44,849 nucleotides of DNA. Origin: Myxococcales bacterium (GTDB lineage Bacteria; Myxococcota_A; Polyangia; Polyangiales; Polyangiaceae). The stretch lies in contig JAJYCT010000002.1 in the NCBI GenBank assembly GCA_021778125.1, positions 1 to 44,849 of the forward strand, written 5' to 3'. Shown here one piece after another: positions 1-44,849 of the stretch; the first letter of the stretch is position 1, and each line of letters begins with the position of its first letter. The translations under genes and the position numbers were made by a program. Below the pieces are notes generated by a model, which searched no databases, was not told the DNA's origin, and saw nothing but the letters and a program-made list of their open reading frames with translations.

Positions 1-2
1 CC

Positions 3-428
3 CCCGCCGGGTGCCTGAGCGTCGCCCAGCCCGCGCCCGTGCCGGCGTGCGCGTTGCGGGCGGCGGACGCGATCTGCAGCGCGTCCACGCTCCCCGCCCT
101 GCGCTGCCATGCCTACGCGACGCTGCTCGTCCCGACGGTCGCCGCCTCGGCCGTGGCGTGCATGAACAGGCTGACGGGCACCCAGCTCTGCGACCCGCTG
201 CAGTCCTCCACGTGCGGGCACGTCGCTCTCTCGGAGGCGTGTCCGGACCCGGAGACCGTCGGGCCGCTCTGTCAGATCGCGGCCGCGCCCTGCAAGAGCT
301 CGCAGGCCGACTGCGTCGCGCTGCTCTCCGGGCTCACCGCGGACGGGCAAGACTCCGTCGCGCGGTGCGTGGCCAGCGGGTGCGCGGCCGGCCTGTACGC
401 GTGCGTCGAGGGGCTGGGCACGTACTAG
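3..428 (+). CDS. Cys-rich exported-type protein, 5' end outside window
   Basis: The frame is open from the first bases of the window to a TAG at 426-428, so the gene most likely begins upstream; an internal GTG at 39 is the first possible start inside the window. The visible 141 residues carry at least 14 cysteines at irregular 5-15 residue spacing, which suggests a disulfide-rich extracytoplasmic domain of the kind common in Myxococcota. No catalytic motif is recognised and the signal peptide, if any, is missing. The gene converges with the cyclase gene that ends at 495. Function unknown. Confidence 0.6.
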   Translation, partial: PAGCLSVAQPAPVPACALRAADAICSASTLPALRCHAYATLLVPTVAASAVACMNRLTGTQLCDPLQSSTCGHVALSEACPDPETVGPLCQIAAAPCKSSQADCVALLSGLTADGQDSVARCVASGCAAGLYACVEGLGTY

Positions 429-429
429 C

Positions 430-462
430 GGCGGGCGCCGGGGCTACCGCCTGCTGCCCGCC
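430..462. terminator. possible bidirectional hairpin between convergent genes
   Basis: Seven-base arms GGCGGGC (430-436) and GCCCGCC (456-462) enclose a 19-base loop directly after the stop at 428 and before the converging stop at 495. There is no T-run, and GC-rich arms arise easily by chance in this genome, so this is tentative. Confidence 0.3.
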
Positions 463-494
463 CGCGCGCACAACCGGCTCGACGGGCCCGCGCC

Positions 495-1247
495 TCAGCG
501 CCCGCGCTGGCTCGGCGCGACGTGCCACTGCGGGTTGCTCGCAAAGGCGGCCGCGCACGTCAGGGAGCAGAACCAGTAGACAGCCTGCTCGAAGCGGAGC
601 TGCCCGGCGGCGGCCCGTCGATCGACGATGGCCTGGCAGACCGGGTCGATGGCGGACTCGATCGCTCCGACCATGAACCCGACCGACGACAGCACCGCGG
701 CGTCGCTCACGTTCTTGAGCGCGACGGGGCCGATGTCGACGACGGGCAGGCCTCGCTCGCGCGCCGCGGTGGCGACGGCCGCGGTCACGATCACCTCGCC
801 GGCGTAGGCCTCGGCGGCGACGCGCGCGGCGAGGTTGACAGCCGCGCCGAAGACGTCGCCGTCGCGCTCGATGGCGGCGCCGTGGTGAAGGCCGGCCCGC
901 AGCGCGGGCAGCGTCCTCTCGGCGACGGCGGACGAGAGGAGCCTCTCGGTCAGGTCGAGCGCGCCGCCGGGCGTCGGCGACGTCACCAGGACCGCGTCGC
1001 CGAGCGTCTTGATCAGGCGGTCTCCCTGGCCCAGGGCGGCGTGGGCGAGCTCGGCGAAGCGCGTGGCCATGTCGGCCGCGTCGAAGTCGCCGTGCTCCTC
1101 GGTCAGCGCCGTGAATCCGGCCAGGTCGACGAAGCCGAACGTCGCCTCGATCCGCCGGGAGGGGCTGCGCGTGGACGGCGCCGGCGCGCGCGAGGGGACC
1201 GTCTTCCTGGGCAGGAGCGCGCGAGGCGGCCGGAACGTTCGGGACAT
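495..1247 (-). CDS. class III nucleotide cyclase domain fused to a C-terminal YHS domain
   Basis: The 250-residue protein has a class III adenylate/guanylate cyclase homology domain at about residues 34-190. Two metal-binding aspartates fit the family pattern (Asp41 in FVDLAGFT, Asp84 in KTLGDAVL), with Lys80 as a likely base-recognition residue and Asn138/Arg142 (NLAAR) as the transition-state pair, so it looks catalytically competent. Residues about 200-240 form a YHS-type metal-binding module: DPVC at 201-204, then a YWFCSLTC segment with Cys227 and Cys231. No membrane segment or signal peptide is visible, so it is probably cytoplasmic. The cyclase could make cAMP, with the YHS part sensing a metal or thiol; that coupling is inference. 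ATG start, weak ribosome site. Confidence 0.85.
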   Translation of the reverse strand: MSRTFRPPRALLPRKTVPSRAPAPSTRSPSRRIEATFGFVDLAGFTALTEEHGDFDAADMATRFAELAHAALGQGDRLIKTLGDAVLVTSPTPGGALDLTERLLSSAVAERTLPALRAGLHHGAAIERDGDVFGAAVNLAARVAAEAYAGEVIVTAAVATAARERGLPVVDIGPVALKNVSDAAVLSSVGFMVGAIESAIDPVCQAIVDRRAAAGQLRFEQAVYWFCSLTCAAAFASNPQWHVAPSQRGR

Positions 1248-1328
1248 GCGGGCGGGGCTACGCGCGTCGAGCCGGGCGCAACCCCATCAGCATAGCCCCT
1301 CGGAGCTCCGGAGGCCGCCCGGCGCGGA

Positions 1329-2432
1329 TCAACCCGGATCCGGCTTCGGCGTCTTTGCCGTGCTGCGGGGGAGCTCGGGAGGCGTCACGAGCTCGGCCGG
1401 AGGCGGCGCGGTCAGCGCCTTTAGGAACACGACGATGCCCTTCACCTCGTCGCCCGTGAGCTCCTTGCCGAGCTGATGCCGCGCCATGGTGCGCACCGCG
1501 TCGTCCAGGCTCGCGGTCGACCCGTCGTGGAAGTAGGGGCCCGTCTTCTCGATGTTGCGCAGGCTCGGCACCTTGAAAAGCATCCGGTCGGCCTCCTGGT
1601 GGGTGACCTCGAAGCGGCCCGGGTCCTTCTGGTTGGGCCATGGTTTCACCAGGCCGGCCTTCTGGTACATCGCGCCGCCGACGGCCGGGCCCAGGTGGCA
1701 CGTCGGGCACCCGGTCTGCGCGAAGACCGCGGCGCCGGCCTTCTCGTCGGCCGTGAGCGCGGCGTCGTTGCCCGCGAGGAAGGCGTCGAGCCGCGAGGGC
1801 GTCAGCAGCTTGCGCTCGAACGCGCCGATGGCCACGCCCACGTTCTTGAGCGTGATGGGCCTCTTGTCGTCGGGGAAGGCGCGCCGGAACGCGTCGGCGT
1901 ACTCGGGCATCGACGACAGCGTCGCGACGACGCGGGCCTGGTCGGACGCCATCTCGACGGGGTTCTGGATCGGCCCCATGGCCTGCTCCTCGACGTCAGC
2001 CGCGCGGCCGTCCCAGAACTGCCGGAAGTGCAGCGCCGCGTTGAGCACCGTCGGCGAGTTGCGCGAGCCACGCTGCTTCCTGTGGCCGCCGCTCGTCGGC
2101 TCTCCGTCGACCCCGAACGCGTCGAGCCGATGGCAGGTGTTGCACGAGATGTCCTGGTTCTTCGAGAGGCGGGGCTCGAAGTAGAGCATCTTGCCGAGGG
2201 CCACGCGGTCGGGGCTCGCCGGCGGGCTGGTGTCCACGGCAGCGGGGAGCGGCGCGAGCGCGGCGAGCATGCTCCGGTCGAAGGCTGGCCTGGCCGCGAC
2301 GCCGACCGAAGGCGCACCCGATGCACCTGCCGACCCACCGCCTGCGGCAGGCCCCGTTCCGCTCGAGCTCTCGCAGCCCGAGACGAGCGCGATCACGACG
2401 GTGGTGGCGAGGGCGGCTAGGTTCCCGACCAT
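1329..2432 (-). CDS. di-heme cytochrome c peroxidase / MauG-family lipoprotein
   Basis: The 367-residue protein begins with a hydrophobic segment ending in VSGC (Cys20), a likely lipobox, followed by a Gly/Ser/Ala-rich linker to about residue 45. Two c-type heme sites, CNTCH (97-101) and CPTCH (242-246), plus the family segments with KVPSLRN and GPYFHDG at about 287-304, identify the bacterial CcpA/MauG superfamily. The usual reaction is reduction of hydrogen peroxide with electrons from a small cytochrome, at the periplasmic face. MauG-like oxidative chemistry on another substrate cannot be excluded. The length is typical. It lies 44 bases downstream of the membrane-protein gene on the same strand. 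Confidence 0.9.
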   Translation of the reverse strand: MVGNLAALATTVVIALVSGCESSSGTGPAAGGGSAGASGAPSVGVAARPAFDRSMLAALAPLPAAVDTSPPASPDRVALGKMLYFEPRLSKNQDISCNTCHRLDAFGVDGEPTSGGHRKQRGSRNSPTVLNAALHFRQFWDGRAADVEEQAMGPIQNPVEMASDQARVVATLSSMPEYADAFRRAFPDDKRPITLKNVGVAIGAFERKLLTPSRLDAFLAGNDAALTADEKAGAAVFAQTGCPTCHLGPAVGGAMYQKAGLVKPWPNQKDPGRFEVTHQEADRMLFKVPSLRNIEKTGPYFHDGSTASLDDAVRTMARHQLGKELTGDEVKGIVVFLKALTAPPPAELVTPPELPRSTAKTPKPDPG

Positions 2433-2476
2433 GATGCGCTACGCGGCAGCAAGGGGCGTGCCGCGCGCGTCACGGA

Positions 2477-4096
2477 TCAGCGCGGGGCCGCCGGCAGCAG
2501 GCGCTGCACGCGCGCCGCGAGCGTCTCGGGCGGAGGCTCGGGCAGCGGCCCGTCCGGCGCGGTGAGCGGCACCGTCGGGAGGCGCGACCGGAAGAGCGCC
2601 CACTCCCGCTCGGACGCCACGAGCTCGGCCTCCGGCGCGAGCGCCCGCGCGACGAGCGGGCGCATCGCTGGGCTCTCGTCGCGGACGAGCAGGTAGCCGA
2701 AGCGCGTGAGGTCGTGCGCCGGCGCGAAGGCGTACGGCGTCGCCACGAGCCTTCGCACCGGCTCGTTCCACCGCAGCGCCTCCGGCACGACGACCGGGTT
2801 CGGCGGCATGTCGGTCATCGCGAAGAGCATCCGGCCCCCGCGCTCGGCCAGCACTCGGCTCGCGGCGCCGGGCACGGGGGCCACGTGGCCGGGGCCGCGC
2901 GGCGTCAGATCGAGCTGGGCGACGGCGACGTCGCGGGGCACGAGCGCGATGATCCGATCGAGCGCGCGGTAGCTGCCGTCGGCCCGGACGAAGTCCCGGG
3001 CCTCCGCGCCCAGGATCGCGAGCGGCGCCGCGACCGAGAGCGCGACCACGGGCCACGAGCGCGCCCGCGCCGCGCACGCCGCCACGAGGCCGATGCACGC
3101 GGCCGGCAGGAAGCGGTACGCGACGAGCGTCGTGCCCCCGACCCCCATCGGAAAGACGAGGAACAGAAGCACGAACGTGGCCGCGAGCAGGGCGTAGCGG
3201 TGCCGCCAGCACGCCACGCGCAGGGGCGCCGCGGGAGCCGGTCGTCGGCCAAGGGCGCTCGCGAACAGCGCCGCGCACCACACGCCTCCGACGACGACGA
3301 GGCGCGCGGCTCCCAGGCCCCCGAACACCGCGCCGGGCAGGCCGAGGAGGCGCTCGCCGACGCCGGCCCCGAAGTACGTGCCGACGATGCGCATGCCGGG
3401 GCTCACGAGCGCATCGCTCACCTTCCACTGCACGAGGACGAGCGCAAGGACGAGCAGCGCCGGCGCCATGCGCAGCGCGACGCCGCCCGCAGTGCGACCG
3501 CGAACCAGGGCGAAGACGCCCGCGACGACCGCGAGGGCGACGGCCGACGACTCGTGGGCGAAGAAGACGACCGCGACCGAGAGCGCGCACGCCGCCGCGG
3601 CGCCCCCCGTAGGACGGCGCGCGAGGCGCTCGACCGACGGGAGCGCGACGAGCAGGGCCGCGAGGCCGGTGAGGTTCGCGACCAGCCCCCAGCGGAACAT
3701 CCAGCCGCACGCTACGGGCCCCAGGAGCAGCGCCAGCCACCGCCTCTGGCCGAGCCGGCCCAGCAGGCGCGCGGCGGCCGGCGGCGCCGCGAAGACGCTG
3801 GCGGCGACCACCACCTTGCACGCCGCGTCCGTCGGCATGACGAAGCTCAGGAGGGTCGCGAGCCAGGCGAAGAGCTGGTTGGCCTGCGGCGCGACGACGC
3901 CGTAGAGACCCGGCGGCGCCCAGCCCGGCTCGCCCCGGTGCCGGAGGATCGCCACGAGCGCCTCGTGCATCGCCAGGTCGCCCATGGGCGGGTAGCGGAC
4001 GGCCACGATCGGCGCGGCGAGCACCAGCCCGGCGAGCCAGGGCGCCGCACGTTCGGTCGCGTCGAGCCACCGGCGCTCCATGGTGCGACGCAGCAT
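2477..4096 (-). CDS. polytopic membrane protein, possibly a GT-C-type glycosyltransferase
   Basis: This 539-residue protein has about ten or more hydrophobic helices separated by short Arg-rich loops, then a soluble C-terminal part of roughly 130 residues. The first extracytoplasmic loop carries an acidic pair (GDLAMHE, about residues 39-45), which resembles the acidic first loop of GT-C lipid-linked glycosyltransferases. That resemblance is weak and the function is not established. ATG at 4096 is used; an ATG five codons inside (4081) is equally possible. The gene is divergent from the acyl-CoA dehydrogenase at 4166, leaving 69 bases for both promoters. Confidence 0.7.
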   Translation of the reverse strand: MLRRTMERRWLDATERAAPWLAGLVLAAPIVAVRYPPMGDLAMHEALVAILRHRGEPGWAPPGLYGVVAPQANQLFAWLATLLSFVMPTDAACKVVVAASVFAAPPAAARLLGRLGQRRWLALLLGPVACGWMFRWGLVANLTGLAALLVALPSVERLARRPTGGAAAACALSVAVVFFAHESSAVALAVVAGVFALVRGRTAGGVALRMAPALLVLALVLVQWKVSDALVSPGMRIVGTYFGAGVGERLLGLPGAVFGGLGAARLVVVGGVWCAALFASALGRRPAPAAPLRVACWRHRYALLAATFVLLFLVFPMGVGGTTLVAYRFLPAACIGLVAACAARARSWPVVALSVAAPLAILGAEARDFVRADGSYRALDRIIALVPRDVAVAQLDLTPRGPGHVAPVPGAASRVLAERGGRMLFAMTDMPPNPVVVPEALRWNEPVRRLVATPYAFAPAHDLTRFGYLLVRDESPAMRPLVARALAPEAELVASEREWALFRSRLPTVPLTAPDGPLPEPPPETLAARVQRLLPAAPR

Positions 4097-4165
4097 CTCA
4101 CCCCCGCGCGGCGCGAACCACCGGCTGCGCGAAGCTCGCGCTCGGTGCTAGGCTCCGCGGCCGCC

Positions 4166-5305
4166 ATGGACTTCGAGCTGACCGAAGAGCAACGCATGAT
4201 CCGAGACACCGCGCGCGAGTTCGCCGCGCGCGAGGTGGCCCCCAAGGCCGCGGAGCTCGACAAGACCGGGCGATGGCCCACCGAGATCGTCGCCAAGATG
4301 GCCGAGCTCGGGCTGATGGGGGTGGCGATCCCCGAAGCGTACGGCGGCGCGGGCATGGACACCCTGTCGTACGCGCTCGCCATGGAAGAAGTGAGCGCTG
4401 CCTGCGCGAGCTGCGGCGTCATCATGAGCGTCAACAACTCGCTCTTCTGCGATCCGGTCTACAAGTTCGGCACCGACGATCAGAAGAAGCGGGTGCTCGC
4501 GCCGGTCGCGCGCGGCGAGAAGCTCGGGTGCTTCGGCCTCACCGAACCGATGAGCGGCTCGGACGCGCAGACGATGATCACCACCGCCGAGAAGCGCGGC
4601 GGCGTGTGGGTGCTCAACGGCGCGAAGAACTGGATCACCAACGGCCCCCACGCCGACTGGATCCTCGTCTTCGCCGTCACCGACCGCAGCGGCCCCAAGG
4701 TGCGCCACACCGCGTTCCTCGTCGAGCGCGGCGCCAAGGGCTACACGCAGAACGCGCCCGACCACAAGCTCGGCATCCACGCGGCGCACTCGTGCACCGT
4801 GTTCTTCGACAACGTCGAGGTGCCCGAGGCCCACGTCGTGGGCCCCGCCGGCGACGGCTTCAAGGTCGCGATGGCCACGCTCGACGGCGGGCGCATCGGC
4901 ATCGCGTGCCAGGCCGTCGGCATCGCGCGCGCGGCGTTCGACAAGAGCGTCGAGTACGCGAAGGAGCGCAAGAGCTTCGGCGTTCCCATCGCGCAGCACC
5001 AGGCCATCCAGTTCATGCTGGCCGACATGGCGACGCAGGTCGACGCGGCGCGCCTCCTGGCCTGGCGGGCCGCGAAGATGAAGGACGCCGGCGTGCGCCA
5101 CACGCCCGAGAGCGCCGCCGCGAAGCTCTACGCGAGCGAGATGGCGACGCGCGTCACGCACAAGGCCATCCAGGTCCACGGCGGCTACGGCTACTCGACC
5201 GAGTTCCCCGTGGAGCGCCACTACCGCGACGCGCGCATCACCGAGATCTACGAGGGGACGAGCGAGATCCAGCGCATGGTCATCGCGGGGAACCTCCTCA
5301 AATGA
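4166..5305 (+). CDS. acyl-CoA dehydrogenase (short-chain type)
   Basis: The 379-residue protein spans the complete family length. FAD and substrate signatures are present: CFGLTEPMSGSD and NGAKNWITNG in the middle domain, and the C-terminal IYEGTSEIQ with Glu363 at the position of the catalytic base of short- and medium-chain enzymes. It should oxidise an acyl-CoA to the trans-2-enoyl-CoA and pass electrons to ETF; the exact chain length cannot be read from sequence. ATG at 4166 is chosen because the family N-terminus (MDFELTEEQ) begins there. Its stop overlaps the start of the next gene by four bases, so they are translationally coupled. A role in beta-oxidation of dicarboxylyl-CoA products of the benzoyl-CoA routes is possible but only inferred. 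Confidence 0.93.
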   Translation: MDFELTEEQRMIRDTAREFAAREVAPKAAELDKTGRWPTEIVAKMAELGLMGVAIPEAYGGAGMDTLSYALAMEEVSAACASCGVIMSVNNSLFCDPVYKFGTDDQKKRVLAPVARGEKLGCFGLTEPMSGSDAQTMITTAEKRGGVWVLNGAKNWITNGPHADWILVFAVTDRSGPKVRHTAFLVERGAKGYTQNAPDHKLGIHAAHSCTVFFDNVEVPEAHVVGPAGDGFKVAMATLDGGRIGIACQAVGIARAAFDKSVEYAKERKSFGVPIAQHQAIQFMLADMATQVDAARLLAWRAAKMKDAGVRHTPESAAAKLYASEMATRVTHKAIQVHGGYGYSTEFPVERHYRDARITEIYEGTSEIQRMVIAGNLLK

Positions 5306-6018
5306 GCGGTGCGTTCGCGGCGCGCGGCGCCGCCCTCCTCGGCCTCGTCGGCGCGCTCGGGGCCGTCGCGTGCGGCGAGGAGCCTCCCGCCAGGGCCCCC
5401 GAGCCTCCCAGGGAAGAGACGCACGAGGTCAAGCCGCAGCTCAAGATGAAGTCCGAGCTCGGCACCGTGGATCCCGAGGCGGTGACGCGCGCGTTCCGCA
5501 AGCTCGACGCTCAGTTCGACGACTGCCAGAAGCGGGGGCTCGATCGCATCGAAGTCCTCGCCGGCAGCCTCAAATTCTTCCTGCGCATCGGCGAGGACGG
5601 CAGCGCGAAGTGGGCGTACCTCGAGCAGAGCGACCTCGGGGATCGCGACACCGAGAGGTGCCTGCTCGACGCCGTGATGGGCGCGCGGTGGCCCAGGCCC
5701 GACGGCGGCGACGCCGAGGCCCGCTACACGATGGACCTGCCGGCCCAGGGCCGCGCGGCGACCGACTGGAACGCCGACAAGATCGCCGCAGCGCTCGGAC
5801 GCGCGGGAAGCTCGATCGACAAGTGCAAGAGCGGCGCGGACGGCTCATTCAAGGGCACGATGTACGTGGGCCCGGGCGGCAAGGTCCTCGGCGCCGGCGT
5901 GTCGGTGTCGAGCCGCGACGCCGCCGACAAGGCCGACTGCCTCGCCAGCGTGCTCGCGAAGATGAAGGGCCTGCCCAGCCCCGGAAGCTGGCCGGCCAAG
6001 GTGACCTTCGGTCTCTGA
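5302..6018 (+). CDS. lipoprotein with AgmX/PglI-like C-terminal domain
   Basis: The 238-residue protein starts at an ATG that overlaps the upstream TGA (ATGA at 5302-5305). A short signal peptide ends at GAVAC (Cys24), a probable lipidation site, followed by a Pro/Glu-rich linker. Two similar halves follow, each with a paired-Cys pattern and a segment such as RIGEDGSAKW or MYVGPGGKV, which resembles the AgmX/PglI C-terminal domain frequent in myxobacterial lipoproteins. The domain is thought to act in envelope complexes, and no enzymatic residues are seen. Its placement between two acyl-CoA dehydrogenase genes is unexpected and may simply reflect a shared transcript. Confidence 0.75.
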   Translation: MSGAFAARGAALLGLVGALGAVACGEEPPARAPEPPREETHEVKPQLKMKSELGTVDPEAVTRAFRKLDAQFDDCQKRGLDRIEVLAGSLKFFLRIGEDGSAKWAYLEQSDLGDRDTERCLLDAVMGARWPRPDGGDAEARYTMDLPAQGRAATDWNADKIAAALGRAGSSIDKCKSGADGSFKGTMYVGPGGKVLGAGVSVSSRDAADKADCLASVLAKMKGLPSPGSWPAKVTFGL

Positions 6019-6031
6019 CGGAGAGGGCAGC

Positions 6032-7174
6032 GTGGACGTCGAGCTCAACGAAACCCAAGTTCTGGTCCAGAAGACGGCGCGCGACTACGCGACGCGCGTC
6101 ATCGCCCCTCAGGCCGCCGAGATCGACGAGAAGGAGTGCTTCCCGCGCGAGATCCTCCGCGGGCTCGCCGAGCTCGGGCTCATGGCCATCAACGTCCCCC
6201 ACGAGCTCGGGGGCTCGGGCGCGGGCGTCGTCGCCGCCGCCCTCGCGCTGCAGGAGATCGCGCGCGCGTGCGCGTCGACCGCGGTGATGATGAGCGTCGC
6301 CAACATGGTGGGCGAAGCCATCGCGCGCTTCGGAACCGACGCGCAGAGGCAGGAGCACTGCTCGAGGCTCGCCAGCGGCGAGTACGCGATGGGCAGCTTC
6401 GCGCTGAGCGAGCCCGACGCCGGCAGCGATCCGGGCGGAATGCGCACGACGGCGCGCCGCGACGGAGACCACTGGGTGATCGACGGCGCCAAGCAGTGGA
6501 TCACCGGCGGCACGTACGCCGGCGTCTACATCGTGTGGGCGCGCACGTCACCGCCCGAGACGGGCGCCCGCGGCATCTCGTGCTTCCTCGTGCCCGGCGG
6601 CGCGAAGGGGCTCAAGGTGGGGCGGCCCGAGGACAAGATGGGCATCCGGGGCTCGGACACCGTGCCGCTCGAGTTCGACGGGTGCCGCGTGCCAGAGAGC
6701 GCGCTGCTCGGGCAGGAGAACGGCGGCTTCAAGATCGCGATGATGGCGCTCGACGGGGGGCGCATCGGCATCAGCTCGCAGGCCATCGGGGTCGCGCGGG
6801 CGGCGCTCGCCGAGAGCGTGGCGTACGCCAAGGACCGGCACACGTTCGGCGTGCCCATCGCCCAGCACCAGGCCATCCAGTGGAAGCTCGCCGACATGCA
6901 CACGCAGATTGAGGCGGCCCAGCTCCTGTCGATGCGCGCGGCGTGGCTCAAGGAGAACGGCAAGCCGTTCGCGCGCGAGGCGTCGATCTCCAAGCTCTTT
7001 GCGAGCGAGATGGCCGTGCGCGTGTGCAACGAGGCCGTGCAGATCCACGGCGGCTACGGCTACACGCGCGAGTACGCCGCCGAGCGGCACCTGCGCGACG
7101 CGCGGGTAACGATGATCTACGAGGGAACGAGCGAGATTCAGCGCCTCGTCATCGCACGCACGGTGCTCGGGTAG
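6032..7174 (+). CDS. acyl-CoA dehydrogenase (second copy in the operon)
   Basis: This 380-residue enzyme starts at GTG 6032, preceded by a good ribosome site (GGAGAGGG at 6020-6027). It carries SFALSEPDAGSD, DGAKQWITGG and a C-terminal IYEGTSEIQ with Glu364 as catalytic base. It is clearly homologous to the dehydrogenase at 4166 but diverged throughout, so it probably has a different acyl-CoA preference rather than being a recent duplicate. It is the last gene of the three-gene rightward unit 4166-7174 and runs into a GC-rich hairpin just past the stop. Electrons should go to ETF, which is not encoded here. Confidence 0.93.
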   Translation: MDVELNETQVLVQKTARDYATRVIAPQAAEIDEKECFPREILRGLAELGLMAINVPHELGGSGAGVVAAALALQEIARACASTAVMMSVANMVGEAIARFGTDAQRQEHCSRLASGEYAMGSFALSEPDAGSDPGGMRTTARRDGDHWVIDGAKQWITGGTYAGVYIVWARTSPPETGARGISCFLVPGGAKGLKVGRPEDKMGIRGSDTVPLEFDGCRVPESALLGQENGGFKIAMMALDGGRIGISSQAIGVARAALAESVAYAKDRHTFGVPIAQHQAIQWKLADMHTQIEAAQLLSMRAAWLKENGKPFAREASISKLFASEMAVRVCNEAVQIHGGYGYTREYAAERHLRDARVTMIYEGTSEIQRLVIARTVLG

Positions 7175-7180
7175 CGGGGC

Positions 7181-7203
7181 CGCGGGCGCCTCAGCCGCCC
7201 GCG
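7181..7203. terminator. bidirectional hairpin between convergent genes
   Basis: Eight-base perfect arms CGCGGGCG (7181-7188) and CGCCCGCG (7196-7203) close a seven-base loop. The hairpin begins six bases after the acyl-CoA dehydrogenase stop and overlaps the stop codon of the converging Cys-rich gene at 7191. No T-tract follows. Confidence 0.5.
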
Positions 7204-8741
7204 CCCGCGTCCACGGGGCCGCCGCCGCAGTAGTATGTCCCCACGCCTTGCAGCCAGGCGCCGAAGCCGGCGTACCCCGCCGGATCGCAGAAGGCGCCGC
7301 CGCTGCCGTACGCCGTCTTCTCGCACTGCGTCGCGGGCGTCTCGTAGACCGCGCACTGCCCGTTCTGGACGCTCTGGATGCACTGATCGTAGGTCGTCGG
7401 GTCGGGGCACTGCCCGCAGCTCTGCGTCGCGCACGAGTACGCGCAGGCGGTGTTCTGGTCGCACGTCGTGCTCACGAAGGGCGCGATGCACGCGAACACG
7501 CCCTGCTGGAACACGAAGTCGTAGTCGAACTGCTGCAAGCAGCTGCCGCACGAGTAGTTCTGCGAGTACTCGAAGTTGAAGAAGTTGGTGCAGGCGGCCG
7601 TCGACGCCCCGCCCGCGCATGCCGCCGCGGCATTCTGCAGATCGGCCGGGGCGCAGGCCGGCGGCATCGTCGGCGCGGGCGTCGGCGGCGCGGTGCACCC
7701 CGCGAAGGGCCCGGGACACTGCGTCTGCTGGCTCGTGCAGGCCGGCGGCGACAGCGCGCCGTCGCACGTCGAGGGGGGGCTGAGCGCGGCGCAGTCGGCG
7801 CAGGCGCCGCCGTATCCGCCGCACTGGGTGTCGAGGAATCCGGGCTGGCAGACCGCGTTCGCGTCGCAGCAGCCCTGGCAGTTGTTGGGGCCGCACGACG
7901 GCTGGCAGTACCCGCCCTGGCACGTCGTGCCCGGCGACGGGCAGTACTGACACGCGCCGCCGCCAGTGCCGCACGCCGAGCCCGTCGTCCCGGGCTGGCA
8001 GACGTTGCCCTGGCAGCACCCGTACGGGCACGTGGTGGGGCTGCACCCCGTCGGGGGGCTACACGCCTGGTTCTGGCACGCGTAGCCGAACGACGCGCAG
8101 TCCTGGCACTGCCCGCCGCCGTAGCCGCACGCGTACGAGCTCGTGCCGACCACGCACGTGTTGCCCTCGCAGCAGCCATAGGAGCACGTCTGCGGGTTGC
8201 AGACGCTCGGCGGGACGCAGGTCTGGTTCTGGCACGTGTCGCCGAACTGTGCGCAGTCCAGGCACTGCACCCCGCCGTAGCCACACTCCTGCGTGGCGTA
8301 GCCGGCGTAGCAGACGTTGCCCTGGCAGCAGCCCGCGCAGGTCGAGGGCCCGCAGGTGGGCGGGGGGTTCGTGCAGACGTGCTGCCGCGCGTCGCACGCC
8401 CGGTAGCCGAGCGCCTTGCAGTCGGTGCACGCCTGACCGCCCGCGCCGCACGCGCCGAGGGCCGTCCCCGCGCGGCACTCGCCCGAGGAGTCGCAACAGC
8501 CGCCCGGGCACGTCGACGCGTTGCACGCGCCTCCTTCGAGGGGCAGCCCCGTGTCGCTGCCGTCGACGACGTCCACGGGCGCGTCCGCCGGCGCGTCGAC
8601 CTCGCCATCGGGCGAGCCGCCGTCGCCGAGGCCGTAGTCGTTTAGCCCGGAGCGCCCGCAGCCTGCGCCCAGGGCACCGACCAGGATCGACACGAACGCG
8701 AGGAACACCCACCGGAAGCTCGTCGAAAGATTGGCGCGCAT
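7191..8741 (-). CDS. exported protein with five tandem Cys-rich repeats
   Basis: From the ATG at 8741 the protein has 516 residues; an in-frame start at 8840 would add 33 residues without signal-peptide character, so 8741 is preferred. Residues 1-28 form a signal peptide ending in GAGC (Cys28), possibly lipidated. After an acidic linker come five repeats of about 50 residues with the pattern C..C..GCC...C.PG....CG.GGG.C..C, each with about ten cysteines. A C-terminal region of about 200 residues has further paired cysteines and no recognised fold. The repeats are probably disulfide-knotted surface modules. Function unknown. A run of nine G lies 11-19 bases upstream of the start on the coding strand. 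Confidence 0.85.
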   Translation of the reverse strand: MRANLSTSFRWVFLAFVSILVGALGAGCGRSGLNDYGLGDGGSPDGEVDAPADAPVDVVDGSDTGLPLEGGACNASTCPGGCCDSSGECRAGTALGACGAGGQACTDCKALGYRACDARQHVCTNPPPTCGPSTCAGCCQGNVCYAGYATQECGYGGVQCLDCAQFGDTCQNQTCVPPSVCNPQTCSYGCCEGNTCVVGTSSYACGYGGGQCQDCASFGYACQNQACSPPTGCSPTTCPYGCCQGNVCQPGTTGSACGTGGGACQYCPSPGTTCQGGYCQPSCGPNNCQGCCDANAVCQPGFLDTQCGGYGGACADCAALSPPSTCDGALSPPACTSQQTQCPGPFAGCTAPPTPAPTMPPACAPADLQNAAAACAGGASTAACTNFFNFEYSQNYSCGSCLQQFDYDFVFQQGVFACIAPFVSTTCDQNTACAYSCATQSCGQCPDPTTYDQCIQSVQNGQCAVYETPATQCEKTAYGSGGAFCDPAGYAGFGAWLQGVGTYYCGGGPVDAGAGG

Positions 8742-8812
8742 GGCTCCACCGCCCCCCCCCGGTGCAAGGGTCACGCCCGCCTCCCAGGCGCCGGGCAGGC
8801 TGAAGCCAGGCT

Positions 8813-8856
8813 CCCGCCCCGGGGCGGGGTCAAGCCACATTGTGCCGGACTCCGGC
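8813..8856. promoter_or_regulatory. two palindromes in the divergent spacer 8742-8955
   Basis: The 214-base spacer between the divergent Cys-rich protein and ABC1 kinase genes contains a perfect 16-base palindrome (CCCGCCCC/GGGGCGGG, 8813-8828) and a second one, GCCGGA-C-TCCGGC (8844-8856). They could be operators, but their GC content makes chance occurrence likely. No clear -35/-10 pair is visible. Confidence 0.25.
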
Positions 8857-8955
8857 GCCCCTGCCCTGCGGTCCTTCCTTGCGACGACGAGGCGCCCCCC
8901 ACGCCGAAGCGCTCCGCTTGTCGGCGCGTGCCCCCTACCCTAGACACCGCACGCG

Positions 8956-10227
8956 ATGGACGACGACCGACGCCTCCCCGAGTCGCGCCTCGGCCGCTTT
9001 GCCCGCCTCGCGGCGATGGGCGTGCGCACGGGCGCGAGCCTGATCGCCGATCGCGGCGGAGGCTCCGCCGCGGCGCACGCCGCCGAGGTGATGGGCAACC
9101 TGCGCGGCCTCGCGGCCAAGGTCGGGCAGATGGCCAGCTACGTCGACGGCCTGGTGCCCGAGGGGCAGGCGGCCGCGTTCGAGACGTCGCTCAAGGCGCT
9201 GCGGGCGCAGGCCCCGCGCTCGTCGCCCGCCGCCATCCGCGCGGTCGTCGAGGACGATCTGGGCGCGCCACTCGACACCCTGTTCGCCGAGTGGGACGAC
9301 GCGCCGCTCGCCAGCGCGTCGATCGGGCAGGTGCACCGCGCGCGCACGAAGGGCGGACGCGAGGTCGCGGTGAAGGTCCAGCACCCCGGCGTCGCGCGCG
9401 CCGTCGAGAGCGATCTGGCCAACGCGTCGCTCCTGGGCTCGTTCGTCGACGTGCTCGGCGGCAAGCGCTTCGAGGCCGGCGCGATGCTCGACGTGATGCG
9501 CGCGCGCTTCCGCGAGGAGCTCGACTACACGCGCGAGGCGGAGAACCTGCGCACCTTCGCGCGCCTGCACCGGGGCGATGCGCGCGTCGTCGTGCCGGAT
9601 CTCCACGACGCGCTGTCTGCGCGGCGCGTGCTCACGACGTCGCTGGCGCGCGGCCTGTCGTTCGACGAGGCGTGCGACGCGCCCGAGGCGAGACGGCAGG
9701 CGTGGGCGCGCACGCTCTGGCGGTTCGTCTTCAAGGGGACGCTCGTCGGGGGCCTGCTCAACGCCGATCCGCACCCGGGCAACTACGTCTTCCACGATGA
9801 GGGCCGCGTCACCTTCCTCGACTACGGCTGCGTCCAGTCGTTCGCGGCGCGGCGGGATCTGGCGATCGTCAACCACCGCGCGGCGATCGAGCACGACGAG
9901 GCGGCCTTCGCCCGCGGCGCCGCCGCGATGGTCGACGCGAAGGCGGGGCCGCTCGCCGACCTCGCCGTGCACTACACGCGGCGGTGCTTCGCGCCGCTCT
10001 TCGAGTCGCCGTACCGCATCACGAAGGCGTACGCCGCGAGCCTCGTCGGCGGCATGCACGAGATGGCCGCGCTCGCGCGCAAGGTGCCCGAAAGCGAGTT
10101 TTTCACGATGCCGCCCGAGATGCTCTTCGTGAACCGCCTGCAGTTCGGCTTCTACTCGGTGCTCGCGCGCCTGGACGTCGAGGTGGACTACGCCGGCGTC
10201 GAGCGGGAGATCCTCGCCGAGGCCTGA
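8956..10227 (+). CDS. ABC1/UbiB-family atypical protein kinase-like protein
   Basis: The 423-residue protein carries the hallmarks of the ABC1 (COQ8/UbiB) family. The KxGQ motif is at 55-58 (KVGQ), the Ala-rich nucleotide loop at 118-129 (ending SIGQVHRA), the ATP-binding lysine at 140 (VAVKVQHPG), the catalytic-loop NADPHPGN at about 269-276, and the metal-binding LDYG about 20 residues later. Family members are ATPases supporting ubiquinone synthesis or lipid homeostasis. No C-terminal membrane helices are evident, unlike E. coli UbiB. No quinone-synthesis gene is adjacent, so the role here is open. ATG 8956; it converges with the gene ending at 10236. Confidence 0.9.
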   Translation: MDDDRRLPESRLGRFARLAAMGVRTGASLIADRGGGSAAAHAAEVMGNLRGLAAKVGQMASYVDGLVPEGQAAAFETSLKALRAQAPRSSPAAIRAVVEDDLGAPLDTLFAEWDDAPLASASIGQVHRARTKGGREVAVKVQHPGVARAVESDLANASLLGSFVDVLGGKRFEAGAMLDVMRARFREELDYTREAENLRTFARLHRGDARVVVPDLHDALSARRVLTTSLARGLSFDEACDAPEARRQAWARTLWRFVFKGTLVGGLLNADPHPGNYVFHDEGRVTFLDYGCVQSFAARRDLAIVNHRAAIEHDEAAFARGAAAMVDAKAGPLADLAVHYTRRCFAPLFESPYRITKAYAASLVGGMHEMAALARKVPESEFFTMPPEMLFVNRLQFGFYSVLARLDVEVDYAGVEREILAEA

Positions 10228-10235
10228 GGGCCCCC

Positions 10236-11015
10236 TCACCGCCGGCGCGGCCGGCGCATCGCCACGACGCCCCCGCCCTCGGAGGGCGTGGGATCCAGCG
10301 GAGGCAGGGCCAGCACGAGGCGCTCGACGCGCGGCAGGGCCTCGGCGACGGCGCGCTCGGCGCGCAGCTCGTCGAGGTCGCCGCCCCACACGAGGACGAT
10401 CACGTAGATGCCGGCGAACGAGTGGGCGAGCACGCTCACCTCGTCGGTCCGCTCGATCTTGCGCGCGTGCTTGCCCTTGCGCAGCGCCGAGAGCTCCGGC
10501 CAGCCGCGCACGAGGTGGATGGCGCGCCGCGACAGCACCGCCGCCTCGCCCTGCCCCTCGTCGTTGGCGGGCGCCTCGGCGAGGCGAGAGCTCGATGCGA
10601 GTGGGGGGCTGGCCACGACGCCCCGCGGGCGCGCGGCGCCCCAGACGACGGGCGAGTTGGCGTCGATGACAATCGCGTTGACCGCCGCCGCGCGCGTCGC
10701 CACCGCCAGAAGCTCGTCGTGCAGGGAGCTCGTGACCGGCGGTCGGCTCGAGCGCCCGGAGGCGACGCCCTCGACGACGGTGTCGAACGTGCTCGCGAGC
10801 ATCTCGAGGCGCCGCTGTTTGGCGTCGCGGTCCGGGGGCGGCGCGTCGAACGTGACGGCGACGCGGCGCCCGTCGGCGAGCGGGCAGCTCACGACGTTCG
10901 GCCCCTCGCCGGGCTCCTCGTCGAGCAGGGCGATGCGGGCGTCGAGGGCGCCGAGCTCGCGGCGTACGAGGGCGAGGAGTCGTTCGAGATCGCTGGCCAC
11001 GCGAAGCTCTGACAC
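10236..11015 (-). CDS. uncharacterised protein, possibly GAF/roadblock-like
   Basis: The 259-residue cytoplasmic protein starts at GTG 11015. Its N-terminal 80 residues look like a shortened ligand-binding or GAF-type unit, with a Pro/Asp-rich turn (APPPPDRD). Residues from about 100 onward (LHDELLAVATRAAAVNAIVIDAN, split here by eye) and the C-terminal beta-rich segment resemble a roadblock/LC7 domain interrupted by a low-complexity linker. Such domains regulate small Ras-like GTPases in myxobacteria, but none is encoded nearby. The assignment is by eye only; function unknown. Confidence 0.6.
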   Translation of the reverse strand: MSELRVASDLERLLALVRRELGALDARIALLDEEPGEGPNVVSCPLADGRRVAVTFDAPPPDRDAKQRRLEMLASTFDTVVEGVASGRSSRPPVTSSLHDELLAVATRAAAVNAIVIDANSPVVWGAARPRGVVASPPLASSSRLAEAPANDEGQGEAAVLSRRAIHLVRGWPELSALRKGKHARKIERTDEVSVLAHSFAGIYVIVLVWGGDLDELRAERAVAEALPRVERLVLALPPLDPTPSEGGGVVAMRRPRRR

Positions 11016-11074
11016 CTATCACATCCGGACCCCTCGCGTCCGCCGCGGCGCCATGACAGGCTGGAGCTGGCCCG

Positions 11075-11725
11075 ATGAAGCTGGTCCTGCGTCTGGGCAA
11101 GATCCCCGTCGAGATCCACCCGTCGTTCTTCTTCCTGGCGCTCTTGCTCGGGGCCTCGGGCGGGGGCCTCGCCATGCTTCTGTCGTGGTGCGCTGTGGTC
11201 TTCGTGTCGGTCCTGCTGCACGAACTCGGGCACGCGAGCGTCGGGATGGCCTTCGGCCTCGCGCCGCGCATCGATCTGCACGCCATGGGCGGCACGACGT
11301 CGTGGACCGCAGGCGCCGCCCTGGCCACATGGCAGCGCGTGGCCATCAGCCTCGCCGGGCCGCTGGCCGGCCTGATCGTGGGGGGCGCGACGTACGCCCT
11401 CGCGCGCGCCGGAGCGCTGCCCCCGGGCGATCTCGTCGGCACGGTCGTCGGACAGATCCTCTGGGTGAACGTCGGCTGGGGCGTGCTCAACCTCCTGCCG
11501 ATGCTCCCGCTCGACGGCGGCAACGTCATGCTGCATACGCTGCACGCCCTGCTGAACGGGCGGGGCGAGCGGCCCGCGCGCGTCGTGTCGATCGTCGTAG
11601 CGGGGCTCGCCGCGATCGCGTCGATGATCGTCCTGCAGAACTGGTGGGCGGCCGTGCTGTCGCTGACGTTCGCGGGCGCGAACGTACAGGCGCTCAAGGC
11701 CCTGGGGGCGGCGGGGCGGGGCTAG
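11075..11725 (+). CDS. site-2 protease family (M50) membrane metalloprotease
   Basis: The 216-residue protein has about five membrane segments. The zinc-binding HELGH motif is at 49-53 inside a hydrophobic helix, and the third ligand is in the NLLPMLPLDGGN segment (Asp147), which is the M50B arrangement. It lacks PDZ or CBS domains, so it is a minimal member. It should cleave a membrane-embedded substrate such as an anti-sigma factor or membrane protein; no candidate substrate gene is next to it. Start at ATG 11075. Divergent from the gene starting at 11015 and convergent with the amidase at 11760. Confidence 0.9.
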   Translation: MKLVLRLGKIPVEIHPSFFFLALLLGASGGGLAMLLSWCAVVFVSVLLHELGHASVGMAFGLAPRIDLHAMGGTTSWTAGAALATWQRVAISLAGPLAGLIVGGATYALARAGALPPGDLVGTVVGQILWVNVGWGVLNLLPMLPLDGGNVMLHTLHALLNGRGERPARVVSIVVAGLAAIASMIVLQNWWAAVLSLTFAGANVQALKALGAAGRG

Positions 11726-11759
11726 GCAAGAAAGGCGGTGGGACGAGCCGCGCTCCACT

Positions 11760-13406
11760 TCACGACGCCGTTACCCCCGGCCGCTCCGCCCGCGCCACGC
11801 CGATCCGCTCGAGGTGCGCCGACGCGGCCAGCACGGTCGCCTCGTCCCACGCGTCGCCTAGGAGCTGCAGGCCGATGGGCAGCCGCCCCTCGTCGAGCCC
11901 TACGGGCGCCGAGAGCGCGGGCAGGCCGGTGAGGTTGCCGAGGAACATGAAGCGGCAGAGAGCGTCGAGCGCGCGCGCGTCGAGGAAGCCCCGGTCGAAC
12001 TCCGCGTCGGTCACGCGCGTCGCGGTCGCGGCGGCCGCCGGCAGGCCGAGCAGATCGACCTCGCCGAAGGCGCGCGCCACCTCGGCCCGCAGCCCGTCGC
12101 GCACGCGCTGCGCGAGCGTGTACTCGGCGCCCGACATCTCGCCGAGCACCGCGTAGCTGATGGCGAGATCGGGGGTGAATGCGGCTCCCTCCTCAAGCAG
12201 GCGCCGGTGCGACGCGCGGCTCTCGAGCCCGATGGCCAGGTAGCCCGCGGGCGCCGCCCACCGCGCGAGCTCCAGGCGGACGTCGACCAGGTGGGCGCCC
12301 TCCCTCTCGAGCGCGCGCAGGGCCTCGCGCCCGGCCCGCGCCACGGGGGGCGCCGCATCGGCCCACTCGCTCTCGACGACGCCGATGCGCAGGCCCTTCA
12401 CGCCGCGCGACAGCGCCCCCGCGAACGTCCCGGCGGCGCGCTGCGGCGCGAGCCACGTCTGCGTGTCGTGCGGATCGTGCCCGCTCGCGATCTCGAGCAC
12501 GCGGGCCAGATCGAGCGTCGACGACGCGATCGGCCCCACGTGCGCCACCGTCCCGTCGAACACGTCGCCGTGGCGGCTCACCCTCCCCCACGTCGGCTTG
12601 ATGCCGAAGACGCCGCAGAGCGACGACGGAATGCGGATCGAGCCGCCGCCGTCCCCGCCGAGGGCGAGCGGCACGAGCCCGGTCGCCACCGCGACGGCCG
12701 AGCCGGTCGACGAGCCTCCCGCGATGCGATCGGGCGCGTGCGGGTTGCGCGGCATCGTGCGCTTCGGGTTGAAGCCGAGCGGCGTCATCCCGTACTCGGT
12801 CATCGGCGTCGACCCGAGCACGATCGCGCCCTGGGCGCGCAGGCGCGCGACGAACGTCGCGTCCTGCCGCGCCGCCGACGGGTCGGAGAGGTCCGTGCCG
12901 CCGCGCACGGGTAGACCGCGCACCGCGAGCTCCTCCTTCACGGCGATGGGGACGCCGTCGAGCGGTCCGAGCGTCTTGCCGGCGCGCCACCGCTCCGACG
13001 ACGCCGCGGCGCTGGCCCTCGCCTCCTCGTCGCACACGTCGAGCAGCGGTCCCACGCTCGGGCGGCGCGACGCGAGAGCCCCCGCGGCGTCGAGGGCGCG
13101 CGCGACGACTTCCCGCGGATCGGTCGCGCGCTCGGCGTACGCGCGCGCCAGGGTCTCCGAGGTACCGCTCCACGGGGCGGCGGGGAGCGGGAGGCCTGCG
13201 TCGGGACGCTCGCGCGGCGGCCGACCGGCGACGGGGCGCGTGTCGACCGGCATCTGGCCGAGAAGCGCGTCGGGCAGGCGCTCGAGGCGGTCGATGCGCA
13301 GGTCCGACCGGAACACCTGGTAGAGGAGGCGCGCTCCGGCGCGGGTGCGCGAGAGGCGCACGATCCCGGCGAGCGCGCGGCCCGAGAGACGAGGAGGGAA
13401 GGCCAT
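11760..13406 (-). CDS. amidase signature family hydrolase
   Basis: The 548-residue protein contains the full Ser-cisSer-Lys catalytic core of the amidase signature family: Lys157 (IAVKEE), the cis-serine in GGSSTGSA (about Ser233) and the nucleophile in GDGGGSIRIP (about Ser256). The N-terminal 80-100 residues before the core are Arg-rich and unusual for GatA; no Glu-tRNA(Gln) partner genes gatB or gatC are nearby. It is therefore more likely a general amide or ester hydrolase than a tRNA amidotransferase subunit. Substrate unknown. ATG at 13406; the lipoprotein gene ending at 13422 lies 15 bases upstream on the same strand, so the two may be cotranscribed. Confidence 0.88.
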   Translation of the reverse strand: MAFPPRLSGRALAGIVRLSRTRAGARLLYQVFRSDLRIDRLERLPDALLGQMPVDTRPVAGRPPRERPDAGLPLPAAPWSGTSETLARAYAERATDPREVVARALDAAGALASRRPSVGPLLDVCDEEARASAAASSERWRAGKTLGPLDGVPIAVKEELAVRGLPVRGGTDLSDPSAARQDATFVARLRAQGAIVLGSTPMTEYGMTPLGFNPKRTMPRNPHAPDRIAGGSSTGSAVAVATGLVPLALGGDGGGSIRIPSSLCGVFGIKPTWGRVSRHGDVFDGTVAHVGPIASSTLDLARVLEIASGHDPHDTQTWLAPQRAAGTFAGALSRGVKGLRIGVVESEWADAAPPVARAGREALRALEREGAHLVDVRLELARWAAPAGYLAIGLESRASHRRLLEEGAAFTPDLAISYAVLGEMSGAEYTLAQRVRDGLRAEVARAFGEVDLLGLPAAAATATRVTDAEFDRGFLDARALDALCRFMFLGNLTGLPALSAPVGLDEGRLPIGLQLLGDAWDEATVLAASAHLERIGVARAERPGVTAS

Positions 13407-13421
13407 GGCGGAGCGCGGATG

Positions 13422-14021
13422 CTACTCCCTCCCGGCGTCGGTGACGCCCGCCGCCGCGCAGACCAGGCAGGCGGAGCCGCAGGCCGCGACGGCATCGATC
13501 TCGGCCGCGTAGCACGTGCGGTTCGATGCGCAGCCGTACGGCGTGCGCGCGGGGCAGCAGCTCGCGGCGTCGCAGGGGACGTCGCCCGCGGTGGGGCACG
13601 AGGCGGTCGCGGTCGCGGAGGCGCAGCGGCCTGCCGAGCCCGCGTCGACGGGCGCGGGACGACCGAACGGCCCGCCGGCGCACGGACGCTCGCACGCCGC
13701 GCAGGAGCGCGCGGTCGCGCCCCAGCACTGTCGGCAGTCGCGCGACGCGTTGGCGAAGCAGTTGCCCTGGCACGTCGCGTCGCCGGCCGTGCACTGGCAA
13801 TAGCAGGCTGCGAACGACGCGCACGGGCCGGTCACGCAGCTCGCCAGCTCGCCGCAGCTCGCCTGGACGCACCCCCAGCACGCGTTGCTGACCGTCGTCG
13901 AGGCGCACGACGGGCCGGCGTACGGGAAGCCCGCTCCCCCGCTGCCCGAGCAGGCCAGCGCCACGAGCCCGAGCGCCGCGACCCACAGCCCCTTCGCGCG
14001 CGCGGCGCCCCGGCGAGCCAC
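13422..14021 (-). CDS. Cys-rich lipoprotein
   Basis: A 199-residue protein with an Arg/Lys-rich n-region, a hydrophobic core and a LVALAC site (Cys24), then about 25 cysteines in paired CxxC and CC arrangements such as CWGC, CYCQC and CAACERPC. The design is that of a disulfide-stabilised surface lipoprotein, related in style but not obviously in sequence to the other Cys-rich proteins of the window. No active-site motif is seen. Function unknown. ATG at 14021. Confidence 0.75.
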   Translation of the reverse strand: MARRGAARAKGLWVAALGLVALACSGSGGAGFPYAGPSCASTTVSNACWGCVQASCGELASCVTGPCASFAACYCQCTAGDATCQGNCFANASRDCRQCWGATARSCAACERPCAGGPFGRPAPVDAGSAGRCASATATASCPTAGDVPCDAASCCPARTPYGCASNRTCYAAEIDAVAACGSACLVCAAAGVTDAGRE

Positions 14022-14074
14022 GCTCCGAGGCTACCACGCGGCCCCGCGGCGTTGAGATCGTGGGCTTCTCGGAA

Positions 14075-15244
14075 TCAGAGCCCGAGCTCGGTGTCCTGGT
14101 GCGTGATGATGCGCAGCGCCGAGCGTGGGCGCGACTTACACAGCAGCACGAAGCCCTGGTCGATCTGCTCCTGCGACAGCACGACCTGCGGCGCGCGCTC
14201 GACCGTCCCCTCGACGAGCTTGCCGCAGCACATCCCGCACGACCCCATGCGGCACCCGAACGGCAGCCCCAGGCCGCTGCCGAGCGCCGCGTTGAGGACG
14301 AACTGATCCTCGCGGCAGGCGAACGTCGCGGCCTGCGCGCCGTTGGGCAGCTCCACGGTCACCTGGTGCACGGGCGCGTCGCTCGGCGCCAGATCCGTCG
14401 CGACGATGCGGTCGCCCTGGTAGAGATCGAGCGCGAGGCGCAGGTTGCGCTTGCCGAAGGCGTGCCGGACGAGGTTCGTCTCCTGCACCACGTCGCGGCT
14501 CGGGTAGGCGCCCAGCTGGCTCATGCCGTAGAGCTTGATCTCCGCGCCGAGCCCCTCGGTCGCCCGGAGGAGCTGGTTGACGTGCGGCATGAACTCGTCC
14601 TCGTTGATCGCCAGCGCGTCGTGCACCGCAGGCTCGAGGCCGCTCGACTTGACCGGCTGCAGGATGAAGCTGCGCACGCCCAGGTCGTACGTCGACCGGA
14701 ACAGCGCCAGGAGCTCGCGCACGTTGAGGCGCGTGATGACCATCTTGTGCGTGACGCCCACCCGCCGTCGCGCGCGCCGGGCGATCTCCTGGACGTTGCG
14801 CAACCCGTGCAGCGCCTCCTTGAGCGACCGGCCCCCGTCGTCGATGGGGTTGAGCGCGAGCTGCCCCTCGTAGGTGGCGGCGTGCAGCGAGATGTCGAAA
14901 AACTCGAAGCCCGCCTCGAGCACCTTGAGCGCGAAGTACGGATCGGCGAACGCGCGGAAGTGCGACGACATGCCGAAGTAGCGGTACCCGTGCCGGCGCG
15001 CGAGCTCGACGTAGTCGAACAGGAGCGGGTGGATGCTCGGCTCGCCGTTCATGAAGAACAGCATGTTGTACCGGCCGGCCCCCTCGACGATGAGCTGGCG
15101 CGTCTCGTCGAGCTTGGGCGCGACGGGGTGGTATCCCGCGAACTTCTCGACGCAGAAGATGCAGGCGCTGTTGCAGTAGCTCTTTCCCCGGATCGCCAGC
15201 ACGCGGTGCTGCTCGTGGGACTTCGTCTCTCGCGGGGGCGCCAC
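14075..15244 (-). CDS. radical SAM protein fused to a C-terminal [2Fe-2S] ferredoxin domain
   Basis: The 389-residue protein starts at GTG 15244. The radical SAM cluster motif CNSACIFC gives Cys24, Cys28 and Cys31. The S-adenosylmethionine-binding GGEP motif appears as MNGEP near residue 66, and a TIM-barrel-like body extends to about 270. Residues about 295-389 form a plant-type ferredoxin with the ligands Cys331, Cys336, Cys339 and Cys369 (C-x4-C-x2-C-x29-C). The ferredoxin could deliver the electron needed to cleave S-adenosylmethionine or act as a second redox site. No peptide substrate, SPASM domain or partner is visible nearby. Product unknown; the domain assignment is firm. Confidence 0.9.
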   Translation of the reverse strand: MAPPRETKSHEQHRVLAIRGKSYCNSACIFCVEKFAGYHPVAPKLDETRQLIVEGAGRYNMLFFMNGEPSIHPLLFDYVELARRHGYRYFGMSSHFRAFADPYFALKVLEAGFEFFDISLHAATYEGQLALNPIDDGGRSLKEALHGLRNVQEIARRARRRVGVTHKMVITRLNVRELLALFRSTYDLGVRSFILQPVKSSGLEPAVHDALAINEDEFMPHVNQLLRATEGLGAEIKLYGMSQLGAYPSRDVVQETNLVRHAFGKRNLRLALDLYQGDRIVATDLAPSDAPVHQVTVELPNGAQAATFACREDQFVLNAALGSGLGLPFGCRMGSCGMCCGKLVEGTVERAPQVVLSQEQIDQGFVLLCKSRPRSALRIITHQDTELGL

Positions 15245-15307
15245 CGCGGTCCAGCGTAGCAGGGCCGGAACCCGGACGCGGTCGCGGCGTGAGGCGGCGC
15301 CACCCGC

Positions 15308-15838
15308 TCAGGGCGTCGCGGGCGCGAGCTGCGCGTCGAGGCGCAGGCGGATCCAGTCCTCGAGGCGAAGGGCACCCATCAGGGCCTTGAACGGCTTGAT
15401 CCCGAGGTCGGTCAGCCGCCCTTCCCAGGCGCCCGTGACACGCAGCGACGATCCGTCGGCGGTCGCGCGGACGTCCATCGTGATCGGCCGCGCCACGCCG
15501 CGCACCACGAGGCTGCCCTCGAGGCGCCCCTGCTCGGTCGTGCCGCGGTAGCGCGCGCGCAGCTCGACGTGCGCGTGGCGCGAGGCGTCGAGCACGTCGC
15601 GAGACAGCAGGTTGTCGCGCATGCGCGCCCGGTCCGACGCCGACAGCTCGGCGGGGATCTCGATGCGCTCGGCGAGGAAGCGCACGTCGACGGACGCGTC
15701 CACGGGGCCGCTCCCCACGTCGATCTCCGCCGGCTCCGGGCGAGCGACGAGCGTCGGGTCGTGCCCGACCGCCCTGAGCAGGCCGGTCGCGCGCAGCTCG
15801 ACGAGGACGCGCGAGGTGAGCGAGAGCGCGAAGCGCAT
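15308..15838 (-). CDS. YceI-family protein
   Basis: From ATG 15838 the product has 176 residues and fits the YceI lipocalin-like fold: a succession of beta strands with the conserved pattern of a vector-like opening (VGHDPTL), a central SRHAHVELR strand and a TDLGIKPFKALMGALR end. Most YceI proteins are periplasmic isoprenoid binders; this one has no clear signal peptide from this start. The open frame continues upstream into the kup gene, but that part has no YceI character, so 15838 is chosen. Divergent from kup, 67 bases apart. Confidence 0.8.
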   Translation of the reverse strand: MRFALSLTSRVLVELRATGLLRAVGHDPTLVARPEPAEIDVGSGPVDASVDVRFLAERIEIPAELSASDRARMRDNLLSRDVLDASRHAHVELRARYRGTTEQGRLEGSLVVRGVARPITMDVRATADGSSLRVTGAWEGRLTDLGIKPFKALMGALRLEDWIRLRLDAQLAPATP

Positions 15839-15905
15839 GCGCTGCTGGACGCTACCACGCCCGCCTCGACCCGCGGCGGCAGGGGCTGGTACTTGTGGTG
15901 AGCCC

Positions 15906-17789
15906 ATGACGCCACCCAGCGCCGAGCACGCCTCGCACGCCCCGAACGGACGTCTCCTCGCGCTCGCCCTGGGCGCCCTGGGCGTCGTCTTCGGCGACAT
16001 CGGCACGAGCCCCCTGTACACGCTGCAGGTCGGCATTGCTCCCGTCGCCGGCGCCCAGCCGTCCCGGGCCGACGTCCTCGGCGTCTGCTCGCTCATCGTG
16101 TGGGCGCTGACCATGGTCGTGACGGTCAAGTACCTCACGTTCATCATGCGGGCCGACAACCAGGGCGAGGGCGGCATCCTGGCGCTGCTGGCGCTGGTGC
16201 CGCAGAAGAAGCACGCGCGCGTCGGCGTCGTCACCGTCCTCGTCGTGGCCGGGGCTGCGCTCCTCTACGGTGACGGGATCATCACGCCCGCCATCAGCGT
16301 GCTCTCCGCGCTCGAGGGGATCCAGCTCGCGGCCCCCGGCTTCCACGAGGCCGTCGTGCCGCTGACGTGCGTGATCCTGCTGGTTCTCTTCGCGATCCAG
16401 CGCCGGGGAACCGGCGGCCTCGGGCGCGTGTTCGGGCCCGTCATGATCCTCTGGTTTTCGACGATCGGGGCCCTCGGCGCGTTCCACGTCGCGAAGAACC
16501 CCGCCGCCCTCGAGGCGCTCGACCCGCGCCACGGCGTCGCGTACTTCGCACACCACGGCCTGCGGGGGCTGCCGATCCTCGGCGTCGTCGTGCTCGCCGT
16601 CACCGGCGGCGAGGCGCTCTACGCCGACATGGGACACTTCGGGGCGCGGCCCATCCGGCTCGCGTGGCTCGCCCTCGTCTTCCCCTCGCTCGTGCTTTGC
16701 TACCTCGGCCAGGGCGCGCTCGTGCTCCGGGACCCGGCCGCCGTGCAGAACCCGTTCTTCACCATGGTCCCGACCGGCGCGGCGACGTACGCCCTCGTGG
16801 CCCTGTCCACCGCGGCGACGATCATCGCGTCGCAGGCGCTCATCACGGGGGTCTTCTCGCTCACGCACCAGGCGGTACAGCTCGGCCTCTTCCCGCGCGT
16901 GACCGTCGCGCACACGTCGCGCGAGACCGAGGGGCAGATCTACGTGCCCGAGGTCAACTGGGCGCTCGCCGTCCTCTGCATCGGCCTCGTGCTCGCGTTC
17001 CGGGAGTCGGCCCGCCTGGCGGCGGCGTACGGGATCGCCGTCAGCACCACGATGGGCATCACGAGCGCCGTCTACTTCGTGGTGACGCGCCGCACGTGGG
17101 GCTGGCCCCTGTGGAAGTCGCTCGTACCCCTGGTCCTCTTCCTGTCGTTCGATCTGCCCTTCTTCGCGGCGAACCTGACCAAGTTCTTCGACGGTGGCTG
17201 GGTCCCCATCGCGGTGGCCGCGGTCATGCTCGCCGTGATGCTCGACTGGAGGGTGGGCCGGGCCGTGCTTGCGGCGCGCATCGCCGAGATGTCGCCGCCG
17301 CTCGCCGACTTCATCGCGAAGCTCGAGGAGCACTGCCCGGTGCGCGTCCCGGGGACCGCCGTGATCCTGTCGTCGACCCCGGAGGGGACGCCGCCGGTGC
17401 TCCTCGTCCACGCCCGGCGCATCCACGCGCTGCGCGAGCACCTCGTGCTCGTCCACGTGACCACCGAGCACGTGCCCCACGTCCGCCCCGCCGACCGGGT
17501 CCGCTTCGAGGATCTCGGCAAGGGCGTCTACCGGGTTTTCATGCGCGCGGGCTTCATGGAGAAGCCGCACGTGCCTCGCCTGCTCGCCGCCGCGCACCTG
17601 CCCGTGCCGCTCGACGACGCGACGTATTTCCTCGGCCGCGAGACGTTCCTCGCCGGCAAGGGGGGCCGGATGGGCGTCGTCTCGGAGAGCCTCTTCGCGT
17701 TCCTCTCGCGCAACGCGCGCAGCGCCACGAGCTGGTTCGGGATCCCGCCCGACCAGGTCGTCGAGCTCGGGATGCAGATCGATCTCTGA
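15906..17789 (+). CDS. kup: Kup-family low-affinity potassium uptake transporter
   Basis: The 627-residue protein matches the usual length of Kup/HAK transporters. The signature GVVFGDIGTSPLYT lies in the first helix, followed by about twelve membrane segments (to roughly residue 450) with conserved GDGIITPAISVLSALEG and GGEALYADMGHFG stretches, and a soluble C-terminal domain of about 170 residues. It should mediate proton-coupled potassium uptake across the inner membrane. The ATG at 15906 is chosen because the family homology starts there; the open frame itself extends further upstream. No kdp or other potassium genes are adjacent. A hairpin overlaps its stop codon. Confidence 0.95.
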   Translation: MTPPSAEHASHAPNGRLLALALGALGVVFGDIGTSPLYTLQVGIAPVAGAQPSRADVLGVCSLIVWALTMVVTVKYLTFIMRADNQGEGGILALLALVPQKKHARVGVVTVLVVAGAALLYGDGIITPAISVLSALEGIQLAAPGFHEAVVPLTCVILLVLFAIQRRGTGGLGRVFGPVMILWFSTIGALGAFHVAKNPAALEALDPRHGVAYFAHHGLRGLPILGVVVLAVTGGEALYADMGHFGARPIRLAWLALVFPSLVLCYLGQGALVLRDPAAVQNPFFTMVPTGAATYALVALSTAATIIASQALITGVFSLTHQAVQLGLFPRVTVAHTSRETEGQIYVPEVNWALAVLCIGLVLAFRESARLAAAYGIAVSTTMGITSAVYFVVTRRTWGWPLWKSLVPLVLFLSFDLPFFAANLTKFFDGGWVPIAVAAVMLAVMLDWRVGRAVLAARIAEMSPPLADFIAKLEEHCPVRVPGTAVILSSTPEGTPPVLLVHARRIHALREHLVLVHVTTEHVPHVRPADRVRFEDLGKGVYRVFMRAGFMEKPHVPRLLAAAHLPVPLDDATYFLGRETFLAGKGGRMGVVSESLFAFLSRNARSATSWFGIPPDQVVELGMQIDL

Positions 17790-17811
17790 GGTCGCGGCGA
17801 GCCGCACCTCA
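17787..17811. terminator. symmetric hairpin spanning two convergent stop codons
   Basis: Arms TGAGGT (17787-17792) with GCGGC (17794-17798) pair with GCCGC (17801-17805) and ACCTCA (17806-17811), leaving one bulged C and a tight loop. The first three bases are the kup stop codon and the last three are the complement of the stop of the opposing lipoprotein gene, so one hairpin serves both directions. Confidence 0.6.
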
Positions 17812-18174
17812 GGGCGAGGCGGTGCAGCCAGGAACCTTGCCGCACGCGTGGAACGTGACGCTCAGCGGCGAGCCGTCGGGCATGCACGTCTGCAGGGCGC
17901 AGGCGCCGGCGTCGCCGCACTCGGAGGAGGCCGCGCACAGCTGGGGCAGCGAGACCGAGCACGACGCGGCGCACGCGCCCGTGATCGCCGCCACCGCCGA
18001 CGACGACGCGGTCGACAGGCAGCATACGTTGCCGGCGCTGCAGTCGTGCGCCGACTGGCACGAGGCGCTCCCCGAGTCAACGAGGGCGTAGCCGTCGGTG
18101 CTCCCGGTGACGAGCACGCACCCGGCCGCCGCGACGAGCACCGCCGCGACCGACGCGATGAGAGCGGCGCGCAT
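17809..18174 (-). CDS. small Cys-containing lipoprotein
   Basis: A 121-residue protein with a clear lipoprotein signal (hydrophobic core then AAAGC, Cys19) and about ten cysteines in the mature part, including a SAHDCSAGNVCC segment that recurs in Myxococcota surface proteins. No enzymatic motif. Its ATG (18172-18174) directly abuts the TAG of the upstream gene (18175-18177), so the two are almost certainly one transcription unit. Function unknown. Confidence 0.7.
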   Translation of the reverse strand: MRAALIASVAAVLVAAAGCVLVTGSTDGYALVDSGSASCQSAHDCSAGNVCCLSTASSSAVAAITGACAASCSVSLPQLCAASSECGDAGACALQTCMPDGSPLSVTFHACGKVPGCTASP

Positions 18175-18729
18175 CTAGAACGAGCTCCGCAGCGTGAGGC
18201 CCGCCCCGGAGCCGGTGGGCGAGACACCGACGGCCGTCCCGCGCTCGGGATCGGCGGGGTTCGTCAGGAGCAGAAACGCGCCGGCGCCCGCGCCGAGCAC
18301 GGCGACCGCCCACGCCCCCGCGTTCCACCCGCCAAGATCCGCGAGGCGCGAGTTCGCCGTGACGCCCTCGGCGTTGCACACCTTGTCGGTGCAGTTGGCG
18401 TCGCGGTCGCTCTTGTCCCCGAGCATTAGCACGGACGTCCCGATCGCGACGGCGCCCGCGACGGCGCCGACCCCGAGCGAGACGTAGCCGACGGACCTCG
18501 CGAGGTGGCGACCGCGACGCTCCTCCATCGTCTCGCCCTGCGACGACCCGGACGGAGAGGCTGCGGTCGCGACGCCGTCGGTCGCCGGCGGAGGCGACGC
18601 GGCGGGCGCGCGGGGTGCGCAGGCCGGCGCGCCGGCAAGCGCCAGGAGACTCAAAAGAACGAGCACCGAAGATCGGGTTCTCACGGCAGCCCGGAACCCT
18701 ACCACGGCGCAAAGTCTGCGCCTCGACAT
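18175..18729 (-). CDS. uncharacterised membrane-associated protein
   Basis: The open frame runs to 18867, but the ATG at 18729 gives a 184-residue product starting just before an Arg-rich n-region and a hydrophobic stretch ending in GAPAC (Cys37), so this start is preferred. A Pro/Ala/Ser linker follows, then two strongly hydrophobic segments (about residues 80-105 and 130-152) separated by a short loop with a cysteine pair. Similar two-helix proteins accompany TPR or kinase genes in Myxococcota, but no such partner is here. Function unknown. The start leaves 122 bases to the divergent had gene. Confidence 0.6.
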   Translation of the reverse strand: MSRRRLCAVVGFRAAVRTRSSVLVLLSLLALAGAPACAPRAPAASPPPATDGVATAASPSGSSQGETMEERRGRHLARSVGYVSLGVGAVAGAVAIGTSVLMLGDKSDRDANCTDKVCNAEGVTANSRLADLGGWNAGAWAVAVLGAGAGAFLLLTNPADPERGTAVGVSPTGSGAGLTLRSSF

Positions 18730-18757
18730 CGCGCGCGCGCCTGACGCACCGCGCGTG

Positions 18758-18810
18758 ATGACAGCCGTCATGAGGGGTCTCGAGACCTCATTGGCGAACG
18801 AACGTTCGCC
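18758..18810. promoter_or_regulatory. three palindromes upstream of the benzoyl-CoA operon
   Basis: Three inverted repeats lie in a row: ATGAC-N4-GTCAT (18758-18771), the perfect 12-base GGTCTCGAGACC (18775-18786), and GGCGAACG-AA-CGTTCGCC (18793-18810). The last has eight-base arms around two bases, the usual shape of a TetR-family operator, and sits 41 bases before the had start. It is the natural candidate site for the TetR protein encoded at 21817. Binding is inference. Confidence 0.6.
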
Positions 18811-18851
18811 CCGTAGTGAAAGACGAGACGTCGCGCGGGAGGACAATCGTG

Positions 18852-19910
18852 ATGAAGGCTCGTGCATGGGTGCTCACGGAAGGCGGCAAGCCGCTCGAGT
18901 CGCGGACGATCGAGATCCCGGAGCCGTCGGCGGGAGAGGTGATCGTGGAGGTCGACGCCTGCGGTCTCTGCCACACGGATCTCGGATACGCGGACGGGTC
19001 GGTGGCGCCGCGCCACGCGCTGCCGCTCGTGCTCGGTCACGAGATCGTCGGCAAGGTGGTGCAGGCCGGGCCCGGCGCCGACGCATGGGTGGGCCGCTCG
19101 GTCATCGTCCCGGCCGTGCTCCCGTGCGGCGAGTGCGCCTTCTGCCGCGCGGGTCGCGGCAACGCGTGCCCCAGGCAGAAGATGCCGGGCAACGACTGCG
19201 ACGGCGGCTTCGCGACGCACGTGCTCGTGCCCGCGCGGCCCCTGGTCGCGATCGACGACGCGCCTCCGACGATCGATCGACGCGAGCTGGCCGTGGTCGC
19301 CGACGCCGTGTCGACGGCGTACCAGGCGCTGCGCCGCGCCGACGTGCGCGACGGCGACGTCGCCTTCATCGTCGGCGCCGGCGGCGTCGGCGGATACGCC
19401 GCGCAGATCGCGCGCGCCCTCGGCGCCCACGTCGTCGCGCTCGACGTCGACGCGGCGAAACTCGAGGCGATCGCGCACCACGGCGCCGAGCGCACCGTGA
19501 CGCTCGCCGGACGCGCCCCCAAGGAGGTGCGCAAGGAAGCGCACGGCATCGCCGGCGAGTGGAAGGTCCCGTCCCTGCGCTGGCGCATCCTCGAGTGCAG
19601 CGGCCACCCCGACGGTCAGGCGCTCGCGTACGCGCTGCTCTCGCAGGGCGCGACGATGGTGCAGGTCGGCTACACGCCCGCCACCGTGACGCTGCGCCTG
19701 TCGAACGTGATGGCGTTCGACGCGACCGTGCACGGCTCATGGGGCTGCCCGCCGGAGCTCTACGGCGACGTGCTGCGCCTCATCTACTCGGGGCGCGTCG
19801 TCCTCACGCCGTTCGTGGAGCACGCCCCCATGTCTCGGGTCGTCGAGTGGCTCGACGCGATGGCCCACCACCGCCTGACGCGCCGGCTCGTGCTCGATCC
19901 GCGCACCTGA
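18852..19910 (+). CDS. had: 6-hydroxycyclohex-1-ene-1-carbonyl-CoA dehydrogenase
   Basis: The 352-residue zinc-dependent medium-chain dehydrogenase has catalytic zinc ligands Cys37 and GHE (His63/Glu64), four structural-zinc cysteines (92, 95, 98, 106) and a nucleotide-binding GAGGVGG near residue 178. By neighbourhood it is the NAD-dependent enzyme that oxidises 6-hydroxycyclohex-1-ene-1-carbonyl-CoA to the 6-oxo compound, between Dch and Oah in the Thauera-type pathway. Start at ATG 18852 is set by GGGAGGA at 18837-18843; in-frame GTGs at 18816 and 18849 are less likely. From sequence alone it could be another alcohol dehydrogenase; the adjacency to oah and dch settles it. Confidence 0.9.
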   Translation: MKARAWVLTEGGKPLESRTIEIPEPSAGEVIVEVDACGLCHTDLGYADGSVAPRHALPLVLGHEIVGKVVQAGPGADAWVGRSVIVPAVLPCGECAFCRAGRGNACPRQKMPGNDCDGGFATHVLVPARPLVAIDDAPPTIDRRELAVVADAVSTAYQALRRADVRDGDVAFIVGAGGVGGYAAQIARALGAHVVALDVDAAKLEAIAHHGAERTVTLAGRAPKEVRKEAHGIAGEWKVPSLRWRILECSGHPDGQALAYALLSQGATMVQVGYTPATVTLRLSNVMAFDATVHGSWGCPPELYGDVLRLIYSGRVVLTPFVEHAPMSRVVEWLDAMAHHRLTRRLVLDPRT

Positions 19911-19925
19911 ATGGAGACCCCGATC

Positions 19926-21044
19926 ATGCCTGACCTCGTCGATCACGATCTCGTCCCGCAGCACGAGCTCAAGAACATCCGCTACGAGCGCCGCCCCGTC
20001 CGCGACCGCAAGGGCGCGCCCATCGAGGGGCTCCATCAGGTCTGGATCTCGCTCGACAACGAGCCCCAGCTCAACTCGTACACGACCGCGGCGGTCAAGG
20101 ACGTCATCCTCGCCTTCCGCCGCGCCAGCGCCGACCGCCGGGCCGTCGCCGTCGTCTTCACCGGGGCGGGCACGCGCGCCTTCTGCACGGGCGGCAACAC
20201 GGCGGAGTACGCGACGTACTACGCGCGCCGGCCGCTCGAGTACTCGCAGTACATGCGCCTCTTCAACGACATGGTCACGGGCATCCTGCTCTGCGACAAG
20301 CCGGTCATCTGCCGCGTCAACGGCATGCGCATCGGCGGCGGACAGGAGATCGGCATGGCCTGCGACTTCTCCGTCGCCGGCGACCACGCGCGCTTCGGAC
20401 AGGCGGGGCCGGTCCACGGCTCGGCGCCCGACGGCGGCGCGACCGACTTCCTCCACCTGTACGTGGGCTACGCGCACGCGGCCGAGTCGCTGTCGCTCTG
20501 CGAACCGTGGTCGGCGCACAAGGCGTACCGCCTCGGGCTGCTCAACGACATCGTGCCGACCTACAAGCAACCGGACGGGAAGTTCACCGCGAACCCATTC
20601 GCGATCACCGATCGCCAGACCGACGAGTACGGCCGGCCGTGCCTGGGCGACTGGAAGACCGGCGCCGACGCGAACGCCGCGAAGAAGACCGCGGCCGCCT
20701 GCACCGTCGACCTCTCCCACCTCGACGCCGCCGTCGACAAGCTCGTGACCAAGCTCACGTACACCTTTCCCGACTGCACGCGCCGCACACTCGAGAGCCT
20801 GCGCAAGAAGAAGCTCGAGCACTGGTACGCGAACTCCGAGTCGAGCCGCTCGTGGCTCGCGCTCAACATGAACACCGAGGCCGCGGCGGGCTTCCCCGCG
20901 TTCCACTTCGGCGACCGCGACGAGCGCGAGATCGACTTCGCGAAGCTGCGCCTGCGCCTCGCCGAGGGCGCGCGCTTCGACTCCGCGCTCATCGACGAGG
21001 TCCTTCCCCGCTCCGCCCGCGAGAAGATGAGGGCCGGCCGGTGA
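19926..21044 (+). CDS. oah: 6-oxocyclohex-1-ene-1-carbonyl-CoA hydrolase (ring opening)
   Basis: The 372-residue crotonase-superfamily enzyme is Oah/BamA: it hydrates and hydrolytically opens the alicyclic ring to give 3-hydroxypimeloyl-CoA. Recognisable segments are AFCTGGNTAEYATYY and EYSQYMRLFNDMVTGIL, the conserved stretches used as markers for anaerobic aromatic degraders, followed by VNGMRIGGGQEIGMACD of the oxyanion-hole region. It is longer than ordinary enoyl-CoA hydratases (about 260), as expected for Oah. ATG 19926 is preferred because GGAG lies seven bases upstream; an ATG at 19911, abutting the had stop, has no ribosome site. The stop overlaps the dch GTG by four bases. Confidence 0.96.
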   Translation: MPDLVDHDLVPQHELKNIRYERRPVRDRKGAPIEGLHQVWISLDNEPQLNSYTTAAVKDVILAFRRASADRRAVAVVFTGAGTRAFCTGGNTAEYATYYARRPLEYSQYMRLFNDMVTGILLCDKPVICRVNGMRIGGGQEIGMACDFSVAGDHARFGQAGPVHGSAPDGGATDFLHLYVGYAHAAESLSLCEPWSAHKAYRLGLLNDIVPTYKQPDGKFTANPFAITDRQTDEYGRPCLGDWKTGADANAAKKTAAACTVDLSHLDAAVDKLVTKLTYTFPDCTRRTLESLRKKKLEHWYANSESSRSWLALNMNTEAAAGFPAFHFGDRDEREIDFAKLRLRLAEGARFDSALIDEVLPRSAREKMRAGR

Positions 21045-21820
21045 GCACGCTCCGCGCCGATCTCGTCGAGGACGGCCGCGTCCTGCGCGTCGTGCTCGAC
21101 GTGCCCAAGGGCAACGTCCTCACCATGCAGATGATGGGCGAGCTGCGCGAGGCGCTCGCCGCCCACCGGGACCGGCGCGAGCTCAAGCTGGTGCTCTTGC
21201 GGGGGGCGGGAGGGCACTTCTCGCTCGGCGCGTCGATCCCGGAGCACCGCAAAGACAAGGCGGCCGCGATGCTCTCCGCCTTCAATGACCTGATCCGCGA
21301 CGTGGCGACGTACCCCGCGCCCGTCGCGGCGCTGGTCGAGGGCCGCTGCCTGGGTGGCGCCTTCGAGCTGGTGCTCGCGTGCCACCTGGTCTTCGCCGCG
21401 CCGACGGCGGTCTTCGGCTGTCCGGAGATCAAGCTGGGCGTGCTCCCGCCGGTGCTCGCGGTGCTCGGCCCGATGCGCCTCGGCGCCGCGCTCTCCGAGC
21501 GCCTGCTGCTCGCCGGCGCCGATCTCGACGCGCGCGCGGCCGAGCGCGCGGGTTGGCTCGCGGCGCTCACGCCGGAGGGCGAGGACCCGGAGCGCTGGGT
21601 GCTCGGCTGGTACGAAAGGACGCTCGGGCCGCTGTCGGCCTTCTCGCTGCGCGAGGCGGTGGGCGCGGCGCGCGCCGGCTCCGGGCTCGTGGCGGCGCTC
21701 GGCGAGCCGCTCGACGCGGCAGAGCGGCGCTACGTCGCGCGCCTGCTGCCGAGCCACGACGGCAACGAGGGCATCGAGGCCTTCCTCGAGAAACGCGCCC
21801 CGAGGTGGGTGGACGCATGA
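21041..21820 (+). CDS. dch: cyclohexa-1,5-diene-1-carbonyl-CoA hydratase
   Basis: This 259-residue crotonase-fold enzyme starts at GTG 21041, overlapping the oah stop. It should add water to cyclohexa-1,5-diene-1-carbonyl-CoA, the benzoyl-CoA reductase product, to form 6-hydroxycyclohex-1-ene-1-carbonyl-CoA. The oxyanion-loop region reads HFSLGASIPEH, close to the form typical of Dch rather than general enoyl-CoA hydratases, and the second loop is VEGRCLGGAFELVLACH. Length equals that of characterised Dch proteins. The stop overlaps the tetR start (ATGA). Confidence 0.93.
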   Translation: MSTLRADLVEDGRVLRVVLDVPKGNVLTMQMMGELREALAAHRDRRELKLVLLRGAGGHFSLGASIPEHRKDKAAAMLSAFNDLIRDVATYPAPVAALVEGRCLGGAFELVLACHLVFAAPTAVFGCPEIKLGVLPPVLAVLGPMRLGAALSERLLLAGADLDARAAERAGWLAALTPEGEDPERWVLGWYERTLGPLSAFSLREAVGAARAGSGLVAALGEPLDAAERRYVARLLPSHDGNEGIEAFLEKRAPRWVDA

Positions 21821-22500
21821 ACAAGGAACGACGTCGGGACCGCGGCCGCGCGGCCATCCTGGCCGCCGCGGCGCGCGCGATCGCCCGCGAGGGCTACCAC
21901 GGCATGTCGATGCGCGATCTCGCCCGCGCCACGCACCGCGGGCTGGCCAACGCCTACACCTACTTCGAGTCGAAGGAGGACATCCTCTTCGCGCTGCAGT
22001 CGGAGGCCTTCGACGCGCTCATCGAGGGCGCCGAGACGGCCACGCGCGGGGACGACGATCCGGTGCGCAAGCTCTACGCGTTCATCCTGCACCACCTGCG
22101 CTTCTTCGCGGCGCACCCGGACCTGATGCGCGTGCTCGTCCAGGAGGCCGGCGCGCTGCCCGCCCGCAAGCGCGCAGCCATCCGCGACCGCAAGGAGCGG
22201 TACTTCCGGGTGGCCAATGGCATCCTGGAGGTGCTCGTCGAGTTCGGCTGGGGCCGCCCCGGCCTGCCGCCGTCGCCGTGCGGGGCGACCGAGCAGGAGC
22301 TCGAGCGCGCCACGTACGCGCTCTTCGGGATGCTCAACTGGGTCTACGGCTGGTACGAGCCGCGCCGCCACGGCTCGCCCGAGGCGCTGGCCCGCACGTT
22401 CCATCGCATCGTCCTGCGCGGCGCCGCGCCCGGCTACGAGCCGGACGAGCTCGACGCCCCGTTTCCCGAGGTCGCCGTGGCGACAGGAGGCATCTCGTGA
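21817..22500 (+). CDS. TetR-family transcriptional regulator inside the operon
   Basis: The 227-residue protein has an N-terminal TetR helix-turn-helix (about residues 9-56, including GYHGMSMRDLARATH and the recognition helix before YTYFESKEDIL) and a C-terminal ligand domain of about 160 residues. It is the fourth gene of the operon, coupled by four-base overlaps on both sides, so its level should rise with that of the enzymes. A CoA thioester such as benzoyl-CoA is a plausible effector, since several TetR regulators of aromatic and acyl-CoA pathways respond to them; the effector is not readable from sequence. Candidate operator: GGCGAACG-AA-CGTTCGCC at 18793-18810. Confidence 0.92.
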   Translation: MNKERRRDRGRAAILAAAARAIAREGYHGMSMRDLARATHRGLANAYTYFESKEDILFALQSEAFDALIEGAETATRGDDDPVRKLYAFILHHLRFFAAHPDLMRVLVQEAGALPARKRAAIRDRKERYFRVANGILEVLVEFGWGRPGLPPSPCGATEQELERATYALFGMLNWVYGWYEPRRHGSPEALARTFHRIVLRGAAPGYEPDELDAPFPEVAVATGGIS

Positions 22501-23705
22501 CCGACCCCGCTGCTCCGATCTTCGAGCGCGCCCGCGCGCTGGTCGACGACTATACGCTCGGCGCCGTGAAGGCGTGGAAGGCCGCCCACCCCGGCGCGCT
22601 CGCCGTCGGGCACATGCCGGTCTACACGCCGCGCCCGCTCATCGAGGCCACGGGCTCGCTGCCGGTCGCCGTGTTCGGCGGCGGCGACTCGCTCGACATC
22701 ATCCGCGGCGACTCGTACTTCCAGTCGTACATCTGTCACATCCCCCGCAGCACCGTCGAGCTGGGGCTGGGGGGGCACCTCGACGCGCTCGACGGCATGG
22801 TCTTCCCGTCGATCTGCGACGTCATCCGCAACCTCGGCGGCATGTGGAAGATGCTCTTCCCGCAGAAGTACGTCGCGTACCTCGACCTGCCGCAGAACTT
22901 CGACAAGGACGTGGGCGGGCGCTTCTACACGAGCGAGCTGCGTCGCATCGCGCGCGAGCTCGCCGGGCGCGGCGCGCGCACGCTCGACGCCGACGCCCTG
23001 CTCGGCGCGATCGCGCGCGAGAACGAGCGCCGCGTGACCCTCGAGCAACTCGACGCCGTCCGCCGCGCCGAGCCCTGGCGCCTGCGCGCCACCGAGGCCT
23101 ACGTCGCCGTGCGCGCCGGGTCGGTGATGCCGGCCGAGGAGCACACGAGGCTGCTCCGCGAGATCCTGGCGGCCGTGAAGCTGCGCACCGCGCGCCCGGT
23201 GGACAACGTGCGTGTCGTGCTCGTCGGCTCGTTCTGCGAGCAGCCGCCGTTCGAGCTGATCCGCGCCCTCGAGAAGGCCGGCTGCGACATCGTCGAGGAC
23301 GACTTCCAGCTCGGCATGCGCATGATCGACGGGCCGATCGAGCCGTGCGCGGGCGAGGACCCCGTCGAGGCCCTGTCGCGCGCGTTTCTCGAGCGCGGTC
23401 GCGCGTCGGCATCGCGGTACATCGACCGGAACGAGAAGGGCGCGGACCTGGTCGCCCGCGTCCACGCGTGCGCGGCCGACGGCGTCATCTTCGCGGCCGC
23501 GTCGTTCTGCGATCCGGCGCTGCTCGACCAGCCGATGCTTGAGGCGGCGCTCGAACGCGCGGGGATCCCGCACACGAGCTTCAAGTTCGCCGAGAACACG
23601 GGGCAGTTCCAGGTCATCCGGGAGCAGGCGGGCGCCTTCTCGGACGCGGTGAAGCTGTGGGGTCCGGCGGGTGCCCCGGTTGCGGCGCAGGAGGCCAGCG
23701 TATGA
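22497..23705 (+). CDS. bcrC: benzoyl-CoA reductase, gamma subunit
   Basis: The 402-residue protein belongs to the 2-hydroxyacyl-CoA dehydratase / BcrC-BadD family and forms, with BcrB, the substrate-reducing half of class I benzoyl-CoA reductase. Conserved cysteine-bearing segments include SYICHIPRSTVELGL, GSFCEQPPFELIRALEKAGC and ASFCDPALLDQP, candidates for the [4Fe-4S] ligands. It starts at GTG 22497 behind AGGAGG (22485-22490), overlapping the tetR stop. It is slightly longer than the Thauera protein because of a short Ala-rich C-terminal tail. The bcrB start overlaps its stop. Confidence 0.95.
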   Translation: MTDPAAPIFERARALVDDYTLGAVKAWKAAHPGALAVGHMPVYTPRPLIEATGSLPVAVFGGGDSLDIIRGDSYFQSYICHIPRSTVELGLGGHLDALDGMVFPSICDVIRNLGGMWKMLFPQKYVAYLDLPQNFDKDVGGRFYTSELRRIARELAGRGARTLDADALLGAIARENERRVTLEQLDAVRRAEPWRLRATEAYVAVRAGSVMPAEEHTRLLREILAAVKLRTARPVDNVRVVLVGSFCEQPPFELIRALEKAGCDIVEDDFQLGMRMIDGPIEPCAGEDPVEALSRAFLERGRASASRYIDRNEKGADLVARVHACAADGVIFAAASFCDPALLDQPMLEAALERAGIPHTSFKFAENTGQFQVIREQAGAFSDAVKLWGPAGAPVAAQEASV

Positions 23706-25000
23706 GCGAGCACACGGAGTCCAAGGACCGGAGCCAGCTCCGGCAGAAGCGGATGATCGCCGACCACTTCGAGCGCCTCTCGCGCGCGAAGGAGGAGGGC
23801 AAGAAGGTCGTCTACACCTTCGTGCCCGGCAACCTGACGGAGCTCATCGGAGCCTTCGACATGCTGCCGGTGCTCCCGGAGATCAACGCGCTGCAGTCGG
23901 GCATGCGCAAGAAGAGCGCGGGCTACATCGCCGAGGCCGAGAAGAGCGGGCACTCCGAGGACGTCTGCACGTACGTGAAGTGCGACATCGGGATGCTCAG
24001 GAGCGGCAACATCGGGCCGACGGGCACCAAGCTCCCCGAGCCCGACCTCCTGCTCCTCTCGTACACGGGCTGCTTCACGTTCATGAAGTGGTTCGAGCTC
24101 CTGAAGCAGGAATACAAGTGCCCGGTCGTGATGCTCCACGTCCCGTATCAGCCGGACGGGGTCATCACCGACGAGATGCGCTCGTACGTGGTCGAGCAGC
24201 TGCGCACCGAGGTCATCCCGGCCATGGAGCGCGTCACGGGCACTCGGGTCGACGTCGACAAGCTGGCGGCGCACCTCTCGCTGTCCAAGCAGGCCGAGGA
24301 CGATCTGGTCGCCGTCTGGGAGAGCGCGCGCCACCGCCCCTCGCCCATCGACGGGTACTTCGGCGGCGTCTACTACGTGGGCCCGATCTTCAGCTCGTTC
24401 CGCGGCTCCCACGACGCGGTCATGTACTACCGGGAGCTGCGCGAAGAGGTCGAGGCACGCGTCGCCCGCAAGGAGGGCCCGATGGCGCCCGACGGGCCGG
24501 TCAAGGAGAAGTACCGCCTGGTGGTCGAGGGCCCGCCCAACTGGACCAACTTCAACGAGTTCTGGCAGATGTTCAGCCGCGAGGGCGCGGTCGTCGTCTC
24601 CAGCACGTACACGCGCGTGGGCGGCCTCTACGACCAGGGCTTCCGCCACGATCCGAGCCACCCGCTCGACACGCTCGCCGACTACTGCCTCGGCTGTTAC
24701 ACCAACCTCGGCCTGCCCTCGCGCGTAGACCTGCTCGCCAAGTACATCCGCGAGTACGAGGCCGACGGGTTCCTGGTCAACAGCGTCAAGAGCTGCAACT
24801 CGTTCAGCGTCGGGCAGCTCCTGATGCTGCGCAAGCTCGAGGAGAAGACCGGCGTGCCCGGCGGCTTCATCGAGAGCGATCTGGTCGACCCGCGCTACTT
24901 CGGCAAGGCCAACATCGAGAACCGCGTCCAGAGCTACCTGCAGATGCTCGAGGCAAGAAAGGCGCGCGGCACGTCGGCCGACGCGGTGGTGTCGCCGTGA
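23702..25000 (+). CDS. bcrB: benzoyl-CoA reductase, beta subunit
   Basis: The 432-residue protein is the BcrB/BadE subunit. Together with BcrC it binds benzoyl-CoA and carries out two-electron reduction of the ring. Conserved pieces include KVVYTFVPGNLTELIGAF near the N-terminus, VCTYVKCDIGMLRSGNIG, YTGCFTFMKWFELL, ADYCLGCYTNLGLPSR and NSVKSCNSFSVGQ, whose cysteines are the likely cluster ligands. ATG 23702 overlaps the bcrC TGA, and its own TGA overlaps the GTG of bcrA. Length and motif order are normal for the family. Confidence 0.96.
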   Translation: MSEHTESKDRSQLRQKRMIADHFERLSRAKEEGKKVVYTFVPGNLTELIGAFDMLPVLPEINALQSGMRKKSAGYIAEAEKSGHSEDVCTYVKCDIGMLRSGNIGPTGTKLPEPDLLLLSYTGCFTFMKWFELLKQEYKCPVVMLHVPYQPDGVITDEMRSYVVEQLRTEVIPAMERVTGTRVDVDKLAAHLSLSKQAEDDLVAVWESARHRPSPIDGYFGGVYYVGPIFSSFRGSHDAVMYYRELREEVEARVARKEGPMAPDGPVKEKYRLVVEGPPNWTNFNEFWQMFSREGAVVVSSTYTRVGGLYDQGFRHDPSHPLDTLADYCLGCYTNLGLPSRVDLLAKYIREYEADGFLVNSVKSCNSFSVGQLLMLRKLEEKTGVPGGFIESDLVDPRYFGKANIENRVQSYLQMLEARKARGTSADAVVSP

Positions 25001-26358
25001 AGTGCGTCGTCGGCATCGATCTGGGCTCGACCACGACCAAGGCCGTCCTGCTCGACGAGCAGGGCGGGATCCTCGGCCGCGGGATCACCAACAGCCGCAG
25101 CAACTACGAGGTCGCGAGCGCGGTCGCGTGGACCGAGGCGGTGACGAGCGCCCGGTTCGACCTGCTCGAGCGCGCGATGCCCTCGACCTCGGGCAGCTGG
25201 GCAAAGCCGATGAAGGACGCGTTCCGCCTGGAGCTCTTCATCGACGAGCTGGCGGAGCTGCGCGCGACCATCCTGCGCAACCTCGAGCGCAGCCTGACGG
25301 TCCACGGGGACCGCAAGGCTCTCGCGACCACCGTCGGCGAGGTGCTCGATCGGGTGCGGCGCAAGGCGGAGCCGCTCTTCGTCGGCGGCGCGCCCCGCAG
25401 GAGCGAGTTCTTCCGCGACATCGCCGGCGCGCTCTACGTCGCCGAGGCAGAGGAGATCTCGCGCGCGGGAGGGGCGCCCTTCGAGCAGCTCGCGGCCCTC
25501 TACGACCGCGCGATTCTCGAGGTCGAGACCCGGGCGCAGCGGCGCGACGTCGGCGGGCTGCTCCGGCGCGCACTCGACCGCGTCCTGCCCGCGGACCGGG
25601 CCGAGAACGCGACCGCGCGCGCGGCCGCCGCGCAGGCCATCGCGACCGCGGCGGCCCAGACGATCGAAGAGATCGCCGTCGTCGGCACCGGCTACGGCCG
25701 GCAGACGCTGCCCTTCGCGAGGGAGTCGGTCCGCAGCGAGATCCTCTGCCACGGGCGCGGCGCCCACCGCGTCTTCCCGGGGACGCGAACCGTGCTCGAC
25801 ATCGGGGGCCAGGACACCAAGGCGATCCAGGTCGACGATCACGGCGTCGTCACGTCGTTCCAGATGAACGACCGGTGCGCCGCGGGCTGCGGCCGCTACC
25901 TGGGGTACATCGCCGACGAGCTGAACCTCGGCCTCCACGAGCTCGGCCCGCTCGCGCTCCAGGCCACCAAGAGCGTCAAGGTCTGCTCGACATGCACCGT
26001 GTTCGCCGGCGCCGAGCTGCGCGAGCGCCTCGCGCTCGGGCAGAAGCGCGAGGACATCCTCGCGGGGCTGCACCGGGCCATCATGCTGCGCGCGATGTCG
26101 CTGCTCGCGCGCTCGGGCGGCGTCCAGAACGAGTTCACGTTCACCGGCGGCGTCTGCAACAACGGCATGGCCGTCAAGGTCCTGCGCGAGCTCGTCAACG
26201 AGAACTACGACCCGACCACGACCCTCAACATCCACCCGGACTCCATCTACATGGGCGCGCTCGGCGCGGCGCTCTTCGGACTCGACGACGCGCGCGCGGG
26301 GCGCCTGGCGCCGATGCCCCCGTTCCTGCGCGCCGTTGCAAGCGAGGTGAGCGCATGA
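24997..26358 (+). CDS. bcrA: benzoyl-CoA reductase, alpha subunit (ATPase)
   Basis: The 453-residue BcrA/BadF subunit belongs to the ASKHA-type activase family. With BcrD it couples hydrolysis of two ATP per electron pair to electron transfer through a bridging [4Fe-4S] cluster. The phosphate-binding GIDLGSTTTKAVL is at residues 6-18, the second nucleotide motif VLDIGGQDTKAIQ is at about 267-279, and the cluster-cysteine segments are NDRCAAGCGRYLGYIADEL and VKVCSTCTVFAGAELRE. It has the extra internal region of about 150 residues that separates BcrA from the shorter BcrD. Start at GTG 24997, overlapping the bcrB stop. Confidence 0.95.
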   Translation: MKCVVGIDLGSTTTKAVLLDEQGGILGRGITNSRSNYEVASAVAWTEAVTSARFDLLERAMPSTSGSWAKPMKDAFRLELFIDELAELRATILRNLERSLTVHGDRKALATTVGEVLDRVRRKAEPLFVGGAPRRSEFFRDIAGALYVAEAEEISRAGGAPFEQLAALYDRAILEVETRAQRRDVGGLLRRALDRVLPADRAENATARAAAAQAIATAAAQTIEEIAVVGTGYGRQTLPFARESVRSEILCHGRGAHRVFPGTRTVLDIGGQDTKAIQVDDHGVVTSFQMNDRCAAGCGRYLGYIADELNLGLHELGPLALQATKSVKVCSTCTVFAGAELRERLALGQKREDILAGLHRAIMLRAMSLLARSGGVQNEFTFTGGVCNNGMAVKVLRELVNENYDPTTTLNIHPDSIYMGALGAALFGLDDARAGRLAPMPPFLRAVASEVSA

Positions 26359-27248
26359 GCGGCACGAGCGTCACGGCGGGCATCGACTGCGGATCGAGCG
26401 CCATCAAGGTCGCCATCGCGCGCAGCCACGTGGGCGAGGGCGGCGAGCTCCTCGCCACGAGCGTGCAGCGCATCCGGCGCCGCAACGTGCACGACGTGGC
26501 CAGGGCCGCGTTCGGCGAGGCGTGCGCCGCGGCAGGGGTCGGCCTCCCGGACTTCGCGTACGTCGCGAGCACGGGCGATGCGGACGTCATCGACTTTGCC
26601 ACGGGCCACTTCTACGGGATGACGACGCACGCCCGGGGCGCCCTGCACCTCTTCCCCGCGGCCCGCGGCGCGCTCGACATGGGCGCGCTGCACGCCCGCG
26701 CGATCAAGATGGACGAGCGCGGCAAGGTCCTCGGCCACCGGATGACGAGCCAGTGCGCGAGCGGCAGCGGGCAGTTCCTCGAGAACATCGCGCGCTACCT
26801 GGGCGTCCCGCTCGAGGACGTGGGCGCCCTGTCGATGCAGGCCAAGCCTGTCGAGGAGGTGTCGAGCATCTGCGCGGTGCTGGCCGAGACGGACGTCATC
26901 AACATGGTCAGCCGCGGGATGACCGCGGGCGAGATCCTCAAGGGCATCCACCTGAGCATCGCGGGCCGCCTCGTGCGCCTGCTGCGATCGGCCGGCGCCG
27001 AGGGCGTCGTGACGCTCACCGGCGGGCTCGCCGCGGACGTCGGCCTCATCGCGTGCATCCGCGAGCTCGTCGCCAAGGAGCTCGCGGGGCCCAAGAAGAA
27101 GAAGCTCGCGCCGATCGAGGTGTGCGCACACGAACACTCGATCCTGGCCGGCGCCATCGGCGCCGCACTGCTCGGCGCCTATCGTCACGATCAGCTTCTC
27201 AAGCGCGGCAAGCTCGCCCTCGCGGCCGGGGCCGCGCTCGCGCCCTGA
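26355..27248 (+). CDS. bcrD: benzoyl-CoA reductase, delta subunit (ATPase)
   Basis: The 297-residue BcrD/BadG subunit pairs with BcrA in the electron-activating module. GIDCGSSAIKVAI (residues 9-21) is the phosphate loop, SQCASGSGQFLENIARYL and SSICAVLAETDVINMVSRG provide the bridging-cluster cysteines, and LTGGLAADVGL is the adenosine motif. ATG 26355 overlaps the bcrA stop. The next gene follows after 26 bases with its own ribosome site, the loosest junction of the operon. No ferredoxin gene follows, although one is often found beside bcr clusters. Confidence 0.95.
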   Translation: MSGTSVTAGIDCGSSAIKVAIARSHVGEGGELLATSVQRIRRRNVHDVARAAFGEACAAAGVGLPDFAYVASTGDADVIDFATGHFYGMTTHARGALHLFPAARGALDMGALHARAIKMDERGKVLGHRMTSQCASGSGQFLENIARYLGVPLEDVGALSMQAKPVEEVSSICAVLAETDVINMVSRGMTAGEILKGIHLSIAGRLVRLLRSAGAEGVVTLTGGLAADVGLIACIRELVAKELAGPKKKKLAPIEVCAHEHSILAGAIGAALLGAYRHDQLLKRGKLALAAGAALAP

Positions 27249-27274
27249 GCGCTGCTCCGGGGAGGGACGCGTCG

Positions 27275-27766
27275 ATGGAACAAGCCCGGCTCGAGACGAT
27301 CACCCTGACGGTCAACGGCGACGTCCGTCGCATCGCCGTGCCGCCCGAGCGTACGCTCGTGGAGGTCTTGCGCGAGGGGCTGGGCCTCACGGGCACCAAG
27401 CAGGGCTGCGACGAGGGAGACTGCGGGGCGTGCACCGTGCTGCTCGACGGGCGCCCCGTGCTCTCGTGCATCACGCTCGCGGTGGAGGCCGACGGCGCGC
27501 GCGTCGAGACGGTCGAGGGCCTCGCCGACGGCCCCCGGCTGCACCCGCTGCAGGAGGCGTTCGTCCGGCACGGCGCCGCACAGTGCGGCTTCTGCACCTC
27601 GGGCGTGCTCGTGAGCGCGCGGGCGCTGCTCGAGCGCGAGCCGGCCCCCAGCCGCGAGGCGATCAAGACCGCCCTCTCGGGCAACCTGTGCCGATGCACC
27701 GGGTACACCAAGATCCTCGACGCCGTCGAGGACGCCGCGCGCGTGCTGCGCGAGGGCGGGCGATGA
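27275..27766 (+). CDS. hcrC: 4-hydroxybenzoyl-CoA reductase, gamma subunit ([2Fe-2S])
   Basis: The 163-residue protein is the small iron-sulfur subunit of a molybdenum hydroxylase. A plant-type cluster is bound by Cys45, Cys50, Cys53 and Cys65, and a second one by Cys104, Cys107, Cys139 and Cys141. It starts at ATG 27275 behind GGAGGG. In 4-hydroxybenzoyl-CoA reductase these clusters lie between the flavin/[4Fe-4S] subunit and the molybdenum site. By sequence alone it resembles the small subunits of xanthine or CO dehydrogenases; the identity rests on HcrB and the operon. Confidence 0.92.
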   Translation: MEQARLETITLTVNGDVRRIAVPPERTLVEVLREGLGLTGTKQGCDEGDCGACTVLLDGRPVLSCITLAVEADGARVETVEGLADGPRLHPLQEAFVRHGAAQCGFCTSGVLVSARALLEREPAPSREAIKTALSGNLCRCTGYTKILDAVEDAARVLREGGR

Positions 27767-30042
27767 ACGTCGTCGGCAAGCGCCGCCCGCGCACCGACTC
27801 GGCCGACCGGGTCACCGGGCGCACGCGCTTCGTCGACGATCTCACCTTCCCCGGGATGCTGCACGCCAAGATCGTCCGCAGCCCCCACCCGCACGCGCGC
27901 ATCGTGTCGATCGACGCGTCGCGCGCGCTGGCGCTGCCGGGCGTGCACGCCGTGGTGACGGGCAAGGACATGCCCGTGCGCTACGGCATCATCCCGTGGA
28001 CGCACGACGAGTACCCGCTGGCTCTCGAGCGCGCCCTCTACGTCGGCGACGCCGTCGCCGCGGTCGCGGCGATCGACGAGGCCACGGCCACCCGCGCGGC
28101 CCGACTCGTCGACGTCACCTGGGAGCCTCTGCCCCACGTGCTCGACCCCGAGGAGGCGCTCGCCAAGGACGCCCCGAAGCTTCACGACGAGGCTCGCCAC
28201 GGCAACGTGACCAAGCACGTCGAGCTCGTCTTCGGCGACGTCGACGCGTCGTTCGCGCGCGCCGACGTCGTCGCCGAGGGCGAGTACTTCTTCGCCGGCA
28301 GCACGCACGCGGCGCTCGAGCCGCACTGCGCGATCGGCGTCTGGGAGCCGACGGGCGTGCTCACCGTCTACAGCACGACGCAGGTCCCGCACTACCTTCA
28401 CCGCGAGCTCGCGCACGTGCTGTCGCTCGGGGCCGACCGGATCCGCGTCGTGCAGCCGCCGCTCGGCGGCGCGTTCGGGGGCAAGAGCGAGCCATTCGAT
28501 CTCGAGTTTTGCGCCGCGAAGCTCGCAATGGTGACCGGGCGCCCCGTCAAGATCCTCTACACGCGAGAGGAGGTCTTCTACGCACACCGCGGCCGCCACC
28601 CGATGAAGATGCACATGAAGCTCGGGGCGACGCGCGACGGCCGGCTGACCGGCTGCGACGCCCGGACGCTCATCGACGGCGGCGCCTACGCGTCGTTCGG
28701 CCTGGTGACCACGTACTACTCCGGACAGCTCCTGACCGCGCCGCTCGCGCTCGAGGCGTACCGCTTCCAGTCCACGCGCGTGTACACGAACAAGCCGGCG
28801 TGCGGCCCGAAGCGCGGCCACGGCAGCGTGCAGCCGCGCTTCGCCTTCGAGGTCACGGTCGACAAGCTCGCCGAGAAGCTCGGCGTCGACCCCATCGACC
28901 TGCGCCGCAGGAACCTGCTCGCGCCCGGCGCGCGCACCGTCAACGAGCTGCTCGTGCGCTCCAACGGCTTCGCCGAGTGCCTGCGGCGCGTCGAGGAGGC
29001 GAGCGGCTGGAGAGACAAGTTCCGCAAGCTGCCGTTCGGGCGCGGCGTGGGGGTCGCGGGCAGCTTCTACATCAGCGGCACCAACTACCCCATCTACCCG
29101 AACGAGATGCCGCAGAGCGGCGTGCAGCTCAAGGTCGACCGCTCCGGCCGCGTGACGGTCTTCGCGGGGACGAGCGAGATCGGCCAGGGATCGGACGCGA
29201 TGCTGGCCGTCATCGTGTGTGAGGAGCTGGGCGTACCCGCCGAGAGCGTCCGCGTCGTCACCGGTGACACGGACCTTGGCCCCGTCGACCTCGGAGCGTA
29301 CTCGAGCCGCATCACGATGATGGCGGGCAACGCCTGTCTGCAAGCGGCGCGCGCGATCGCCGACCAGGTGCGCGCCGCCGTGGCCAAGCGCTGGGAGTGC
29401 GCGCCCGGGGACGTCGTGCTCGCCGCGGGGCAGGCGATGCTGCGCGAGGACACCGCGCGCCAGATCCCGATCGCCGAGGCCTTCCAGTGGGCCGAGACCG
29501 ACGGCGGGACGCTCGGCGCCGTGGGCAGCTACCGCAGCCCCAAGGACGTTCACGGCGAGTACCGCGGCGGCACGATCGGAGCCTCGCCCGCGTACTCGTT
29601 CACCGCGCACGTCGCCGAGGTCGAGGTGGACGCCGAGACCGGCGAGGTCAAGGTCGAGCACCTCTGGATCGCGCACGACTGCGGGCGGGCGCTCAGCCCC
29701 GTCATCGTCGAAGGTCAGCTCGAGGGCGGCGCGTACATGGGGTTCGCCGAGGCGATCTTCGAGCAGCACGACTTCCGCCCCAGCGGCCTGCACCGCGGGC
29801 CGTCGCTGCTCGACTACCGCATCCCCACGTCGCTCGACGTTCCGGAGCTGCACGCGCTCATCGTCGAGTCCAGCGATCCCGAGGGTCCCTACGGCGCCAA
29901 GGAGGCGGGCGAGGGTCCGCTTCACCCGTCGATCCCGGCGATCGCGAACGCGATCCACGACGCGGTCGGGATCCGCCTCGACGCGCTGCCCTTCTCGCCA
30001 TCGCGCGTGCTCGCGACGCTGCAGGAGGAACGCCGATGCTGA
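27763..30042 (+). CDS. hcrA: 4-hydroxybenzoyl-CoA reductase, alpha subunit (molybdopterin)
   Basis: The 759-residue large subunit binds the molybdopterin-cytosine-dinucleotide cofactor. Family markers include the PPLGGAFGGKSEP segment at about 229-241, GTSEIGQGSDAM near residue 470, and KEAGEGP near the C-terminus, where Glu717 is the conserved active-site glutamate. The enzyme removes the para hydroxyl group of 4-hydroxybenzoyl-CoA, giving benzoyl-CoA, which links phenol, p-cresol and 4-hydroxybenzoate to the reductase encoded just upstream. ATG 27763 overlaps the hcrC stop by four bases. Length is close to that of the Thauera protein. Confidence 0.93.
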   Translation: MNVVGKRRPRTDSADRVTGRTRFVDDLTFPGMLHAKIVRSPHPHARIVSIDASRALALPGVHAVVTGKDMPVRYGIIPWTHDEYPLALERALYVGDAVAAVAAIDEATATRAARLVDVTWEPLPHVLDPEEALAKDAPKLHDEARHGNVTKHVELVFGDVDASFARADVVAEGEYFFAGSTHAALEPHCAIGVWEPTGVLTVYSTTQVPHYLHRELAHVLSLGADRIRVVQPPLGGAFGGKSEPFDLEFCAAKLAMVTGRPVKILYTREEVFYAHRGRHPMKMHMKLGATRDGRLTGCDARTLIDGGAYASFGLVTTYYSGQLLTAPLALEAYRFQSTRVYTNKPACGPKRGHGSVQPRFAFEVTVDKLAEKLGVDPIDLRRRNLLAPGARTVNELLVRSNGFAECLRRVEEASGWRDKFRKLPFGRGVGVAGSFYISGTNYPIYPNEMPQSGVQLKVDRSGRVTVFAGTSEIGQGSDAMLAVIVCEELGVPAESVRVVTGDTDLGPVDLGAYSSRITMMAGNACLQAARAIADQVRAAVAKRWECAPGDVVLAAGQAMLREDTARQIPIAEAFQWAETDGGTLGAVGSYRSPKDVHGEYRGGTIGASPAYSFTAHVAEVEVDAETGEVKVEHLWIAHDCGRALSPVIVEGQLEGGAYMGFAEAIFEQHDFRPSGLHRGPSLLDYRIPTSLDVPELHALIVESSDPEGPYGAKEAGEGPLHPSIPAIANAIHDAVGIRLDALPFSPSRVLATLQEERRC

Positions 30043-31013
30043 CGATGCCGCCGTTCGCAGTGGTGCGTCCGCGGTCGGTCGACGAGGCCGTGGACGCGCT
30101 CGCGCAGGGCGGGCGGCTCGTGGCGGGTGGCACCGACCTCGTGCCGAACCTCAAGCGGGGCCTGCTCGATCCGAAGCGGCTCGTGTCGCTGCGGCGCGTG
30201 GCCGCGCTCCGCGGCGTCCACACCGAAGAGGGCGGCGCGCTCGTCGTCGGTGCGGGCACGACGCTCGTCGATCTGGCTGCCGACACGCGCGTGCGCGAGA
30301 CGTGGTCCGCCCTCGCCCGCGCCGCGGAGGTCGTCGCTTCGCCGCCCATCCGCAACGTCGCCACTCTCGGCGGCAACGTGTGCCTGGACACGCGCTGCGC
30401 GTACTACGACCAGACCGACTTCTGGCGCGGCGCCCTCGGCCACTGCCTCAAGACGTGCGGCGACGTCTGCCACGTCGTGCCATCGGGCAAGCGATGCGTC
30501 GCGGCGTTCTCGGCCGACACGCCGCCGGTGCTCATCGCGTACGGTGCCACGGCGACGCTCGTGTCCGCGCGAGGGTCGAGGACGGTGCCGGTGGCGGAGC
30601 TGTACGTCGCCGACGGGGCGAGGCACCTGGCGCTCGACCCGGACGAGCTCCTGACCGAGGTCCGCGTCCCGCGCCCCGGGCCCGGCGCGCGCGCGGCGTA
30701 CGTGAAAGTCCGTTCGCGCGCGGCGATCGACTTCCCCGCCCTGTCGATCGCGCTCGTCTTGGCGCGCGCGGGCGACGGCGCGGTGAGCGACGTCTCGGTG
30801 GTCGTCGGGGCGCTCGGCGCGAAGCCTCGCGTGGTCGACGGGCTCGCGGCGATCGCCGCGGGGAGGCCGCTCGACGAGGCGACGATCGGGGCAATCGCCG
30901 AGCGAGCGCGGGCGGCGTGCCATCCGCTGGGGAACATCGACATCGACGCGGACTGGCGCCGCGCGGTGCTGGCGGTGCAGGTGAGGCGGGCGCTCGCGAC
31001 GCTGGGAGCGTAG
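30036..31013 (+). CDS. hcrB: 4-hydroxybenzoyl-CoA reductase, beta subunit (FAD and [4Fe-4S])
   Basis: The 325-residue flavin subunit has the FAD-binding pattern AGGTDLVPNLK (30-40) and TLGGNVCLDTRC (110-121). It also carries the insertion that distinguishes 4-hydroxybenzoyl-CoA reductase from other xanthine-oxidase-family enzymes: Cys121, Cys137, Cys145 and Cys154, at exactly the spacing reported for the extra [4Fe-4S] cluster of the Thauera enzyme (there numbered one higher, from memory). This cluster feeds low-potential electrons into the flavin. ATG 30036 lies inside the end of hcrA (seven-base overlap), preceded by GGAGGA. It is the last gene of the operon and converges with boxB ten bases away. 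Confidence 0.95.
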   Translation: MLTMPPFAVVRPRSVDEAVDALAQGGRLVAGGTDLVPNLKRGLLDPKRLVSLRRVAALRGVHTEEGGALVVGAGTTLVDLAADTRVRETWSALARAAEVVASPPIRNVATLGGNVCLDTRCAYYDQTDFWRGALGHCLKTCGDVCHVVPSGKRCVAAFSADTPPVLIAYGATATLVSARGSRTVPVAELYVADGARHLALDPDELLTEVRVPRPGPGARAAYVKVRSRAAIDFPALSIALVLARAGDGAVSDVSVVVGALGAKPRVVDGLAAIAAGRPLDEATIGAIAERARAACHPLGNIDIDADWRRAVLAVQVRRALATLGA

Positions 31014-31022
31014 GACGGCCGC

Positions 31023-32453
<1,431 letters not shown>

Positions 32454-32474
32454 GACGGGGCGGCTCCGGGGCAA

Positions 32475-34127
32475 TCAGGTGCGGTTGAAGTCGAACTCGG
32501 GGCGCTCGGGCTTCCCGTAGAGGGTGAGCGCGCCGCGCGGGCCGACGGCGTTGGGGCGCTGGAAGATCCAGTTCTGCCACGCGGTCAGGCGCCCGAAGAT
32601 CTTGGTCTCCATGGTCTCGGGCCCGCCGTAGCGAAGGCTGGCTTCCATGCCAGTCATCGCGTCGGGCGACAGGCTCGCGCGCTCCTCGAACGCGATGCGG
32701 ACCTCGTCGTCCCAGTCGATGTCGTCGGGCGCGAACGTCACGAGGCCCGCAGCGACGGCCGCCGGGGTCCCGATGGGCCCCGAGAGCTCGAGCGCCCGCG
32801 CGACGCGCTCGGGCTCGCGCAGGAAGCGGCTCTGCAGGCGCGTCAGGCCGTTGCCCATCGGCAGCGGGCCCGCGTTCATCGGCGAGACGCGGAGCTCGTT
32901 TCTCCCGTCGGGATCGTCGAGCATGTAAAGGCGGTCGGCTGCGAGGGCGATCTCGAGCATCGACCCGGCGAAGCAGCTGCCGGGCTCGGAGAGCGCGAAA
33001 AGGCTCCTGGCGCTGTTGTCGAGCCGCTTGAGGACGCGCTTGATGAGCAGGGTCACCTCGCGCACCAGGCCGTCGTCCCTGTGCTTCGCAAGCATCGCGT
33101 CGACGGCGAGCACCTGCGCGGGATCGCCGCTGGTGCGCAGGGCGATGACGCCGGTCTGCGGGTGGTTGAAGCGCAGATCGAGCAGCGCGTCGTCGAGTTC
33201 GCGCCAGGCGCGGATCGCCCACGCGGCGCTGCCGGCCTTCGCCAGCTCGTCGGGCGTCTGCGGCTGCGGGCCCTCGGGCGCGCGCATCGTGAGCGTCGCC
33301 TTGCGGGCGGCCGCGTCGAGCTCGAGCGTGACGTACCTGCGCTCGGCGCCGAGCGGCTCGAGCTTCACGGCCTTGAAGGCCTTGCGCTTGCTGCGCGCGA
33401 CCATCGCGTCGAGGCGGCGCTTCACGGCGGCGTCGAAGTCCTTCTTGCCGGGCGCCTCGTCGACGATCGCCCACTCTACCGCGCGCTTGCCGCGCACGCC
33501 CTCGGCCACGGTGGAGAACACGTCGGCCAGATCGCGGCGCACCTTGCGCTTGTCGACCAGGCGCGTGAGCCCGCCGGTGCCGGGGAGCACGCCGAGCAGC
33601 GGCGCCTCGGGCAGGCTGACGGCGGCCGTGCCGTCGTCGACGAGCACGATCTCGTCGCACGCGACGGCCAGCTCGTAGCCGCCGCCCGACGACGTCCCCG
33701 CCAGCGCGGCGAGCGAGCCGATGCCACTCTCGGCGCTCATCTCCTCGAGATACAGGCGCGTCTCGTTGGTGAACTTGCAGAAGTTCACCTTGAAGCCGTG
33801 GGTGCTGCTGCCCAGCATGTAGATGTTCGCGCCCGAGCAGAAGATGCGGTCCTTGCCGCTCGTGAAGACGAGCGCCTTGACCTCGGGGTGCTCGAAGCGA
33901 ACGCGCTGGAGCGCGTCGGCGAGCTCGATGTCGACGCCGAGGTCGTACGAGTTGAGCTTGAGCGGGTATCCGGGTCGCAGGCCCTCGCCCTCCTTGACGT
34001 CGAGCACGAGCCTCGCGACGGCGCCGCCGTGCTCGGGGGGGACCTCGAGCCGCCAGTGGCGGTAGCGATCGGGGTGCGTCTCGAAGCGAACGGGAGGGAG
34101 GGACGAGTCGTCGGCGTGGGCGACCAT
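32475..34127 (-). CDS. boxC: 2,3-epoxybenzoyl-CoA dihydrolase (BoxC)
   Basis: The 550-residue enzyme is the long crotonase-superfamily protein BoxC, which hydrolytically opens 2,3-epoxybenzoyl-CoA to 3,4-dehydroadipyl-CoA semialdehyde and formate. N-terminal crotonase features include IFCSGANIYMLG (about 95-106), AGTSSGGGYELAVACDEI and APLLGVLPGTGGLTR. The C-terminal half carries FNHPQTGVIALRTSG and LPMGNGLTRLQSRFL. Length is normal. It heads the leftward boxC-boxB unit, whose start faces boxR across 66 bases; no strong ribosome site is visible upstream of its ATG. Confidence 0.96.
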   Translation of the reverse strand: MVAHADDSSLPPVRFETHPDRYRHWRLEVPPEHGGAVARLVLDVKEGEGLRPGYPLKLNSYDLGVDIELADALQRVRFEHPEVKALVFTSGKDRIFCSGANIYMLGSSTHGFKVNFCKFTNETRLYLEEMSAESGIGSLAALAGTSSGGGYELAVACDEIVLVDDGTAAVSLPEAPLLGVLPGTGGLTRLVDKRKVRRDLADVFSTVAEGVRGKRAVEWAIVDEAPGKKDFDAAVKRRLDAMVARSKRKAFKAVKLEPLGAERRYVTLELDAAARKATLTMRAPEGPQPQTPDELAKAGSAAWAIRAWRELDDALLDLRFNHPQTGVIALRTSGDPAQVLAVDAMLAKHRDDGLVREVTLLIKRVLKRLDNSARSLFALSEPGSCFAGSMLEIALAADRLYMLDDPDGRNELRVSPMNAGPLPMGNGLTRLQSRFLREPERVARALELSGPIGTPAAVAAGLVTFAPDDIDWDDEVRIAFEERASLSPDAMTGMEASLRYGGPETMETKIFGRLTAWQNWIFQRPNAVGPRGALTLYGKPERPEFDFNRT

Positions 34128-34149
34128 GGGAGAGGCAAGCTAGGACGAG

Positions 34150-34205
34150 ACTTGCGCCCGAGCAAGTAGTATAGTGCCGATCCCTTACGACACATGAACT
34201 ATACT
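34150..34205. promoter_or_regulatory. divergent boxC/boxR control region with two inverted repeats
   Basis: ACTTGC-N6-GCAAGT occupies 34150-34167. AGTATAGT (34168-34175) recurs inverted as ACTATACT (34198-34205), with centres 30 bases apart and the second copy lying over the first codons of boxR. The left copy contains TATAGT reading rightward and TATACT reading leftward, both close to a -10 hexamer. BoxR is the likely ligand of one or both repeats, giving coordinated and autogenous control; this is inference. Confidence 0.6.
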
Positions 34206-34984
34206 GCGCCTCCCGAACAGCAGCGCCGCACGGATCTCCTGCGGGCCCTCGGCCACGCGGTGCGGACGCGTCGCTCGCAGCTCGGCCTCACCATGAGGAC
34301 GCTCGCCGAGCGCGCGGGCGTGAGCGAGCGCTTCCTGGCGCAGCTCGAGACCGGTGAGGGCAACATCTCGGTCGTGCGCTTGCAGGACGTGGCCGAGGCG
34401 CTCGGCACGACGGCCTCGTACCTGCTCGACGCGCAGGTCGAGGAGCGCCCCGTGGCGCGCAAGGTGGTGGCGCTTCTGGGTGTGCGCGGGGCCGGCAAGA
34501 GCACGCTCGGGCCGGAGGTCGCGCGGCGCCTGGGTGTCGGGTTCTTCGAGCTCGACGCGCTCGTGGCGCGCGAGGCGAGCATGCCGCTGTCGACGATCTT
34601 CGAGATCCACGGCGAGGCCTGGTTCCGGCGGCTCGAGCGCGACGTGCTCCGGCGGTTCCTCGACGAGCACCAGGGCGCCGTCCTCGCCACCGGCGGCGCC
34701 ATCGTCACCAACGAGCAGACGTACGCGCTCCTGCGCGAGCGGGCGACGACGGTGTGGCTGCGCGCCAGCGCGCAGGATCACTGGGACCGGGTCGTGCGCC
34801 AGGGCGACGTCCGCCCGATGAACAACCGCGCGAACGCGATGAGCGAGCTCAAGTCGCTCCTTCGCGCGCGCAAGCCGCTGTACGCTCTCGCCGATCACGT
34901 GGTCGACACGTCGAGCTCGTCGCTCGACGACGCCGCGGCCCGTGTCGTGTCTGCCGTCGCCGAAAGCAAGAGGAGTCGAGGACG

Positions 34985-34988
<4 letters not shown>
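34194..34988 (+). CDS. boxR: BoxR/BzdR-type regulator: HTH fused to shikimate-kinase-like domain
   Basis: The 264-residue protein has an N-terminal XRE helix-turn-helix (about residues 15-75) and a C-terminal shikimate-kinase-like domain with an intact P-loop, GVRGAGKST at 96-104, and a TGGAIVTNE segment near 166-174. This two-domain design is that of BzdR and BoxR, repressors that bind benzoyl-CoA in the kinase-like domain. The protein probably controls boxC-boxB and itself from the intergenic repeats, and could also influence the anaerobic operon. ATG 34194 has no ribosome site and a very short leader. Its stop overlaps the boxD start (ATGATG). Confidence 0.95.
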
Positions 34989-36541
<1,553 letters not shown>

Positions 36542-36547
36542 CCACGG

Positions 36548-36563
36548 CCCGCCTGCGGGCGGG
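36548..36563. terminator. hairpin after boxD
   Basis: CCCGCC (36548-36553) and GGCGGG (36558-36563) close a four-base loop, with further pairing possible outside. It lies seven bases past the boxD stop and near the expected end of the converging GlsB domain, so it may terminate in both directions. No T-run. Confidence 0.45.
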
Positions 36564-36813
36564 TCGGCTTGCCAGGTGGTACGCGGCGAGGACCAGAACG
36601 GCGCCGATGACGGCGACGAACAGGCTCCAGAGGTTGAACCCGGTGACGCCCACGTGACCGATGAGGTTGACGGCGAACCCGCCGACCACCGCACCGACGA
36701 CGCCGAGCACGATATCGAGCAACAGACCCTTGCCGGTCTTGTTGACGATCTTGCTCGCGATGAAGCCGGCGCCCAGCCCGAGAACTACCCGGCCGAGGAC
36801 GGACATGACGTGC

Positions 36814-36839
36814 CTCTCTTCCGGACTCGATCAAGAGAG
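36814..36839 (-). promoter_or_regulatory. hairpin covering the ribosome site of the GlsB gene
   Basis: On the plus strand CTCTCTT (36814-36820) and AAGAGAG (36833-36839) are perfect inverted arms around a 12-base loop. On the transcribed strand the start-proximal arm is the purine-rich AAGAGAG that serves as Shine-Dalgarno for the ATG at 36806, so folding would hide it. The low GC of this stem is notable in such a GC-rich genome. Confidence 0.4.
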
Positions 36840-36905
36840 AAGCATCTTTCAGGCCAGGGGACGCTACTTCATGCGCATTGCGCGGGTCCGGATCACCCAT
36901 CCGCC

Positions 36906-36969
36906 GAGCAGGCCATCCCGCCGAGGGCGGTGATGCCGCAGGTCCTTCACGGCGGGCCGGGCCGCGCTC
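36906..36969 (+). pseudogene. relic of a boxD/paaZ-type aldehyde dehydrogenase 3' end
   Basis: Read in frame, this piece encodes [21 protein letters not shown], nearly the same as [21 protein letters not shown] near the end of boxD (36371-36433). Long identical DNA runs (15, 12 and 11 bases) are shared with boxD about 535 bases upstream. Nothing before or after matches the aldehyde dehydrogenase, so it is a fragment left by duplication or recombination. Confidence 0.65.
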
Positions 36970-37202
36970 AGAACGTCACCACGGCGCAGATCGTCCGGCT
37001 TCGGGGCTCGTCCTCACTCGACCCCGAGCTGAACGTGCTTCAGCTCAAGCCCATCGTGGTGTTCAACCTTCCCGGCCGGTCCCTCCTCGCGGATGCTGTC
37101 GGACGCGGCCGCCGCGGAGCTCTTCACGTACGGGGTCGGCCTCGGCCTCGCCTACTACCTCGACTGGTCGGCGGGCGTCGACGGCCCCGGTCGCCGTTGA
37201 AT

Positions 37203-37264
37203 CGCATCTCCATGGAGATGCGGGCCATCGCCACGCCGCTGCGCCGCATCTCCATGGGGACGCG
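37203..37264. repeat. 20-base palindrome and a degenerate direct copy 42 bases later
   Basis: A perfect 20-base palindrome centred on CCATGG (37203-37222) is followed 42 bases on by a copy with three changes in its right arm (37245-37264). Both lie just past the stop of the hydroxylase gene (37267), where they could act in termination or be a dispersed repeat unit. Confidence 0.6.
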
Positions 37265-37266
37265 CT

Positions 37267-38418
37267 TCAGGCGCCCCGCAGCACCAGCGACACGACGGCC
37301 GCTCCCGCCGCGAGGCGCGCGATCTCGAGGGGCCACGCCCAGCGCTTGCCCTCGAGCAGCCCGCCCCACGCGACGAGCGACGCGAGGAACACGACGGCCG
37401 CCGCGCCGAGCGTCGCGACAGGGGTCCTGGACTCGATCCAGAGGTACGCGGCCGTCGCCCCGCCGACGATCGCGAACTGCGCCGCGACGTACACCTGCAT
37501 GCCCCGCCGTGCGGGGGCGTCGTAGCGCGGGTGCGCGGCCGGATCGGCGGGCGGCACGGTGACCGGGCCCCCGAGGTCCGCCGGCCTCCACTCGGGCGGC
37601 GCCAGCCACACGCGCACCTGGTCGAGCGGCGCGCGCGTCGCCCGCGACATCCGCCACAGCTCCCGCCAGTGCGCGACGTTCGCGAGCAGCGGGTTCCATG
37701 TCCCGAGCGCCTTCACGGTGCCGTACACCGGCTCGCGCGTCTCCTCGATGAACGTACCGAAGAGGCGATCCCACACGATGAAGATCCCCGCGTAGTTGCG
37801 GTCGACGTACTCGGGGTCGATCCCGTGGTGCACGCGGTGGTGGCTCGGCGTGTTGAGCACCCACTCGAGGGGCCCGAGCTTGCCGATGGCGCGCGTGTGG
37901 ATCCAGAACTGGTAGAGCGTGTCGATCGTGACCCCCGCCAGGTACAGGACCGGCGGGAACCCGAGGACCGCGAGCGGCAGGTAGAACGCCGGCACGACGA
38001 GCGCCTCGAGCCACGGCTGCCGCAGCGCGACCGACAGGTTGTACTCCTCGCTCTGGTGGTGCACCGCGTGCACCGCCCAGAGGAAGCCCACGCGATGGCT
38101 CGCGCGGTGAAACGCGTAGTAGCCGAGGTCCACCCCCAGCACGAGGAGCACCCACGCGAGCGGCGACGCGGCGTCGAACGTGTAGACGCGCGCGTGCACG
38201 AAGAGCCACGTGTAGGGCACGAGCGCGGCGAGCTTGAAGAACGGCTCGAGCACCTGCTGGCCGACGCCGCACGCGAGGTTGGTGATCGAGTCGGCGAAGC
38301 GGTACGCGCGCCGGACACCGCGCAGGCGCAGCGCGACCAGCTCGACGGCGATGGCCACGAAGAACAGCGGGATGGCGAAGGCGATCGACTTCTCGTCCAC
38401 GGGGGCCGCGACCGTCAC
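37267..38418 (-). CDS. sterol desaturase / fatty acid hydroxylase family membrane protein
   Basis: The membrane-bound non-heme diiron enzyme family is identified by the three histidine clusters HRASH, HAVHH and HHRVHHG, set between hydrophobic helices, with about 90 further residues and two more helices at the C-terminus. It should hydroxylate or desaturate a lipid or sterol-like substrate with O2. GTG 38418 (383 residues with start) is preferred, because the frame above it (to ATG 38568) encodes a polar stretch that would run into the divergent beta-propeller gene. Myxobacteria make sterols and unusual lipids, but the substrate cannot be told from sequence. Confidence 0.85.
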   Translation of the reverse strand: MTVAAPVDEKSIAFAIPLFFVAIAVELVALRLRGVRRAYRFADSITNLACGVGQQVLEPFFKLAALVPYTWLFVHARVYTFDAASPLAWVLLVLGVDLGYYAFHRASHRVGFLWAVHAVHHQSEEYNLSVALRQPWLEALVVPAFYLPLAVLGFPPVLYLAGVTIDTLYQFWIHTRAIGKLGPLEWVLNTPSHHRVHHGIDPEYVDRNYAGIFIVWDRLFGTFIEETREPVYGTVKALGTWNPLLANVAHWRELWRMSRATRAPLDQVRVWLAPPEWRPADLGGPVTVPPADPAAHPRYDAPARRGMQVYVAAQFAIVGGATAAYLWIESRTPVATLGAAAVVFLASLVAWGGLLEGKRWAWPLEIARLAAGAAVVSLVLRGA

Positions 38419-38579
38419 GATACACAATCGGTCCCGACGCGCCGACCCGGGCGACGGCGTCCCGGTGGCACGGTCCGACACAGGTGTGACGGGGCAACTC
38501 TCCTTGCTCTTACGGGCACTTGGATCCTCATGAGCCCCGGCACCGTACGTGCTCTTGCCCCGGTCCACAGGTGGATCCC

Positions 38580-41500
38580 ATGCGCCCTCTTCGCTCCTCT
38601 TTCCTCGTCGTCGCGACCCTCACCGGCCTCGCCGCCTCTTGCGCCCTGCTCGACGCGTGCGGCGGAAGCGCCTCCAGCTCGAACCGCCGCGCCATCGGGC
38701 AGACCTCGTATCAATCGGCACCGGCCCCCGGCAGCGCCAACCTCGGCAGCGGCGGCGCGTTCGGCGCCGCCGACGCCGGCGCCGCGGCGAGCGGGAGCAG
38801 CGGCAGCAGCTCGGGCGGCGGCAGCAACGCCTCGGGCTCGGGCGGCTCGGCCCCGAGGACGGTCCAGGAGACCGACATCTACCGCGTCGACGGCAACCGC
38901 CTCTACTACCTGAACTCGTACCGGGGACTGATGGTCTTCGACGTGACCGACGTCGATCACCCGAAGCTCGTGGGCCGCTCACCCATCTTCGGCGACCCGC
39001 AGGAGATGTTCATCTCGAACGGCATCGCCACGGTCGTCGTCGGTGACTGGTACGGGACCGCCCCCGACGGCAGCCCGTACTACGGGTCGATCGTGCGCGG
39101 CCTCGACTGCAACGATCCGGCCCACATCCAGGACGTGGGCGACGCGTACCTGCGCGGCTGGGTGAAGGACACGCGCATCGTCGGCAGCGTGCTCTACACG
39201 GTCGCCGAGGACTACGGCTGGGAGTACGGCTGGGAGTACGCCGGCTACGGCGTCTCGAGCACGAGCCAGGGGCCGACCGTGTCGATCGCGTCGGTGAGCT
39301 TCGCGGGGGGCGCCGTCCGGAAGGTCGGCGAGCAGACGTTCACCGGGCAAGGCGGCATCTTCAACGTGACGCCGTCGTCGATTCTCTTCGCGAGCCAGCA
39401 CGTCACCGATCCGAACAACCCGTACGGCGGCTCGTCGCAGACCGACCTGCGCTACGTCGACATCAGCGATCCGGGCGGCGCCATCCGCGTACGCGGCGGC
39501 CTCACGATCGACGGCTGGGTGAGCGGCTGGGGCCCGGACAACGGGCGCTGGAACGTCGACTTCGCCGACGGCGTGCACGCGCACACGATCGGCTGCTCCA
39601 GCCAGTACTGCGGCAGCGGCACCGACCAGTACCTGCTCACGACGGTCGACTTCTCGAACCCCGACGCGCCCGCCGTCGCGTCGACGCTGCCCATCGCCAA
39701 CCTCGGCTGGTCTGCGGCGGCGCGCTTCGACGTCGATCCAAACGGCACGTACGCGCGCATGTACCTGTCGCCGTCGAGCTACGGGTACGGCTCGGTCGGC
39801 AGCACGCCGCTGTCGATCTACGACCTGTCCAAGCCGGCGGCCCCGGCGCTCGCGGGCTCGACGACCCTCGACGGCCAGATCTGGCTCTTCATGCCGCAGG
39901 GCAACCAGCTCTTCGCGCTCGGCAACACGTACACCGGCGGCCAGTACGACCAGAGCCTCGTCGAGGTTCAGTACGTCGACGTGAGCAACCCGGCGGCGCC
40001 GCACGCGCTCGGCTCGACGCAGTTCGGCTCGGGCTGGTCGTGGTCGCCGGCAGCCGACACGTTCAAGGCGTTCATCGTCAACCCGACGCTCGGCCTGGCG
40101 GTGATCCCGTTCAGCGGGTGGGACTACACGGGCCAGAACTACAACAACGGCCTTCAGCTCGTGCAGTTCAACCAGACGGCGCTCACCGGCAGCGGGACGG
40201 CGCACACCAAGGGCTGGGTCCAGCGCGGCATCTTCGTCGGCGACCGGCTGCTGTCGCTCAGCGATCAGTCGCTCGGCGTCATCGACTACTCGAACCCCTC
40301 GGCCCCGCAGGTGGTCAGCGAGATGACGCTGGCGCGCAACGTCGTCAACGCCAAGCCGCAGGGCCCGACCATCGCCGAGCTGTCGAGCGACTGGTGGGGG
40401 AACGACACCACGAGCTCCGAGATGCGGGTGCTGCCCATCGCGGACGCCGCCGAGACGACCGACAACGGCCAGGGCGTCAGCACCACGATCCGCGGCGTCG
40501 ACGCGCAGGTCTTCCAGAACGGCTCGCTGGCGTACGTCGTCACCGACGTGCAGGTACCCACGCCGTGCAGCTCCAGCGGCTACGGTCCGAGGGACCCGAA
40601 CGGCCAGTGCTCCGCGTACACGCAGCAGGTGCAGGTCGTCGACACGTCGAACGGCGGCGCGAAGCTGCGCGGCGCGATCACCCTGCCGGCGCTGCCGTAC
40701 GGCTACTACGGCGGCTGGGGATGGGGCGGCTACTACTACTACGACTGGTACAACGGCGCGGACGTCGTGCAGGTCGGCAGCAACGCGCTCGCCTTCCGCC
40801 GGTGGTTCCCGCAGTACGCGCCCGGAAACGGCGGCCCGACCTTCGTGCAGGACCTCGACGGCCTCTTCGTCATCGACCTGGCGAACCCCGACGCGCCGGC
40901 CCTCGCGTCGCTGACGGTCACCGATGATCCCACCGGCTGGTGGGGCGACATGACGGCGATCGGCGACACGCTCTACACGACGCACTACGAGTGGGTGAAC
41001 CGCCCCGATCCCAGCGCGCCCCAGGGCACGACGTACTTCGTACGCTACTACCTCGATCAGGTCGACCTCAGCGACCGCGCCCACCCGCGCATCGGGCAGA
41101 AGGTCAACGTGCCGGGTGTCCTGGTAGGCGCGTCGACGAAGGATCCGTCGATGCTCTACTTCGCCGACTACGTGTGGGACGGCTCGAACGAGCGCGACGA
41201 CGTCTCCGTCTGCCAGCTCCAGGGCAGCGTCTGCGCTCTGCAGAGCATCACCGAGATGGACGGCTACGTCGGCAACGTCTTCGTGCAGAACGACCGCGCG
41301 TACACGACCGTCACCGAGTACGACTGGATGCAGAACAGCGGCGGGACGTACACGCAGCCGTACTCGGAGCTGCACCAGCTCGACCTGTCCAACCCGCAGG
41401 GCCCGGTCGACCGCGTCTCGACCGACGCGACCAAGGGCTGGGGCTGGCTCCTGGGCCTGGCGGGCGACCGCGCCATCGTCACCTCGGGCTGGGGCCAAGT

Positions 41501-41657
41501 GGGCGTCGACATCTACCAGCTGAGCGACACCGCGGCTCCCCGATTCCAGGAGAGCGTGCGCACGCAGGGCTGGGGGAGCAACTCGCTCGCGCGGCAGGGC
41601 AACACGCTCTACCTCTCGAGCGGATACTGGGGCGTGCAGCCGATCGTGCTCCAATAG
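38580..41657 (+). CDS. large secreted beta-propeller protein
   Basis: From ATG 38580 the protein has 1025 residues. A signal sequence with candidate lipidation sites at Cys21 and Cys27 leads to a Gly/Ser/Ala-rich linker (about 30-92). The rest consists of repeated blade-like units with the pattern VDVSNPAAPHALGS, DYSNPSAPQVVS, DLANPDAPALAS and DLSNPQGPVDRV, as in the secreted beta-propeller (Beta_propel / LVIVD-like) families. The middle is very rich in Tyr, Trp and Gly, and a 12-base tandem duplication encodes GWEYGWEY. Probably a cell-surface protein; the ligand is unknown. The start is favoured over upstream in-frame codons because the signal peptide begins there. Confidence 0.88.
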   Translation: MRPLRSSFLVVATLTGLAASCALLDACGGSASSSNRRAIGQTSYQSAPAPGSANLGSGGAFGAADAGAAASGSSGSSSGGGSNASGSGGSAPRTVQETDIYRVDGNRLYYLNSYRGLMVFDVTDVDHPKLVGRSPIFGDPQEMFISNGIATVVVGDWYGTAPDGSPYYGSIVRGLDCNDPAHIQDVGDAYLRGWVKDTRIVGSVLYTVAEDYGWEYGWEYAGYGVSSTSQGPTVSIASVSFAGGAVRKVGEQTFTGQGGIFNVTPSSILFASQHVTDPNNPYGGSSQTDLRYVDISDPGGAIRVRGGLTIDGWVSGWGPDNGRWNVDFADGVHAHTIGCSSQYCGSGTDQYLLTTVDFSNPDAPAVASTLPIANLGWSAAARFDVDPNGTYARMYLSPSSYGYGSVGSTPLSIYDLSKPAAPALAGSTTLDGQIWLFMPQGNQLFALGNTYTGGQYDQSLVEVQYVDVSNPAAPHALGSTQFGSGWSWSPAADTFKAFIVNPTLGLAVIPFSGWDYTGQNYNNGLQLVQFNQTALTGSGTAHTKGWVQRGIFVGDRLLSLSDQSLGVIDYSNPSAPQVVSEMTLARNVVNAKPQGPTIAELSSDWWGNDTTSSEMRVLPIADAAETTDNGQGVSTTIRGVDAQVFQNGSLAYVVTDVQVPTPCSSSGYGPRDPNGQCSAYTQQVQVVDTSNGGAKLRGAITLPALPYGYYGGWGWGGYYYYDWYNGADVVQVGSNALAFRRWFPQYAPGNGGPTFVQDLDGLFVIDLANPDAPALASLTVTDDPTGWWGDMTAIGDTLYTTHYEWVNRPDPSAPQGTTYFVRYYLDQVDLSDRAHPRIGQKVNVPGVLVGASTKDPSMLYFADYVWDGSNERDDVSVCQLQGSVCALQSITEMDGYVGNVFVQNDRAYTTVTEYDWMQNSGGTYTQPYSELHQLDLSNPQGPVDRVSTDATKGWGWLLGLAGDRAIVTSGWGQVGVDIYQLSDTAAPRFQESVRTQGWGSNSLARQGNTLYLSSGYWGVQPIVLQ

Positions 41658-41676
41658 CTGCTACACGTTGGGGGGC

Positions 41677-43488
41677 ATGCCCCGCACGCTACGCCTGATC
41701 GCGAACGCGATGTGGCCCGCTGTGCGCGCGTTCAACGCGCGCTTCGAGCGGGCCTCGCCGCATCCGAAGTGGGCCCCCGGGCCCCTGCTGAAGAGCCGGG
41801 AGCGCACCTCCCCTCCCCTCGGGTTCCCGCGCGAGACCGACTCGCTCTGCCCCGCGTGTGTGAAGGAGGTGCGCGCGACCGTCCTCGAGGGGCGAGCCGA
41901 CCTCCGCGCGCTGGCCGAGGGGCGGCCGGCCGAGGTACGGGCACGCCTCGAGGAGCAGGGCGGCGCGATCGTGATGCGCAAGACGTGCGAGAAGCACGGG
42001 CCGGTCGAGGACGTCGTGTCGGTCGACCCGGCGTTCACCCGGCGCATCGAGGGCCTCTTCCCCGGGCGCGACTACCTCGCGCCGCCGACGAAGCTGCGGG
42101 ATCACGGTCGGTCGAGCATCCAGTGGGGGCGCGGCAGCGTGCTGACGGTGGACCTCACCAACCGCTGCAACATGATGTGCGACCCGTGCTTCATGGACGC
42201 CAACCAGGTCGGGTTCGTACACGAGCTCGCGTGGGACGACGTCCAGAAGATCCTCGACGACGCGATGACGGTCGTGCCGCGGCGCCAGCTGAGCGTGCAG
42301 TTCTCGGGCGGCGAGCCGACGCTCGCGCCGCACTTCCTGCCCGCGATCCGCTACGCGCGCGACCTCGGCTTCTTCTGCGTGCAGTGCGCGACCAACGGGA
42401 TCCGCTTCGCGCAGGAGCCGGACTTCGCCCGCGCGGCCAAGGAGGCGGGGCTGCGCATCGCGTACCTGCAGTTCGACGGCGTCGGCGAGGAGGCCAACGC
42501 GCACCGCAAGGTCGGCAACCTCTATGACGTGAAGCTGCGCGCGATCGAGAACCTCGCGGCGGCCGGGGTCGACGTCGTGCTCGTGGTCACCGTCGTGCGG
42601 GGGCTCAACGACGATCAGGTGGGGCGCGTCGTACGGTTCGCGATCGATCACGCCGACAAGATCACGGTCGTGAGCTTCCAGCCCGTGAGCTTCACGGGGC
42701 GCGACGAGGACGTCGCGGACGAGGAGCGCCGGGCGAAGCGCTACACGCTCTCTCACCTGGCCCACGACCTGCAGCGGCAGCTCGGCGCGACCGAGCCGAT
42801 GCGCGACTGGTTCCCGCTGTCGGCGATGGGGCCGTTCGGCGATCTGACCGACCTGCTCCAGGCGGGGCGCTCGGACTGGGGCGCACTGCAGTGCGGGTGC
42901 CACCCGGACTGCGGGATCGGCACGGCGCTGCTCGTGCACAAGCGCACGCGCGAGATGGTGCCGCTCGCGCAGGTGCTCGACGTCGAGGGCCTGATGTCCG
43001 ATCTGCGCGAGATCACCGACGCCGCGCAGCCGCGCGCCGTGACGCTCGCCCAGGTCGCGCTCGCCCTCTGCCGCCGCTTCGACGCGCACCGCGCGCCGCG
43101 CGGCTTCACGCTCGCGACGCTGCTGCGACAGTTCCTCAGCCAGACGGGCGCGCGCGGCCGCCGCGTCGGCGAGTACGAGAGCGACGCCGGCCAGTTCGAG
43201 TGGCGCGTGCTGTTCGTCGCCGGCATGTGGTTCCAGGACCTCTTCAACTACGACTTCCGGCGCACCGAGATGTGCATCATCCCGTACGGGACGCAGCAGG
43301 GAGAGATCAGCTTCTGCGCGTACAACACGGGCCTGGGGTGGCGGCAGGTCATCGAGAAGATGCACGCGACCGCGACGGTGGCCGACTGGTACCGGACCAA
43401 GGGGCGGCATCCGGTCCACGCGAACCACCAGCGGCTCGACCTGCCTCCGCGCACGGGCCCCGTGCGCCTGCCGGTCCTTCCGGGCTGA
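41677..43488 (+). CDS. radical SAM protein resembling the Tes (tetraether lipid synthase) family
   Basis: The 603-residue protein has an N-terminal zinc/iron knuckle (LCPAC at 57-61 and KTCEKHG at 102-108), the radical SAM motif CNMMCDPC (Cys164, Cys168, Cys171), and SGGEPTLAP for S-adenosylmethionine binding. Auxiliary-cluster cysteines follow in CGCHPDCGIGT and further on (EMCIIPYG, SFCAYNTG). This layout of knuckle, core and C-terminal cluster is shared with archaeal Tes (MJ0619-like) and its bacterial relatives, which join lipid alkyl chains. The subfamily placement is by eye; lipid coupling here is a hypothesis. ATG 41677 lies 19 bases after the beta-propeller gene, and the next gene starts one base after its stop. 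Confidence 0.85.
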   Translation: MPRTLRLIANAMWPAVRAFNARFERASPHPKWAPGPLLKSRERTSPPLGFPRETDSLCPACVKEVRATVLEGRADLRALAEGRPAEVRARLEEQGGAIVMRKTCEKHGPVEDVVSVDPAFTRRIEGLFPGRDYLAPPTKLRDHGRSSIQWGRGSVLTVDLTNRCNMMCDPCFMDANQVGFVHELAWDDVQKILDDAMTVVPRRQLSVQFSGGEPTLAPHFLPAIRYARDLGFFCVQCATNGIRFAQEPDFARAAKEAGLRIAYLQFDGVGEEANAHRKVGNLYDVKLRAIENLAAAGVDVVLVVTVVRGLNDDQVGRVVRFAIDHADKITVVSFQPVSFTGRDEDVADEERRAKRYTLSHLAHDLQRQLGATEPMRDWFPLSAMGPFGDLTDLLQAGRSDWGALQCGCHPDCGIGTALLVHKRTREMVPLAQVLDVEGLMSDLREITDAAQPRAVTLAQVALALCRRFDAHRAPRGFTLATLLRQFLSQTGARGRRVGEYESDAGQFEWRVLFVAGMWFQDLFNYDFRRTEMCIIPYGTQQGEISFCAYNTGLGWRQVIEKMHATATVADWYRTKGRHPVHANHQRLDLPPRTGPVRLPVLPG

Positions 43489-43489
43489 C

Positions 43490-44362
43490 ATGACGACCCG
43501 ACCCACGTCGTGGTGGCTGGAGACGCTGCGCCGGAGGCGCGCGCGCATGGACGCCGAGCGCCTCGATCTGTCGCGACCGCCGGAGTTCGCGTCGCCCGCA
43601 GAGAGAGAGGCGGCGATCGCGTTCTTCAACGCGGCGTACCGCGCCGAAGAGTCCGGCCTGCGACAGGCGCACGAGGTCGCGGACGAGGTGGGCGCGCGCG
43701 ATCCGGACCTCGGCGAGTGCCTGCGCCTCTACGGGGACGAGGAGGGCTGGCACCGGTCGCTGCTCGCCGAGTTCCTCGCGTGGCTGGGCGGCGACGTGCG
43801 CCCGATGGGTCCCGTGACGCGCACCTTCTACGGCCTGTACGGGCGCGCCGAGCGCGTCGAGTCGATCGTGCTCGTGAACCTGATGTTCGAGACGATGGGG
43901 TCGACGACGTACCGCATGGCCCTGCGCCGCGCGAGGCACCCGGCCGTGCGGCAGATGCTGGCGATCCTCACGCGCGACGAGTCGTTCCACGTGCCGCTCA
44001 ACGTGCACTTCCTCCGCGATGCCGTCGCGCACGCGCCGGGCGCGCGCCCCAGGCTGCGGGCGCTCTACCACGCGACGTTCGTGGCGCTCGTGGCGTCGAC
44101 CGTGGCCAGCCGCCGGCGCGCGGGGGCGTTCGACGGCATCCCGACCTCCGAGCTCGCGCGCGCATACGCCACCGAGCTCGCCCGCCTCTTCCTCGAGGAG
44201 CACGCCCTGGGGCTCGCCCCGTCGCGGGCGCTGCTCGTGGCGATGCGCCTCGACCGGCGCGAGCTGCTGCGCATGCCCTCCCCGGTGAGCCTCGAGGCGG
44301 CCGAGCAGGCGGCCGACCGGCGCAACGACGTGCATGAGTACGGTGTGCGCGGACGCGAGTGA
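43490..44362 (+). CDS. ferritin-like diiron-domain protein
   Basis: The 290-residue, mostly helical protein has the four-helix carboxylate pattern of ferritin-like oxidases: a glutamate in AEES (53-54), EEGWH (Glu85, His88), a glutamate in FETMGS (134) and DESFH (Glu164, His167). These would bind two irons. No signal peptide or membrane segment is seen. The start lies one base after the stop of the radical SAM gene, so the two are coupled and probably act in one pathway, for example oxidation or desaturation of the same lipid substrate. No close named family was recognised. Confidence 0.8.
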   Translation: MTTRPTSWWLETLRRRRARMDAERLDLSRPPEFASPAEREAAIAFFNAAYRAEESGLRQAHEVADEVGARDPDLGECLRLYGDEEGWHRSLLAEFLAWLGGDVRPMGPVTRTFYGLYGRAERVESIVLVNLMFETMGSTTYRMALRRARHPAVRQMLAILTRDESFHVPLNVHFLRDAVAHAPGARPRLRALYHATFVALVASTVASRRRAGAFDGIPTSELARAYATELARLFLEEHALGLAPSRALLVAMRLDRRELLRMPSPVSLEAAEQAADRRNDVHEYGVRGRE

Positions 44363-44390
44363 AGCGCGAGCGGATTGTTCCATCGAGCCC

Positions 44391-44494
44391 CGCCGCAAAT
44401 GTTCGACGCAAGGCCGGAAAGACGCAGCGCCGGGTGGTTTGCGGCTGCCTCCTTCGCCGCGCGGTCGCAAGATGCGCGGCGAGAGGCAGCCCCT
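44391..44494 (+). promoter_or_regulatory. candidate structured leader with two mutually exclusive helices
   Basis: In the 132 bases before the next start, GCCGCAAA (44392-44399) can pair with TTTGCGGC (44438-44445) around a 38-base insert containing GACGCA twice. Alternatively GGCTGCCTC (44443-44451) and GCCGCGC (44456-44462) pair with GCGCGGC (44474-44480) and GAGGCAGCC (44483-44491). The two folds share 44443-44445. The second covers the AGAGG ribosome site at 44482-44486. No T-run follows, so control of translation rather than termination would be expected. Confidence 0.45.
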
Positions 44495-44849
44495 ATGTCC
44501 AGCGCCCACGACGACCGCGATCGCCTGCGCGACGACCTGCGCGCGCTCGCCAAGCTGGCGGGCAGTCCCCGCGCGCCGTTCCCGGCGCCTTCTACGCCCC
44601 CCGCCGGGTTCGCGACCGCGGACAGCTCCGGCTTCGTGGACCTCGCGGCGTTCTCGGCGGCCGACGAGGGCTGGGTCGAGCGCGAGCTCGCGCGAGCCCG
44701 GGGCGTGCGGCCCGGCGCGCCGTCGACGGTGCGACCGGTCGCCCTCGAGCCCTCGCCGGACGACGAGGCCCCGCCGCGCACGCGCGGCGGCTGGGGGTCG
44801 ACGGCGCTGGGCCTGCTGGGCGTCGGGGTCATCGCCGCGCTGTCGGTCG
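44495..44849 (+). CDS. membrane-anchored protein, 3' end outside window
   Basis: ATG 44495 opens a frame that stays open to the window end (118 codons). The visible part is an acidic/basic, Asp- and Arg-rich soluble segment (MSSAHDDRDRLRDD), a Pro/Ala-rich stretch, a short DLAAFSAADEGW region, and, from about residue 104, the start of a hydrophobic helix (STALGLLGVGVIAAL). This is a cytoplasmic N-terminus followed by a single membrane segment, with the remainder beyond the window. The AGAGG ribosome site eight bases upstream lies in the arm of a strong hairpin. Function unknown. Confidence 0.65.
   Translation, partial: MSSAHDDRDRLRDDLRALAKLAGSPRAPFPAPSTPPAGFATADSSGFVDLAAFSAADEGWVERELARARGVRPGAPSTVRPVALEPSPDDEAPPRTRGGWGSTALGLLGVGVIAALSV

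Follow-up and report, generated by a model that had tools for sequence, protein, structure and literature searches.

Near the right end of the window, as we call the whole 44,849-nucleotide stretch of DNA that was analysed, two genes of a soil myxobacterium lie in tandem whose products are predicted to act on long lipid chains. This stretch represents one of the 597 contigs of a 5.9-Mb assembly with an estimated completeness of 94.6%. The product of the first gene is, as judged from its sequence, a bacterial homologue of the tetraether lipid synthase Tes, and belongs to a large and distinct clade of Polyangiales and Acidobacteriota; the second encodes a putative diiron enzyme. The best explanation overall, which we hold tentatively and at slightly less than an even chance, is that a lipid-chain-coupling radical enzyme is accompanied by a diiron enzyme that is optional and takes long-chain substrates. 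Branched membrane-spanning lipids serve as temperature and pH proxies, and their bacterial source and enzymes are debated. A Tes clade that has lost a cofactor, that occurs in Sorangium, Polyangium and Minicystis, all of them culturable, and that is widespread among the Acidobacteriota is directly testable in the laboratory, and a linked diiron enzyme, if the linkage is true, would add a step for which we found no published proposal.

41677-43488, + strand: Tes-like radical SAM protein, 603 aa, of the clade without the N-terminal auxiliary cluster
43490-44362, + strand: ferritin-like, ADO-like diiron protein, 290 aa, from its predicted fold and ligand set

Both reading frames are intact, and the gap between the Tes-like stop codon and the diiron-gene start codon is one base (TGA C ATG), just as a preliminary description of this DNA had placed them. 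Neither is a chance open reading frame, because each is conserved as a protein elsewhere: 80 relatives of the Tes-like protein (54-73% identity) were fetched, the majority of them encoded in genomes of Myxococcota and Acidobacteriota, and for the diiron protein 33 orthologues were aligned (48-71% identity). The nearest matches to the Tes-like protein are from Myxococcales and Polyangiaceae, including Sorangium, Minicystis and Polyangium. Promoter and terminator scans returned nothing exceeding chance. The two genes are probably translated together in the source genome, and we infer that they are co-transcribed.

Gene neighbourhood and co-occurrence

The preliminary description had called the two genes coupled; that they form a conserved pair was not confirmed. 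No diiron homologue was found in the fetched flanks of any of the 80 other Tes-like loci, and the two genes adjoin each other in none of 78 relatives or 380 Myxococcota genomes, lying on different contigs or far apart; within the single-contig 11.4-Mb genome G033 they are separated by 3.3 Mb. Nor was any conserved neighbour of the Tes-like gene found: among the gene clusters that flank it, none is present in more than nine of the 80 loci. Synteny with the closest relative (G002) is lacking, with nothing that flanks the window's Tes-like gene being shared; the G002 copy is flanked by a histidine-ammonia-lyase-like gene, among others. In the window, a large beta-propeller protein (PF09826, LVIVD) with a lipoprotein-like N-terminus is encoded at 38580-41657 (+), on the strand of the Tes-like gene and ending 19 bases upstream of it, and is not kept beside other Tes-like genes.

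The diiron gene has varied surroundings. Elsewhere it adjoins an ABC transporter pair or, in some seven genomes, a UbiE-like methyltransferase; in one related family it forms an operon with a polyamine aminopropyltransferase, an FAD oxidoreductase and a membrane protein. Operons of this kind, at L125 (3475-11632), L124, L126 and L128, contain a polyamine aminopropyltransferase of the PRK03612 type, the ADO-like diiron gene and an FAD oxidoreductase, most copies also having the membrane protein, whose family is unassigned; they represent a different partner set of the diiron family. Because it has these other operon partners in other genomes, the diiron gene may serve something else.

Among the 380 Myxococcota genomes the Tes-like gene is present in 27 of the 28 with the diiron gene and in 23 of the 352 without it. 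Two surveyed genomes (G008 and G027) have the diiron gene and no Tes-like match. Because lineage alone can yield such co-occurrence, an rpoB tree of the relatives was built and used for a tree-aware (Pagel-type) test on 66 genomes. Dependence of diiron-gene turnover on the Tes-like gene is favoured over independence (p 0.005; full dependence, 0.03), and the same test gives p values of 0.87 and 0.91 for two control genes of the window, encoding an FA_hydroxylase-domain protein and a BoxC-like protein. Significance is not reached in the independent-pairs test, which is stricter and gives about two pairs for and one against. In the Acidobacteriota (297 genomes) the diiron gene occurs in one genome, which has the Tes-like gene and had been chosen via its Tes-like locus.

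We regard the linkage between the two genes as suggestive. A lack of conservation elsewhere, which the preliminary description had named as grounds for refuting its proposal, applies to adjacency (0/80 loci) and does not apply to co-occurrence (27/28). The two-enzyme route put forward earlier retains the nested distribution and this one adjacency in its favour, and has against it that the pair stands together in no other genome. It is a serious possibility, short of probable, that these are accessory genes for lipids or stress, unrelated to each other, with a common lineage distribution, which became neighbours by chance and each work alone. The unconserved adjacency, the several other partners of the diiron gene and the non-significant independent-pairs test all speak for such a reading; furthermore, the window was singled out for its adjacency, so that a single adjacency is weak evidence and adds little alone. 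Chance neighbours do not as readily account for the nesting of the diiron gene in Tes-like genomes, for the tree-aware result with its clean controls, or for the several cases in which the diiron gene changes within a genus while the background is Tes-positive.

The Tes-like protein

Several lines of evidence place the product of the upstream gene in the Tes family, as had been proposed from its sequence. First, Pfam searches identify a Radical_SAM domain (1.4e-19) and, at the N-terminus, the zinc ribbon of the MJ0619 group (HMPTM, 7e-12). Secondly, the Tes model (NF045702) outranks all other NCBIfam models, matching at 9e-99 and 331 bits over model positions 2-484 of 486, a score that is below the curated equivalog cut-off of 450 bits; clade members in 46 genomes score 302-350 bits, every one of those scored falling below the cut-off. 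Thirdly, the AlphaFold2 model (pLDDT 79.5, pTM 0.85) matches the GDGT-MAS crystal structure 7tom over its full length (E 4.5e-34, TMt 0.86, 28% identity). The best structural matches are 7tom and 7tol (E about 1e-34), and the next are to the rSAM core alone (E about 1e-7).

MJ0619 carries four metal sites, and its Met439 is a labile cluster ligand (Lloyd et al., PMC9433317). When 95 sequences of the clade are aligned with MJ0619, the following correspondence emerges.

41848-41997, + strand: rubredoxin-type site, C58-X2-C61...C104-X2-H107, invariant or nearly so in 95 homologues (motif defined in PMC9433317)
42091-42114, + strand: N-terminal auxiliary [4Fe-4S] site, three Cys missing and the His kept; gapped in 95/95 homologues
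42166-42189, + strand: radical SAM CxxxCxxC (C164, C168, C171), invariant
42892-42912, + strand: CGCHPDC motif with C412 of the C-terminal cluster and the clade-wide C406 and C408, invariant in 95
43225-43227, + strand: M517, the equivalent of MJ0619 Met439, invariant in 95
43273-43317, + strand: C533 and C547, the other C-terminal cluster Cys, aligned with MJ0619 C455 and C470, invariant

The ligands of three sites (rubredoxin-type, radical SAM and C-terminal) are retained in all 95 sequences or in all but one. The N-terminal Cys/His knuckle noticed in the preliminary description is the rubredoxin-type site, with C104 and H107 aligned to C33 and H36 of MJ0619. The auxiliary-cluster cysteines noted along with it are present for the C-terminal cluster (C412, C533 and C547) and absent for the N-terminal one: C73, C77 and C80 of MJ0619 lie opposite gaps in every clade sequence, with only the His of that site retained. 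By comparison, a canonical Tes of the bacterium HR08 (G446; locus L276) retains the N-terminal auxiliary Cys as CPQDCGLC. Within the CGCHPDC motif C406, C408, H409 and C412 are all invariant across the 95 homologues; C408 is common to the clade and the HR08 Tes, and C406 is absent from both MJ0619 and the HR08 Tes. Residues Q268, S271 and R275, of the loop that closes the active site, are also invariant or nearly so. Since three metal sites are kept and the N-terminal cluster Cys are missing, the protein is a Tes variant minus one cofactor and not a canonical Tes.

The clade thus shares with Tes/GDGT-MAS (MJ0619, 7tol, 7tom; NF045702) the full-length fold, the rubredoxin-type site, the radical SAM cluster, the C-terminal [4Fe-4S] ligands with the labile Met, and the substrate-loop Q, S and R, and differs from it in its 30% identity to MJ0619, the lost N-terminal cluster Cys, the extra C406 and the sub-cut-off score. 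Zeng et al. reported in 2022 456 bacterial Tes homologues, from Acidobacteria and others, and proposed them for branched GDGTs (PMC8941075). The clade is about as close to archaeal Tes as the criteria of that study ask (7tol: E 6e-70, 30% identity); the best Acidobacterial Tes described there are 40-42% identical to archaeal Tes, whereas the clade stands apart from them as a group that has lost one cluster. A 2025 survey considers the activity of bacterial Tes homologues unconfirmed (PMC11868695), and the bacterial enzymes with reported activity are Mss and Ger (Sahonero-Canavesi et al.; PMC13274423). The Mss/Ger pathway resembles the present proposal in that bacterial enzymes couple acyl tails to give membrane-spanning lipids, and Mss is treated in PMC13274423 as an enzyme distinct from Tes. 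A search of the T. maritima genome with the Tes model gave no match at 1e-40. We found no published work on the missing cluster of the clade, or on the diiron gene, in the openly accessible literature.

The loss of one Tes cofactor cluster, as read from the alignment, counts against our preferred explanation. The clade might have left lipid coupling for some other radical reaction, such as a methylation-type reaction, a dehydrogenation or the cross-linking of another hydrophobic substrate, with the product being further oxidised by the diiron enzyme. The absence of C73, C77 and C80 and the presence of C406 in 95/95 members would fit such a change, as would the scores below the Tes cut-off throughout. 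HR08 holds a canonical Tes (~502 bits) together with a cluster-less clade member, and because both are kept the two need not be redundant; this makes HR08 a useful organism in which to compare the functions of the two Tes types. We nonetheless think a departure from lipid coupling unlikely, as the clade keeps all the C-terminal ligands that take part in forming the C-C bond, along with the substrate-loop residues, and the fold match is full-length.

The diiron protein

The preliminary description had also reported a complete diiron ligand set in the downstream protein, and this is confirmed by the alignment, in which each of the following is invariant in 34 orthologues.

43646-43648, + strand: diiron ligand E53
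43742-43753, + strand: diiron ligands E85xxH88
43889-43891, + strand: diiron ligand E134
43979-43990, + strand: diiron ligands E164xxH167

Searches against Pfam give resemblances to AurF, Ferritin_2 and Rubrerythrin that are all below the cut-off; a phmmer search of the PDB finds no sequence match, and a profile search of the PDB with the diiron family yields chance matches only. The AlphaFold2 model (pLDDT 89.5) has as its top Foldseek matches the cyanobacterial aldehyde-deformylating oxygenases (ADO; E from 2.6e-3, prob 1.00, TMt 0.71-0.77). Behind these come ribonucleotide reductase R2 and R2-like ligand-binding oxidases. The metal ligands of ADO are E / ExxH / E / ExxH, the same pattern as in the diiron protein (PMC4286721), and the predicted diiron helical-bundle fold is shared. 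ADO itself acts on long hydrophobic substrates, and one of the ADO structures matched was solved with palmitic acid bound. Because ADO binds long-chain fatty compounds, a long-chain substrate can fairly be inferred for the diiron protein from what is a remote fold match, and the lipid-type substrate suggested earlier is made plausible to that extent. The protein is unlike ADO in showing no sequence similarity to it in a phmmer search of the PDB, in being 290 rather than about 220 aa long, in matching by fold only (E 2.6e-3), and in that no acyl-ACP reductase was recognised as an adjoining partner.

The ADO-like predicted fold, together with the other operons in which the gene is found, could also mean that the protein is a fatty-aldehyde/alkane enzyme (a true ADO-like enzyme) or an R2lox-like oxidase not directly linked to Tes chemistry, belonging in other lineages to its polyamine or methyltransferase operon. 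The nesting of the diiron gene among Tes-like genomes speaks against this, and we consider it doubtful.

Proposed mechanism

We return to the explanation favoured at the outset, a radical enzyme that couples lipid chains and an optional diiron enzyme, for which the substrate, reaction and step order are proposed. The Tes-like clade has dropped its N-terminal auxiliary iron-sulphur cluster, and its enzyme would most likely employ a 5'-deoxyadenosyl radical and the retained C-terminal cluster on the alkyl tails of membrane phospholipids, either coupling the tails as Tes does or otherwise modifying an unactivated carbon. If it follows the course established for MJ0619, hydrogen would be abstracted from an unactivated lipid-tail carbon, the C-terminal cluster would hold the intermediate, and a second tail would be joined to it. 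The diiron oxygenase, of predicted ADO fold, would activate oxygen beside a long alkyl chain, its substrate being a long-chain aliphatic compound. Its gene is an accessory gene of shifting neighbourhood, and because the Polyangiales retain it almost only alongside the Tes-like gene, the enzyme probably works on the lipid pool that the Tes-like enzyme uses. An oxygen-using partner for an oxygen-sensitive radical enzyme is unusual but conceivable.

A more specific version, which we offer as speculation and consider improbable as it stands, is that aerobic soil myxobacteria make a tail-to-tail (diabolic-type) lipid with a cluster-less Tes variant and then oxidise or trim it with an ADO-like oxygenase, which would constitute an undescribed module. 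Against lipid coupling stands that we know of no membrane-spanning lipid from the Polyangiales, and none was found in the literature searched.

Other genes in the window

37267-38493, opposite strand to the Tes-like gene: FA_hydroxylase-domain protein, about 3 kb away

The sterol-desaturase-family hydroxylase that the preliminary description had placed about 3 kb from the Tes-like gene does exist, with no linkage to that gene having emerged. A three-enzyme lipid route that includes it, as was suggested there, has proximity in its favour and is highly improbable, as the gene is on the opposite strand with the 3-kb beta-propeller gene in between, no homologue lies near the 80 other Tes-like genes, and the two genes do not co-occur (Fisher 0.31; tree-aware p 0.87); we have rejected it as a third member of the pathway.

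Further to the left, the segment at 18870-34127 encodes on the + strand a set resembling ATP-dependent benzoyl-CoA reductase (two HGD-D proteins, an ADH and an enoyl-CoA hydratase) together with molybdenum-hydroxylase subunits, and directly after them on the - strand apparent boxB and boxC genes, assigned by reading of the sequence. Anaerobic and aerobic benzoyl-CoA routes would thus appear to stand side by side in a myxobacterium. To the right of these (34194-34988) is a putative XRE-type regulator fused to a shikimate-kinase-like domain, again read from the sequence, as in benzoate box regulons, and adjoining it is an aldehyde dehydrogenase gene (34985-36541, Pfam-checked). A further gene, at 14075-15244 (-), encodes a single polypeptide in which a radical SAM domain precedes a 2Fe-2S ferredoxin (Fer2) domain.
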